In this document: one piece after another, positions 1 through 51,345 of the stretch
Layout of the letters: each line of letters starts with the position of its first letter
Position numbering within the stretch: position 1 is the stretch's first letter
Assembly (NCBI RefSeq): GCF_014697545.1
Contig: NZ_JACJSA010000032.1
Coordinates: 1-51,345 of the forward strand
Direction of reading: 5' to 3'
DNA length: 51,345 nt
Source: Oscillatoria sp. FACHB-1407
Lineage (GTDB): Bacteria; Cyanobacteriota; Cyanobacteriia; Elainellales; Elainellaceae
The notes under the pieces: generated by a model
What the model saw: only the letters and a program-made list of their open reading frames with translations
Told to the model about the DNA's origin: nothing
Database searches by the model: none
Program-made: the position numbers and the translations under genes

Positions 1-1
1 C

Positions 2-952
2 GGCGTGGCTCAGTCCATCGAGTGGGGGCAATTCCTTCATAGCAAAAGCTTACCATCTTCTGTCAAAGCTGGGCTCAGGTCAACCCAGTTGAGCAATTAC
101 GGATCACCTTATGCGAGAGATTATCCTGACTGCTTAGCGATTGTAGAGCAAAAAGTTAAACCTGACAGAATAGTTAACAAATACAGCAAATCCGCTCGTG
201 AAAAATGGTGGCTCTATGAGAGAGCACGACCAGAGCTAAATGCAGCAATTACGGGTTTAACACGAATGTTTGTTATTCCTCGTGTTAGCAAGTTTTTTAC
301 CGTCTCAGTTTCTTCTACAAACGTTGTTGCAAGTGAGGCAACAGTAGTAATTGCCTCAGAATCATTTGCAGATTTCGCACTACTTCAATCCTTATTTCAC
401 CAACTGTGGACATTTTCATATCAAAGCAGCCTTGAAACACGAGGTAGATATACACCTTCTGACTGCTTTGAAACTTTTCCCTTCCCCACACCCGATCCCT
501 CAGACCTCAGCACCCAATTCCCAACCCTCAACGCGATTGGCGAAACCTACTACACCCATCGTCAGGCAGTCATGCGTAATCGGCAGGAAGGGCTGACTAA
601 AACCTACAACCGCTTCCATGATCCCAATGAGACAGCAAATGATATTCAGAAATTGCGAGAGTTGCACATTGAGATGGATCGGGAGGTAGCAAACGCCTAC
701 GGCTGGCAAGACCTCGACTTAGGGCACGATTTCCACACCACTAAACAAGGCATCCGCTTCACCATCAGCGAAACGGCAAGACGCGAAGTGCTCGATCGGT
801 TGTTGGAGTTGAATCATCAACGGTATGCCGAGGAGGTTGCCCAGGGTTTGCACGATAAGAAAAAGGCAAAGGGCAAAGGGCAGAAGGCAAAGGGCAAAGC
901 TCAACCGTCTAAAGTAGACTCAGAGAAACCAATGCAAGGTAGCTTATTTTAA
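2..952 (+). CDS. drmMI: DISARM-type adenine methylase, C-terminal part (DrmMI-like), 5' end outside window
   Basis: The reading frame is open from the first bases, so this is the 3' end of a longer gene; the ATG/GTG codons near position 5 are internal. About 316 residues are visible. They resemble the C-terminal target-recognition and tail region of Eco57I/MmeI-like adenine methylases: a segment ending in a CFETFPFP motif (about residues 157-164), then a helical region (KTYNRFHD, HIEMDREV) and a conserved AYGW(Q)DLDL motif. The catalytic NPPY motif would lie upstream and is not visible. The last 35 residues are Lys/Gly-rich and encoded by a 7-bp tandem repeat. The stop overlaps the next ATG (TAATG), so the gene is in the operon leading to drmA-drmB-drmC. 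That context supports DrmMI, the host-marking methylase of class 1 DISARM. A BREX PglX-type or stand-alone type IIG enzyme is the alternative. Confidence 0.7.
   Translation, partial: GVAQSIEWGQFLHSKSLPSSVKAGLRSTQLSNYGSPYARDYPDCLAIVEQKVKPDRIVNKYSKSAREKWWLYERARPELNAAITGLTRMFVIPRVSKFFTVSVSSTNVVASEATVVIASESFADFALLQSLFHQLWTFSYQSSLETRGRYTPSDCFETFPFPTPDPSDLSTQFPTLNAIGETYYTHRQAVMRNRQEGLTKTYNRFHDPNETANDIQKLRELHIEMDREVANAYGWQDLDLGHDFHTTKQGIRFTISETARREVLDRLLELNHQRYAEEVAQGLHDKKKAKGKGQKAKGKAQPSKVDSEKPMQGSLF
865..899 (+). repeat. 7-bp tandem repeat (GGCAAAG)x5 inside the methylase gene
   Basis: Five heptamers in register: GGCAAAG, GGCAAAG, GGCAGAA, GGCAAAG, GGCAAAG. They encode the Lys/Gly-rich C-terminal tail of the methylase. 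This is the format of cyanobacterial STRR repeats. Because 35 bp is not a multiple of 3, changes in copy number would shift the frame and alter the tail. Confidence 0.85.
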
Positions 953-1863
953 TGAGCTACCAATTTCCGATCTTTGAGGTTCCAGTAGATGCTGCCGAAG
1001 CAGAAGAAGCAATGGGCAGTAGGTTCAAATTCTGGTTCAAGCATCCAGAATTTGGGAACTGTCTCTTTAAGCAAACCCGCTCCAATACAGGTGAAGACTG
1101 GACAGAAAAAATCGCGGCTGAACTGGCTCAATTATTAGGATTGCCTCACGCAACCTACGAACTGGCTGTATGGCGAGGACAAAATGGGGTAATCTCACCG
1201 AATTTCTTACTCGAAAATACTGCACTGATTCATGGCAATGATATTCTCGCTGGCTTGGCATCAAACTATCCCAGAGATCAAGGTTATCGCCTGTCCCAAC
1301 ATACAGTCTCCATTGTTTGTGCAGCCCTCAAAAGACCAGGCTTACAACTCCCGCTCGGCTGGGTTTCACCCCCAGGTATTACTGAAGCCATATCTACTTT
1401 TGTAGGCTACTTGCTCCTAGATGCTTGGATTGGCAATGGCGATCGCCATCACGAAAACTGGGGATTTGTAGTGCGCTTACCAGAGGGAATTCCCCATCTT
1501 GCTCCAACCTATGATCATGCGTCTTGCTTGGGACGGGAATTACTGGATGCCAAACGGCAAGAGAAACTACAGCAGCAAACCGTTAAACAGTACACTGAAA
1601 AATCCAGATCCGCTTTTTATCAGCAGCAGGGTGATAGACGACCAATGCTGACGTTTGATGTCTTTGTAGCGATCGCCCGTCAATATCCCCGATCAGCCAA
1701 GATATGGCTCAACCAATTAGCCAAAATCTCACTACAAGAGGTGAAAGACCTCCTTCAGCAAGTCCCAGGCAGTCGAATCTCTCCAGTTGCTCTAGAATTT
1801 GGATACCAAATGCTCGAAATTAATAGAAGCAGGCTATTGCGCTTACAAAAGGACTTAACTTGA
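952..1863 (+). CDS. HipA-like (HipT-like) serine/threonine kinase
   Basis: A 303-aa protein with the kinase core of the HipA family. The catalytic-loop motif GNGDRHHENWG has Asp164 and Asn169 in place of the HipA ..DxHxxN.. loop. PTYDHASCLG with Asp188 corresponds to the metal-binding DFD/DFG-like motif. An N-terminal stretch (CLFKQTR... WTEKIAAELAQLLGL) matches the ATP-site Lys and following helix of HipA. It lacks the roughly 100-residue N1 subdomain of full-length HipA (about 440 aa), so it looks like a HipT-type core. The start ATG overlaps the methylase stop (TAATG), and its stop overlaps the next start (TTGA), so it is translationally coupled inside the DISARM-like operon. HipA kinases phosphorylate proteins such as glutamyl-tRNA synthetase; the substrate here is unknown. 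No HTH antitoxin (HipB) is encoded beside it. Confidence 0.75.
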   Translation: MSYQFPIFEVPVDAAEAEEAMGSRFKFWFKHPEFGNCLFKQTRSNTGEDWTEKIAAELAQLLGLPHATYELAVWRGQNGVISPNFLLENTALIHGNDILAGLASNYPRDQGYRLSQHTVSIVCAALKRPGLQLPLGWVSPPGITEAISTFVGYLLLDAWIGNGDRHHENWGFVVRLPEGIPHLAPTYDHASCLGRELLDAKRQEKLQQQTVKQYTEKSRSAFYQQQGDRRPMLTFDVFVAIARQYPRSAKIWLNQLAKISLQEVKDLLQQVPGSRISPVALEFGYQMLEINRSRLLRLQKDLT

Positions 1864-2618
1864 AAACCCTATTTCTAGCTTGGCAAGACCCTACCTCCCG
1901 AACCTGGTTTCCAGTCGGGAAGCTGACCTATGAAGAAGGTCTGTATCAATTCAGCTATCTTCAGGGAGCAATCGAAGCCAAAGAAAAGGCAAACTTTCAG
2001 CCTCTCTGGTCATTTCCTGAGTTCTACCATACTTATACTTCTGCCGAACTTTTTCCTCTTTTTGCTAACCGCCTTCTACGTCCTTCCCGTCCCGACTACA
2101 AAGATTTTGTACAGTGGCTTAATATTCCCGAACAACAAGACGACCCAATTGCGCTTCTAGCCCGCAGTGGAGGCAGACGTAAGACTGATAGCTTCGAAGT
2201 TTTTCCCTGCCCAGAGCGAGATGAGCAAGGTAATTATCACATCCATTTCTTTGCCCACGGACTGCGACACTTCCCCGACTCTATTCAGCAGTACGTCCAG
2301 TCTCTTCAGCCCGAAGCTCCATTACTCGTAACCCATGACCTTCAAAACCCAGTTGATTCACGTGCCCTAATCCTAAGAACCGAGGATCTACACTTTGTTG
2401 GTTACTGCCCTCGTTACCTCACCCAAGATGTCTTTGAACTCATCTCCCATTTCCCTAAACAAGTTAGCGTAACTGTAGAGCGCGTAAATCCTCCGCCAAC
2501 ACCGCTCCAATTCCGTTTGCTATGTAGTTTGACTGCTACTTGGTCAGAAGATTTTCAGCCCTTTTCCAGTCCCATTTATCAACCGTTAGCAGAAGAAAAT
2601 TTTGAGGCGATCGCCTGA
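1860..2618 (+). CDS. HipA N1-like domain fused to a HIRAN domain
   Basis: A 252-aa protein starting at a TTG that overlaps the kinase stop by 4 bases. The N-terminal half (about 1-120) resembles the HipA N-terminal subdomain (couple_hipA/HipS): VGKLTYEEGLYQFSY near residue 20, LFANRLL near 70, and DDPIALLARSGG near 100, which matches the DPFxLLxxxG motif of HipA. The C-terminal part (about 150-230) carries a HIRAN signature: LLVTHDLQNPVDSRAL followed by VGYCPRYL. HIRAN modules bind DNA ends or are fused to SNF2 helicases. Together with the preceding gene this looks like a HipA split in two, with the N1 half tethered to a DNA-binding module. By analogy with HipBST, the N1 half could be the antidote (HipS-like); that role is inferred. 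A hypothetical protein with only the HIRAN domain is the minimal reading. Confidence 0.65.
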   Translation: MKTLFLAWQDPTSRTWFPVGKLTYEEGLYQFSYLQGAIEAKEKANFQPLWSFPEFYHTYTSAELFPLFANRLLRPSRPDYKDFVQWLNIPEQQDDPIALLARSGGRRKTDSFEVFPCPERDEQGNYHIHFFAHGLRHFPDSIQQYVQSLQPEAPLLVTHDLQNPVDSRALILRTEDLHFVGYCPRYLTQDVFELISHFPKQVSVTVERVNPPPTPLQFRLLCSLTATWSEDFQPFSSPIYQPLAEENFEAIA

Positions 2619-2698
2619 CCTGAATTACAAGTTACAAAAGTGGCGATCGCAAGATTTTGCGGGTTTACTAGAAAAGGAACCCGGGAAACTGCATCGAA

Positions 2699-4789
2699 AT
2701 GCCCTTTGAGATCATTCATAAGCCCACATTCACCAACCAACTCCTCGCCATCCCCAAAGAGCGAGTCATCCAGATATTAGAAAAGATCGAGGTTTTGCGA
2801 GATGATCCGAAACCTCATGGGAGTTTGAAAAAGAAGCTGCACGGCTATAAGGGAGACATTTACCGCCTCCGTTCTGGCGATTTTCGCATTATCTACACCT
2901 ATGGCGACGGTTGGGTTGCACTTCTGGGCGTTGATGCCCGTAAGGATGTCTATAGAGGTGACAAGCTAGTTGCTGAAGAGACGGAGGTTGATGTCACTCC
3001 TTTTTCCAGGCTCGATGATTTGTTGACCCTTGAAAAAGCCCCTTCTCCTCAACCTAAATCCTCTCAGCCCGACAACCTACTCCCTGTCGAGCTAACTGAA
3101 GATCTGCTCGATCGACTCCTCATCCCCAAAGCTTGCTTTCCTACGCTCCTCGCCTGCCGCACCTTTGATGATTTGCTAGATGCGGTCGTGCCCGATGGGG
3201 TACGCGATCGCCTGTTTGACTGCATCACGGCTCCTAACTTCGACCAGGTTCTCAACCAGCCAAACTTTGTCACGGGCAGTTCCGATGAACTCTTGCGCTT
3301 CAAAGAAGGAGATTTACTAGGATTCTTGCTCAAACTCAACTCTGAGCAGGAGAAATTTGTCACCTGGGCAGTCAACGCAACGGGTCCAACGCTTCTCAAA
3401 GGTGGTCCTGGTACAGGCAAAAGTACTATTGCGCTTTACCGCACCCGTGAGATTCTCAAGCAGCTTCAAGCCACTGGGGTAAGCCAGCCTCGAATTCTCT
3501 TTACGACTTACACCAATGCACTCGTTACCTTCTCTGAACAGTTGCTAGGGCAACTTTTGGGCAAGGATGCTCAGTTTGTAGAAGTAAAGACATCAGATAC
3601 TCCGATGTATTCGTTGATCTGCCAATCCACCGGGAAGCCCAAAATTGCGAACGCTAAGGATTTACTCAAGCTGGTTCAAGAAGCAGTCCCCAAGGCGATC
3701 GCTACCCTGGAAGGCAACGTTCTGCAACAGCAAGCCCAACGGCTCATTCTGCAACGACTCCAGCCAGAATATCTGGTTGAGGAACTGAGCGAAGTCATTG
3801 ACGCTAGAGGGATTGAAACGCTGGAAGATTACCAGGCAACTCCTCGCACAGGTCGCAGCATTGCGCTGAACAAAACTCAGCGTCAAGCGATCTGGAATTT
3901 ACGGCAGCATTTCAATCAATTCTTGGCAAGTCAGGGTTTGGAAACCTGGGCACAAATGCGAAACCGTGCCTTAGCTCTGCTGCAATCACTACCTCAGCCC
4001 CCTGTTTATGATGCCGTCATTGTTGACGAAGCACAGGATCTCAGCCCAACTGTCCTACGATTCCTGGTTCAACTTTGCCGAGAACCGAATCGCCTCTTCA
4101 TTACTGCGGATGCAAACCAATCCATTTACGGCAGCAGTTTTCGCTGGAGTGATGTTCACCAATCGCTAAAGTTCGTCGGACGAACAGGTATTCTCAAAAT
4201 CAACCATCGCACTACTCAAGAAATTGGGGAAGCTGCCTACTCTTACCTCCAAGAAGGCACCCTGGACGAAGACGACAATGAACGCCTCTACATCCATACA
4301 GGTCCATCCCCTGCTGTTCGTGCGATCGAGGATCGAGTCACAGAAGGAAACCTTTTAGCTCAGTTTTGCCGCACCGCTGCCCACGAATTTCGACTGGGAC
4401 TGGGAGCGTGTGCCATCCTGGTTCCATCAGAGAGAGCCGGAAGGAATATCACAGGGCAACTGAACCACATGGGAATTGAAGCTCAGTTCATGAACAGCAA
4501 AGACCTAAAGCTCAAGGGTAAAGGCGTAAAAGTACTGCCGCTCAAAGCTGCAAAAGGTTTAGAGTTCCCCATTGTAGCGATCGCTGGTTTTCTAGAGACC
4601 TCTTATCCCGGAATTACCAAAGGGATGACTCCAGAAGCGGCGGCTGAAATCCTCAACCGAGAACGGCGCACCCTTTATGTTGCTATGACCAGAGCGATGC
4701 GTGCTCTTCTAGTGCTGGTTCCTGCTCAAAAACCCTCTTCGCTCCTGCAAACCTTTGATCCCCAACTTTGGAATCTCGGCAATTCATGA
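2699..4789 (+). CDS. RelE-like domain fused to UvrD/Rep-family (SF1) helicase
   Basis: A 696-aa protein. Residues 1-90 form a RelE/ParE-type fold with the YRLRSGDFRIIYTY core and DARKDVYR end typical of RelE family members. After a Pro/Ser-rich linker (about 105-125) comes an SF1 helicase. It has Walker A GGPGTGKS with Lys241, Walker B VDEAQD with Asp443-Glu444, TADANQSIYG (motif III), INHRTT (motif IV), KAAKGLEF (motif V) and YVAMTRAMRALLVL (motif VI). It is separated from the HIRAN gene by 80 bp that hold a GCGATCGC-type site and a weak purine-rich stretch. Its TGA overlaps the drmA ATG (ATGA). Putative relE-uvrD fusions occur in bacteria, but a helicase of this type is not a standard DISARM part. 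No antitoxin ORF is adjacent, so the RelE-like part may be a ribosome- or RNA-binding module rather than a free toxin. Confidence 0.8.
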   Translation: MPFEIIHKPTFTNQLLAIPKERVIQILEKIEVLRDDPKPHGSLKKKLHGYKGDIYRLRSGDFRIIYTYGDGWVALLGVDARKDVYRGDKLVAEETEVDVTPFSRLDDLLTLEKAPSPQPKSSQPDNLLPVELTEDLLDRLLIPKACFPTLLACRTFDDLLDAVVPDGVRDRLFDCITAPNFDQVLNQPNFVTGSSDELLRFKEGDLLGFLLKLNSEQEKFVTWAVNATGPTLLKGGPGTGKSTIALYRTREILKQLQATGVSQPRILFTTYTNALVTFSEQLLGQLLGKDAQFVEVKTSDTPMYSLICQSTGKPKIANAKDLLKLVQEAVPKAIATLEGNVLQQQAQRLILQRLQPEYLVEELSEVIDARGIETLEDYQATPRTGRSIALNKTQRQAIWNLRQHFNQFLASQGLETWAQMRNRALALLQSLPQPPVYDAVIVDEAQDLSPTVLRFLVQLCREPNRLFITADANQSIYGSSFRWSDVHQSLKFVGRTGILKINHRTTQEIGEAAYSYLQEGTLDEDDNERLYIHTGPSPAVRAIEDRVTEGNLLAQFCRTAAHEFRLGLGACAILVPSERAGRNITGQLNHMGIEAQFMNSKDLKLKGKGVKVLPLKAAKGLEFPIVAIAGFLETSYPGITKGMTPEAAAEILNRERRTLYVAMTRAMRALLVLVPAQKPSSLLQTFDPQLWNLGNS

Positions 4790-7700
4790 AGATCATTAAG
4801 CTTCCATCCATTCTCCCTGGTGACTTAGATTTGTTAGCTGTCAATCAGCAGTTGCGCGATCGCACTGCCGAACTAGATTGGAGTTTGGTTGTGTCAGCGT
4901 CTGAGCAGCATCTGGCTGTATTACTGGCAGGTTTAGATCTCTCTGATGATGCAGAGGTACTGGGCGACAGCACCTTATCGGAAACGATCGCCGCAAAAGT
5001 AGTGCAGGTACTTGAGTCATTACCAGCACAGCCTAAAATCTCTCAACCAAAATCAACTGAATCCAAAGTTACCCCTGCTATCTGGCAATCAGATACTTCA
5101 GGGGAAATGTTAGATACTCACCCTCCTTTTATTCAGGGAGAAGCTGAACTGGAGGGAACACAAGATGCAGATGCGACTGATTTCTCTGTTGGAGAAGGAA
5201 GGAAAAACAGAGGTAAATACCCTGGTTCGGCTCTCCCACGCGGGGAGAAGGGGTTGGGGGATGAGAGGGCAATCCTCGAACCACCCTCCTATTACAAAAT
5301 CCGAGCTGAGCTAGAACAAGCAGTCCTCGCTGATCTCTTAGGTCCGGCGGGGGGAGAGTACGAAGAAGTCGATGAAGCACGAGTGAGCGATCGCTACTTA
5401 GTTGGCTTACTCGCCCCGTTACACCGCCGTAACCGCCCCGACCAACCGGATGACCAGCTAGAACAAACCGATGAACTGGCAGCCGCCAAAACCGGAACGG
5501 TTGAAGAAGGGACAGAACAACTGGATGACCTGGCGATTGGTGGGACAGGTACGATCGACGATGGCGCGACTGAAACGACCAACCCAGCGATCGAAACCAT
5601 GTTTCCCTCCTCACTCGGTATGAGTTTTTGCGTGAGCGGGACTGCCAAAACCATTCGCATCAAAGCAGGATGGGGACAATACGAGCGCACGAAGAGTGAA
5701 TACTGGGAAACACCCACAGGCACACCGAAAACGGTTTGGCGCAGGTATCCAGTGGTGGGGCAATCTCCTCCTATTCCCCTTGAAACGGGTGGAATTGATT
5801 CCTGGCGCATTGACCCAGATCGAGACGTGTATGTGCGGGGGCAGGTTCGCCCTTGTGGAGACGACTGGATTATCAGTTTGTTCTTAGTGAACGAACAGCG
5901 GGAACCGGATCGCTCTCCTGACCAGGCATGGCTATTTCAACCTGAATTGAGCGTTGAGTCTGCCGACCCCAATCAACCCGATATTTTCCTTCGCAAAGCT
6001 CAACAGCGATCGCTCGGCAAACTTGACCCCGTGCAGTATGCCGAAGAACAAGCGATGGAAATGCTCTATCGCCATCAAGTAGAATTTGCCGCTGGGCATG
6101 GAACTGGAGTTCACGCCGAATTAGCCCAGGGCAGTACCGACCGGGCAACTCGTCTTCGGACCTGTGTTGTCCCCACCTACGAAGTTCCCAAAACTGATGC
6201 TCCTACCCCTGACGAAATTCCAGGACTGACAGGACTTGTTCTAGATATGAAGGAGTTAGCCGAGTCTACGGCGACTGACTTGATTGGTAAACTCACTCCC
6301 CTGGTCACAGCTTATGCCGACTGGATTACCCACCAAGCGACTCGTATCACTGATTCAATGGCTAAGTTGCAGGGGTATGAAGCGATCGCTAAAGATACCC
6401 TAGCCAACTGCACCCGCGCATTAGAGCGAATTAGAACAGGTTTAGACCTTCTGCAATCTGATCCACAAGCCTTAGAATCATTCCAATTCATGAATCGGGC
6501 AATGTGGCAGCAGCGGGTTCATTCAATCCTTTCCGAACAGAAACGTCGAGGCGAGGAGGTTGAACTAGACACGGTTGATATTTCTAAAAACCGTTCCTGG
6601 CGACCGTTCCAGCTTGCCTTTATTCTGCTGAACCTGCCTAGCATCACTGACCTAAACCATCCCGATCGCAGCCATGAAACCGAGGCGATCGCCGACTTGC
6701 TCTGGTTCCCAACAGGCGGTGGTAAGACGGAAGCCTATCTGGGACTAACCGCTTACACGATCGGACTCAGGCGATTACAGGGAGTCGTCGCCGGACGCTC
6801 TGGAGAATCGGGTGTTGCCGTTCTCATGCGCTACACACTACGACTCTTAACCCTCCAGCAGTTCCAACGAGCAACTGCCTTAATCTGTGCCTGTGAAGCC
6901 ATCCGCCGGGAGAATCCCGTCAAGTGGGGCAAAGAACCGTTCCGCATCGGCTTGTGGGTGGGTCAGAAAACTACACCCAACCGCACGGAGCAAAGCGAGG
7001 AATTCCTCAAACAAAAGCTGGGGCAGTATCAACCGACTAGCAGTGGCTCTCCTCACCAGCTTACGAATTGCCCCTGGTGTGGCTCTAAGATTGACCCTGG
7101 TAAGCAACACATCAAGGTAGAGTCGTTTGCCAAAGGACAGGCACGCACTCTGATTTACTGTGGGGATGCGCTGGGTCGCTGTCTATTTACTCAAAAACAA
7201 TCACCCACTGAAGGTTTACCAATTCTAGTGGTGGATGAAGAGATTTATCGGCGTTTGCCAACGCTCTTGATCGCAACGGTCGATAAGTTCGCTCAGATGC
7301 CCTGGAATGGGGCGGTTCAAATGCTGTTTGGACAGGTTGAAGGCTATTGTCAGCGGCATGGATTTGTATCCCCCGAATTCCAGAAGGATTGTTCCAGTAG
7401 TCACCTTGCCAAATACGGTCAGCCCCTAGCGAAAACTCTTCCCCACAACCCGTTGCGTCCACCCGATTTGATTATCCAGGACGAGCTACACCTGATTAGT
7501 GGACCGCTGGGAACACTGGTCGGTCTATATGAAACGGCTGTTGATAAGCTTTGTTCCTGGATGGTAGACGGTAAAACCGTTCGTCCCAAAGTCATTGCTT
7601 CAACCGCAACCATTCGCCAAGCTCGCGAACAAATTCATCACCTTTTCCTCCGCCAAGTGCAGGTCTTTCCGCCGCAAGGCTTGGATGTCACCGATAATTT

Positions 7701-8811
7701 CTTCTCCCTCCAGCGCGAACCAAGCGAGGAGTATCCTGGACGGCGCTATCTGGGCATTTGTGCCACAGGACGCAGGCTCAAAGCTGCACTGATTCGGGTT
7801 TACACCGCTGTGCTTGCCGCATCTCAGGCACTTTATGAAAAATATGGGGAAGCCGTTGACCCCTGGATGACAACCGTGGGCTACTTCAACTCCATGCGAG
7901 AGTTAGGCGGGACACGACGACTCGTGGATGACGACATCCAATCACGCTTAGGCAAGATGGATCAACGGGGGTTAGCACGGCGATCGCGCATTGAAGTCAA
8001 AGAACTCACCTCCCGTATCGCCTCCACCGATATTCCCATCGTCCTGGATGCCCTGGAAGTCCCCTTTAACCCAAATCGGGACAAGAAAACTGATCCTCGT
8101 AAACCCATCGACGTGTTGCTGGCAACCAACATGATTTCGGTGGGTGTAGACGTGCGGCGATTAGGCGCGATGGTGGTAACAGGTCAACCGAAGACAACAG
8201 CAGAGTACATTCAGGCGACTTCCCGTGTCGGACGAACCTTTCCCGGTATTGTCTTCACTGTCTATAACTGGGCACGACCCAGAGATTTGTCTCACTACGA
8301 GCAGTTTGAACATTATCACGCCACGTTCTATAAACACGTTGAAGCTCTTTCGGTTACACCGTTTGCCCCGCGTGCGATCGATCGCGGTCTAGCCGCACTA
8401 CTTGTTTCATTGGTGCGATTGAAGGGTGTTGAACTCAACAAAAACGACAAGGCTGGACGAATCGATCGCAATCATCCCTACATTCAAGAAGCCGTTGATG
8501 CGATCGTGACTCGTGCTGCTAATGTCAATGGACCTAAAACAGGAGAACTGGTCAAGCAAGCTCTAGAAACGAAATTAGATTACTGGTTAAGCCAAATTTC
8601 CAAGTTAGAAGGTGGAGCGCAGCTTGGATACCAGTCACAGAAAGATGGAGTAACAAAGGGGTTGCTGGAGCACCCTGATGCTTATGGATTGAAAACCTTC
8701 ACCTGTCTCAATTCCCTGCGAAATGTGGAACCAACGATCGGACTCATCCTCGACGATCGCATTCCTGACGACGACTTTCGTTCTCCCCAACCCATGCCCA
8801 GTTCATCGTGA
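4786..8811 (+). CDS. drmA: DISARM helicase DrmA
   Basis: A 1341-aa SF2-type helicase. The start is the ATG that overlaps the preceding stop (ATGA); an upstream in-frame codon at 4768 lies inside the helicase gene and is unlikely. Walker A is FPTGGGKTEAYLG with Lys647. The DEAD-box-like motif II is DELH at 899-902. Cys pairs at 762/765 and 792/799 suggest a zinc ribbon between them. Motifs V/VI are ATNMISVGVDVRRLGAMVV and EYIQATSRVGRTFPG (about 1110-1160). DrmA is the helicase of all DISARM classes and acts with DrmB in blocking phage DNA. The N-terminal 100-300 residues look non-conserved and contain a palindromic repeat insertion and an acidic degenerate duplication (5459-5560). The stop overlaps or abuts drmB, as expected for the conserved drmAB core. 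Confidence 0.9.
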   Translation: MKIIKLPSILPGDLDLLAVNQQLRDRTAELDWSLVVSASEQHLAVLLAGLDLSDDAEVLGDSTLSETIAAKVVQVLESLPAQPKISQPKSTESKVTPAIWQSDTSGEMLDTHPPFIQGEAELEGTQDADATDFSVGEGRKNRGKYPGSALPRGEKGLGDERAILEPPSYYKIRAELEQAVLADLLGPAGGEYEEVDEARVSDRYLVGLLAPLHRRNRPDQPDDQLEQTDELAAAKTGTVEEGTEQLDDLAIGGTGTIDDGATETTNPAIETMFPSSLGMSFCVSGTAKTIRIKAGWGQYERTKSEYWETPTGTPKTVWRRYPVVGQSPPIPLETGGIDSWRIDPDRDVYVRGQVRPCGDDWIISLFLVNEQREPDRSPDQAWLFQPELSVESADPNQPDIFLRKAQQRSLGKLDPVQYAEEQAMEMLYRHQVEFAAGHGTGVHAELAQGSTDRATRLRTCVVPTYEVPKTDAPTPDEIPGLTGLVLDMKELAESTATDLIGKLTPLVTAYADWITHQATRITDSMAKLQGYEAIAKDTLANCTRALERIRTGLDLLQSDPQALESFQFMNRAMWQQRVHSILSEQKRRGEEVELDTVDISKNRSWRPFQLAFILLNLPSITDLNHPDRSHETEAIADLLWFPTGGGKTEAYLGLTAYTIGLRRLQGVVAGRSGESGVAVLMRYTLRLLTLQQFQRATALICACEAIRRENPVKWGKEPFRIGLWVGQKTTPNRTEQSEEFLKQKLGQYQPTSSGSPHQLTNCPWCGSKIDPGKQHIKVESFAKGQARTLIYCGDALGRCLFTQKQSPTEGLPILVVDEEIYRRLPTLLIATVDKFAQMPWNGAVQMLFGQVEGYCQRHGFVSPEFQKDCSSSHLAKYGQPLAKTLPHNPLRPPDLIIQDELHLISGPLGTLVGLYETAVDKLCSWMVDGKTVRPKVIASTATIRQAREQIHHLFLRQVQVFPPQGLDVTDNFFSLQREPSEEYPGRRYLGICATGRRLKAALIRVYTAVLAASQALYEKYGEAVDPWMTTVGYFNSMRELGGTRRLVDDDIQSRLGKMDQRGLARRSRIEVKELTSRIASTDIPIVLDALEVPFNPNRDKKTDPRKPIDVLLATNMISVGVDVRRLGAMVVTGQPKTTAEYIQATSRVGRTFPGIVFTVYNWARPRDLSHYEQFEHYHATFYKHVEALSVTPFAPRAIDRGLAALLVSLVRLKGVELNKNDKAGRIDRNHPYIQEAVDAIVTRAANVNGPKTGELVKQALETKLDYWLSQISKLEGGAQLGYQSQKDGVTKGLLEHPDAYGLKTFTCLNSLRNVEPTIGLILDDRIPDDDFRSPQPMPSSS
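5221..5271 (+). repeat. Palindromic (REP-like) element inserted in frame in drmA
   Basis: The stretch contains CTCTCCC ACGC GGGGAGA, a GC-rich hairpin, followed by AAGGGGTTGGGGGATGAG. This resembles a dispersed intergenic palindrome seen in many cyanobacterial genomes. Here it is translated as a Gly/Arg-rich segment (about residues 146-162 of DrmA) in a poorly conserved linker. Assignment to a repeat family is from recollection of the pattern, not from a search. Confidence 0.5.
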
Positions 8812-8819
8812 GAGGTTTT

Positions 8820-10691
8820 ATGGCACAAGCACAAACTCGCAATAAAGTCGGTGAACTGCGTCCTAGCCAAATTCTCTTTTCGGCTGGCATTGGCTCTGTG
8901 ATAGATCTGCCCAACCTTTCCACAATGGTGATGGGATTAGATGATTGGGATATTACCCACGCCACAGAACTGGGAGAGGAACGGTTACTTGCAGCCGTGA
9001 AGCGATCGCTCAGTCATTCGGTCAAACGACTGCTGTCACCACCCCTACCCCCTGAATCCGATAGCGTCCCTAATTTACTCGATGAGAGCCAACGTGTTGG
9101 CATTCCAGTATCCCCTTTCCCCACTTGGATGCTCTGTCCAAACTGTCGTCTGCTGGCTCCACTCCAATCCGGACTGTTTGATCTGAAGACCGATCGCTTC
9201 CGTCCCGACCAAAACCGCTATATCCATACCAACTGTCCGAGAGGAAAGTTCCCACCCACCGTGATTCCTGCCCGATTTTTAGTGGCGTGTAAGCATGGGC
9301 ATCTGGACGATTTCCCCTGGCGATATTTCGTTCATCGCGGGGTTGATTGTGGAGGGGGTACATTACGACTGAACGAGTACGGTGTGTCTGGTTCTGCGGC
9401 AGATATTGAAGTGAAATGCGATGGTTGCGGTGCGAATCGCCGGATGTCCGATGCCTTTGGTGAACCGGGCAAGAAGTTTATGCCTCAGTGTCGCGGTCGC
9501 CACGTTCACTTGCGGAATTTTGATGAGGGCGGCTGTGACCAGCAGATGGTGGGTATTTTGCTGGGCGCTTCCAATAGCTGGTTTCCGATAACCCTCTCTG
9601 CCCTCTCGATTCCAACCGCAGTGGATAAGCTGGCGCAGTTAGTTGAGAAGCACTGGACGGTGCTGGAGAAAGCCGTCAGCCTGGAAGTTCTAGCAGCTTT
9701 TCGGCTGATTGGGCAGTTGAAGGAGTTTGCCAAGTATTCAGATGCGGAGCTTTGGGCACAGGTGCAACAAAAGCGATCCGCAACCTCAGATGATGGGGAC
9801 GAGGAGTCAAAGGATATCAAAACTCCAGAATGGCAGATGTTCTCCAATGCTGATACGAGCCTTAACTCGGCAGATTTTTGGCTCACACCTGTTGCCGCGC
9901 CCAAAGGCTACGAGTCTTACTTCAATAAGGTGGTGTTGGTTGAACGATTGCGAGAAGTTCGTGCCCTAGTCGGATTCACCCGCATCGAATCTCCTGGAGA
10001 CTTTGTGGAAACGGGTGAGATTCCCGAAGATTTCTGGGCACCGTTAAGTCGTCAGGAACCAAAATGGGTGCCAGCTACGGAAGTCCGTGGTGAAGGGCTG
10101 TTTATTCAGTTCAGTGAACAGGCGATCGCCCAATGGGAAAACTTGCCTCAACTGAAGGATTACAAGAAGCAGAGCATAGAGGCACATCAGCGTTGGCGCA
10201 CAGCACGTTCCCTTGACCCCAATGCCAATTACCCCGGTGTTCGCTATATTCTCTTGCATTCCTTTGCCCATGCCCTGATGCGACAGTTAGCGATCGAGTG
10301 CGGTTATACCGCAGCCAGTCTGCGGGAGCGGATCTACTCGAAATCTCCTCAAGATGATAACGGACCAATGGCAGGGATTTTGATCTACACTGCTGCCCCC
10401 GATAGTGAAGGCACATTAGGTGGCTTGGTGAGTTTGGGTGAACCTGCTGCCCTCGGTCGCCATATTGATCAGGCATTAGATCAAATGCGACTGTGCGCTT
10501 CCGATCCCTTGTGTGCAGAGCATAGTCCTTTACAGAACCCGAATGTTCTCCATTGGGCTGCCTGCCATGCTTGCCTCTTCAGTCCAGAAACGTCTTGCGA
10601 GCGAGGGAACAAGTATCTCGATCGCACGCTGCTTATTCCAACAGTCAAGACCGAACTATCCTCGATCGCCTTCTTCAAGGATCTGATGTGA
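8820..10691 (+). CDS. drmB: DISARM protein DrmB (DUF1998)
   Basis: A 623-aa protein from the ATG at 8820, chosen because GAGAGG sits 4 nt upstream and the product then begins MAQAQTRNKVGELRPSQ. An in-frame GTG at 8808 overlapping the drmA stop (GTGA) would add four residues. Near the N-terminus, ILFSAGIGSVIDLPNLS is typical of the family. Zinc-type Cys pairs are at 106/109 and 200/203. The C-terminal DUF1998 region has HSFAHALMRQLAIECGY and a Cys cluster (CASDPLC, CHACLF, SCERGN). DrmB partners DrmA in DISARM. The overlapping order drmA-drmB-drmC is the diagnostic core of the system. Confidence 0.9.
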   Translation: MAQAQTRNKVGELRPSQILFSAGIGSVIDLPNLSTMVMGLDDWDITHATELGEERLLAAVKRSLSHSVKRLLSPPLPPESDSVPNLLDESQRVGIPVSPFPTWMLCPNCRLLAPLQSGLFDLKTDRFRPDQNRYIHTNCPRGKFPPTVIPARFLVACKHGHLDDFPWRYFVHRGVDCGGGTLRLNEYGVSGSAADIEVKCDGCGANRRMSDAFGEPGKKFMPQCRGRHVHLRNFDEGGCDQQMVGILLGASNSWFPITLSALSIPTAVDKLAQLVEKHWTVLEKAVSLEVLAAFRLIGQLKEFAKYSDAELWAQVQQKRSATSDDGDEESKDIKTPEWQMFSNADTSLNSADFWLTPVAAPKGYESYFNKVVLVERLREVRALVGFTRIESPGDFVETGEIPEDFWAPLSRQEPKWVPATEVRGEGLFIQFSEQAIAQWENLPQLKDYKKQSIEAHQRWRTARSLDPNANYPGVRYILLHSFAHALMRQLAIECGYTAASLRERIYSKSPQDDNGPMAGILIYTAAPDSEGTLGGLVSLGEPAALGRHIDQALDQMRLCASDPLCAEHSPLQNPNVLHWAACHACLFSPETSCERGNKYLDRTLLIPTVKTELSSIAFFKDLM

Positions 10692-11524
10692 CAACCTTCT
10701 CACCCAATCTGCTGGAACAAGTTCGCCAAGTCACTCAGGAGGTGCCCACCTCAACCTTGGACTCCCTGATTAAAGTTCTCATGGCAGCGGAACAGGGTGA
10801 ACCATTTCAGATGAAACCCAAACTCCTGCAACTCCTGCCCAGAGGATCATGGCGACAGGCGGTGAGCAACCTAGTTGATGTGTGGAAGGCAGAAGCAAGT
10901 GAATTGGATGGGAAAGCAATGGCGATCGCTCTTTCAACGGCTGCTCACTGTCAAGCAAAATTGCGTCAGGAATTATCAGCAGAGTTGGTTTGGACAGGAC
11001 CGAATCCCTCATCCCTTCCAGTGCGGCGAACCGATCAAGCTTTGCTACAACTGATTCGAGCCGCACAGCAGGATCTCCTGATTGTCAGCTTTGCCATTTA
11101 CAACATCCCTGAAATTGTGAAGGCATTAACGGCTGCGATCGATCGAGGCGTTAAGGTTCGCATCATTGCTGAAACGCCAGAAGCAAGCAATGGCAAGATC
11201 GCCTATGGAATGGCAGCCAGCTTTGGTTCTCAACTCCTAAAACGTACTCAGGTCTACATCTGGCATAAAGACAAGCGCCCAGTAGATGAGCAAGGACGAT
11301 ACGGTTCCCTTCATGCCAAATGTGCAGTTTGTGATGGGCAGCATCTGTTCATCTCTAGTGCAAACCTGACTGAATATGCAATGTCACTCAATATCGAGAT
11401 GGGAGTCTTGATTCACAATTTAAGTCTAGCCCATCAAGTAATTGAGCAAATCAATAGTCTGATCTCGAACGGTGATTTAACTCAGTGGGAGAGTTCTGCG
11501 TCATCTTTAGAAGAATTATCATAG
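10688..11524 (+). CDS. drmC: DISARM phospholipase-D-like nuclease DrmC
   Basis: A 278-aa protein from the GTG at 10688, which overlaps the drmB stop (GTGA); longer in-frame extensions run inside drmB. It has one PLD motif, HAKCAVCD (His209, Lys211, Asp216), followed by SSANLTEYAM with the conserved Asn. The N-terminal 110 residues are helical. PLD nucleases with a single HKD motif normally dimerise to build the active site. In DISARM, DrmC is the accessory nuclease and is sometimes dispensable. It closes the operon; the next coding sequence is a transposase. Confidence 0.85.
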   Translation: MTTFSPNLLEQVRQVTQEVPTSTLDSLIKVLMAAEQGEPFQMKPKLLQLLPRGSWRQAVSNLVDVWKAEASELDGKAMAIALSTAAHCQAKLRQELSAELVWTGPNPSSLPVRRTDQALLQLIRAAQQDLLIVSFAIYNIPEIVKALTAAIDRGVKVRIIAETPEASNGKIAYGMAASFGSQLLKRTQVYIWHKDKRPVDEQGRYGSLHAKCAVCDGQHLFISSANLTEYAMSLNIEMGVLIHNLSLAHQVIEQINSLISNGDLTQWESSASSLEELS

Positions 11525-11660
11525 TACCTTCTATAGAACCAGCGATCGCACCCAACTGCTGATGAATGTAGCTCCACAAAAGTAATGGTGTAGCTGCCGA
11601 TTGTACTGCCCTGTTGAATATTTGACACTGCTTGGATCTAGATCGGTATATACAGTTAAA
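11525..11660. other. Spacer between drmC and the CRISPR-like relic
   Basis: No ORF, RNA gene or clear terminator is seen. It contains one GCGATCGC site just after the drmC stop. Confidence 0.5.
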
Positions 11661-11748
11661 TTTTCCACTCACTAGGGAAACTAATTAAATGGAGACAGAT
11701 AGCATCTAGTGTCGCAGTGGCGCAAATTGTAGTTTCCCTACTCACTAG
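11661..11748 (+). CRISPR. CRISPR-like relic: two 36-nt repeats and one 37-nt spacer, second repeat split by an IS
   Basis: Repeat 1 is 11661-11696. Repeat 2 starts at 11734 and is cut after 11748 by the IS element; it resumes at 13423 and ends at 13443 once the CTAG duplication is removed. The two copies agree at 32 of 36 positions and share CTCACTAGGGAAACTAATT and a terminal ATGGAGAC. The intervening 37 nt (11697-11733) is of spacer length. The 3' end (AATGGAGAC) and internal CTA(C)..TAGGG resemble cyanobacterial CRISPR repeats ending in ATTGAATGGAAAC. No cas genes and no further repeats are visible, so it could also be a dispersed repeat pair. Confidence 0.45.
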
Positions 11749-11819
11749 AGCACCGGTCATGTAGTGCCAGAATGCCATAACCCTGGTATAAGGACAGAAA
11801 AGCGTTGAGAGGAAAACCA

Positions 11820-12653
11820 ATGCGACCAGAGTTATGGCATCCCCCAACTGAGTTGTCCGCTGCCGAGCAAAAGATTGTGAAGCTGATCAAGCGGGCAAAA
11901 TTATTTGTGTTTCTGCGCCAGAACCGACACGAACTGTTTGATGATGAATTTCAACACGCCTTAGCGCAGATGTATGCGGATAAACCGAAAGGGCATCCCC
12001 CCATTGCTCCCGCGTTGTTGTGTTTAGCCATCATCTTGCAAGCCTACACTGGCGCATCGGATGACGAAGCCATAGAAGCGTTGGTCATGGATCGGCGGTG
12101 GCAGTTGGTGCTCGATTGCCTTGATTGTGAGCAAGCCCCGTTTGCCAAGGGAACGTTGGTGGAGTTCCGTGCCTTACTGATTCACCATGAGATGGATCGG
12201 CTGTTAGTGGAGCGCACCATTACTCTGGCGCAAAAACGAGGCGGATTTAGCAGCCGCAGTTTAAGAGCAGCACTGGATTCCAGTCCCTTATGGGGTGCTG
12301 GGAAAGTGGAAGATACCTACAATCTATTGGGACACGCTTTGAGAAAGGCATTAAGCGTGATTGCTCGTCAACAGGGGCGGGAGTTGACGGAAATTGCGAC
12401 GGCAGCAGGTGCACCGATGCTGGGGGCATCCAGTGTGAAGGTTGCACTGGATTTGAACTGGGATGACCCACAGGAACGCCAAGTTGCCTTGGCATTGACC
12501 TTGCAAGCCCTGACGCAGGTCGAGACCTGGGTTGCGGAGCAAGCGTTGCCACCCTCATCGGCTCTAACCCAACCAGTCCAGCAGAGTTTGTCAGTCGCTC
12601 AACAAATTGTCGCTCAGGACGTGGAAACCAGCGAAACGGCCGTGTCCAACTGA
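11820..12653 (+). CDS. IS1182-like transposase, N-terminal part
   Basis: 277 residues from the ATG at 11820, chosen for the GAGAGG seven bases upstream. The DUF772-like region (HPPIAPALLCLAIILQAYTG, SDDEAIEALVMDRRWQLVLD) is followed by the first catalytic-domain segment (RAALDSSPLWGAGKVEDTY), which carries the first acidic residue. The frame ends at 12653 where the homology should continue, and the next ORF holds the rest in the -1 frame. Either programmed frameshifting or a 1-base indel between about 12620 and 12655 is needed for a full enzyme. No canonical slippery heptamer is obvious, so a defective copy is as likely. Confidence 0.75.
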   Translation: MRPELWHPPTELSAAEQKIVKLIKRAKLFVFLRQNRHELFDDEFQHALAQMYADKPKGHPPIAPALLCLAIILQAYTGASDDEAIEALVMDRRWQLVLDCLDCEQAPFAKGTLVEFRALLIHHEMDRLLVERTITLAQKRGGFSSRSLRAALDSSPLWGAGKVEDTYNLLGHALRKALSVIARQQGRELTEIATAAGAPMLGASSVKVALDLNWDDPQERQVALALTLQALTQVETWVAEQALPPSSALTQPVQQSLSVAQQIVAQDVETSETAVSN

Positions 12654-12661
12654 AGCGTGGC

Positions 12662-13402
12662 GTGAGCAAGGATCGTCGCATTAGCATTGAGGATGCTCAG
12701 ATGCGGCATGGTCGGAAGAGTAAGCACCAACGAGTTGATGGATACAAACGCCATCTGCTGAGTGATTTGGATTGCGGCCTGATCCGTGCGGTTGGCGTGA
12801 CGCCTGCTAATCGTCCAGAAGCTAGTGTGACGGATGCACTCAGCCTCGACATCAAGCAGCAACAGGTGCAATTGAGTGAACTCTACATTGACCGAGCCTA
12901 TCTCAGCAGTTCCTGGGTTAAGCAAAGACCGCCTGAGTTGACCATTTACTGTAAAGCCTGGCCCGTTCGGAGCCGCACCAACCAATTCCCCAAAACCGCC
13001 TTTACCTTGGACTGGGACGCGGAGACGCTGACCTGCCCCAATCAAGTTCAGATGCCGTTACGCTTGGGTAAAACCATTCACTTTCCCAAAGCTCGTTGTG
13101 CGGCTTGTCCCTTCAAAGAGCAATGCACCAGCAGTAAACAGGGGCGTAGCGTCACCATTCATCCCGATGAACAGTTCCTCAACGAACTGCGACAACGCCA
13201 GTTATCCCCGCAAGGACGAACCAAATTGCGAGAACGAACCGCTGTCGAACATGCCCTGGCTCATGTCGGGCATTGGCAAGGCGATCGGGCTCGTTACATT
13301 GGGCTGCGGAAAAACCTTTTTGATCTGCGTCGCATGGCGATCATTCATAATCTCCATGTCATTGCCAGACTAGCTGATGCTCCTCAACCCCAAGCAAGTT
13401 GA
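12662..13402 (+). CDS. IS1182-like transposase, C-terminal DDE part
   Basis: 246 residues beginning near SKDRRISIEDAQMRHGRKS, a conserved stretch of this family normally internal to one long transposase. Next come YIDRAYLSS (second Asp), a Cys cluster (CAACPFKEQC) and the ERTAVEHALAHVGHWQG segment with the catalytic Glu region. The upstream frame stays open to about 12620, so a -1 shift from the first ORF would join the two into a roughly 500-aa protein. Independent expression from the GTG at 12662 would give no N-terminal domain. Confidence 0.75.
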   Translation: MSKDRRISIEDAQMRHGRKSKHQRVDGYKRHLLSDLDCGLIRAVGVTPANRPEASVTDALSLDIKQQQVQLSELYIDRAYLSSSWVKQRPPELTIYCKAWPVRSRTNQFPKTAFTLDWDAETLTCPNQVQMPLRLGKTIHFPKARCAACPFKEQCTSSKQGRSVTIHPDEQFLNELRQRQLSPQGRTKLRERTAVEHALAHVGHWQGDRARYIGLRKNLFDLRRMAIIHNLHVIARLADAPQPQAS

Positions 13403-13443
13403 TTTGGTGACCGGTGCTCTAGGGAAACTAATTGAATGGAGAC

Positions 13444-13578
13444 CCCAGGAGGTAAAAGTGCAATTGGTATAAGAACGTGTGCAGGCATGCTGGGATGAAG
13501 CTTATGTTCGAGCTCCTCATCCCTTGACACTGGTGCGTTCTACCAATGAATATTAAATGTCAAGCTCTTGGAGGTGAC
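13444..13578. other. Spacer between the two insertion sequences
   Basis: 135 bp following the interrupted repeat. No convincing gene. A short tail-like frame on the plus strand (ending near 13555) has no recognisable homology. Confidence 0.4.
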
Positions 13579-13730
13579 GTGACAATCAAGTTGACGGACT
13601 AATGTATTGAGACAGCAGAACTCAATTAAGTTTAGATCAACACTAATAACAGCTTGGTCTAAACAAGCATCAGCCATTGAATTAAGTAGAACGAACAAGC
13701 GAAAGTTGCGTTGCAACTAGAGAGTCAACG

Positions 13731-13829
13731 CGACAATTAGGATTCAAAACGACAATCTAAATCGAAATGACAACCTAGATCGAAACGACAATCAGAACCG
13801 AAACGACAAAGCTAGATCGAAATGACAAC
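13731..13829. repeat. IS21 multiple terminal repeats (CGAAAYGACAA-type)
   Basis: At least five related motifs (AAACGACAAT, GAAATGACAAC, GAAACGACAAT, GAAACGACAAA, GAAATGACAAC) spaced about 18 bp apart, between the left terminus and the istB stop. IS21 ends typically carry such repeats as IstA binding sites. Confidence 0.65.
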
Positions 13830-13861
13830 CAGAGATCGCTGCGCTTAGCCCAGAGGATGTC

Positions 13862-14671
13862 TCAAGTGAGTGAGGGAGATCGCGCTTGGGCAGACTGCTT
13901 GCGGTAGCTCTCGGCTTGAATATCAATAATGAGGGCATGATGGACCAGCCTATCGACCGCTGCGACCGTCATCATCGAGTCAGCAAAGATTGTATCCCAC
14001 TGACTAAACGGTTGGTTGGCCGTAATGAGCAAACTCTTGCGCTCATAACGATGGGCAATGAGTTCAAACAACACACTGGTTTCCGCTTCCGACTTTTTGA
14101 CATAACCTAAGTCATCGAGGACGATCAAGTCAAAGCGGTCGAGTTTTTTGAGGGCCGCTTGCAGTTGTAAGTGCAGCTTTGCCTGCTGCAGGTGTTGCAC
14201 CAGGGCGATAGCGGAAAAGAACTTGACGCGTTTACCAAACTCCACCATGGAGCGAGCAATGGCGGCAGCGATATGGGTTTTGCCAACGCCTGAAGCCCCA
14301 AAAATGAGGCAATTGTCTGAGCGTGCTAACCAGGAGGGGTCTTCTGCGAGTTGCCGGATGGGTGCAGGATTAAGCTTGGGCACATGGGACCAATCAAAGT
14401 TGGAGAGGGTTTTGCCGGTTGGCAGTTGCGCTTCTGAGAGGGCACGTTTGAGCCAACTTTGCCAGCGATGGTGTACCTCCGATTCGCACAGTTGCAGCAA
14501 GAACTGGGCGTAGGACCACCCCTCCTGCATCGCTTGTTGTTCGAGGCTTTCCCAATGGTTGAGCATATGACAGAGGTGCAGGCGTTTGAGGTGCAGGCTG
14601 AGGCTTTGGTAGGGGCTGACGGGAGGGTGGGTCGTTGTGGTTGCTGGGGTGGGTGGGCAGGAGTTGGTCAT
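13862..14671 (-). CDS. istB: IS21 helper ATPase IstB
   Basis: A 269-aa AAA+ ATPase. Walker A is FGASGVGKTHIA (about residues 124-135), Walker B is FDLIVLDDLGYV, and the family motif ITANQPFSQWDTIF follows. IstB aids IstA in target selection and strand transfer. The first 20 residues are Pro/Thr-rich and overlap the istA frame, so the true start could be further downstream. It is transcribed with istA, which overlaps it by 278 bp in another frame. Confidence 0.9.
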   Translation of the reverse strand: MTNSCPPTPATTTTHPPVSPYQSLSLHLKRLHLCHMLNHWESLEQQAMQEGWSYAQFLLQLCESEVHHRWQSWLKRALSEAQLPTGKTLSNFDWSHVPKLNPAPIRQLAEDPSWLARSDNCLIFGASGVGKTHIAAAIARSMVEFGKRVKFFSAIALVQHLQQAKLHLQLQAALKKLDRFDLIVLDDLGYVKKSEAETSVLFELIAHRYERKSLLITANQPFSQWDTIFADSMMTVAAVDRLVHHALIIDIQAESYRKQSAQARSPSLT

Positions 14672-16142
14672 AGGTGGATAAGTCGTGTTGGGTCACTTGC
14701 AAAGTGGGTAAGGGGGTTGGGCTGAGCAGTTGAAAGTGTTGCTGTAAGCCCATTAACGTTAGGGTCTGCGTTGCCAGTTGCGCTTCGAGATAGTCCGCCA
14801 CTCTGGCTTCTTTGTCCTTGATGGCAGCAATGTAAAGGGCTTCGACCATCAGCACTGCTGCACTATCAAGGTCAAACTGAGTTTTCAGTTGCGCCCACAA
14901 CTGACGGTAATGGTCATTGGGCAATAGCTCTTGTTGCCAAGTGCAATACAGGAACGCTCTCGGTTTTCGCCGCAGTCCCTCAATCACATGGCGGTAGTTG
15001 ATGCAGCGAGCCCGTCGTTTGGCTGGGTCAGTAGAGCGCACTCGTGGCAACTCAACCACCACCTGGTACCCCCAGTAGCCAACGATCCGGTCGTGATACA
15101 GGTGTAGTTCTAACGTGCGTCCGATTAAGCGCGATGGCACCGTGTACAGGATAGAGCGCACCTCAATGGTGCTACGGCAACTGACTTTAGCACTAACCAC
15201 TTCGTAGTCAGCAACTCGGTATTTGGGCAACGGTTGCAGTTGCGGTTTCTCCTGCTCAAACTTCTCTTGACACTGCACGTTTAAGCCAGAAACGGCTGCG
15301 TCAATCACCGCTTGATACTCACCGATACTGGTAAAGTCAAAGCTGCCTCGCAGTAATAATGCTTGCTCGATGCGGTTTTTCAGGTGCCCGTGAGGTGCCT
15401 CGATGGAGCCGTTTTCGTGGGCAATGCCCCGATTGTTGCGTGTTGGCTGCATCCGGTAATGCTGGCACAACTGGTCGTACAGTTGAGTCACTGCCTGCCC
15501 TTTGCCACCACTGTTACGATACGCCGCGCTCAAGCTATCGGTACGATGTTGTTTGGGCACCCCTCCACAAGAAAATAAGGCATTCTGCAATCCCTCCGAG
15601 AGGGCGACAAAGCTTTCCCCACCCTGGATAATCTGAGCATACTGCCACCCACTGTAGCCCAAGCGATAGTGGTAGATTAGGTGTTCAAAGCGTTTGCCGT
15701 TTATCGTAATCTCAATTCCTTTGAGTTCGCTGAAGTCTGAAAATCCCATTCCTCCTGGCGCATGACGCAGTTCAAACATCACGTCTGGCGATGCCCCATG
15801 TAGCACACGCCAATGAGCTACTCGTCGTTGCAACGTTCGCAACACGTTCGGGTATTGGCCTGGATATTGCTGTTGCAGATACTCAAAGAGGGTCATCGGT
15901 CTGAGTCGCGGTTGCTGCTGCAACATCGGTTCCAACTCCTCCTCCCAAACGCTTTTGAGTGGGTCAGACTTGGTACGACCTCGTTTTTGTCCTCGTTTCG
16001 GTTGATGCTCACCTGCTTCAATGCGTTGCGCCGTTCGCTCTGAAAACTCGGCAACATAAGCCGCATCGACCTGCGTTAAGCCGATTTCTCGTCCGTTCAT
16101 GTACACTCGTAGTTGATAACTTTTAATTGTTTTTCCAGGCAC
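14394..16142 (-). CDS. istA: IS21 transposase IstA
   Basis: 582 aa from the GTG at 16142. That start is chosen because AAGGAG lies 9 nt upstream; an open frame continues further up to the IS end but without a good site. An N-terminal helix-turn-helix (DAAYVAEFSERTAQRIEAGEH) is followed by an rve-type integrase core (WQYAQIIQGG, PKQHRTDSLSAAY, NRGIAHENGSIEAPHGHLK with the catalytic Glu), then the C-terminal beta domain (STIEVRSILYTVPSRLIG). Homology probably ends near residue 500. The last roughly 90 residues are Pro/Thr-rich and run antiparallel to no domain but in another frame over istB, suggesting loss of the original stop. Confidence 0.9.
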   Translation of the reverse strand: MPGKTIKSYQLRVYMNGREIGLTQVDAAYVAEFSERTAQRIEAGEHQPKRGQKRGRTKSDPLKSVWEEELEPMLQQQPRLRPMTLFEYLQQQYPGQYPNVLRTLQRRVAHWRVLHGASPDVMFELRHAPGGMGFSDFSELKGIEITINGKRFEHLIYHYRLGYSGWQYAQIIQGGESFVALSEGLQNALFSCGGVPKQHRTDSLSAAYRNSGGKGQAVTQLYDQLCQHYRMQPTRNNRGIAHENGSIEAPHGHLKNRIEQALLLRGSFDFTSIGEYQAVIDAAVSGLNVQCQEKFEQEKPQLQPLPKYRVADYEVVSAKVSCRSTIEVRSILYTVPSRLIGRTLELHLYHDRIVGYWGYQVVVELPRVRSTDPAKRRARCINYRHVIEGLRRKPRAFLYCTWQQELLPNDHYRQLWAQLKTQFDLDSAAVLMVEALYIAAIKDKEARVADYLEAQLATQTLTLMGLQQHFQLLSPTPLPTLQVTQHDLSTYDQLLPTHPSNHNDPPSRQPLPKPQPAPQTPAPLSYAQPLGKPRTTSDAGGVVLRPVLAATVRIGGTPSLAKLAQTCPLRSATANRQNPLQL

Positions 16143-16292
16143 TATTGGCGTCTCCTTTTCCACAGGAATTGCCCAATAGTGTCTTTCTGTTTGGAGGCAC
16201 GGTTTGCACTCTAGACTGCAATTTGCGATCTCAATAATGCAAGATGACAACCCGCCAAGGGCATCGCCGTCGCCCGTCATCTGCATTGTCAC

Positions 16293-16486
16293 TTAATAGG
16301 ATCTGCTTTTGCCCTGTGGTTGGCAATTTTGGCCAGGGTTTTAGTCGGAGCAATGCCGATCGATACTGGGATTCCAGTCCACTGCTTAACGCTCTGACGC
16401 ATCTGCTGCCCGTACTCGACTCGGTTGTGCTGACTAAAACCCGTTAAGTCAAGTCTGCAACGAATTGCTAGATGGTTTTCACTCAA
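16293..16486 (-). pseudogene. umuC: umuC / Y-family DNA polymerase fragment cut by IS21
   Basis: About 50 residues match the palm region of UmuC-type polymerases: LDLTGFSQHNRVEYGQQ, then VKQWTGIPVSIGIAPTKTLA and KIANHRAK. Both the N-terminal catalytic part and everything after this block are missing. The frame ends in the IS21 terminus, whose inverted repeat supplies the stop. The left flank of the IS does not show the continuation, so a larger deletion accompanied or followed the insertion. Confidence 0.75.
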
Positions 16487-17451
16487 ACCGATCGAAGCCG
16501 TTCAATATCTCGGATGGGAGGCGCACCAAACATGCGGGAATATTCTCGACTGAACTGCGAGGTACTTTCATAACCAACTCGATAAGCTGCCTGAGTTGCA
16601 TCGATCGCCTCGGCAAGCATGATCTGACGGGCATTCATCAGCCTCAGATGCTTTTGATATTGCAACGGACTCATAGAGGTAACTGCCTTAAAGTGGCGAT
16701 GAAACGATGCTGCCGACATATTCGCCTGTTCAGCAAGCTCCTCAACCCGCAACGGTTGGGCAAACTCTGTCTTGATTTGTTTGATCACATCTGCAATGCG
16801 CTGCATGTTGCTGCCAAAGGTGGCAACCTGACGAACGGCTTCCCCTTGTTCATCGGTGAGGAGACGGTAATAGATTTCGCGGATAATCAGGGGAGCGAGA
16901 AACGGAATATCCTGCGGTGTATCTAAAAGTTCTGTCAGTCGAATGGCGCAATCAATCAAGGATGGACTGGCATTACTAATACACAAGCCTCTTACAGAGT
17001 TCTCTCGCGTATTGATATCTGGATTTGTTTGAACAATAATTTCACAGAGTTGGGCTGGATCTAGATTCAGCTTTAAGCCGAGATAGGGCTGATCGGGTGT
17101 TGCCTCGATCATGCAAACGCTCAGTGGCAAATCCACCGACGTTACCAAATATTGAGCGACCCCGTACTGAAAGTCTTCTTCACTGAGCGATAAGTTCTTT
17201 TCGCCCTGCACCACCATCGCAAACAGTGGTTCGCTGACATCCTGAATGGTTTTGGAAGTATCGCATCGCACGAAGGCTAAGGGATCGATCGCGGTTGGAT
17301 AATATCCACTTCTCTCACTGCTCGTATGCCGCTCGATGAGTGCTGCCAATTCTGCACATTTGGCGATCGCCAATTGCCGTTGTATTGGCAAAATCTCTCT
17401 ATGGGTAGAAGTGGCGATCGCCATTTCATGGCTCAGTGTCTTGCTCGTCAT
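16483..17451 (-). CDS. AraC-family transcriptional regulator
   Basis: 322 aa with an N-terminal AraC_N/cupin-type sensing region (ERHTSSERSGYYPTAIDPLAF, VVQGEKNLSLSEEDFQYGVAQ) and two C-terminal helix-turn-helix motifs (RVEELAEQANMSAASFHRHF and YRVGYESTSQFSREYSRMFG, about residues 230-315). This architecture is shared with YqhC-like regulators of dehydrogenase genes. It is divergent from the SDR at 17671 with a 219-bp shared upstream region, so that gene and those after it are the likely targets. A second Met at residue 10 is a possible start. Confidence 0.85.
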   Translation of the reverse strand: MTSKTLSHEMAIATSTHREILPIQRQLAIAKCAELAALIERHTSSERSGYYPTAIDPLAFVRCDTSKTIQDVSEPLFAMVVQGEKNLSLSEEDFQYGVAQYLVTSVDLPLSVCMIEATPDQPYLGLKLNLDPAQLCEIIVQTNPDINTRENSVRGLCISNASPSLIDCAIRLTELLDTPQDIPFLAPLIIREIYYRLLTDEQGEAVRQVATFGSNMQRIADVIKQIKTEFAQPLRVEELAEQANMSAASFHRHFKAVTSMSPLQYQKHLRLMNARQIMLAEAIDATQAAYRVGYESTSQFSREYSRMFGAPPIRDIERLRSV

Positions 17452-17670
17452 GCTGGTTTCTTGACTGATAGAACACTTCTCATGCCTGCATTATAGGAGA
17501 CGTTTTCCCTAACCAAACCTTGCTTGAGAGGATCAGGCAATCATCTGCAAGGTCTGTGTATTTGGGCAAAGGCAGATTCAACCTAAGATGACCTCAGGCT
17601 GAAAAGCGGAAGGTATTCACTCATCAGGCTCCGAACTCGTGTTGCAAACACAAGTCGGTAAATAACTTTT

Positions 17671-18399
17671 ATGAATGCGAATGAAAAAGTAGTTTTGATC
17701 ACGGGAGCAAACAAGGGACTCGGCTTGGAGATTGCGCGTCAACTCGCTCAAAAGAACTGTATGGTGCTGCTGGGTGCCCGCGATCGCAATCGTGGAATAA
17801 AGGTAGCTGAGATGCTCAAGCAGGTTGGAAATGTTCAACCGATCGAAATCGATTACGCGCGTCCAGATACGATCACACAGGCGGCTAAAACCATCGACGC
17901 TGAATTCGGCAGGCTCGATATTTTAGTCAACAATGCAGGCATGGCTGATCCGGCTGATGGTCTGCCCAGTCAAACCGATGTAACCGCTGTTGAACATATC
18001 CTGGCGACCAACTTCATCGGTCCGTTGCGAGTCACACAAGCAATGCTGTCACTGATTAAAAAGTCAACCAGCGGTCGCATTGTGAATATGTCGAGCGAAC
18101 TCGCATCACTCACACTCAATGGTGATCCAGAGTGGAAATTTGCCCAATCCAAGTTGCTGGGTTACTGCGCGTCTAAAGCGGCATTGAATATGCTCACCGT
18201 ACAGTTGGCATCTGAATTACGTGACACCAACATCAAGGTGAATTCTGCCGATCCAGGGTTCACTGCCACCGACCTCAATCAATTTCGTGGAGAACAAACA
18301 ATCGGGGAAGGAGCCATTGAACCCGTGCGACTAGCTTTGCTTGATGACAATGGATCGACTGGTGGTTTCTCTGGAAGAAATGGTGAACTTCCCTGGTAG
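17671..18399 (+). CDS. SDR-family NAD(P)-dependent oxidoreductase (carbonyl reductase-like)
   Basis: A 242-aa classical short-chain dehydrogenase. Cofactor motif TGANKGLG, NNAG at about residues 90-93, catalytic Ser in VNMSSELA and the YCASKAAL motif (Tyr/Lys). The GARDRNRG after beta-2 favours NADP. The C-terminus (STGGFSGRNGELPW) is typical of the plant/cyanobacterial carbonyl-reductase-like subgroup. It is the first gene after the divergent AraC regulator. Substrate unknown. Confidence 0.85.
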   Translation: MNANEKVVLITGANKGLGLEIARQLAQKNCMVLLGARDRNRGIKVAEMLKQVGNVQPIEIDYARPDTITQAAKTIDAEFGRLDILVNNAGMADPADGLPSQTDVTAVEHILATNFIGPLRVTQAMLSLIKKSTSGRIVNMSSELASLTLNGDPEWKFAQSKLLGYCASKAALNMLTVQLASELRDTNIKVNSADPGFTATDLNQFRGEQTIGEGAIEPVRLALLDDNGSTGGFSGRNGELPW

Positions 18400-18426
18400 A
18401 TATACCTTACAAGCGCGAGGTTTTTT

Positions 18427-18960
18427 ATGAAAGTTGCGATCGCACTATCTCGACAGACTGTGTATTGGAGAAAAGTCGTCAACAAAATAATCGCTGCCCT
18501 GGGATGCATGTTTATTACGCTACTCATTGTGTTTCTACCTGCAATCACTACTGCACAAACTCGACCAGCAACAATTGCACCACAAACTCAACCAGAACAG
18601 AGTCGCCGCGAACGAGGCAATCAAGTTATCAATAAGCTAACCAGCGGGGCAGGGCAACCTGTACTCGATGCCCTCCGTCAGGATTTCCCATTTCTTGCAG
18701 ATGCGATCGTTGATTATTCACTCGGTGAAGTCTGGTCGCGTCAGGGACTAGACGATCGCACCCGTCAGCTTGCCACCGTTGCCGCCTTTGCCGCCGCTGG
18801 AAATCTGCCACAACTAAAGATTCATGCAGGCTATGCCCTCAGACTTGGCGTAACGCAAGACGAACTTAAAGAAATCATTTACCTAACCACAGTAACAGCC
18901 GGTTTTCCGCGCTCGATTGATGCGGCACAAGCCATGAGAGAAGTCTTCACCGCGCAATAA
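18427..18960 (+). CDS. Exported carboxymuconolactone decarboxylase (CMD)-like protein
   Basis: 177 aa. A long N-terminal hydrophobic segment (about 18-42, ending ITTAQT) looks like a signal peptide or anchor. The rest resembles the CMD/AhpD-like fold: TRQLATVAAFAAAGNLPQLK and IHAGYALRLGVTQDELKEII. The CxxC peroxidase pair of AhpD is absent, so the chemistry is uncertain. It is 27 bp downstream of the SDR, on the same strand, and likely cotranscribed. Confidence 0.75.
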   Translation: MKVAIALSRQTVYWRKVVNKIIAALGCMFITLLIVFLPAITTAQTRPATIAPQTQPEQSRRERGNQVINKLTSGAGQPVLDALRQDFPFLADAIVDYSLGEVWSRQGLDDRTRQLATVAAFAAAGNLPQLKIHAGYALRLGVTQDELKEIIYLTTVTAGFPRSIDAAQAMREVFTAQ

Positions 18961-19024
18961 AAGCGTCTTAGCACTACAAAACAAGTTCACTCCACAACTG
19001 CAAAATAACCAGGAGATAAGACTC

Positions 19025-19765
19025 ATGACGACCCATGAAAACACCCAAAAAGTTGTGCTGATTACAGGTGCAAGTAGCGGCATTGGTGAAGCAACCGCCA
19101 GATTACTGGCTCGCAACGGTCTACGAGTTGTGTTGGGCGCACGGCGTACCGATCGCCTTGAAGCGATCGCCTCCGAAATCCGTGAGAAAGGGGGCGTAGC
19201 AGAATATCGTGCCCTGGATGTCACTAACCTCGAAGACATGCAAGCCATTGTTGAGTTTGCAGAAAATAAGTTTGGTCATCTGGATGTCGTAGTCAACAAT
19301 GCAGGTATCATGCCACTCGCCAAGCTAGAGGCATTAAAGATCGACGAGTGGAACCGCATGATTGATGTCAATATTCGCGGTGTCCTCCACGGCATCGCGG
19401 CTGCCCTCCCTGTTTTCAAGCAGCAACAGTCTGGACAGTTTGTAAATATCTCCTCCATTGGTGGACACATCGTCTATCCGACAGCAGCCGTGTACTGCGC
19501 AACCAAGTTTGCCGTCTGGGCAATCTCTGAGGGACTGCGGCAGGAATCGACGGATATCCGGGTTACGATCATCTCGCCCGGAGTGACCCAATCTGAACTT
19601 CCCAGCACCACCACCGACGCTGAAGCAGCGCAGTGGTTAGAGGAATTTCGTGGAGCCGTAATTCCACCCGATGCGATCGCTCGTGCCATTGCCTTTGCGA
19701 TCGAGCAGCCCGCAGATGTAGATGTGAATGAAATTATTGTCCGACCGCTTGGGCAGCCCAGTTAA
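19025..19765 (+). CDS. SDR-family oxidoreductase
   Basis: 246 aa. TGASSGIG cofactor loop, GARRTDRL suggesting NADP preference, NNAG, Ser in VNISSIGG and the YCATKFAV catalytic motif. A clear AGGAG lies just upstream (CCAGGAGATAAGACTCATG). It resembles YdfG-like and clavaldehyde-dehydrogenase-like SDRs. It completes the AraC-linked group. Confidence 0.85.
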   Translation: MTTHENTQKVVLITGASSGIGEATARLLARNGLRVVLGARRTDRLEAIASEIREKGGVAEYRALDVTNLEDMQAIVEFAENKFGHLDVVVNNAGIMPLAKLEALKIDEWNRMIDVNIRGVLHGIAAALPVFKQQQSGQFVNISSIGGHIVYPTAAVYCATKFAVWAISEGLRQESTDIRVTIISPGVTQSELPSTTTDAEAAQWLEEFRGAVIPPDAIARAIAFAIEQPADVDVNEIIVRPLGQPS

Positions 19766-19964
19766 ACCAGATTGCTTTATTGCTAGGAGAGTATGCAATT
19801 GAACAACGGGGTGAGTTTTATGACGCCCAACAGATCTGGGTATCCGCAGGGTAAGCCACCTCTCTGTCTGGACGATTCCGTTTTGAGTGTGAGGCAGTTC
19901 TTCTAAAATCTAGACATCAATATAATGGGCGGTATGCTTATGCACCGCATCAGGAGAGAGTCGG

Positions 19965-22900
19965 ATGATTGACCTGCCTGGAATTGCTATTCAAAGCAAG
20001 ATCTATGAGAGTCCAACCTCTTTAGTGTATCGGGGTATCCAAATGTCTGATGGGCGGGCAATTGTGGTCAAACTGCTCAAGCAGGATTATCCCTCTCCTC
20101 AAGAATTAACGCGCTATAGACAGGAATATGCCATTACCCACTCTCTGAATCTGGAAGGGGTAGTCAAAGCATACAGCCAGCAAGACTACCAACGCACGTT
20201 GATTATTCTCTTAGAAGATTTTGGTGGAGAGTCGCTGGAGCAATGGATGCGGCAGCAATCAAGTTTCTGCCCCATGTCCTTACCTGCATTCCTGCAACTG
20301 GCGATCGCACTCACCGATATTTTGGGCCGTATTCACGCCAACAATATCATTCACAAAGATATTAATCCTGGAAATATCGTTTTTAACCCAGGTACTGGCG
20401 TTGTTAAAATTATTGACTTTGGAATAGCTACCCGATTTAATCGCACGAATCCAACCTTCAAAAGCCCTCATCGTTTAGAAGGCACATTAGCCTACCTGTC
20501 TCCAGAACAAACCGGGCGAATGAATCGCTCACTTGATTACCGCACTGATTTTTACTCGCTTGGAGTCACGTTTTACGAACTTCTAACAGGACATCTGCCG
20601 TTTGAAGCAACTGATGTTCTGGAGTTAGTGCATTGTCATATTGCGAAACAGCCGATTCCGCCGCATGAGATTGGTGGTGTAGGGTTCGGGGTGTGGGGTG
20701 TAGAGGATGCGTTATCATCCACAGCTAATGCAATTCCTGAAGCGGTTTCGGATATTGTGATGAAGTTGGTGGCGAAAAACGCAGAGGATCGCTATCAGAG
20801 CGCCTGGGGCATTAAATCGGATTTAGAACGCTGTTTGCATCAACTTGAATCAACAGGGCAGATTCAAGCCATTCAGCTAGGGCTGCAAGATATTTCTGAT
20901 CAATTTCACATTCCCCAAAAACTCTATGGACGTGAAGCAGAACTTGCAACATTATTGACAGTATTCGACAAAGTAACAGGGGGAGACGCGGAGAGTGAAC
21001 AAATTGACCCCACACCCCACACCCCACACCCTACACCCCTAATGCTAGTCTCCGGCTATTCTGGTGTTGGCAAATCTGCGTTAGTGCAGGAACTCTACAA
21101 ACCAATCACAGCAAAACGCGGCTATTTTATTTCTGGCAAGTTTGATCAGTTTCAGCGCGATATTCCCTACAGTGCGATCGCCCATGCCTTGCAACAATTG
21201 GTGCAACAACTGCTGGGTGAGCCTGATGAGCAATTGCAACAGTGGCGATCGCGTCTACTATCAGCGTTGGGCAGCAACGGACAACTCATCATTGATGTGA
21301 TTCCCGGAGTAGAACTGATTATTGGCAAGCAACCACCCGTACTAGACATTGGGGCAACGGAAGCTCAAAACCGTTTTAATCGAGTCTTTCAGCAATTCAT
21401 TCGAGTATTTTGTGCCAAAGAAAATCCTCTAGTGATCTTCTTAGATGACTTGCAGTGGATAGATTCGGCAACGCTGAAGTTAATTGAACTGATGCTGCTG
21501 GATGAGCAAACCAAATCTCTATTTTTAATTGGAGCCTATCGAAGCAATGAAGTCAATTCAACTCATCCACTTGCATTAGCACTGGAGAGGCTACGGCAAC
21601 AAGAAGCGATACTTCAGGAGATTGTTCTAGCACCCTTAACCCTAGAACCGTTAACTCAGTTGGTTGCCGAAACGCTCCATCAAGAGATGAAGGCAGTTCT
21701 TCCTTTGGCTGAATTAGTACTGCGTAAAACAGAGGGCAACCCTTTCTTTGTTGGTGAATTTTTGCGATCGCTGTACAGTGAAAATCTCTTGAGCTTTCAT
21801 GCAGAACACTTGAGCTGGCAGTGGAACATTGATCAAATTCAAGCTCTGAATATTACCGATAATGTGGTGGAGTTGCTGTTGATCAAGTTAAAGAAACTAC
21901 CAGAGATAACTCAGCAGTTTCTTCGACTCGCCGCTTGCATTGGGGCTGAGTTTGATTTAGAAACGCTAGCGATTGTATGTGATCAATCACCGACAATTGT
22001 TTTTCAAAGCTTGTTAACAGCAGTACAGCTTGGATTCATTCAACCGCTTTCTGAATTAGACGAGAATTTGTTAGTTCGGGAGTACAAGTTCTTACACGAT
22101 CGCGTTCAACAAGCTGCCTATACCTTGATTGATGAATCGCAGAAACAGGTGGTTCATCTGCAAATCGGTCGCAATCTGCTGGAAAAAACGTTGCCAGAGG
22201 AGTTATCAGAGCGGTTGTTTGAAGTTGTGGATCATTTCAATCATGGAATTGAGTTGGTTGCTGATCAATCTGAGCGAGATGAAATTGCCAGATTAAATCT
22301 AATTGCAGGTCAGAAAGCAAAAGGGGCGATCGCCTATCGTGTGGCTGAAAAATATTTAGCGGTAGGACGAGCATGGCTGGCAGCTTATAGCTGGCAAACT
22401 AACTATGACTTGACCTTGGCGCTGTATATAGAAACTACAGAAGTCGCATATCTATGCGGTGAGTTTGATCAGGTAGAGACTTCGGTAGCAATCGTTCTAC
22501 AAGAAGCTAAAACGGTGTTTGACCTTGTGAACGTTTACGAAATCAAAATTCAAGCATATATTGCACAGGGGCAGCCCTTGCAAGCAATCAAGACAGCATT
22601 ACAAGTTTTGCCACAGTTTGGAATTAAGTTTACCGAATCACCAAATCAGCTAGATATTCAGCTTGAACTGGACGCAACCTCGCGACTCTTTAGTGATAAA
22701 TCGATCGAAGACCTGACTCATTTACCGGAAATGAGCGAACCGAATAAGTTAATAGCAATGCGAATTTTATCCAGGATTATGATTGCGTCCTGGATTGCTG
22801 CTCCTGAATTGATGGTATTACTGGTCGCTAGACAGGTCAGTTTGTCGATAGAGCATGGAAATGCGTTTTCATCTCCCTTTGCATATGCCAACTTTGGATT

Positions 22901-25900
22901 AATTCTCTGTGGAAAGAGCGGAGATATCGAGACTGGTTACGAATTTGGAAAACTGGCTTTAAGGTTGTTGTCCCAGTCTAATACCCATTCACTTACCGCC
23001 AGGACGTTGCTCATTGTAAATACTTTCATCATTCATTGGAAAGAGCATGTGAGGAACACGTTCCAGCCATTGCTAAGAGCTTACCACAATGGGCTAGAGA
23101 CTGGAGACTTGGAGTATGTCGCCTATGCTGCACACGCTTATTGCTTCAACTTTTATGCAGTTGGAAATGAACTCACAGAAGTTGCACGAGAGATAGCAAA
23201 ATACAACGAAGCAATCTGCCAAATTAAGCAGGAAACGGCGCTAACCTGGAATCGAATATTTCAGCAGATGGTCGCAAATTTGATGGGTTATTCAGACAAT
23301 CCAATTTGTCTCATTGGTGAGTTCTACAATGAGGACAATCAATTAGCACAACATGAAGTCGCAAATGATGGAACTGCAATCTTTGATGTCTATGCCAATA
23401 AACTCTTTCTATGCTACTTCTTCTCCGAGTATGCTCAGGCAGTTGAGAATGCAGCGATAGCAGAACGATATTTAGCCCAAATAGTAGGCACCTCTTTTAT
23501 TCCTTTTTACTACCTCTTTGATGCTTTAGCAAGACTAGCAATATATCCTGAGAGCAGCGTTCAAATACAGGCGGAAATTCTAGAAAAAGTTGCTGTCAAC
23601 CAAGAGAAAATGGAGTATTGGGCGCATTATGCGCCGATGAATCATTTGCATAAATATCATTTGCTGCAAGCAGAGACCGCACGAGTTTTAGGTCAGTTGC
23701 TTGAGGCAGAGGAGTTTTATGAACAAGCGATTCAAGGGGCTAGAGACAATGAGTATCTTCAAGAAGAAGCGTTAGCCTATGAGTTAGCTGCCAGATTTTA
23801 CCTGGAGCGGGGTAGGGAAAAGTTTGCCCAAACCTACATGAAGGAAGCACACTACTGCTATGAACGCTGGGGAGCGATCGCAAAGGTTAATGATTTAGAA
23901 ACTCGTTATCCACAATTCTTTGCTCAACCATCAAGTATGCCTGATGCACTAGACCTTAAAGCATCTAAAACCACTTCAAACACCTCACACGTCGCTTTCG
24001 ATTTAGCAGCAGTGATGAGAGCATCACAAGCAATTTCGAGTGAAATTGAATTGGAACGGTTGCTCAATTCCCTCATGCAGATTTTAATTGAAAATGCTGG
24101 GGCACAAACTGGATGCCTGCTCCTGGAAAACTCAGGAGAATGGGCGATCGGAGCTTCGTGTGAACTGAATGATGGTGAGAACATTTTGACACAAGTGTTG
24201 CAATCGGTTCCCATTGCAAATCGCTTATGTGAATCAATCATTCAATATGTGATCCGGACTCATGAATTCGTTATTCTCAATGATGCGGCTCGTGAAGGTC
24301 ATTTCATCCATGATCCCTACATTCAACAGAACCAAACGCAATCACTTCTTTGTTTGCCGTTGTTGAATCAAAGTAAGCTCATCGGTGTGCTGTATCTAGA
24401 AAATCAATTAACAACTGGGGCATTTACACCAGAGCGATCGCAAGTTCTAAATTTACTCTCTACCCAAGCCGCGATCGCGATCGAAAATGCCAAACTCTAC
24501 TCAAAGCTACGCGCGAGTGAAAGTCGGATGGCTCAATTTCTCGAAGCAATCCCGGTAGGGATTAGCATCGTGGATGGGGCGGGTCGCCCTTACTACTTCA
24601 ACCAACGAGCAACTCAGCTATTGGGTAAAGGGATTGATCCGTCTCTGATACCCAATCAACTTGCAGAAGTTTATCAAACGTATCTGGCGGGAACGGAGCA
24701 AAAATATCCGACTGAGAAAATGCCAATTGTCCGGGCATTGAGTGGCGATCGCACCTCAGTTAACGATATGGACATTCGCCAAAACAACGTAACTATTCCA
24801 GTTGAAGTATGGGGCACTCCTATCTTTGACGAACAGGGTAAGGTGACCTATGCGATCGCAGCCTTTCAAGACATCACCCAGCAAAAACAAGCTGAACAGT
24901 TGTTAGCTGATTATAATCGCACCTTAGAGCACCAAGTATCAGAACGAACGGCAGAGTTACAAGAAAGCGAAGCAGAACTGCGCGCTCGTGAACAAGAATT
25001 GCGGCTCATTACAGACGCTCTCCCGGTTGCTATTGGTTACATCGATGCTGAGCAACGCCATCGCTTTGTCAACCGCACCTATGAGATTTGGCGTAGCTGT
25101 AGCCGAGACGAAATTTTAGGCAAGTCTATTCGTGAGCTGGTGGATGATACAGCGTATCAAGTGCTGGAACCGTATGTTAATCAAGCGTTAGGGGGACAAG
25201 CGACAACGTTTGAAGCAGAAATACTCCTGCCAACAGGCAAAAAGTACTTGAGTATAACCTTAATTCCTGATTTTGATGCAAATGCTCAAGTCATTGGATT
25301 CTATGCTCTAAATACAGACATTGGTCATCACAAAAAAGCAGAAAAAGTGTTGCGCCAGTCCGAGGCTCAGTTTCGGGAACAGGCAATCCTCTCCGCTTTT
25401 CGCGCCGATGTGGGCAGTGCCCTTGCTCAAAGTGATAGATTGTCCTTGATGCTGCATCGCTGTGTGGAAGCCGTTGTTAAGCACTTTAATGCTGCATTCG
25501 CCCGGATTTGGACGCTCAATAAAGACGAGAATATTCTGGAGTTACAAGCCAGTGCGGGAATGTATACCCGACTTGACGGCACCTACAGTCGAGTTCCCGT
25601 AGGTAGCTTCAAAGTTGGACGCATTGCTCAGGATCGCTGTCCTCTGTTGACCAATAATGTGTTCTGCGAGTCATCCATTGATCAAGAATGGGCAGAACGA
25701 GAAGGCATGGTGGCATTTGCGGGCTATCCCATCCTGCTGGAGGAGCAGCTTGTTGGCGTGATCGCAATGTTTGCCCGACATCCCATTCCGTCATCCAACT
25801 TTGAGGCATTGGAGTTTGCGGCTCACGAGATTGCATTAGGAATTAGACGCAAACAGGCAGAAGTAGCCTTGCAAGCCTCTGAAGCCGAACTGCGCGATGT

Positions 25901-26891
25901 CTTTGACGAGCTTCGCTTACGAGAACAGGAATTACGGCTCATCACAGATGCTCTACCTGTTTGTATTGCTTATATCGATGCTAACCAGCAGTATCGCTTT
26001 GTCAACCACACCTACGAGATTTGGTGTTGCTGTAGTCGGGACGAAATTTTGGGTAAGTCTATTCGTGAGTTTGTCGGCAATGCCATGTATTTAATGACTG
26101 AACCCTATATTAACCAGGCATTAGCAGGACAAACGGCAACCTTTGAAGCCGAAATGTCTTTACCATCAGGCAACAAATATATCAGTACAACCTTAATTCC
26201 CAACCTGGATGGTAAGGCTCAAGTTATCGGATTCTATTCTCTCAACGTAGATATCAGCGATCGCAGACGTGCCGAAGAAGCCTCAATTTTAGAGGAACGT
26301 AACCGCATGGCGCGAGAAATTCATGATACGCTGGCACAAGCCTTTACGGGGATTCTAGTTCACATGGGAACCGTTTCTCGATTGGTGAACACTAACCCTG
26401 ACGCAATTCAAACCCACATTAATACGGTGCGAGATCTGGCTCGCAGCGGGCTAACAGAAGCGCGCCGGTCGGTTGCAGCACTCCGTCCTCAAGCGCTAGA
26501 AGATGGCAATCTCTGGACAGCCCTAGAACGATTTGTAGCAACGCTGCAATCTTCAACTGAAACCAGCTTGATTTGTGAAATTATCGGTACTCCCTATGTC
26601 CTACCTGCTGAAACGGAAAACAATCTTTTGAGAATTGCACAGGAAGCATTTACAAACGCTATCAGGTATGCCAACGCAACCGAAATTCGGATTGAGTTAG
26701 TGTATGAATCGACGCAATGCTTCTTGCAAATTAGAGACAACGGACAAGGATTTGCAGCCAACCCTACAATTCTAAATCGAGGGTTTGGCTTAATGGGAAT
26801 GACCGAACGAGCGGAACGCATTGGGGCACAACTTTCAATCGAGAGCCAATTGGGGCAGGGAACCGAAGTTGTTGTGGTGATTGAGGTGTAG
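19965..26891 (+). CDS. Giant Ser/Thr kinase - AAA ATPase - GAF/PAS - histidine kinase
   Basis: 2308 aa, in order: Ser/Thr kinase (about 1-290; HKDINPGN with Asp132, DFG at 151-153); AAA/signal-transduction ATPase (SGYSGVGKS with Lys370; LVIFLDDLQW near 490); a long helical TPR-like region (about 720-1320); GAF (1345-1510); PAS (1520-1640); PAS (1676-1790); GAF (1806-1960); PAS (1986-2100); HisKA_3 dimerisation domain with EIHDTLAQ (His2120); and an HATPase_c domain (DNGQGF, GFGLMGMTERA). No membrane segments, so cytosolic. The HisKA_3 type pairs with NarL-like regulators, and one follows at 27322. PAS 2 and PAS 3 are close duplicates. Heptamer repeats lie in the coding sequence at 20676-20703 and 21008-21040, and the stop codon lies in a third array. 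Confidence 0.9.
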   Translation: MIDLPGIAIQSKIYESPTSLVYRGIQMSDGRAIVVKLLKQDYPSPQELTRYRQEYAITHSLNLEGVVKAYSQQDYQRTLIILLEDFGGESLEQWMRQQSSFCPMSLPAFLQLAIALTDILGRIHANNIIHKDINPGNIVFNPGTGVVKIIDFGIATRFNRTNPTFKSPHRLEGTLAYLSPEQTGRMNRSLDYRTDFYSLGVTFYELLTGHLPFEATDVLELVHCHIAKQPIPPHEIGGVGFGVWGVEDALSSTANAIPEAVSDIVMKLVAKNAEDRYQSAWGIKSDLERCLHQLESTGQIQAIQLGLQDISDQFHIPQKLYGREAELATLLTVFDKVTGGDAESEQIDPTPHTPHPTPLMLVSGYSGVGKSALVQELYKPITAKRGYFISGKFDQFQRDIPYSAIAHALQQLVQQLLGEPDEQLQQWRSRLLSALGSNGQLIIDVIPGVELIIGKQPPVLDIGATEAQNRFNRVFQQFIRVFCAKENPLVIFLDDLQWIDSATLKLIELMLLDEQTKSLFLIGAYRSNEVNSTHPLALALERLRQQEAILQEIVLAPLTLEPLTQLVAETLHQEMKAVLPLAELVLRKTEGNPFFVGEFLRSLYSENLLSFHAEHLSWQWNIDQIQALNITDNVVELLLIKLKKLPEITQQFLRLAACIGAEFDLETLAIVCDQSPTIVFQSLLTAVQLGFIQPLSELDENLLVREYKFLHDRVQQAAYTLIDESQKQVVHLQIGRNLLEKTLPEELSERLFEVVDHFNHGIELVADQSERDEIARLNLIAGQKAKGAIAYRVAEKYLAVGRAWLAAYSWQTNYDLTLALYIETTEVAYLCGEFDQVETSVAIVLQEAKTVFDLVNVYEIKIQAYIAQGQPLQAIKTALQVLPQFGIKFTESPNQLDIQLELDATSRLFSDKSIEDLTHLPEMSEPNKLIAMRILSRIMIASWIAAPELMVLLVARQVSLSIEHGNAFSSPFAYANFGLILCGKSGDIETGYEFGKLALRLLSQSNTHSLTARTLLIVNTFIIHWKEHVRNTFQPLLRAYHNGLETGDLEYVAYAAHAYCFNFYAVGNELTEVAREIAKYNEAICQIKQETALTWNRIFQQMVANLMGYSDNPICLIGEFYNEDNQLAQHEVANDGTAIFDVYANKLFLCYFFSEYAQAVENAAIAERYLAQIVGTSFIPFYYLFDALARLAIYPESSVQIQAEILEKVAVNQEKMEYWAHYAPMNHLHKYHLLQAETARVLGQLLEAEEFYEQAIQGARDNEYLQEEALAYELAARFYLERGREKFAQTYMKEAHYCYERWGAIAKVNDLETRYPQFFAQPSSMPDALDLKASKTTSNTSHVAFDLAAVMRASQAISSEIELERLLNSLMQILIENAGAQTGCLLLENSGEWAIGASCELNDGENILTQVLQSVPIANRLCESIIQYVIRTHEFVILNDAAREGHFIHDPYIQQNQTQSLLCLPLLNQSKLIGVLYLENQLTTGAFTPERSQVLNLLSTQAAIAIENAKLYSKLRASESRMAQFLEAIPVGISIVDGAGRPYYFNQRATQLLGKGIDPSLIPNQLAEVYQTYLAGTEQKYPTEKMPIVRALSGDRTSVNDMDIRQNNVTIPVEVWGTPIFDEQGKVTYAIAAFQDITQQKQAEQLLADYNRTLEHQVSERTAELQESEAELRAREQELRLITDALPVAIGYIDAEQRHRFVNRTYEIWRSCSRDEILGKSIRELVDDTAYQVLEPYVNQALGGQATTFEAEILLPTGKKYLSITLIPDFDANAQVIGFYALNTDIGHHKKAEKVLRQSEAQFREQAILSAFRADVGSALAQSDRLSLMLHRCVEAVVKHFNAAFARIWTLNKDENILELQASAGMYTRLDGTYSRVPVGSFKVGRIAQDRCPLLTNNVFCESSIDQEWAEREGMVAFAGYPILLEEQLVGVIAMFARHPIPSSNFEALEFAAHEIALGIRRKQAEVALQASEAELRDVFDELRLREQELRLITDALPVCIAYIDANQQYRFVNHTYEIWCCCSRDEILGKSIREFVGNAMYLMTEPYINQALAGQTATFEAEMSLPSGNKYISTTLIPNLDGKAQVIGFYSLNVDISDRRRAEEASILEERNRMAREIHDTLAQAFTGILVHMGTVSRLVNTNPDAIQTHINTVRDLARSGLTEARRSVAALRPQALEDGNLWTALERFVATLQSSTETSLICEIIGTPYVLPAETENNLLRIAQEAFTNAIRYANATEIRIELVYESTQCFLQIRDNGQGFAANPTILNRGFGLMGMTERAERIGAQLSIESQLGQGTEVVVVIEV
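20676..20703 (+). repeat. 7-bp tandem repeat (GGTGTAG-type) x4 in kinase domain
   Basis: GGTGTAG, GGTTCGG, GGTGTGG, GGTGTAG in register. It encodes a Gly/Val-rich insert (GGVGFGVWGVE) near the C-terminal lobe of the Ser/Thr kinase. Confidence 0.7.
21008..21040 (+). repeat. 7-bp tandem repeat (CCCCACA)x4 before the ATPase domain
   Basis: Three perfect CCCCACA units plus CCCTACA and a partial unit. It encodes a Thr/Pro/His linker (PTPHTPHPTPL) directly before the ATPase P-loop. Same heptamer family as at 20676, 26885 and 27291, in the C-rich orientation. Confidence 0.85.
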
Positions 26892-26919
26892 GGTATGGGG
26901 TGTAGGGTGTAGGGTATGG
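26885..26919 (+). repeat. 7-bp tandem repeat (GGTGTAG/GGTATGG)x5 between kinase and IVP gene
   Basis: Units GGTGTAG, GGTATGG, GGTGTAG, GGTGTAG, GGTATGG. The first unit supplies the TAG stop of the giant kinase (26889-26891) and the last supplies the ATG of the next gene (26916). Confidence 0.85.
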
Positions 26920-27287
26920 GTAAATTGGAAAGTTACCGTGATTTGGAGGTTTGGAAAGTATCAATGCAGTTAGCAAGGGAAGTTTATCAATCGACAGAAG
27001 GTATGCCGAAACATGAACTATATGGATTAACGTCTCAGATTCGTAGAGCAAGCGTTTCTATACCTGCAAATATTGCTGAGGGGTATGGACGAAATTACCG
27101 TAAGGAATACATCCAGTTTCTTGGTATTGCTAATGGAAGTCTCAAAGAACTGGAAACATTGCTTCTCCTGGCTCATGATTTGGATTACATTGACGATATT
27201 ACCAACTTAATGAGTTTGTGTGAAAGTGCAGGACGCCTACTCAATCGCCTTCGCCAAAGTCTTCAAAGATCTACAGGCAGTAATTAA
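26916..27287 (+). CDS. Four-helix bundle protein (23S rRNA intervening-sequence/IVP family)
   Basis: A 123-aa helical protein with the family hallmarks: SYRDLEVWKVSMQLAREVY at the N-terminus, LTSQIRRASVSIPANIAEGY, and FLGIANGSLKELETLLLLA. The family was first noticed in sequences inserted in 23S rRNA genes, but free-standing copies are common in cyanobacteria; molecular function is unknown. It sits between a histidine kinase and its response regulator. Oppositely oriented heptamer arrays lie at either side (26885-26919 and 27291-27357), as if it were inserted as a cassette. Its ATG lies in the left array, without a distinct Shine-Dalgarno. Confidence 0.85.
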   Translation: MGKLESYRDLEVWKVSMQLAREVYQSTEGMPKHELYGLTSQIRRASVSIPANIAEGYGRNYRKEYIQFLGIANGSLKELETLLLLAHDLDYIDDITNLMSLCESAGRLLNRLRQSLQRSTGSN

Positions 27288-27290
27288 ATC

Positions 27291-27357
27291 TCCACATCCT
27301 ACACCCCACATCCTACACCCCATGCCTCACACCCTACACCCTATACCCCACACCCCT
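27291..27357 (+). repeat. 7-bp tandem repeat (CCTACAC/CCCACAT-type), nine units
   Basis: Nine degenerate heptamers in register, the reverse complement of the family at 26885-26919. An ATG in unit five (27322) is the most plausible start of the response regulator, whose first 12 residues (MPHTLHPIPHTP) are therefore repeat-encoded. Confidence 0.85.
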
Positions 27358-27969
27358 ATTCAGGTTCTGATTGTTGATGATCACGCCATTGTTCGGCAGG
27401 GTTTAGCCGCAATGATTGAGAATGAACCGGATATGACGGTGGTAGGTCAAGCAGGGGATGGACTGGAAGCGATCGCCCTCTATCAACAGCTACAACCTGA
27501 TGTCACCTTGATGGACTTACAAATGCCGCAGATGAGTGGTGCTGATGCGACGTTAGCCATCTGTGCTGAATTTGCCCATGCTCGCATTATTATACTAACC
27601 ACGTATGATGGCGACGAGGATATTTATCGAGCATTACGTGCCGGAGCCAAGGGCTATTTACTCAAGGATGCCGAACCCGATGCACTGCTCAGTGCGATTC
27701 AGATCGTTCATAGTGGGCAACAATATATCCCTTCTGAAGTGGCTGCCAAGTTAGTGGAACGGATGAATATTCCAGAATTGAGCGATCGCGAACAAGAAGT
27801 TGTGCGTCAGATGGCGCTGGGTTTGAGTAATCATGATATTGGTGCGGCTTTGAATATTACCGAAAGTACGGTCAAGTTCCACATCAACCGAATTTTGAGC
27901 AAATTAGGCGTGAGCGATCGCACACAGGCGGTGATTACGGCACTGAAGCGGGGACTGGCTAAGTTGTGA
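27322..27969 (+). CDS. NarL/LuxR-family response regulator
   Basis: 216 aa from the ATG at 27322 inside the heptamer array. A further upstream in-frame start would overlap the IVP gene. Receiver domain: VDDHAIVRQG with Asp19/Asp20, phospho-acceptor Asp65 in DVTLMDLQMP, and Lys in YLLKDA. C-terminal LuxR-type HTH: LSDREQEVVRQMALGLSNHD and TESTVKFHINRILSKLGVSD. It is the natural partner of the HisKA_3 histidine kinase upstream. Confidence 0.9.
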   Translation: MPHTLHPIPHTPIQVLIVDDHAIVRQGLAAMIENEPDMTVVGQAGDGLEAIALYQQLQPDVTLMDLQMPQMSGADATLAICAEFAHARIIILTTYDGDEDIYRALRAGAKGYLLKDAEPDALLSAIQIVHSGQQYIPSEVAAKLVERMNIPELSDREQEVVRQMALGLSNHDIGAALNITESTVKFHINRILSKLGVSDRTQAVITALKRGLAKL

Positions 27970-28159
27970 CAGCGATGAGAACTGAACTTAAGTTCGGTTG
28001 AGATCTCGTTGCAGAGAGAGTGAGCGGCTGTTGTTTCATGCCCTTAAACACCCAACTTTGAGTTGACGACAAAACTGCATTCATTTCATAAGCTAAAGGC
28101 ATCCAAACAATGGAGGTGGCAGGAACCACAGACAGGAATCATGGTAATCATTTAATGCC

Positions 28160-28759
28160 GTGAAAACTCCCTTTGCTCGTATGTCCGATGATCTGATGAA
28201 TCAAAATAGTCATCTTAATCAACTCCTGGTTCTACCCTCACAACGGGATCACTACCAGGGAGTGCTCAATGCCTCAATCGTACTGGTGGAGTATGGAAAT
28301 TACCAATGCCCTCAATGTAGAGAAGTCCATCAGTTGATTCAGGAAATTCAGCAACATTTTAGTTCTGAGTTTCCTGAGGAGAATTGGCTCTGTGTTGTGT
28401 TTCGTCACTTTATTGATGAGCATTTAGCCTATCCTCAAGTTCAAAAAGCAGCAGAGGTGGCGGAAGCAGCCGCAGCGCAAGGTCAATTTTGGCAAATGCA
28501 CGATATGCTGTTCACCCATCAAGAAGCATTGGACGACGGCTATCTTGTCGAGTATGCCAATCGTCTAGGACTCGATATTTCCCAGTTTTTGCAAGATCTA
28601 TCTAAACAAGTACATATCGATCGGATCAATCAAGATATTCAAAGCGGAATACAAAGTGGAGTGACGATTGCTCCAGCTTTGTTTATTAATGGAATTCGGT
28701 ATCGCGATCGCTGGAATGTTGAACAGTTAATGGCAGCTATCACTACTGCAAGCTATTAG
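28160..28759 (+). CDS. DsbA-like thioredoxin-fold protein
   Basis: 199 aa from a GTG at 28160; an ATG at 28181 is an alternative. Redox motif CPQC (Cys50, Cys53) in YGNYQCPQC, helical insertion (KAAEVAEAAAAQGQFWQMHD) and the cis-Pro loop TIAPALFING. No signal peptide is seen, so it probably works in the cytosol, unlike classical DsbA. It resembles the Thioredoxin_4/FrnE-like group. It precedes the GMC oxidoreductase by 105 bp. Confidence 0.85.
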   Translation: MKTPFARMSDDLMNQNSHLNQLLVLPSQRDHYQGVLNASIVLVEYGNYQCPQCREVHQLIQEIQQHFSSEFPEENWLCVVFRHFIDEHLAYPQVQKAAEVAEAAAAQGQFWQMHDMLFTHQEALDDGYLVEYANRLGLDISQFLQDLSKQVHIDRINQDIQSGIQSGVTIAPALFINGIRYRDRWNVEQLMAAITTASY

Positions 28760-28864
28760 GCTTTCTGTTTCTCAACCTTTCTACTGAAATTGCAGATGCA
28801 ATTTTGAGTTCATCATTTTCTTCTAATTACGTTTCTCATTGCAAACAACAGAGAAAGAGAATTT

Positions 28865-30436
28865 ATGACTCACTATGACTACATTGTGATTGGTGCAGGT
28901 TCGGCAGGCTGCGTTGTCGCCAACCGTCTGACTCAAGACAGTAACACAACCGTTTTACTCCTCGAAGCAGGTAACCCTGATACAAAGCCAGAGATTCACA
29001 TTCCAGGAGAATGCCTCAGTCTACTAGGCTCTGAGGTGGACTGGGGCTATTTCTCTGAACCCGAACCCTACTTGGATAACCGCAAAATCTTTTGTCCACG
29101 CGGCAAAGTCTTGGGGGGCAGCAGTTCGATTAATATCATGATTTATATGCGGGGCAATCCTCATGATTATGACCACTGGCAGTCATTGGGGAATCCCGGT
29201 TGGAGTTATCAAGATGTGTTGCCCTACTTCAAGAAATCGGAACACCAGCAGCGCGGCGCGTCTGAATTTCACGGAGTTGATGGGGAGTTGAGTGTCACCG
29301 ATCCGATCGCGCCTACTGTGGTATCTCAACGCTTTGTAGACGCAGCGATCGCACTCGGATATGACCACAATCCTGATGTCAATGGCATGCAGCAGGAAGG
29401 GGCAGGACTTTATCAGTTGACGATCAAAGATGGTAAACGGCACAGTGCTGCGGCTGCTTTTCTCGTACCCATTCTCGATCGCCCCAATTTAACGGTAATG
29501 ACAGGGGCATTGGTGACTCGCTTGTTATTTAAGGGAACTTGCACTGTTGGGGTGGAGTACCTGCATGAGGGCACACTGCACGAGGTCAAAGTCAACCGGG
29601 AAGTGATTTTAAGTGCTGGCGTGTTCGATTCGCCCAAGCTGCTGATGCTGTCTGGTATTGGAGATGCAGAACACCTGAAAGCGATGGGAATTCCGATCGT
29701 GGCTGATTTGCCGGGCGTTGGACAAAACCTCCAAGATCACCCTGTTGTGTCTGTAGCACACGAGGCAACTCAGGATTTACACCCAGCAAGCACCAGTAGC
29801 ATCGGTGAAGCTAACTTGTTTTTGCATACTGAAGGAAATCTAGATGCTGCACCAGATTTACAATTTCTCTTTGGTCCCGTTGTGTTGGTGCCGCCTGGTT
29901 ATACCCACTCTGGTTTAGGATTCACAAGTTTCGTTTGTTTGACTCATCCCCACAATATTGGCAGTGTCAGTTTGCGATCGCCCGATCCCAAAGACCCACC
30001 AATGATTCAAGTGAACTTTCTTCAAAGTGAAGCGGATGTGCAAAAGCTGGTTATCGGGATTAAATTACTCCGTAACTTGTTCGATGCCAGTGCTTTGGAT
30101 GAGTTTCGCGGTAAGGAAATCGCTCCGGGTGCCGACAAACAGAGTAATGCAGCACTCGTTGCTTACGTCCGGGAGACTTGCAGTACAGTGTGGCATCCGG
30201 TCGGCACTTGCAAAATGGGCACTGACCCAATGGCAGTTGTAGACTCCGAACTGCGGGTGCACGGAATTGAGGGGTTGCGTGTCGTGGATGCCTCCATCAT
30301 GCCAACGATTACCACAGGCAATACGAACGCACCCACCATCATGATCGGTGAGAAGGCAGCAGATTTTATTAGAGCAGGTCGCACAGCGAAAACAGTTCTC
30401 AGCAATGCCCAAAATCCGGCATATTCAGCTATTTAG
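28865..30436 (+). CDS. GMC-family FAD oxidoreductase (choline dehydrogenase-like)
   Basis: 523 aa. N-terminal FAD-binding VIGAGSAGCVVANRL and LLLEAG, GMC signature 1 (RGKVLGGSSSINIMIYMRG), signature 2 (GVFDSPKLLMLSGIGD) and the C-terminal active-site region with WHPVGTCKMG (His) and GNTNAPTIMIGEKAAD (Asn). Oxidises an alcohol or aldehyde; the substrate cannot be told from sequence. It heads a run of single-strand genes for small-molecule redox and hydrolysis. Confidence 0.9.
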   Translation: MTHYDYIVIGAGSAGCVVANRLTQDSNTTVLLLEAGNPDTKPEIHIPGECLSLLGSEVDWGYFSEPEPYLDNRKIFCPRGKVLGGSSSINIMIYMRGNPHDYDHWQSLGNPGWSYQDVLPYFKKSEHQQRGASEFHGVDGELSVTDPIAPTVVSQRFVDAAIALGYDHNPDVNGMQQEGAGLYQLTIKDGKRHSAAAAFLVPILDRPNLTVMTGALVTRLLFKGTCTVGVEYLHEGTLHEVKVNREVILSAGVFDSPKLLMLSGIGDAEHLKAMGIPIVADLPGVGQNLQDHPVVSVAHEATQDLHPASTSSIGEANLFLHTEGNLDAAPDLQFLFGPVVLVPPGYTHSGLGFTSFVCLTHPHNIGSVSLRSPDPKDPPMIQVNFLQSEADVQKLVIGIKLLRNLFDASALDEFRGKEIAPGADKQSNAALVAYVRETCSTVWHPVGTCKMGTDPMAVVDSELRVHGIEGLRVVDASIMPTITTGNTNAPTIMIGEKAADFIRAGRTAKTVLSNAQNPAYSAI

Positions 30437-30538
30437 AATGGCGATCGTCTTTAACCAAGCGCAGGTCATCACGCCCGTCGAGGGTTTGTCGGTCGATATC
30501 AGGCAAACAGAACACTCGTCTTCTGTAAGGAATACACA

Positions 30539-31486
30539 ATGGCACTCATTACAACACCATTCGGACGGCATTCCACCGCTGCTGAGGTAGTAAAAGGAAT
30601 TGATCTTTCTGGCAAACGGGCGATCGTCACGGGAGCCGCATCGGGCATCGGCATAGAAACCGTGCGGGCACTGGCTCAAACTGGAGCGATCGTCACGCTA
30701 GCGGTGCGTAATACCGATGCTGGAGCACAAGTCGCGGCTGACATTACGGCTACTACTGGAAACCAGAATATTCATGTTGTTCCGCTCGATTTAAGCGATC
30801 GCAACTCGATCGCCAACTTCACCGCTGCCTGGAATGAACCGCTACACATTCTCGTCAACAATGCAGGCGTCATGGCCCTGCCCGAGCAGCGCACACCCGA
30901 AGGTTGGGAGATGCAGTTTGCCACCAACTATCTGGGGCACTTTGCCCTGGTACTCGGACTACACGACGCTCTCGCGGCGGATGGTGCTGCCCGTATCGTC
31001 TCGGTTAGTTCTAGTGCGCATCTGATGTCACCCATTGTGTTCGATGATATTCACTTTATGTTCCGTCCGTATGATCCGTGGCTGGCATATGGACAATCTA
31101 AAACCGCCAATATTCTCTTTGCTGTGGGGGCTACTGCACGCTGGTTTAACGATGGTATTACGGCTAATGCCTTAATGCCTGGTGCGATCGCCACGAACCT
31201 CCAACGTCATACGGGCGGTCTTAAAATGCCGCCTGAGCGGCAGAAGACAATCGCGCAGGGTGCGGCAACATCTGTCCTGCTGGCAACTTCTCCGCTCCTG
31301 GAGGGCATTGGCGGACGCTATTTCGAGGACTGCAATGAAGCTGCGATCGTCACCAGCGGGAACGGCTATATGAGTGGCGTTGCTCCCTACGCCCTGAATC
31401 TAGACAACGCCGATCGGCTCTGGGATAGCTCACAGAAAATATTTTCAGATTGCACAACGCCCCTTGAAACCGAGGCTATTACTTAA
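30539..31486 (+). CDS. SDR-family oxidoreductase (retinol dehydrogenase/WWOX-like)
   Basis: 315 aa. TGAASGIG, NNAGVMALPE, SVSSSAHL and YGQSKTAN (Tyr/Lys) place it among the retinol-dehydrogenase-like SDRs, which have an extended N-terminus and act on NADP-linked carbonyl substrates. GGAATACACAATG gives a moderate ribosome site. It is followed after 14 bp by the SnoaL-like gene, suggesting cotranscription. Confidence 0.85.
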   Translation: MALITTPFGRHSTAAEVVKGIDLSGKRAIVTGAASGIGIETVRALAQTGAIVTLAVRNTDAGAQVAADITATTGNQNIHVVPLDLSDRNSIANFTAAWNEPLHILVNNAGVMALPEQRTPEGWEMQFATNYLGHFALVLGLHDALAADGAARIVSVSSSAHLMSPIVFDDIHFMFRPYDPWLAYGQSKTANILFAVGATARWFNDGITANALMPGAIATNLQRHTGGLKMPPERQKTIAQGAATSVLLATSPLLEGIGGRYFEDCNEAAIVTSGNGYMSGVAPYALNLDNADRLWDSSQKIFSDCTTPLETEAIT

Positions 31487-31500
31487 AAGGAACCAAAATT

Positions 31501-32034
31501 ATGACTTCACGAACAGCTCAAACCACCACTTTTTCTGACGAATCGGCAATCCGTGCTTTCCTTCGCCAGATGATTGATGCCTGGAATCAAGGTAGCGGCA
31601 AAGGCTTTGCTGCCCCGTTCAGCGAAACTGCCGATTTTCTCACGTTCGAGGGCACGCACCTTAAAGGTCGAAAAGAAATCGCTGCATTTCATCAGCAAGC
31701 ATTCGACACGGTTGTCAAAGGAACACGTCTGGAGGGTGAGGTGAATTTCGTCCGCTTTGTGAACTCACAACTCGCGCTCATGCACGTTGTGATCAGAGTA
31801 ATGCTGGCCGGACAAACCGAAACTTCACCGTCACGAGATTCGCTACCGCTCTACGTCGTAACGAAAAGTGACGAAGGCTGGCAGATCGAAGGGTTACTCA
31901 ATACCCGGAAGTTAACGCTAGAACGTCAATTCTTCTTAGACGACTTTGACTCACTGAGCGCAGAAGCTCAATGTCAAGTAACCGACTTCGTTGCAGATCT
32001 CAAGCGGCAGCAAGCAGATCTAGCACCGATTTAG
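31501..32034 (+). CDS. SgcJ/EcaC-like NTF2-fold protein
   Basis: 177 aa. The N-terminal SnoaL/NTF2-like domain (AIRAFLRQMIDAWNQGSGKG, FAAPFSETADFLTFEG, LKGRKEIAAFHQQAF) is typical of the SgcJ/EcaC/oxidoreductase-associated family. The C-terminal helix (LSAEAQCQVTDFVADLKRQQ) is an add-on. AAGGA lies upstream of the ATG. Role unknown; such proteins often sit beside SDR or monooxygenase genes. Confidence 0.8.
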   Translation: MTSRTAQTTTFSDESAIRAFLRQMIDAWNQGSGKGFAAPFSETADFLTFEGTHLKGRKEIAAFHQQAFDTVVKGTRLEGEVNFVRFVNSQLALMHVVIRVMLAGQTETSPSRDSLPLYVVTKSDEGWQIEGLLNTRKLTLERQFFLDDFDSLSAEAQCQVTDFVADLKRQQADLAPI

Positions 32035-32060
32035 AGCTGTCCAAATCTTTGGAGCTGAAC

Positions 32061-32705
32061 ATGAAAATAATTTCTGTCAATGTTGGATTACCTCGCGAAG
32101 TGACCTGGAAAGGGAGAACCGTTAGTACTGGAATTTTCAAAGAACCAGTCACAGATCGAGTCATGGTGCGATCGCTAAACCTGGATGAAGATGGACAGGC
32201 AGATCTCACCGTTCATGGCGGAGTTGACAAAGCTGTATATGCTTATCCGTTTGAGCATTACGACTACTGGCGCACTGAATTGCCTGACACGGACTTAACA
32301 ATGGGCAATTTTGGTGAAAATTTCACCACTACTGGGCTGAAAGAAGAGGACTTGAATATTGGCGATTGCTTCCAAATCGGCAGTGTGGAACTCATGGTGA
32401 CACAGCCGCGAATGCCCTGCTACAAACTTGGGATTCGCTTTGGGCGAGCGGATATGGTGAAACGCTTTCTCGCCAGCCGTCGCACCGGATTTTACTTCCG
32501 TGTTTTGCAAGAGGGCGAAGTCGTCGCCGGAGACACTCTAGCGCTAGTGAGCCGGGATGAGAACAATATCACAGTTGCTGATATCACTCAGTTGTATACC
32601 CGTGAGAAAAACGATCCAGAGTTATTGCAACGTGCGACTCAATTAGAAGCATTACCTGAAAGTTGGCGCGACTACTTCCAAGAGCAGGTTCGTCGTGTGA
32701 GATAG
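32061..32705 (+). CDS. MOSC-domain protein (YiiM-like)
   Basis: 214 aa from the ATG at 32061 with GGAG six bases upstream. MOSC motifs: GQADLTVHGGVDKAVYAYP, NFGENFTTTGLKEEDLNIGD and QPRMPCYKLGIRFG with the conserved Cys that binds molybdenum cofactor in related enzymes. The YiiM/YuaD group reduces N-hydroxylated bases. The 3-alpha C-terminal extension (DITQLYTREKNDPELLQRA) is present. Confidence 0.85.
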   Translation: MKIISVNVGLPREVTWKGRTVSTGIFKEPVTDRVMVRSLNLDEDGQADLTVHGGVDKAVYAYPFEHYDYWRTELPDTDLTMGNFGENFTTTGLKEEDLNIGDCFQIGSVELMVTQPRMPCYKLGIRFGRADMVKRFLASRRTGFYFRVLQEGEVVAGDTLALVSRDENNITVADITQLYTREKNDPELLQRATQLEALPESWRDYFQEQVRRVR

Positions 32706-32762
32706 ATCAGCCTGCTGTTAAACAGCACCATTGGACTTTATACACTGACAAGGAGTAATCCC

Positions 32763-33632
32763 ATGACGACATATCGCACCGTTTCGATTGATGGTTTAGA
32801 CATCTTCTACCGTGAAGCGGGTTCTCGTGATAATCCAACGATTCTGCTGTTACACGGCTTTCCAACGTCGTCTCACATGTTCCGCAATCTCATACCCGCA
32901 CTTGCAGATAAATTCCATCTCATTGCTCCCGACTATCCAGGTTACGGCAACAGTTCGATGCCAACTGTGAATGAATTTGACTACACGTTTGACCATCTAA
33001 CTGAGATTGTAGAGAAGTTTATTGACGCGATCGATCTGAAAAAATACAGTCTTTATGTCATGGATTACGGCGCACCCATTGGCTACCGCATTGCAGCAAA
33101 ATATCCAGAGCGAGTGCAATCTTTGATTGTGCAAAACGGCAATGCTTATGAGGAAGGTCTGCGCGAATTTTGGGAGCCGATCAAGGCATACTGGCAGGAG
33201 CGATCGCCTGAGAATGTAGAGAAACTCAAATATCTTGTCACCCTGGAAGCGACAAAATGGCAATACACCAACGGGGTTCGCAATCCTGAAGCGATCAGTC
33301 CGGATACCTGGACGATTGATCAACATTTTCTCGATCGCCCCGGTAATGGTGAGATTCAACTGGCGCTATTGTACAGCTACGGCACGAATCCACCGCTCTA
33401 TCCCCAATGGCAAGAGTATTTCCGCAAATATCAGCCACCGACTCTGATTGTCTGGGGCAAGAATGACTACATTTTCCCTGCTGAAGGTGCTTATTCCTAC
33501 CAGCGCGACCTGAAAGACGTTGAGTTCCATTTACTCGATACAGGACATTTTGCACTGGAGGAAGAGGGAGAGGCGATCGCAAATTACATCACTCAATTTC
33601 TCGCGTCACGACTGCAACCTATTCTTGCCTAA
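32763..33632 (+). CDS. Alpha/beta hydrolase (haloalkane dehalogenase/epoxide hydrolase-like)
   Basis: 289 aa. HGFPTSS oxyanion loop (31-37), nucleophile Asp101 in VMDYGAPIG, and catalytic His262 in [11 protein letters not shown]. An Asp nucleophile points to the haloalkane dehalogenase/epoxide hydrolase branch rather than esterases. AAGGAG lies upstream (GACAAGGAGTAATCCCATG). Confidence 0.8.
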
Positions 33633-33718
33633 TCAACCACTAATGAACACTGCCAAGTTCATTGGCTTAACAGTGATATTTCAACCCATTATTCACTACT
33701 TATCCCAAGGAGAACATC

Positions 33719-34714
33719 ATGGTTGCTCAAATCAATTCACCAGCAGTAAACGTTTTAGAAGTCGCAGATGATCCGCGTCTTTCCAGAGAAACGAAGGAAT
33801 TTTTAAACGTGTTGAATTCAGGGGGTGTGGCTTTAGAAACCTTATCTCCACTCGAAGCGCGTCAAGTCCTTGTGGATGGACAGGCTTCCGTGACCGTCGA
33901 TCTTTCTGGCATTGAGGAGTCTGAGAAGACGATTACTGCTGACGGTTACACAATTACGCTCAACATCGTGCGTCCTGAAGGAGTTCAAGGTATCTTACCC
34001 GTTTTCATCTTTATTCATGGTGGTGGTTGGGTATTGGGTGATTACCCAACCCATAAGCGAATGGTTCGCGATCTCGTTGTGCTTTCAGGATTTGCGGCTG
34101 TCTTTGTCAACTACACTCGCACGCCAGATGCTCAGTATCCTCAAGCGATTAATGAGATTTATGCTGCGACCAAATGGGTTGCCGAGCATGGTAATGAGAT
34201 TGGAGTTGACGGCAAAAATCTGGCAGTTGTCGGCAACAGTGTCGGCGGCAACATGTTAACGGTTACTACATTAATGGCAAAAGAAAAGGGAGCTCCGCAC
34301 ATCAAGCTGCAAATCCTGCTCTGGCCCATTGTAGACGCTGATTTTGAAACGAATTCCTATCACCAGTTCGGTGACAAACGTTTTCTGACCGTACCGACGA
34401 TGAAGTGGATGTATGACATGTACATCGCTGATCCAGAGAAACGCAAAGACATCTATGCCTCTCCCCTGCGGGCGACTGTTGAGCAACTGAAAGGCTTACC
34501 TCCAGCGTTAGTCGTAGTTGCAGAAAGCGATATTTTACACGACGAAGGCACAGCCTATGGGCGCAAGCTCGATGAAGCCGGAGTAGATGTGACGCTCGTG
34601 CAATACGACGGCATGATTCACGACTTTGGATTGCTGAATGGTTTAGCTGAGCTTCCAGCAGTTCGATCGCTTTTCGTTCAAGCTGCCGCTGAATTGAAGA
34701 AACATCTGCAATAG
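33719..34714 (+). CDS. Alpha/beta hydrolase of the hormone-sensitive-lipase family
   Basis: 331 aa. HGGGW oxyanion motif (100-104), nucleophile Ser174 in GNSVGGN, Asp in ESDILHDEG and His in GMIHDFG. The usual length for the HSL esterase family (about 310-330) is met. AAGGAG upstream of the ATG. Likely a carboxylesterase; substrate unknown. Confidence 0.85.
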   Translation: MVAQINSPAVNVLEVADDPRLSRETKEFLNVLNSGGVALETLSPLEARQVLVDGQASVTVDLSGIEESEKTITADGYTITLNIVRPEGVQGILPVFIFIHGGGWVLGDYPTHKRMVRDLVVLSGFAAVFVNYTRTPDAQYPQAINEIYAATKWVAEHGNEIGVDGKNLAVVGNSVGGNMLTVTTLMAKEKGAPHIKLQILLWPIVDADFETNSYHQFGDKRFLTVPTMKWMYDMYIADPEKRKDIYASPLRATVEQLKGLPPALVVVAESDILHDEGTAYGRKLDEAGVDVTLVQYDGMIHDFGLLNGLAELPAVRSLFVQAAAELKKHLQ

Positions 34715-34726
34715 AAGTTGACCGCT

Positions 34727-35116
34727 ATGGACAATCACATCCCAAGTGCCAAGGATATTGTCGGTCCATCTCCACTGATTGCGATCGCAAACGAACCACC
34801 TGCCAAGCTGATTGTCGATCCGCCACTTTCCGAACCTCTGTCTCAAGGTCGCGTCTTCATCCAGTATCGGACGGAGAACCTGCGAGTATTGCCCGTGTTT
34901 GGTAAAGGTGCCCTTGATGTATCGCCGCGCGTTGGTCATATCCACATTACGGTTGATGACGCGCCCTGGCACTTTGTTGATACCAGCGGCGAAACGATTA
35001 TCCTGGTCGGACTGGAACCTGGTTTACACAAGGTGTTCATCGAACTAGCCGACCCCACGCACAATGTAATCACTAGCGAAACCGTGATGTTCACGGTACC
35101 CGATTTGAGGCGATGA
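34727..35116 (+). CDS. DUF6130-like small protein
   Basis: 129 aa from the ATG at 34727; a TTG at 34718 is also in frame. It begins just after the hydrolase stop. The body is a beta-rich domain with conserved VGHIHITVDDAPWHFVDTSG and GLEPGLHKVFIELADPTH. I associate this pattern with DUF6130. No signal peptide, function unknown. The His/Asp/Trp-rich centre suggests a possible metal or ligand site. Confidence 0.65.
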   Translation: MDNHIPSAKDIVGPSPLIAIANEPPAKLIVDPPLSEPLSQGRVFIQYRTENLRVLPVFGKGALDVSPRVGHIHITVDDAPWHFVDTSGETIILVGLEPGLHKVFIELADPTHNVITSETVMFTVPDLRR

Positions 35117-35147
35117 ATCAGCGTTCATCAAATAAGGATTTACCATC

Positions 35148-35897
35148 ATGCAAAAACTAGAAGGAAAGGTCGCTCTTGTTACGGGTGGCACGAGTGGCAT
35201 TGGTCTGGCTACTGCCAAACGCTTTGTTGCCGAAGGCGCGTATGTTTTTATCACGGGTCGTCGCCAGCCTGAACTCGATGCTGCCATAAGAGAGATTGAA
35301 AAAAACGTCACGGGCATTCAAAGTGATGTTTCCAATCTGGAAGACCTCGATCGCCTCTTTGCCACAATCGAGCAGAAGCAAGGAAATCTCGATGTGATCT
35401 TTGCCAATGCTGGCAGTGGAGAAATTGCTCCGCTCGGAGCCATCACCGAAGAACACTTTGATAAAACATTCAACACAAACGTCAAAGGTCTGCTATTCAC
35501 TGTGCAGAAGGCATTACCGCTGCTGCCAGAGAGTGCTTCTATCATTTTGAACGCCTCCACTGCTTCTACCGTGGGTACTTCAGCTTTCAGCGTTTATAGT
35601 GCCACCAAAGCCGCTGTGCGATCGTTTGCCCGGAATTGGACACTCGACCTGAAAGAGCGCAAGATTCGGGTGAATGCCATTAGCCCTGGTGTGGTTCCAA
35701 CTCCCGGGTACGATCACCTGGGATTAAGTGATGAGCAGGTGCAGGAGTTCATAGATAGCCAAGCTGCCAACATCCCTTTAGGACGAGTCGGCACACCCGA
35801 TGAGATAGCCAAGGCTGTTGTTTTTCTCGCATCAGACGATAGCAGCTTTGTGAACGGCATCGAACTGTTTGTTGATGGCGGTATGGCACAGATTTGA
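35148..35897 (+). CDS. SDR-family oxidoreductase (glucose 1-dehydrogenase-like)
   Basis: 249 aa. [20 protein letters not shown] (variant of NNAG), NASTAS and [11 protein letters not shown] active-site motif, with the C-terminal [20 protein letters not shown] typical of FabG/glucose-dehydrogenase-like SDRs. Spaced 31 bp from the DUF6130 gene. Confidence 0.88.
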
Positions 35898-35947
35898 GGT
35901 GCCCGAAAGGCGATCGCAAAGAGCAATTAACAACCAAGAGAAAAACA

Positions 35948-36594
35948 ATGAAGATCAACAAGAATGACACCGCAGTCGTCATTATCGATCCACAGAATGA
36001 TGTTCTGAACGAAAAGGGGTTTCCTGGCACTTGGTCAGTAACAGTGTTAAGGAGAATAGAACCGTTGAGAACATCGAGCATATCTTCAAAGCCGCGAAGC
36101 AGCATGGATTTGAGGTTTTTATCTCCCCCCACTATTACTACCCCACCGACTATGGATGGAACTTTGCCGGAACCGTAGAGCGCATGATGTTGGAGTCCAG
36201 AGAGTTCGATCGCAAGGGTGCGTTGAGCCTGGATGGTTTCTTAAGATCGGGCGCAGACTGGCTCGATCGCTACAAGCCTTTCATTGAGGACGGCAAGACG
36301 ATTGTGGTTAGTCCCCATAAAGCGTATGGACCGCAAAGCAATGACCTCGTTTTGCAACTGCGGAAGCGCAACATCAGCAAAGTTATTCTGCTGGGGATGT
36401 TAGCCAATATTTGTGTGGAAGCTCACCTGCGCGACTTGATCGAACAGGGATTTGAGGTACTCATCGTTAAGGATGCTACGGCTGCTCCGCAACATCCAGA
36501 TCTGGGCGATGGCTACAAGGCAGCACTGATCAATTTCGGATATCTTGCCAATGCTGTCTTGTCTACGAATGAAGCTGTAAAAGCGATGGCGTAA
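35948..36594 (+). pseudogene. Isochorismatase-family cysteine hydrolase with a frameshift
   Basis: The first frame starts at the ATG at 35948 and gives MKINKNDTAVVIIDPQNDVL, with the catalytic Asp (IDPQND) of the family. It loses homology after about position 36020. The -1 frame then continues LVSNSVKENRTVENIEHIF to the end, with HYYYPTDYGW and LLGMLANICVEAHLRDL containing the catalytic Cys. The break falls at a run AAAAGGGGTTT (36013-36023), consistent with a 1-base loss. It may be a true null allele or a sequencing error. Intact, the protein would be about 215 aa. Confidence 0.8.
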
Positions 36595-36685
36595 CGCTAA
36601 ATCTAGGTACTCCATCTCATTGTGAATGGATCGAGAACTGAGCAGAACATCGTCTTTAACCACATAATGCTCTCTAGAAAAAACT

Positions 36686-37381
36686 ATGAACCAATACATA
36701 ACCCTGGATACCCAGGACGGCAGTTTTCAATCCTATGTGGTTCGCCCAGATGACCTGCCAGCACCAGCGATTGTTGTCATTCAGGAGATCTTTGGTGTCA
36801 ATGCTGACATCCGAGACACCTGTCACGAACTTGCTTCGCAAGGATATATCGCCGTGAGTCCAGACTTGTTCTGGCGAATGGAACCAGGCGTTGATATGAC
36901 AGACCAATCCGAGGCTGAATGGAAAAAGGGCTTTGCTCTCTATACAGCTTTTGATTATGACGCTGGTGTCACAGACATTGCTTTAACAATGGAGATGGCG
37001 CGATCGCTGCCCGGTGCCAACGGAAAAGTTGGATTAATGGGCTACTGCCTTGGCGGTCTGATGACCTTTATCACAACAGCACACAAGGGTGCCGATGCTT
37101 CCGTTGTCTACTATGGTGGCAGCATGGAAAAGCACCTGGACGAAGCCACCAACATCAGGAATCCACTGCTGGTTCATTTAGGAGAAGAAGATGAGTACAT
37201 CTCCAAAGAGGCTCAAAAAGACATCATCGAAGCCCTGAAGGACAATGCGTCTACTCAGGTATTTACCTATCCAGGTTGTAAGCATGCCTTTACTCGACAC
37301 CGTGGCATCAACTACGACAAGGATGCAGCCACCCTGGCTAACGGTAGAACCGCTGACTTCTTCAAGTCACACCTCAAATAG
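36686..37381 (+). CDS. Dienelactone hydrolase family protein
   Basis: 231 aa. IQEIFGVN with Glu34, nucleophile Cys121 in MGYCLGG, Asp in GEEDEYIS and His in CKHAFTR, so the full dienelactone-hydrolase catalytic set is present. Length matches the family. It could hydrolyse lactones or dienelactones, though bacterial paralogues often have other substrates. Confidence 0.88.
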   Translation: MNQYITLDTQDGSFQSYVVRPDDLPAPAIVVIQEIFGVNADIRDTCHELASQGYIAVSPDLFWRMEPGVDMTDQSEAEWKKGFALYTAFDYDAGVTDIALTMEMARSLPGANGKVGLMGYCLGGLMTFITTAHKGADASVVYYGGSMEKHLDEATNIRNPLLVHLGEEDEYISKEAQKDIIEALKDNASTQVFTYPGCKHAFTRHRGINYDKDAATLANGRTADFFKSHLK

Positions 37382-37539
37382 GGAAATTTTGTTTCGCTTT
37401 TAATCGAGGGAGTTAGAGCGATATCACCCTTGATAAACTGACGGACTAGTTTGCAAAGGGCATTGTATGCGATCGCATCAGTGAGGAAATTATCGCTTCG
37501 ACATTCAATGAGATCAACAAACACAAAGGAGAGCACGTT

Positions 37540-38361
37540 ATGAACCAATTTACCCTCAAAAACGGGATACGCCTGCTTCTGCTCGTCACACTCTTTTTAG
37601 GAACCACGATTATCACTTCTTTAGGAGCCACCATGAATCCTGCAAGCGCACAAGATATCAAGCCCACCATCGTCCTTGTCCATGGCGCTTTTGCTGAGTC
37701 TTCCAGTTGGAACGGTGTATTGTCTCAACTGATTCCGAAAGGGTATCCAACGGTTGCTGTCGCGAATCCTCTGCGTGGAGTTCAAAGTGATGCAGACTAC
37801 GTCGCCAGCGTCCTCAAGGGTATCGAAGGTGCCATTGTGCTGGTTGGGCACTCCTATGGAGGTGCGGTGATTACCAATGCGGTCAATGACAACAGCAACG
37901 TGAAGGCACTGGTCTACGTTGCCGGTTTTGCGCCTGATACAGGCGAGACTGCCGCTGAACTCTCAGGGCGTTATCCCGGAGGCACACTCGGACCAACACT
38001 CGCGCCGCCCGTCGAGTTGCCTGATGGTGGCAAGGATCTCTACATTCAGCAGGACAAGTTCCATGCCCAGTTTGCCGCAGATGTGCCCGCCAGTGAAGCG
38101 CAGTTGATGGCGAGCACACAGCGTCCAGTCACAGAAGCCGCGTTGAACGAAGCCTCTGGTGCGCCTGCATGGAAGTCTATCCCGTCCTGGTTTATCTATG
38201 GCGATCGCGACTTAAACATTCCCGCTGCCGCACAGGCTTTCATGGCAAACCGTACTAACTCAAAGGAGACGGTTGCTGTGAGTGGTGCGTCACATGTGGT
38301 GATGGTTTCTCATCCAGATGCCGTTACTGAAATTATTGAACACGCGGCGATCGCTCAGTAA
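37540..38361 (+). CDS. Exported alpha/beta hydrolase
   Basis: 273 aa. Hydrophobic signal segment (about 10-30) with a likely cleavage after ASA (residue 37). HGAFAESSSW oxyanion loop, nucleophile Ser105 in VGHSYGG, Asp in YGDRDLNIP and His in SGASHVVMVSHPD. Resembles the EstC-like/PhzO-type small hydrolases. GGAG upstream of the ATG. Probably periplasmic. Confidence 0.85.
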   Translation: MNQFTLKNGIRLLLLVTLFLGTTIITSLGATMNPASAQDIKPTIVLVHGAFAESSSWNGVLSQLIPKGYPTVAVANPLRGVQSDADYVASVLKGIEGAIVLVGHSYGGAVITNAVNDNSNVKALVYVAGFAPDTGETAAELSGRYPGGTLGPTLAPPVELPDGGKDLYIQQDKFHAQFAADVPASEAQLMASTQRPVTEAALNEASGAPAWKSIPSWFIYGDRDLNIPAAAQAFMANRTNSKETVAVSGASHVVMVSHPDAVTEIIEHAAIAQ

Positions 38362-38435
38362 AACGTGTGGGTAATGTTTCAAAGCTGTGGATCTGAGACA
38401 AAATTAGAGATAGTCTAATTACCCTCATCCTACCC

Positions 38436-38714
38436 ATGGTTTTAGAGCCGATTCACTGCCCCAGTTGTAATAACACCAACATCGTCAAACATGGAAAATC
38501 ACCTGAAGGCAAACAACGATATAAGTGCCGCAACCGTGATTGCCCACGTTCTACGTTTCTATTGCAATACACCTATCAAGGACATTTACCAGAGGTTAAG
38601 CGCAAGATTAGCGACATGGCAGTGAACGGGAGTGGCATTCGAGATACTGCACGGGTGCTTAACGTTAGCCCAACAACAGTGATTGAAGAATTAAAAAAAA
38701 GAATGGTCTCTTGA
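38436..38714 (+). CDS. insA: IS1 InsA-like protein
   Basis: 92 aa. Zinc-finger CPSCNNTNIVKHGKSPEGKQ followed by YKCRNRDC and a helix-turn-helix (IRDTARVLNVSPTTVIEELK), the IS1 InsA layout. The frame ends shortly after a run of eight A residues (38693-38700), where the shift into the InsB frame takes place. Confidence 0.85.
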   Translation: MVLEPIHCPSCNNTNIVKHGKSPEGKQRYKCRNRDCPRSTFLLQYTYQGHLPEVKRKISDMAVNGSGIRDTARVLNVSPTTVIEELKKRMVS

Positions 38715-39180
38715 ATCAGTCAATCAACCGGTGTTGGAGCAAGTGGAGAACGGCTTAGAAGCGGTCATGGTGGTGAGGGTGGATGAGGTTGAAATGGATG
38801 AAATGTGGAGCTTTGTGGGGTTTAAAGAACAACAACGTTGGTTGTGGTCTGCCCTTGACCATCGAAGTGGCAAGATGTTGGCTTACGTGTTAGCACCGCA
38901 TGAAGATAGTGCTTTACTGAAGCTCAAAGCGTTGTTGCAACCGTTTGGGTTAACTCACTTTTATACCGATGCATGGGGTGCTTATTTACGATTGCTTGAC
39001 TCACATCACCACACGGTCGGTAAAGCAAACACACAGAAGATTGAACGCAAGCATTTGACGTTGAGGACACGGATTAAGCGATTAGCGCGTAAAACGATTT
39101 GTTTTTCCAAATCGATTCAGTTACATGACATTGTGATTGGATTGTTTATCAACCGATATGAGTTTGGGCGAACTATTTGA
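38698..39180 (+). CDS. insB: IS1 InsB-like DDE transposase part
   Basis: The frame is open from 38695, directly at the A8 tract, so it should be fused to InsA by slippage. A free-standing start would be at 38731. It contains the catalytic VEMDEMWSFVG (Asp), YTDAWGAY (Asp) and IERKHLTLRTRIKRLARKT (Glu). Joining the frames needs a net +1 (or -2) shift, unlike the -1 at A6C in classical IS1, so transcriptional slippage on A8 is plausible. Confidence 0.8.
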   Translation, partial: KEWSLESVNQPVLEQVENGLEAVMVVRVDEVEMDEMWSFVGFKEQQRWLWSALDHRSGKMLAYVLAPHEDSALLKLKALLQPFGLTHFYTDAWGAYLRLLDSHHHTVGKANTQKIERKHLTLRTRIKRLARKTICFSKSIQLHDIVIGLFINRYEFGRTI

Positions 39181-39191
39181 GTGATCCACAG

Positions 39192-39504
39192 ATCTAGAAC
39201 ACTACCAGCCACATTCAGGACATTGCATTGATCTCACCCTGACTTCATATTCTCATTATGCAACGCCGAAAAAGTTATCGGTTTGGCGATTCGGATATGT
39301 AGTTTACATAGAAGTGAATGGCTTTACGAGAGATAGGGCTATGATCTGTAAAAAGGAACAATGATTGATGATAGATGAAACCTAATCGGGTCGAGGCAGC
39401 GGAATGAAATTTCTAGTGTTTCTCTTAACGTTGCTTGCATCCGCTGAACGTGATCGTTAGCAGACTCAACTAACACTTCCAAACATGAATTTGAGGCTCA
39501 CACA
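39192..39504. other. Gene-free spacer upstream of nitrilase gene
   Basis: About 310 bp with no convincing ORF or RNA gene. It presumably holds the promoter of the nitrilase-like gene. The remote AAGGAACAATG at 39352 leads to no useful frame. Confidence 0.5.
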
Positions 39505-40242
39505 ATGAAAATTAGTGCCGTCCAGTTCCGCCCTGTTTCAGGTAACATCGTGTCGAACATGGCGAAGCATTTAGAATTCATTGAGCTTGCCGTTACCCAA
39601 GATGCTGACTTGATTTTCTTTTCAGAGTTATCTCTTACAGGTTACGAACCGCACCTTGCCAAGTCATTCGCATCCAGCAAGAGTGCTCCCTGCCTCGACA
39701 TATTTCAGCAGTGTAGTGATAGACACAATATTATAATCGGAGTAGGCTTACCCATCTCGACAGGATCTCAGGTGCAGATCGGCATGATTTGGTTTACACC
39801 AAACGCACCTCGTCAGACCTATGCAAAGCAGCAGTTGCACCCTGACGAGATCTCTTTCTTCGTGCAGGGTGATAAGCAACTTATACTCAGAACAGCTACC
39901 CACATATTTGCTCCAGCAATCTGCTACGAATCACTCCAGCAAAGTCACGCCGATCACGCTGCCAATCTAGGCGCAGACGTTTATCTGGCGAGTGTAGCCA
40001 AACCTGCGGGCGGAATGGCTAAAGCCATGCTGCATTATGCTGCGATCGCTCGACAGCACAAGATGTACGTGCTCATGGCTAATTGCATCGGACCATGCGA
40101 TAACTTTGTTAGCGGTGGACAGTCGGCTGTCTGGAACAAGCAAGGAGAATTGCTCGTGCAGATGGATAGCGAATCGGAGGGGATAGTAATGATGGATACG
40201 ATTAGCAACCAAGCAGCCTGCCTGCGATGCATGACACTGTAG
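39505..40242 (+). CDS. Carbon-nitrogen hydrolase (nitrilase superfamily)
   Basis: 245 aa with the Glu-Lys-Cys catalytic set: Glu41 in FFSELSLTGYEP, Lys108 in YAKQQLHPDE and Cys140 in APAICYESL. The superfamily cleaves nitriles, amides or carbamoyl groups. The short length and ICYE motif resemble carbamoyl-putrescine/beta-ureidopropionase-like amidases more than true nitrilases. It is isolated between the IS1 element and the RND region. Confidence 0.85.
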   Translation: MKISAVQFRPVSGNIVSNMAKHLEFIELAVTQDADLIFFSELSLTGYEPHLAKSFASSKSAPCLDIFQQCSDRHNIIIGVGLPISTGSQVQIGMIWFTPNAPRQTYAKQQLHPDEISFFVQGDKQLILRTATHIFAPAICYESLQQSHADHAANLGADVYLASVAKPAGGMAKAMLHYAAIARQHKMYVLMANCIGPCDNFVSGGQSAVWNKQGELLVQMDSESEGIVMMDTISNQAACLRCMTL

Positions 40243-40699
40243 CCCTGAGAACTGCAACCGAACTGGTGGGAGCGGAGTTCTGTTTTGAGGGAGATCACTA
40301 CCCTCTGATGTTGCCGCCATTGGAGGGTGAGGGGACTGAGGAGAGCCAGGCTCAACGATTAGAGCAGATGAGCCGCAAGACCCAGTTGTGGTGTGATGAG
40401 GTGCCGTTTTGAGGAGTGAAGGGGGCGATCGCTTGGGGAAGGGCATTGCAGATGACTCCCTCTGTTGCCCTGTGTACCTTAACAGCCTGTGCCTTTACGG
40501 TCTTTTGGGGTGGAGGAGCGATCGCCTGAGTTGTTCTGGGCAGTGGAAGTGAGGGTGATGAGCAGATCTCAGAGCACGTTTGAGAGGAGGAGCGATCGCA
40601 GTGATAAACCGATTCATTTTTACCCTTGAGTGATTGTTAGTTGAAAAGCTTTAGAGTTCGTTGGCTTTCTCCGCAGCCAGTGTTTTAACGCTTGTTGTC
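40243..40699. other. Spacer between nitrilase gene and the RND region
   Basis: About 460 bp with many GATCGC sites and no confident gene on the plus strand; a 61-codon plus-strand frame (40227-40412) overlaps the nitrilase end and has no recognisable domain. On the minus strand it lies downstream of a MerR-type promoter at 40700-40731 and holds a 40-codon frame (40495-40617). Confidence 0.5.
40495..40617 (-). CDS. Possible 40-aa His-rich small protein
   Basis: MNRFITAIAPPLKRALRSAH followed by HPHFHCPEQ and a basic tail. The cluster HHPHFHC could bind metal. It is 83 bp downstream of a MerR-type promoter on the same strand. There is only a weak purine-rich stretch (AAGGGTAAAA) upstream of the ATG, and two GCGATCGC-type sites lie inside, so coding capacity is uncertain. 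Confidence 0.25.
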   Translation of the reverse strand: MNRFITAIAPPLKRALRSAHHPHFHCPEQLRRSLLHPKRP

Positions 40700-40731
40700 A
40701 TCCTAAAGTGTCTAGTTGGCTAGAGAGTCAA
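40700..40731 (-). promoter_or_regulatory. MerR-type promoter beyond the RND stop codon
   Basis: -35 TTGACT (40726-40731), 20-bp spacer with dyad CTCTAGCCAACTAGA, -10 TAGGAT (40700-40705), reading leftward. Same geometry as the sites before merR, the RND operon and the copper operon. It begins six bases beyond the stop of the RND gene and has no recognised gene downstream. Confidence 0.6.
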
Positions 40732-40736
40732 GCCTG

Positions 40737-43700
40737 TTAAATCTTCTCATCGACAACATGAATTGAGTGCGATCGCATCCATCGCTCTCGAATTTTGCCA
40801 ATCACAATGTAGAGAACTGGCACAACAAATAGGCTCAGAAATGTAGTGACAAAGGTGCCCCCAAAGACGGCGGTGCCTAAAGATAGACGACTGGCTGAAC
40901 CTGCTCCGGTGGGAAACAGCATTGGGTAAGCACCTAATAAAGCGGCGATCGCAGTCATCAGAATGGGACGCAAACGATCTTGAGAGGCTTCAATAATGGC
41001 TTTGGTGAGGGGTAGCCCTTGCGATCGCAACTGGTTGGCAAATTCCACCATGAGGATCGAGTTTTTGCTGGCGAGTCCAACCAGCATCAATAAACCAACT
41101 TGACAATAAATGTCGTTATACAACCCACGCATCCATTGCACCGATAATGCACCTAATACGGCTAAAGGAACGGACAGCATGATGATCAGCGGATCAACAA
41201 AGTTGTTGTATTGAGCCGCGAGAACGAGGAAGACGAAGAACACCCCTAAGCCAAAGATGAGGGGGGCTTTCCCACCAGATTCCAATTCTTCTAACGAAAT
41301 CCCAGACCACTCAAATCCCATGTTGGCAGGAATGACCTCAGCCGCCAGTTGCTCCATGAGTTTGATCGCTTGCCCAGAACTATAGCCGGGAGCCGCAGCC
41401 CCGTTAATTTCAATGGCCCGATGCAGATTGTAGTGGTTAATGGTTTGCGGTCCTGTGGTGGATGTGATTGTCACCAGATTGCTGAGGGGAATCATTTCTC
41501 CCTGGTGCGATCGCACATACAACTGACCGATATCTTCTGGATTGGAGCGAAACTGCTGGTCTGCCTGGACATAAACCCGATAGGTGCGACCAAAGGCGTT
41601 GAAATCATTGACATAGCGGGAACCAATGTAGGCTTGTAATGTACTGTAGATTTCCTCAACGGGCACCTGGAGGGCTTCTGCTTTATTGCGATCGACCTCA
41701 ATTTGTAACTGCGGGGCATTAGCGGTGTAGGTGCTAAAGACTCCCTGTAATCCAGGGGCTTGGTTGGCACGAGTCAGCAGTTCCATCTTGATGTGATCGA
41801 GCGTGCTGATGTCGCTGTTGCTCCGGTCGCCCCGATCCTGCAACTGAAAGACAAACCCTCCCGTACTGCCCAGGCTGGGAATGGTGGGAGGATTGACTGC
41901 TAGGACTGGCGCTTCGGGAATGCCCATCAACGGTCCCTGTACCCGGCTCAAGATCGCAGAGACGGATTGTTCTGGCGATTGCCGTTCATTCCAGGGTTTG
42001 AGTGGAGCAAACATTAATCCTCGATTGGGCGTATTGCCGCTAAAGCCAACGCCGCCCATCGCAAACGTGCCTTGAATCTCTGGCTCTTGGAGTAAGATTT
42101 GCTCTGCCTGGGTAACAATCTGCCGCGTGTAGTTGAGGGATGCGCCATCGGATGCCTGAATCAGGTTGATAAAGTATCCCTGGTCTTCCTGTGGCAGAAA
42201 TGCTTTGGGGACTTTCAGATAAAGCCCTACTGTCAACACCAGTGAGGCAATGAACAGCAGCATCACCACTTGTTTAAATCGGGTGAGAATTTGGAGCGAT
42301 CGCTGATACCTCCGTCGTAGCCAGTTGAGAAACCCATTGATTCGCTTGGCTAACCAACCGAGAATGCCATGGGGTCTTTCCTGTTCCCGTAATAGGAGTG
42401 CAGACAGGGCGGGGGTGAGGGTTAAGGCATTGAATGTAGAGATGGCGATCGAGAAGGTAATGGTTAGAGCAAATTGCTTGTAGAGTTGTCCTGCTGTTCC
42501 CGGCAAGAAGCCTACGGGAATGAAGACTGCCATCAGTACAATTCCACTGGCAATGACTGAGCTAAATAACTCTCGCATCGCTTCTGCGGTGGCTCGAATG
42601 GGACTTAAGCCCTTCTCTTGAATCAATCGAGTTACATCTTCTGCAACCACAATTGCATCATCCACTACCATTCCTGTTGCCAGTGTTAGACCAAACAACG
42701 TGAGACTATTGAGCGAAAAATCAAACAGTTTGACGAAGGCAAATGTACCAATCAATGACACAGGAATAGTTACAGCAGGAATGATAGTTGTTCGCCAGTC
42801 TTGCAGAAAAATGAAGATGACTAGAATCACCAAACCGACGGATTGGAAAAGCGTGATCACAACTTCTTGAAAGGAGGCTTCAACAAAGCGAGAGGAATCG
42901 TAGGGAATCTCGTAGGTTAAACTCGGTGGAAAGTTTTGTGCCAGTTCCTGCATCTCTGCTTTGACGGCTTTCGCAATCTCCAAAGCATTACTACCCGGAA
43001 TTTGGAGAATCTGGTAGCCAACGGCGACATGTCCTTTGTAGCTGGCAAACGTACTGTAGTTTTCGGCTCCTAATTCAGCCCGTCCGACATCTTTTAGCTT
43101 GACGGTGGTTCCATCCGAATTGGCGTTGAGGATCAGGTTTTCAAACTCACTGGCTTCTTTCAAGCGACCATCGGTTTGTAAGTCGATTTGATACAGTTGT
43201 CCATCGGGGGTAGGGGGTTGTCCAATACTGCCAATCCCTAACTGTAAATTTTGTTGGTTCAGGGCAGTAATCACATCCTGAGCGGTCAGGCTACGGCTGG
43301 CTAACTGTTGGGGATCAAGCCAAATTCGCATGGCATAACGGCGATCGCCAAATGCAACAACCTGACCCACACCTGGAATACGCCGCAGGGAATCTAAGAC
43401 ATACAAATCCGCATAGTTGCTAATAAAGGTGTCGTCGTAGCGGTCATCTTCGCTGTAAAGTGCCATTGCCAGAACGATCGCACTGGATTGTTTAGAAACC
43501 GTCACCCCTGTTTGTTGCACAACTTCGGGTAACTGAGGTTCCGCTTGCAGCACTCGATTCTGTACATCCGAGTTCGCTACATTCAGGTCATACCCTTGCT
43601 GAAACGTGATCACAATCCGACTGGTGCCATCGTTACTGCTGGTGGAACTGATGTAGCGCATCCCTTCCACCCCATTAATTTGCCGCTCTAATACGGTAGT

Positions 43701-43886
43701 CACAGTATCTTCAACGACTTGAGCACTAGCACCGACATAGTTTGCACTCACCACAATTTGCGGTGGACTAATATCAGGGTACTGCTCAATTGGTAACGCT
43801 GGAATGCTGATCAGCCCAACAATGAGAATGACCAGGGCACAAACGATCGCAAAGACGGGTTTCTTGATGAAAAAATTGACAAACAT
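40737..43886 (-). CDS. RND efflux transporter, inner-membrane pump (AcrB/HAE1-like)
   Basis: 1049 aa, the usual AcrB length. N-terminal TM (KKPVFAIVCALVILIVGL), RND motifs in TM4 (LATGMVVDDAIVVAED, with the two proton-relay Asp) and TM10 (VGLASKNSILMVEFA, with the Lys partner), plus the porter-domain duplication. It exports hydrophobic compounds from the inner membrane or periplasm using the proton gradient, together with a membrane-fusion protein (next gene) and an outer-membrane channel not encoded here. The Asp-Asp and Lys pattern indicates the HAE1 drug class rather than heavy-metal CusA, although the operon has a MerR-type promoter. Confidence 0.92.
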   Translation of the reverse strand: MFVNFFIKKPVFAIVCALVILIVGLISIPALPIEQYPDISPPQIVVSANYVGASAQVVEDTVTTVLERQINGVEGMRYISSTSSNDGTSRIVITFQQGYDLNVANSDVQNRVLQAEPQLPEVVQQTGVTVSKQSSAIVLAMALYSEDDRYDDTFISNYADLYVLDSLRRIPGVGQVVAFGDRRYAMRIWLDPQQLASRSLTAQDVITALNQQNLQLGIGSIGQPPTPDGQLYQIDLQTDGRLKEASEFENLILNANSDGTTVKLKDVGRAELGAENYSTFASYKGHVAVGYQILQIPGSNALEIAKAVKAEMQELAQNFPPSLTYEIPYDSSRFVEASFQEVVITLFQSVGLVILVIFIFLQDWRTTIIPAVTIPVSLIGTFAFVKLFDFSLNSLTLFGLTLATGMVVDDAIVVAEDVTRLIQEKGLSPIRATAEAMRELFSSVIASGIVLMAVFIPVGFLPGTAGQLYKQFALTITFSIAISTFNALTLTPALSALLLREQERPHGILGWLAKRINGFLNWLRRRYQRSLQILTRFKQVVMLLFIASLVLTVGLYLKVPKAFLPQEDQGYFINLIQASDGASLNYTRQIVTQAEQILLQEPEIQGTFAMGGVGFSGNTPNRGLMFAPLKPWNERQSPEQSVSAILSRVQGPLMGIPEAPVLAVNPPTIPSLGSTGGFVFQLQDRGDRSNSDISTLDHIKMELLTRANQAPGLQGVFSTYTANAPQLQIEVDRNKAEALQVPVEEIYSTLQAYIGSRYVNDFNAFGRTYRVYVQADQQFRSNPEDIGQLYVRSHQGEMIPLSNLVTITSTTGPQTINHYNLHRAIEINGAAAPGYSSGQAIKLMEQLAAEVIPANMGFEWSGISLEELESGGKAPLIFGLGVFFVFLVLAAQYNNFVDPLIIMLSVPLAVLGALSVQWMRGLYNDIYCQVGLLMLVGLASKNSILMVEFANQLRSQGLPLTKAIIEASQDRLRPILMTAIAALLGAYPMLFPTGAGSASRLSLGTAVFGGTFVTTFLSLFVVPVLYIVIGKIRERWMRSHSIHVVDEKI

Positions 43887-43890
43887 AAAA

Positions 43891-45177
43891 CTACTCCAGC
43901 GCGATCGCCATTCCTTCTCTCAATGCAAATAGATTGGACGTAATTACCTTCTCTCCTGGCTCCAATCCGCTCAGGGCTTGGTATTCGTTGTCCTCAATGC
44001 CGCCCAGTTCTACTAATCGTTGCCGCGCCACAAATCCGGTTTCTGAGGGTTCAGCTACAAACACAAAGGTTTCTCCACCTAAACGGGCGATCGCAGTCGT
44101 GGGCACTTGCACTCCAGTTCGTTGATTTTGGACAACACTGGTTCTGACAAACTGATCGGTTCGCAGTTGTCCATTGGTGTTATTAAGCAGAGCTTTTACC
44201 AAAACAGACTGAGTTGCACCAGCCGTATTGGGGGCAATGAAGACGATCTGACTCGTTCCTAAACGATTTCCCTGCCCGTCTGTCACATCAACTGAACTAC
44301 CCATCCGAAGACGTGATGCCTGTTCCGCTGGAACTGAAAAATTGACTTCAAGTTGATCATTTTCTGCAATGGTGAGCAGCGATGTAGACGTATCCACAAA
44401 ATCTCCTATCTTCACAGGAATGTCGCCCACCACACCTGCAAACGGAGCTGTAATCTGGAAGTACTGAAGCTGTACCTGCTGTTCTTGAATGCGTGCCTGT
44501 GCCTCTTGAACGGCTTTCTCTGCCCGAACCACAGATGCGCGTTGCGCCTGAATCTGTTGATCAATGGCTTGTAGGCTGGCTCTGGCAACCTCCAACCGAC
44601 TGGCGTATTGATCTCGCGTTTGGGCAGAAACCGCTCCTTCACGGGCAAGTGATGCATAGCGATCGTGTTCAACCTGGCTCAATTCCATCTCTGCAACTTT
44701 GGATAACCGCTCTGCTTGCAGCGATCGCAACACCGCATTGGCATTATCCACATTCGCCTGTGCTGAAGCCACACTCGCATAGGCACTGTTGACTACCGCT
44801 TGCTGTTCAGACGGATCGATTTGAATCAACACTGCCCCAGCCCCTACCCGTTGTCCGGGAGTTACGAGAATGCGGGTAATTTGACCTTGAGTGCGGGGAC
44901 GTAGTGTGACAGAACGGCGAGATTGCAGATTAGCGACAAATTCTGACCGCTCCTCAATTGTTTCTGCCTGTAATGTGATGGTTTGCACAGGCATCGGAGG
45001 CTGTTGCGCCGTTGCAGTGGATTGATCCACTGAAGCCAGCCCACGCCACCAGGCAAATCCGCCACCACCCAATAGCAACATCATAAGGAGTAACCAGAAG
45101 GGCACTTTCCATCCTGCTCGCTTTGGCAGGGGTTGAGCAGCATTCTGAGCAGACATTGAAAGTTCAGATGATTTCAT
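43891..45177 (-). CDS. RND membrane-fusion protein (AcrA/HlyD-like)
   Basis: 428 aa. One TM helix (about 25-45), lipoyl/barrel-sandwich half (SVTLRPRTQGQITRILVTPG), long alpha-hairpin (about 135-245, coiled coil), second lipoyl half (YFQITAPFAGVVGDIPVKIG) and beta-barrel domain. It lies 4 bp upstream of the pump gene and links the pump to an outer-membrane channel. The start is 3 bp past the stop of the preceding small gene, so coupled translation is likely. Confidence 0.92.
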   Translation of the reverse strand: MKSSELSMSAQNAAQPLPKRAGWKVPFWLLLMMLLLGGGGFAWWRGLASVDQSTATAQQPPMPVQTITLQAETIEERSEFVANLQSRRSVTLRPRTQGQITRILVTPGQRVGAGAVLIQIDPSEQQAVVNSAYASVASAQANVDNANAVLRSLQAERLSKVAEMELSQVEHDRYASLAREGAVSAQTRDQYASRLEVARASLQAIDQQIQAQRASVVRAEKAVQEAQARIQEQQVQLQYFQITAPFAGVVGDIPVKIGDFVDTSTSLLTIAENDQLEVNFSVPAEQASRLRMGSSVDVTDGQGNRLGTSQIVFIAPNTAGATQSVLVKALLNNTNGQLRTDQFVRTSVVQNQRTGVQVPTTAIARLGGETFVFVAEPSETGFVARQRLVELGGIEDNEYQALSGLEPGEKVITSNLFALREGMAIALE

Positions 45178-45180
45178 GGT

Positions 45181-45543
45181 TTACCACCGCTCAATCAAAA
45201 GTGGATTGACATAATCAGACATACTTTCAACGGACTTGGGTTGAGCATAGTAATGCTGATCAATCCAGGCACGAACTTCTTCTTCAGATAGGGCATGAAA
45301 GCGAGTTCCCGTCAGCGGATCATCAATCACCCACCAGGTATTGCCGTTGCGATCGGTCTTCTGCCAAATGAATGGCTCTGAACTGCCTATCAGGGCATGG
45401 GCGATCGCTCTTGCTGCCTGATTTAACCATTGATTAGCGTCCTCAAATCGGAGTCGAAAGCCATCAGAATTGTTAGAAGGTATCCATTCTTGTGCCTGAC
45501 GAGTTTGAAACGGATCAGAATGTGGACTGGGAACAATTGTCAT
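45181..45543 (-). CDS. Hypothetical 120-aa protein, first gene of the RND operon
   Basis: The start is set at 45543 because GGAG lies eight bases upstream and because the promoter at 45632-45663 would begin transcription downstream of any longer ORF start. The protein has no signal peptide or TM. Visible patterns are DPFQTRQAQEWI, ANQWLNQAARAIAHALI and a Trp-rich core (FIWQKTDRNGNTWWVIDDPL). I do not recognise a family. Position before the fusion protein suggests an efflux-associated or metal/redox-sensing role, which is inference. Confidence 0.6.
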   Translation of the reverse strand: MTIVPSPHSDPFQTRQAQEWIPSNNSDGFRLRFEDANQWLNQAARAIAHALIGSSEPFIWQKTDRNGNTWWVIDDPLTGTRFHALSEEEVRAWIDQHYYAQPKSVESMSDYVNPLLIERW

Positions 45544-45631
45544 TGGGGAATCTCCAGTATTTAAATGTTGAAATTCTGTAGTGTGAAATTGGAGTTCAGC
45601 AGTGATTGGACTCTCCCTTTCACTGAAATTC

Positions 45632-45663
45632 AGCGTAGATTCTCCGGCTAACTGGAGAGTCAA
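45632..45663 (-). promoter_or_regulatory. MerR-type promoter of the RND operon
   Basis: -35 TTGACT (45658-45663), 20-bp spacer with dyad CTCCAGTTAGCCGGAG, -10 TACGCT (45632-45637). The overlong spacer with central dyad is the classic target of MerR-family activators. Confidence 0.7.
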
Positions 45664-45705
45664 TAGAAATAACAAAAAATCTATGACAGTCTTCAATCAG
45701 TTATG

Positions 45706-45762
45706 AAATGAGTTGAGGGAGGTGACGCAGGCTTAGCCTGCGTCACCTCCCTCAACTCATTT
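45706..45762. terminator. 27-bp perfect palindrome with 3-nt loop
   Basis: Arms 45706-45732 and 45736-45762 are exactly complementary (AAATGAGTTGAGGGAGGTGA... on the left), loop TTA. It lies between the end of merR and the RND promoter. It could end the merR transcript, but no T-run follows the stem, so it may instead be a mobile palindrome (MITE/REP-like) or an RNase processing site. Confidence 0.55.
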
Positions 45763-45783
45763 AGGATTGCTATATGAAACGAT

Positions 45784-46197
45784 TTAAATTCGTTCAAGTA
45801 TTGGACAAATTGTTTCTTCAGGATGTTCAGGAATACTTTCCCAACCTGACAAAAGACCACTCAGTTCTTGTCTCAGAACGTGTAGCTGTTGAATTTGCTG
45901 TTCAATATCTTGCAGCTTATCTTCTAGCTTCACCTTGATATGGTTGCAGGGTAAATCACCTTGGTCACGGACATTCAAAAACTCTCTAATCTCTAGCAGC
46001 GTTAAACCAAGACTTTGAGCACGTTTGATGAACCGCAAGCGACCAAAAACATCTGAACTAAACAACCGATAATTACCTTCCGTGCGACCAAAGGTTTTCA
46101 GCAAACCCAACTCGTCATAGTAGCGAATGGTTTTGATGGGTAGACCACTCTCTTTCGCGACTGAACCAATGCGTTTCAAGGTTTCTTGAGCTAACAT
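45784..46197 (-). CDS. MerR-family heavy-metal-responsive regulator
   Basis: 137 aa. N-terminal MerR helix-turn-helix (RIGSVAKESGLPIKTIRYYD, YRLFSSDVFGRLRFIKRAQS), dimerisation coiled coil (about 85-115) and C-terminal metal loop. Cys84 (DLPCNHIK) matches MerR Cys82 and Cys131 (ETICPILERI) matches MerR Cys126, but no Cys stands where MerR Cys117 would be. GAGG precedes the ATG. It is preceded by a 20-bp-spacer promoter (autoregulation) and is the likely activator of the sites before the RND and copper operons. The inducing metal is not decidable; copper fits the neighbours, but the CueR pair C-x7-C is not present. Confidence 0.85.
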   Translation of the reverse strand: MLAQETLKRIGSVAKESGLPIKTIRYYDELGLLKTFGRTEGNYRLFSSDVFGRLRFIKRAQSLGLTLLEIREFLNVRDQGDLPCNHIKVKLEDKLQDIEQQIQQLHVLRQELSGLLSGWESIPEHPEETICPILERI

Positions 46198-46223
46198 GGC
46201 AACCTCACCAATGCGATAGTTTG

Positions 46224-46255
46224 ATCCTAAACCCTCCAGTTAGCTAGAAAGTCAA
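46224..46255 (-). promoter_or_regulatory. MerR-type promoter of merR
   Basis: -35 TTGACT (46250-46255), 20-bp spacer with dyad TCTAGCTAACTGGA, -10 TAGGAT (46224-46229), ending 26 bp before the merR ATG. Indicates autoregulation. Confidence 0.7.
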
Positions 46256-46258
46256 GCC

Positions 46259-46377
46259 CTATTGATGTATTCTGCTCCAAGAGTTTAATAAGGCAAAGAC
46301 ATCGTATCCAGCATCCAGCAACTGACGAACGAGTAGACGACCAATCGCTTCGGTCGCTGCGGCAACAAAACTTTCAT
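46259..46377 (-). pseudogene. NAD(P)-binding epimerase/NmrA-like 5' fragment
   Basis: The ATG overlaps the stop of the upstream small gene (ATGA), as in a former operon. Reading ATGAAAGT then, after a shift at the T-run, FVAAATEAIGRLLVRQLLDA GYDVFALL matches the Rossmann beta-1/alpha-1/beta-2 of atypical SDRs, whose normal form is MKVFVAGATGAIG. One T is missing, the glycine motif is mutated, and the gene is truncated after about 35 residues at the merR promoter. Confidence 0.7.
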
Positions 46378-46556
46378 CATTGGTTCCCCTGAATACGGGT
46401 GATTCTATTCAGCAGGGCTGTACGGAATTGTTCTAAACTGTCGATTTGCTCTTCTGTTTCCTCCAGTTGAACTAATAGCAGTGCGAGAATTTTGCGATCG
46501 CCCTGTAGATGCAAAGCAGGTTGCCATTGTTGAGTTTGAGAAAGTAGGTTATTCAT
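46377..46556 (-). CDS. Hypothetical 59-aa helical protein
   Basis: The start at 46556 is chosen for AGGAG seven bases upstream; a longer form from 46589 overlapping the azoreductase stop (TAATG) is possible. The centre (KILALLLVQLEETEEQIDSL EQFRTALLN) is a strongly predicted helix or coiled coil. Family not recognised. It sits between the azoreductase gene and the epimerase relic. Confidence 0.55.
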   Translation of the reverse strand: MNNLLSQTQQWQPALHLQGDRKILALLLVQLEETEEQIDSLEQFRTALLNRITRIQGNQ

Positions 46557-46588
46557 CGGCTCACTCCTAAAATGGGTTGGACTATTCA

Positions 46589-47212
46589 TTACCAGGTCTT
46601 GGCTAACTCCATCAAACGGGCGATCGCAGTCTCGGTTGCTTGTTGCTGCATCTCGCCTCCCATTCCCTGATAGGGAACTTCAACATATTCCACATCCCGA
46701 ATGCCCAGGAAATTCAAGATGAACTGGAGGTAGGGCACACAAAAATCCATTGCGCCTGCTGGTGTTCCGGGGGCATAGCTGCCAGCACGGGAACTGATAA
46801 TGAGAGATTTCTTTCCGGTGAGTAAACCATTAAAGGATGCAGTATCGCGGTTATATTCGACGGTTCGACCCACGCGAATAATATTGTCAAAGTAGGCTTT
46901 GAGATGGGCGGGAATTCCGAAGTTATACATGGGAACCCCAAGTACAATGCGGTCGGCTGCAAACAGTTCGGCAATTAAGGTGTCTGATTCCGCTAGCAAT
47001 GCCTTTGTCTCTTCCGTTTGGTCAGGTGCTGGTGTTAGGTTGGCTGCAACCCAGTCAGAGGTGATCAGGGCAGGCGGCTGTTGTCCTAAATCTCGCAATT
47101 GGTGCTGAGCTTCAGGATGAAACGACTGCCACTGGTAAATGAACTTGGAAGCAAGGGGACGAGAAACGGAACGATCTTGACGAACACTGGACTGAATTTC
47201 TAACAGTTGCAT
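46589..47212 (-). CDS. azoR: FMN-dependent NADH-azoreductase (AzoR-like)
   Basis: 207 aa flavodoxin-fold enzyme. Conserved LGVPMYNFGIPAHLKAYFDN and IISSRAGSY (flavin-binding loops), DFCVPYLQFILNFLGI and the C-terminal MQQQATETAIARLMEL. AzoR enzymes reduce quinones and azo dyes and protect against thiol stress. The first gene of a small operon containing the 59-aa protein and the epimerase relic. Confidence 0.9.
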   Translation of the reverse strand: MQLLEIQSSVRQDRSVSRPLASKFIYQWQSFHPEAQHQLRDLGQQPPALITSDWVAANLTPAPDQTEETKALLAESDTLIAELFAADRIVLGVPMYNFGIPAHLKAYFDNIIRVGRTVEYNRDTASFNGLLTGKKSLIISSRAGSYAPGTPAGAMDFCVPYLQFILNFLGIRDVEYVEVPYQGMGGEMQQQATETAIARLMELAKTW

Positions 47213-47263
47213 GGCACTTCTCCAATGAGGATGACTAAGTACAAAACTGGTTGTGAACCGGAT

Positions 47264-47392
47264 CTACTTGGAATGTTGACGATCGAGTTGAGTCAGAGCG
47301 ATCGCCACAATTAACACAGTAATCGCGAAGACTCTAGAGAAATTGAGCGGATGAGTTGGAACACCAAACCAACCAAACTGATCAATGTCAGT
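47264..47392 (-). pseudogene. C-terminal fragment of a DMT/YdcZ-like transporter
   Basis: About 42 residues: DQFGWFGVPTHPLNFSR followed by a hydrophobic helix (VFAITVLIVAIALTQL) and a stop. This matches the end of the YdcZ/EamA-type family (FG..GVP.HP.....R). The rest of the gene is absent; upstream sequence in frame is unrelated. Remnant of a deletion. Confidence 0.6.
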
Positions 47393-47456
47393 TTTTGTTG
47401 GTGTTTGATACGAATAGCAGGTAACACACCTTAGTCTCTGTGTGTTTGTATCAGAT

Positions 47457-48401
47457 TTAAGCGACTGCCTTCTCAGGATTAAGGTGCTGAGGTGCATGAA
47501 CTTCAATCACCCCGCGATTCATCTTCATGCCACACATAAACTCATATTCGCCCGGTTGCTCTGGTGTAAACTCAACCGTCGTGGTTTCGGGTTCAAGGTT
47601 AACGGCGATCGCAAAGTCTGGAATCAGCAACTGGTCGTAGCAGTGGCTTGGATTTTGGCGATCGAACTGCAAGCGAACCGGATGTCCTGCTTCAACGATA
47701 ACTCTTTTGGGTTGATAACCTTTAGCAACCGTGACCGTTGCTTCTTGAATACCTGTAGGTGTCATGTTTGCTTCAGTGCTAGTTGCTGGACTGATGGTAG
47801 GTTCAGCAGGATGATGGATTGAAGCAACCGAAGGAGTGGTTTCAGGGACAGTGGCAACGGTTGCTGTTCGATCTCCGGCTTGGACTTCGACTACACCTCG
47901 GAACATATTCATGCCGCAGGTGAACTCGTACCTTCCAGGTTTGTCCGGTGTGAAGTCGATCGCGGTTACTTGATTGAGTGGTAGATCTTGCGCGATTCGG
48001 AAATCAGGAAATCTGATCTCTTCTAAGCAACTGCTGGGATCTTTGCGATCGAAATTCAACCGTACAGGTTGCCCTGCTTGCACCACAATTTGACTCGGCT
48101 CATAACCGCCGTCAACCGTAACCGTAACCTCTTGAATGCCCCCTTGCGTTGAAGCTTTCCGCGATTTTGGCTTGCTCAATAGAAACCACCAAAGCTCTAA
48201 GCCAATTAACCCCAACCCTCCAGCCGTTACGGTTCCTTTCAGCCATAGCGGTTGGTCAATTCGTTGAAACTCTCCAGTTTGTTTCGTTTGTTCCATGTGA
48301 TGTTCGTCGTGGGGTGTTTGAGCGAATGCTTCCCCAGATGTGATTCCTAACAAAATACCGAATGCTGTGAGACTTCCGAGCATTGCAGACTGCTTGAACA
48401 T
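47457..48401 (-). CDS. Membrane-anchored protein with two cupredoxin domains
   Basis: 314 aa from the ATG at 48401 with AGGAG eight bases upstream. Signal segment 1-27 (AFA-Q), His-rich HDEHHMEQ, a TM helix (about 58-75), then two Cupredoxin_1 domains (about 88-175 and 218-302). Each ends with a metal-binding loop: CGMNM (Cys162, Met164, Met166) and CGMKM (Cys290, Met292, Met294), each with an upstream Cys (125, 254). Likely a periplasmic/thylakoid-lumen copper-binding protein. It is the last gene of the copper operon. Confidence 0.85.
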   Translation of the reverse strand: MFKQSAMLGSLTAFGILLGITSGEAFAQTPHDEHHMEQTKQTGEFQRIDQPLWLKGTVTAGGLGLIGLELWWFLLSKPKSRKASTQGGIQEVTVTVDGGYEPSQIVVQAGQPVRLNFDRKDPSSCLEEIRFPDFRIAQDLPLNQVTAIDFTPDKPGRYEFTCGMNMFRGVVEVQAGDRTATVATVPETTPSVASIHHPAEPTISPATSTEANMTPTGIQEATVTVAKGYQPKRVIVEAGHPVRLQFDRQNPSHCYDQLLIPDFAIAVNLEPETTTVEFTPEQPGEYEFMCGMKMNRGVIEVHAPQHLNPEKAVA

Positions 48402-48412
48402 TTGAATTTCTC

Positions 48413-48502
48413 CTATACAACTCCGAAGATAGTTCCTGAAATCACGCCAAGTAAAAATCCAATTCCTGCTAATGTGCTGAAAAATGTGATGTGAGTAAAC
48501 AT
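48413..48502 (-). CDS. 29-aa single-pass membrane peptide
   Basis: MFTHITFFSTLAGIGFLLGV then ISGTIFGVV and a stop, preceded by AGGAAA about eight bases before the ATG. It fills the gap between copA and the cupredoxin gene, and its stop codon overlaps the next gene's Shine-Dalgarno. Almost wholly hydrophobic with Gly/Ser zipper spacing. It could be a small regulator of the ATPase, or a degenerate signal-peptide relic. Confidence 0.5.
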   Translation of the reverse strand: MFTHITFFSTLAGIGFLLGVISGTIFGVV

Positions 48503-48525
48503 GATGATTTCCTGGAATGAGGTGA

Positions 48526-48580
48526 TTGGTGATGGTAATGGGCAATAGATCGGACTCTGATTACCAATTACCCATCACCC
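48526..48580. repeat. Imperfect inverted repeat in the copper operon
   Basis: TGGTGATGGTAATGGG (48526-48541) pairs imperfectly with ATTACCCATCACCCA (48566-48580). It could moderate transcription or mRNA stability between copA and the distal genes. Confidence 0.4.
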
Positions 48581-48581
48581 A

Positions 48582-50840
48582 TTAGCGAACACTGGCAGGC
48601 TTAAAGTTGCGTAACCGTAACGCATTCGTCACCACTGAAACCGAACTAAACGCCATTGCTGCACCCGCAATGATTGGACTGAGCAACCAGCCAAAGATGG
48701 GATAGAGAATGCCTGCGGCGATCGGGATGCCAGCTACGTTGTAAATGAACGCGAAGAACAGGTTTTGCTTGATGTTGCGAATCGTGGCACGACTGAGTTG
48801 AATCGCTGTCACAATCCCTTGCAAGTCACCAGAGATGAGTGTGATGTCACTGGCAGCGATCGCCACATCCGTTCCCGTTCCAATCGCAATTCCGACATCC
48901 GCTTGAGCTAGCGCAGGGGCATCATTAATGCCATCCCCCACCATTGCCACCACTTTGCTTTCCGACTGGATACGTTCAACGGTTGCTGCTTTTTGATCCG
49001 GGCGAACTTCCGCAAAGACTCGTTGGATTCCGACTTCATGGGCGATGACATTGGCAGTTCGTTGATTGTCGCCTGTGAGCATCACGACTTCTAAGCCCAT
49101 CTTTTGCAAAGTGCGAATGGCGTTGACAGAGGAGGGTTTCACGGCATCAGCAATGCCCATAATGCCCTCTGCTTTTCCATCCACTGCAATCCAGATGACA
49201 GTCTTACCCAGATATTCCAGCTTGTCCCACTGTTGTTGTAAAGCACTGGTATCAATACCTAATTCATTCATCCAACGGTGTGTACCGATTTGAATCCAGT
49301 GGTCAGCAACATAGCCTTGAACACCACTTCCGGCGATTGCCTCAAACGCCTGTACATTGGCTAACTCTGCTCCTTGAGCCTGAGCATATTGCACCACTGC
49401 TTCTGCTAAAGGGTGTTCAGAGTTGCGTTCCACCGATGCCGCTAGACGCAACAGTTTGAGTTCGTTGCTGTTGGCTGTTCCATTCACAGTGACGTAATCC
49501 GTCACTGTGGGTTTGCCCTGGGTGATCGTGCCTGTTTTATCCAGAACGATCGTTTGCAGTTTATGGGCTAACTCCAGGCTTTCTGCACCTTTGATCAGAA
49601 TGCCATTCTCTGCGCCTTTTCCAGTGCCGACCATGATGGACGTAGGAGTCGCTAAACCGAGCGCACAGGGGCAGGCAATAATCAGCACGCCAACGGTGGT
49701 AATCAATGCCATCGTCACATTCCCCATGATGTTAAACCAGAGAATGAACGTGAGAATGGCGATCGCAATCACCGCAGGTACGAACCATCCTGTTACTTGG
49801 TCAGCAAGTCGTTGAATCGGAGCTTTTGAGCCTTGGGCTTGCTGCACGAGTTTAACGATTTGGGCGAGGAACGTATCTTTCCCGACTCGCGTTGCCCGGA
49901 ACTGGAAACTACCTGTTTTATTGATCGTAGCTCCGATCACTTCATCACCCGGTTGCTTTTTCACAGGTAGGCTTTCACCCGTCACCATTGCCTCATCGAT
50001 CGTGGAAGAGCCTTCCACAATTTCACCATCCACCGGAATTTTTTCACCAGGGCGAACGAGGATGATATCTCCGAGAACCACTTCGGCGAGCGGAACATCC
50101 ACCTCTCGACCATTGCGAATGACTCGTGCCGTCTTTGCCTGCAATCCCATCAGCTTACGAATCGCTTCTGAGGTTTGTCCTTTGGCACGGTTTTCCAGCA
50201 ATCGTCCGAGTAGAAGCAATGCAATGATGACCGCAGCCGCTTCAAAGTAAACATCCGGTCGAAGTCCTTGAGCTATGAACCACTGAGGATTCAAGGTGGG
50301 GAAGAGGGAGTATAGATAGGCGGTTCCTGTTCCAACGGCGACCAGGGTATCCATCGTAGCAGTATGGCGTTTCAAAGCTTTCCAGGCATTGATAAAGAAG
50401 CTACTCCCTGCCCAGAACAGAATTGGAGCCGTGAGGATAAGCTGAAGCCAGGGATCGTGCAGCCACATGGGAATGAAGGGAATGGGTAAGCCCGTCATCG
50501 CAGGCAGCGAACCAATCACCAGAACAGCACTGATTACACCACTCACCCATACACGACGGGTTAATTTTTGATTCTCAGCCTGACGTTCTCGCCGTTCAGC
50601 ATCATCTTCAGGAGCCAGCACATCATCCTGAATGGGCAGAGCCGAATAACCTGCTTCATCCACTGCTTCCTGGATCGTCGCAACATCTGTTTTGCTTGGA
50701 TCGTAGGAGACTGCGGCTTGTTCCGCTCCAAAGTTGACGCTGCACGCTTCAACCCCAGGAACAGAACGAATTGCTTCTTCAATGTTGTTGGCACAGGAGG
50801 CGCAACTCATGCCTCTCAGTTTTAAGGTTGTGTTTTCCAT
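48582..50840 (-). CDS. copA: Copper-translocating P1B-type ATPase
   Basis: 752 aa. One N-terminal HMA domain with GMSCASC (Cys13, Cys16), eight-TM P1B core, actuator TGES (287-290), CPC at 390-392, phosphorylation motif DKTGT (434-438), HP dipeptide in [12 protein letters not shown], and [14 protein letters not shown]. The CPC plus the HMA domain point to Cu(I) export (PacS/CtaA/CopA group). Ten bases downstream of the chaperone gene. Confidence 0.93.
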
Positions 50841-50849
50841 GTAAACCTC

Positions 50850-51044
50850 CTATGCGATGGTATAGCCAGCATCGACAATGGCTTGTTTGATGGCTGTCTC
50901 TGCGGCTTGCGTTTCGACGTTGACCTGTTTTGTTTTGGTGTCTGCTTGAACCGTAGCAGTAGGGTCGATCGCCTGAATTGCTTTGGTAATCGTGTCGCTG
51001 CAAGCTGAGCAAGCCATGTTGGGAACTGTGAGTTGAAGAGTCAT
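50850..51044 (-). CDS. copZ: Copper chaperone (CopZ/Atx1-like HMA protein)
   Basis: 64 aa. A single HMA domain with MACSAC (Cys12, Cys15). It delivers Cu(I) to the downstream ATPase. First gene of the operon; ATG is 31 bp from the -10 element at 51075. Confidence 0.92.
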   Translation of the reverse strand: MTLQLTVPNMACSACSDTITKAIQAIDPTATVQADTKTKQVNVETQAAETAIKQAIVDAGYTIA

Positions 51045-51074
51045 GATTGAAATCTCTGAATTCGCTATGACTCT

Positions 51075-51106
51075 ATGTTGGAGTGTCTAGCCGACTGGAG
51101 AGTCAA
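51075..51106 (-). promoter_or_regulatory. MerR-type promoter of the copper operon
   Basis: -35 TTGACT (51101-51106), 20-bp spacer with dyad CTCCAGTCGGCTAGA, -10 CAACAT (51075-51080). Same geometry and dyad as the merR and RND promoters, placing the copper operon in the same regulon. Confidence 0.7.
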
Positions 51107-51316
51107 GGGGCAGTAGAAAAAATTAAGTGAATCCATTCAACTTATTTAGAAACGAACAAACCCTGGGGTCTATTGCTAGATCAACCAGGGCTAAAATTCT
51201 GTTACTTGACCGCTTCTGTCATCTAGCTCAATTGATAATACGCGCTAGTAGTCCACCAAAGGAACTTTGCCTAGTTTAGCGGGTACTGATAAACTGACTC
51301 AAAGACTGGAGGGTGT
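51107..51316. other. Spacer at the right edge
   Basis: About 210 bp with no clear gene on either strand; probably holds the start of the element whose transposase begins at 51317. Confidence 0.4.
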
Positions 51317-51345
51317 ATGAGCCAGAAGAAATATATCGTAAACTT
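51317..51345 (+). CDS. Start of a transposase-like gene, 3' end outside window
   Basis: Only MSQKKYIVN is visible, with GGAGG five bases upstream. The beginning resembles IS630-family transposases ((M)..KKYIVNLT). Too short for a firm call. Confidence 0.3.

Follow-up and report, generated by a model that had tools for sequence, protein, structure and literature searches.

At the very start of the window (the whole stretch of 51,345 nucleotides of Oscillatoria sp. FACHB-1407 DNA that was analysed) lies an operon of the DISARM type, made up of drmMI (incomplete), drmA, drmB, and drmC, plus three additional genes. The seven co-directional genes reported in the earlier note were all confirmed on the + strand, with the domains described there:

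5 to 952, + strand: drmMI, 3' part only (PADLOC DrmMI, 3.3e-95, model positions 1084-1339 of 1347)
952 to 1863, + strand: hipI, short HipA-like Ser/Thr kinase (PADLOC PDC-M03A, 9.7e-115)
1860 to 2618, + strand: hipN, HipS-like (HipA N-terminal) domain followed by HIRAN; putative antitoxin/sensor (PADLOC PDC-M03B, 2.2e-99)
2699 to 4789, + strand: relE-uvrD, RelE-like head joined to an SF1 helicase of the PcrA/UvrD type (profile and structure matches)
4786 to 8811, + strand: drmA, short type (DrmAS), YprA-family helicase (NF038325)
4786 to 5025, + strand: N-terminal domain of DrmA, ~80 residues, weakly STAS-like (co-occurrence with relE-uvrD)
8820 to 10691, + strand: drmB (MZB/DUF1998), alternative start GTG 8808 (NF038324 and Pfam MZB)
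10688 to 11524, + strand: drmC, phospholipase-D-like nuclease (NF038319 and PLDc_2)

Each of the four genes recognized earlier as DISARM parts was matched by its own model, the methylase being represented by the C-terminal part of DrmMI only. DrmA scored 1448 bits with NF038325 (DISARM_DrmAS; cut-off, 950), its residues 172-1336 aligning to Serratia DrmA (7s9v); DrmB reached 711 bits with NF038324 (cut-off, 240) and 3e-11 with Pfam MZB, and DrmC reached 244.5 bits with NF038319 (cut-off, 133) and 4.6e-23 with PLDc_2. The DrmMI portion corresponds to the C-terminal 315 amino acids of a IIG-like adenine methyltransferase of ~1350 amino acids and shares 65% identity with the C terminus of the complete DrmMI encoded by a second DISARM copy in the same genome (on contig C13). 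The gene is incomplete because the window begins at base 1 of its contig (C32), and the GTG at position 5 is not its true start; for the same reason, the stretch 5' of drmMI falls outside the window. In one relative (L104), drmD sits before drmMI. The genes drmMI, drmA, drmB, and drmC are thus common to the window and DISARM class 1 (DrmMI, DrmA, DrmB, DrmC, and often DrmD), to which the window adds relE-uvrD 5' of drmA and cargo between drmMI and drmA.

Overlaps had been claimed for every junction but the gap between hipN and relE-uvrD, and the resulting translational coupling had been taken to imply one unit. Read directly from the DNA, four junctions do overlap: the drmMI stop and the hipI ATG share 1 nt (TAATG, 950-954), and 4-nt overlaps connect the hipI stop to the TTG of hipN (1860-1863), the relE-uvrD stop to the ATG of drmA (ATGA, 4786-4789), and the drmB stop to the GTG of drmC (10688-10691; the listed drmC ORF begins at 10553), while hipN and relE-uvrD are spaced by 80 nt. 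At the drmA/drmB junction, an overlap requires drmB to start at GTG 8808, whereas a start at ATG 8820 leaves an 8-nt gap. The latter ATG matches the start of the ORF listed in the second copy. Since hipIN pairs without surrounding DISARM genes (L087, L088, and L089) likewise overlap by 4 nt, junction overlap alone does not prove a single unit.

HipI (303 amino acids) matched Pfam HipA_C at 7.8e-7, its 29.4 bits falling just below the cut-off of 30.5, and PDB entry CtkA (3akj) at an E value of 0.0017; D164-R165-H166 and N169, which we take to be the catalytic kinase residues, are invariant in 23 HipI rows. In HipN, Pfam HIRAN was found above the cut-off (2e-6) and Couple_hipA below it (0.015), and no sequence match to HipN was found in the PDB. 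With a kinase that lacks the N-terminal subdomain and carries the kinase motifs, followed downstream by a protein combining HipS-like and HIRAN parts, the pair is, judging by sequence, hipIN, known since 2021 (Gerdes et al., PMC8262856; PADLOC candidate PDC-M03), where the same short HipA-like kinase precedes the same HipS-like plus HIRAN protein. The window pair differs in being embedded in a DISARM operon, a context not named in the excerpted text of that paper.

Among 32 cyanobacterial hipN places, 6 were between drmMI and drmA (the window, L220, L221, L224, L227, and L229), 14 were clearly elsewhere, 1 was beside drmMI only, and 11 could not be judged. The earlier note had held that homologues lying mostly away from drmAB would make the association incidental. 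By that measure, hipN does lie mostly away (14 of the 21 judged places are without a DISARM gene), but its slot is constant and its association far above chance, 6/32 having been observed against ~0.01 expected under random placement (a rough estimate, resting on a DrmB match in 25 of 292 genomes). In the HipN tree, moves into or out of DISARM must have happened at least 4 times, counting what well-supported branches demand. Furthermore, of the six DISARM loci with hipN, two (L229 and L227) have a split hipI or none, so that the HipI kinase is not always retained.

These distributions bear directly on the earlier reading of all three additional genes as one dedicated DISARM module, acting as a joint abortive-infection arm. 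The close spacing agrees with such a module, as does the order common to the window and L220 after drmMI (hipI-hipN-relE-uvrD-drmA-drmB-drmC). Against it, hipN was present in only 1/26 relE-uvrD loci of the scan described below (4/26 being too short to tell), hipIN occurs without relE-uvrD at L221 (the same locus as L138), and the C13 copy, whose DrmB is 98% identical to that of the window, has relE-uvrD and lacks hipIN. Such separations of hipIN and relE-uvrD largely refute the one-module reading, which we regard as very improbable; hipIN instead looks like a recurrent but optional, exchangeable DISARM cargo. In the C13 copy, the slot between drmMI and drmA holds sacsin-like, SNF2, GmrSD, and RNase III genes; in genome G185, it holds sacsin-like and macro-domain genes, and at other loci ApeA, GmrSD, and PemK were found there. 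Partial drmMI repeats are signs of recombination in this slot, and the whole suggests that DISARM is a platform swapping in other defence genes at a fixed position.

The third additional gene behaves differently from hipIN. RelE-UvrD consists of a RelE-like head (residues ~1-85) and an SF1 helicase (residues ~209-675). A profile of 28 relatives matched archaeal RelE (1wmi) over residues 1-85 at an E value of 7.7e-9 and PcrA (1pjr) at 6.6e-33, with GajB weaker at 7.8e-8; the AF2 model (pLDDT, 81.5) matched UvrD (2is6) in Foldseek at 8e-21, while Pfam ParE_toxin was hit at 0.023 only, below the cut-off. In 26 to 27 of the 27 DISARM rows having that region, R56, R58, R63, and R81 are conserved, and these are presumably the counterparts of residues that E. 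coli RelE uses in catalysis. In sequence and residues alike, the head is of the RelE type.

In a DrmA-centred scan of 80 relatives, relE-uvrD was located 5' of drmA in 26, absent in 31, and unjudged in 23; 24 of the 26 genes lie within ~330 nt of drmA, many with a 4-nt overlap, and the recurrence, which exceeds chance, extends over Cyanobacteriota, Chloroflexota, and deltaproteobacteria. The occurrence of relE-uvrD follows that of the ~80-residue N-terminal domain of DrmA, which is missing from many DrmA proteins and, in the window protein, finds no match in Serratia DrmAB (7s9v). In the first sample (63 judged of 86 rows), both were present at 30 loci, neither at 26, the domain only at 7, and relE-uvrD only at 0; a second, mainly Chloroflexota sample, sharing no identical locus with the first, was fully concordant (9/9 versus 0/12, with 4/25 unjudged). 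Across both samples, the 84 judged loci divide into 39 with both, 38 with neither, 7 with the domain alone (all cyanobacterial DrmA), and 0 with relE-uvrD alone. Genome G564 has one copy with both (L151) and one with neither (L273). On this evidence, relE-uvrD appears to be a regular DISARM partner; a literature search found no printed link between RelE-UvrD fusions and DISARM. The "distinct DISARM subtype" offered by the earlier note therefore holds for relE-uvrD, which recurs 5' of drmA and tracks the DrmA domain in two samples, but not for the three genes as a fixed module.

A more sceptical account would be that defence-island clustering alone has brought functionally unlinked relE-uvrD and hipIN here, the DrmA domain travelling within a contiguous recombining block. 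The DrmA domain and relE-uvrD are indeed adjacent DNA and could move as one block without interacting, which we counted against a partnership; moreover, the recombining slot houses several unrelated defence-type genes, and elsewhere RelE-UvrD lies next to a brxC-annotated gene, a Ser/Thr kinase, or a STAND NTPase, or has no obvious partner. The RelE-UvrD tree groups the DISARM rows to one side, but the branch concerned has a support of only 43, and the remaining rows include long-branch ones. Counting supported branches, there were 3 phylogenetically independent pairs (6 when all branches are used), and every pairing was concordant (p 0.25, a test that cannot reach 0.05 with 3 supported pairs). 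Clustering alone fits less well with the fusion of the domain in frame to DrmA, with its absence from 0/39 judged relE-uvrD loci, and with the high distance correlation between DrmA and RelE-UvrD (r 0.909, 27 loci; 0.969 for DrmA and DrmB, 28 loci). Nor does it account well for ARMADA-like YprA helicases, which directly follow RelE-UvrD and, although of another clade, carry a similar N-terminal domain (hhalign probability 93.5, E 2.3e-7, in a single comparison). For relE-uvrD, we thus think clustering alone somewhat unlikely; for hipIN, it comes close to the best explanation.

The DrmA domain itself is weakly STAS-like: Pfam STAS_2 matched 7/33 rows below the cut-off (best E, 0.0016) and not the window domain, and STAS domains headed the VIA ranking (best Z, 4.9), with a best Foldseek E value of 0.8. 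In the CapK-CapS system, a STAS domain is likewise associated with immune operons, and a derivative of the system reportedly uses a STAS-protein/kinase pair to control a VapC-like RNase toxin (PMC13373217); CapS, however, is described as a separate repressor, whereas the window domain heads the DrmA helicase. This precedent is consistent with RelE-UvrD being a toxin and the DrmA domain its antitoxin, such that phage damage to DISARM (DrmA being lost or displaced) would free RelE and halt translation, as are the toxin-like head with its retained residues and the position of the toxin gene ahead of its partner with a 4-nt overlap at many loci. Toxicity of RelE-UvrD is a prediction, though, and 7 loci retain the domain without relE-uvrD. 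In addition, ARMADA type II, the closest system with experimental tests and with the same kind of protein, is reported to be nonabortive (PMC12458937), which also counts against the "abortive arm" proposed earlier for the helicase. We consider such a guard arm unlikely.

A RelE-UvrD fusion has been published under the name ArmD, an essential protein of ARMADA type II (ArmA-ArmD; Bell et al. 2025, preprint, PMC12458937). The window has this fusion, too, and shares with ARMADA type II a neighbouring helicase of the YprA family as well as a methylase resembling PglX/DrmMI. The differences lie in the helicase, which in the window is DrmA, encoded apart from DrmB and DrmC, and in ARMADA type II is DruE-like with a C-terminally fused nuclease (window DrmA matched a DruE model, the sole one among the matches listed, at an E value of 0.026 and does not qualify as DruE-like or ARMADA clade), and in gene order, relE-uvrD preceding the YprA helicase here and ArmD almost always following it in the preprint's account. 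ArmD is also described there as GajB-like, whereas the window helicase fits PcrA/UvrD better than GajB, E. coli ArmD being taken by its description.

We favour, with a probability of roughly 0.6, a relE-uvrD-bearing DISARM variety that combines a chassis with swappable second-line cargo. DrmAB would load onto phage DNA bearing a 5' single-stranded end, as Serratia DrmAB does (PMC9142583), and the N-terminal domain of DrmA would dock RelE-UvrD, either restraining the RelE head or recruiting it to the complex. The UvrD motor may then aid translocation on, or unwinding of, the engaged phage DNA, upon which nucleases (DrmC or others) could act, and the RelE head would cleave translated mRNA locally or only upon activation. 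As a second, independent arm, hipIN would be set off when the HIRAN domain meets free DNA ends: HipN would keep the HipI kinase inactive until then, after which HipI would halt growth. Both an abortive arm for hipIN and the HIRAN trigger were proposed by Gerdes et al. (PMC8262856). Given these separate roles, the operon would comprise a chassis (methylase, DrmAB, and RelE-UvrD) with exchangeable second-line cargo.

DrmC is described as apparently nonessential (PMC9142583); as to how DISARM destroys phage DNA, a candidate for the missing component in many DISARM operons is a further helicase that bears an RNase-like head and is linked to a specific DrmA domain, and this protein also connects DISARM directly with ARMADA. 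More generally, the variable slot suggests that defence operons as a rule bear an exchangeable back-up arm, here the kinase pair, and the HIRAN domain of HipN and the DrmAB complex could both sense free DNA ends. More speculatively, and possible rather than probable, RelE-UvrD and a YprA helicase with a docking head may form a transferable two-gene engine common to DISARM and ARMADA-like systems, in which the head would be a specific partner (dock or antitoxin), both the UvrD motor and the nuclease of the RelE head would be activated when the YprA helicase engages phage DNA, and recombination at the 3' end of drmMI would bring second-line toxins (hipIN, ApeA, GmrSD, and PemK) into the drmMI-drmA slot. 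Finally, the RelE head of the DISARM-linked L151 protein is without R58, R63, and R81, so RelE catalysis may not be needed everywhere.

All seven genes that the earlier note had counted as co-directional do lie on one strand within 1-11524, as judged from ORF reading and family scans. The window begins with the very first base of contig C32, in a genome of 8.13 Mb, and the first of these genes is therefore incomplete.

Genes of the window operon, in order (1-11524, + strand)
drmMI: 3' part only, gene cut by the contig start (family scans)
hipI: HipA-like kinase (PADLOC PDC-M03A)
hipN: HipS-like/HIRAN protein (PADLOC PDC-M03B)
relE-uvrD: RelE-like head fused to a UvrD-type helicase (family scans)
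drmA (DrmAS): named by family scans; head at 4786..5025
drmB: named by family scans
drmC: named by family scans

When the junctions were read base by base, drmMI and hipI were found to overlap by 1 nt, and hipI/hipN, relE-uvrD/drmA, and drmB/drmC by 4 nt each. The claim that every junction overlaps, except for the gap between hipN and relE-uvrD, thus stands at four of them; drmA and drmB overlap only if the start is GTG 8808, not ATG 8820. Downstream of drmC, the stretch 11805-16292 contains a transposase split over adjacent ORFs, 11805-12653 (DUF772) and 12662-13402 (DDE_Tnp), and, on the minus strand, an IS21-type pair (IstB at 13862-14671 and an ORF at 14394-16292 with a Mu-transpos_C_2 match).

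Judged by its recurrence across genomes, the window operon is a real DISARM variant, of which the helicase gene, relE-uvrD, is a regular part. The earlier note had treated the three additional genes as one DISARM set; this holds for relE-uvrD, but not for hipI and hipN (hipIN), which are optional and are missing from the second DISARM operon of the same genome (the C13 copy). Among 292 genomes, the five closest relE-uvrD places (≥64% identity) were the window, the C13 copy, and places in genomes G185, G005, and G153, with relE-uvrD directly upstream of drmA in the first four; in G005, drmA is shortened and no DrmB match was found. In G153, relE-uvrD runs up to a contig edge and a drmA starts at the edge of a different contig; the adjacency of the two is here inferred only. 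A DrmA-centered scan of genome contigs, in which the best 80 of 297 relatives were kept, placed relE-uvrD upstream of drmA in 26 of those 80 loci (absent from 31, unjudged in 23), at a distance of no more than ~330 nt in 24 of the 26. These 26 loci include members of the Chloroflexota (L130, L131, and L146) and deltaproteobacteria (L151 and L154). Distances between RelE-UvrD proteins correlated with those between DrmA proteins (r = 0.909, 27 loci); the corresponding values were 0.969 for DrmA-DrmB (28 loci) and 0.80 for DrmA-DrmMI (15 loci). Three truncated proteins were excluded from the RelE-UvrD tree. In one locus, L125, a 142-bp remnant of the relE-uvrD 5' end (74%; 4043-4184 and 7914-8055) lies upstream of the intact gene, from which it is separated by a 917-codon ORF.

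DrmA proteins adjoining relE-uvrD carry ~80 additional residues at their start, and this head tracks the helicase gene. In a first set of 86 DrmA rows, 63 of which could be judged (the other 23 all being among the 80 scan loci), 30 had both head and relE-uvrD, 26 had neither, 7, all cyanobacterial, had the head only, and none had relE-uvrD only. Five loci of this set were added by choice rather than drawn (L003, L220, L229, L066, and L067), L220 and L229 because they bear hipIN; the DrmA tree as drawn omits four rows. Since the reading frame closes 0 to 63 codons above the start of the match in the 26 rows with neither feature, the head is truly absent there. The second sample was taken from the Chloroflexota (350 genomes), with 24 of 54 listed places fetched (full-length matches, minus two genomes already known and two contig-edge places), to which a second DrmA copy of genome G564 was added. 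Of these 25 loci, 9 had the head, all with relE-uvrD upstream, and 12 lacked it, none with relE-uvrD in at least 5 kb read upstream; 4 were unjudged. No locus was identical to one of the first set, the pair L252 and L130 being 89 to 91% identical. G564 itself has one DrmA copy with head and relE-uvrD and one with neither. Pooled, the 84 judged loci comprise 39 with both, 38 with neither, 7 with the head only, and 0 with relE-uvrD only. Phylogenetically independent pairs (3 when only supported branches are counted, 6 with all branches) were all concordant, though too few for significance. A scan of viral contigs with DrmA gave 12 loci, with matches all starting at query residue 161 or later.

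A similar head was found outside DISARM. Distant RelE-UvrD fusions (31 to 39% identity) lie directly before YprA-like helicases in four loci that we label ARMADA-like: L099 and L101, named for helicases that match DruE models, and the plasmid loci L185 and L186, named on the basis of Pfam domains (DEAD, Helicase_C, and MZB) and neighbors. The head of these helicases resembles that of DrmA (hhalign probability of 93.5, E = 2.3e-7, a single comparison), and hmmsearch among seven proteins gave E values of 1.2e-6 to 0.044 for the four. Because the best DruE3 stretches begin at residue 150 of L099 and residue 119 of L101, the head seems to be an addition to the DruE3 part in these helicases, too. 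In ARMADA type II, the RelE-UvrD protein ArmD is reported to be essential and the phenotype nonabortive (Bell et al., preprint, PMC12458937); in the part of that preprint consulted, ArmD is not placed in DISARM.

As to its fold, the DrmA head appears weakly STAS-like. Of 33 head rows, 7 matched Pfam STAS_2, with E = 0.0016 at best; that of the window did not. Foldseek gave nothing significant for the AF2 model (pLDDT of 77.5), the top E value being 0.8. In a second look (VIA, 228 chains), STAS domains led, with RsbV at Z = 4.9 (74 aligned residues, rmsd of 3.5), a score that may reflect only a common arrangement. A PDB profile search with the head alignment returned two designed helical barrels and one hemolysin activator, which we took as chance matches; Serratia DrmA, whose alignment to window DrmA starts at residue 172, was not among them.

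The interval between drmMI and drmA behaves as a slot. It is shorter than 500 nt in 10 of 33 judged loci without relE-uvrD, and elsewhere it holds diverse cargo.

Cargo in the drmMI-drmA slot
L128: ApeA-like HEPN
L179, L181, L163: GmrSD
L138: PemK
L107, L109: DUF4365 genes
G185: sacsin-domain and macro-domain genes
L224: hipIN together with SNF2, acetyltransferase, and RNase III genes

Cargo likewise differs between the two DISARM operons of the window genome. In the C13 copy (L003 9745-18534 and L004 1-19947), with DrmB 98% and RelE-UvrD 87% identical to those of the window, sacsin-domain, SNF2, GmrSD, and RNase III genes stand between drmMI and relE-uvrD; an FAD oxidoreductase gene (Amino_oxidase family) in opposite orientation directly precedes relE-uvrD. 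The slots of L105 (1298-1703 and 3649-4034, 86 to 89% identical, with 319 bp at 89%) and L184 (56-222, 2544-2747, 4093-4287, and 5200-5309, 88 to 95% identical) contain incomplete repeats of the drmMI 3' end, which suggests recombination at this site, by which cargo may be exchanged.

The kinase pair of the window is, by its sequence, an already known module. Gene order, size, and domains agree with hipIN as described in 2021 by Gerdes et al. (PMC8262856), in which the gene of the kinase HipI precedes that of HipN, a protein that joins a HipS-like domain to HIRAN; in their proposal, HIRAN may detect phage DNA ends and so trigger abortive infection. HipI residues D164-R165-H166 and N169 were invariant in 23 rows. 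No match to HipN was found by PDB sequence search, nor any literature under the PADLOC name PDC-M03.

A search of 292 genomes from the phylum gave 13 strong HipI places, of which only that of the window was seen near DISARM, some others being on short contigs and several, by eye, amid apparent housekeeping genes. That the association is incidental was nevertheless rejected, as the DrmA scan and a larger class sample yielded further DISARM cases. The latter, 388 genomes, contained 32 hipN places in 30 genomes. The link to drmA-drmB posited by the earlier note is borne out in part: 14 of the 32 places had no DISARM match, with at least 6 kb read on each side, while 6 (the window, L220, L221, L224, L227, and L229) lay between drmMI and drmA, far above the ~0.01 expected from random placement by a rough estimate. 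L221 and L227 are the same loci as L138 and L109, respectively; L227 carries hipN without hipI. In one further place (L238), a hipN fragment adjoins drmMI, drmA being absent from the stretch read, and 11 were left unjudged, as they sit at contig ends, lie on short stretches, or were not fetched, among them L219, with slot-like neighbors by eye in a stretch that ends before any drmA.

A single DISARM-linked HipN clade, which held with three rows (98/94), failed with six among the 32: the DISARM rows fall within one 14-row clade (98/99), interspersed with L219 and seven rows that stand alone, and at least four changes between inside and outside are required by the well-supported branches. Because of this mixing, hipIN probably entered or left the slot repeatedly, and its distribution marks it as a recurrent cargo of DISARM. 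In three loci, hipI is in pieces and hipN open (L229 8705-9616, inside DISARM, with hipI in two pieces; L225 10374-10834; L232 1901-2838), the pattern to be expected if the toxin is lost before its partner.

As far as our searches show, the link between relE-uvrD and the DrmA head and the role of hipIN as DISARM cargo are new; no description of either gene set within DISARM was found in the literature searched, which lacks most subscription journals. According to PMC9142583, a trigger loop restrains DrmAB, and DNA that bears a 5' single-stranded end opens the complex. From the gene associations, RelE-UvrD would dock on DrmA through the N-terminal head and contribute a further motor as well as an RNase head, and HipN and HipI would be cargo responding to DNA ends. 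Since a STAS-protein/kinase pair is reported to control a VapC-like RNase toxin (PMC13373217), an antitoxin role for the DrmA head is possible by analogy.

Other RelE-UvrD proteins keep different company. A close relationship to GajB was rejected, PcrA/UvrD fitting far better. One fusion (L100) is near a STAND NTPase, and another (L188) has no evident partner. On a plasmid of Deinococcus sp. NW-56 (L187 5512-14227), the fusion is flanked by a gene annotated brxC and by one for an N-6 DNA methylase, and from this locus the helicase may join BREX as well. In two genomes of one family (L102 7559-11970 and L103 9576-13870), the gene after relE-uvrD encodes a Ser/Thr kinase that has a phosphonate-binding-protein-like domain; a DrmA-type head on these kinases was rejected (hhalign E = 0.38), and the two genes possibly form a separate system.
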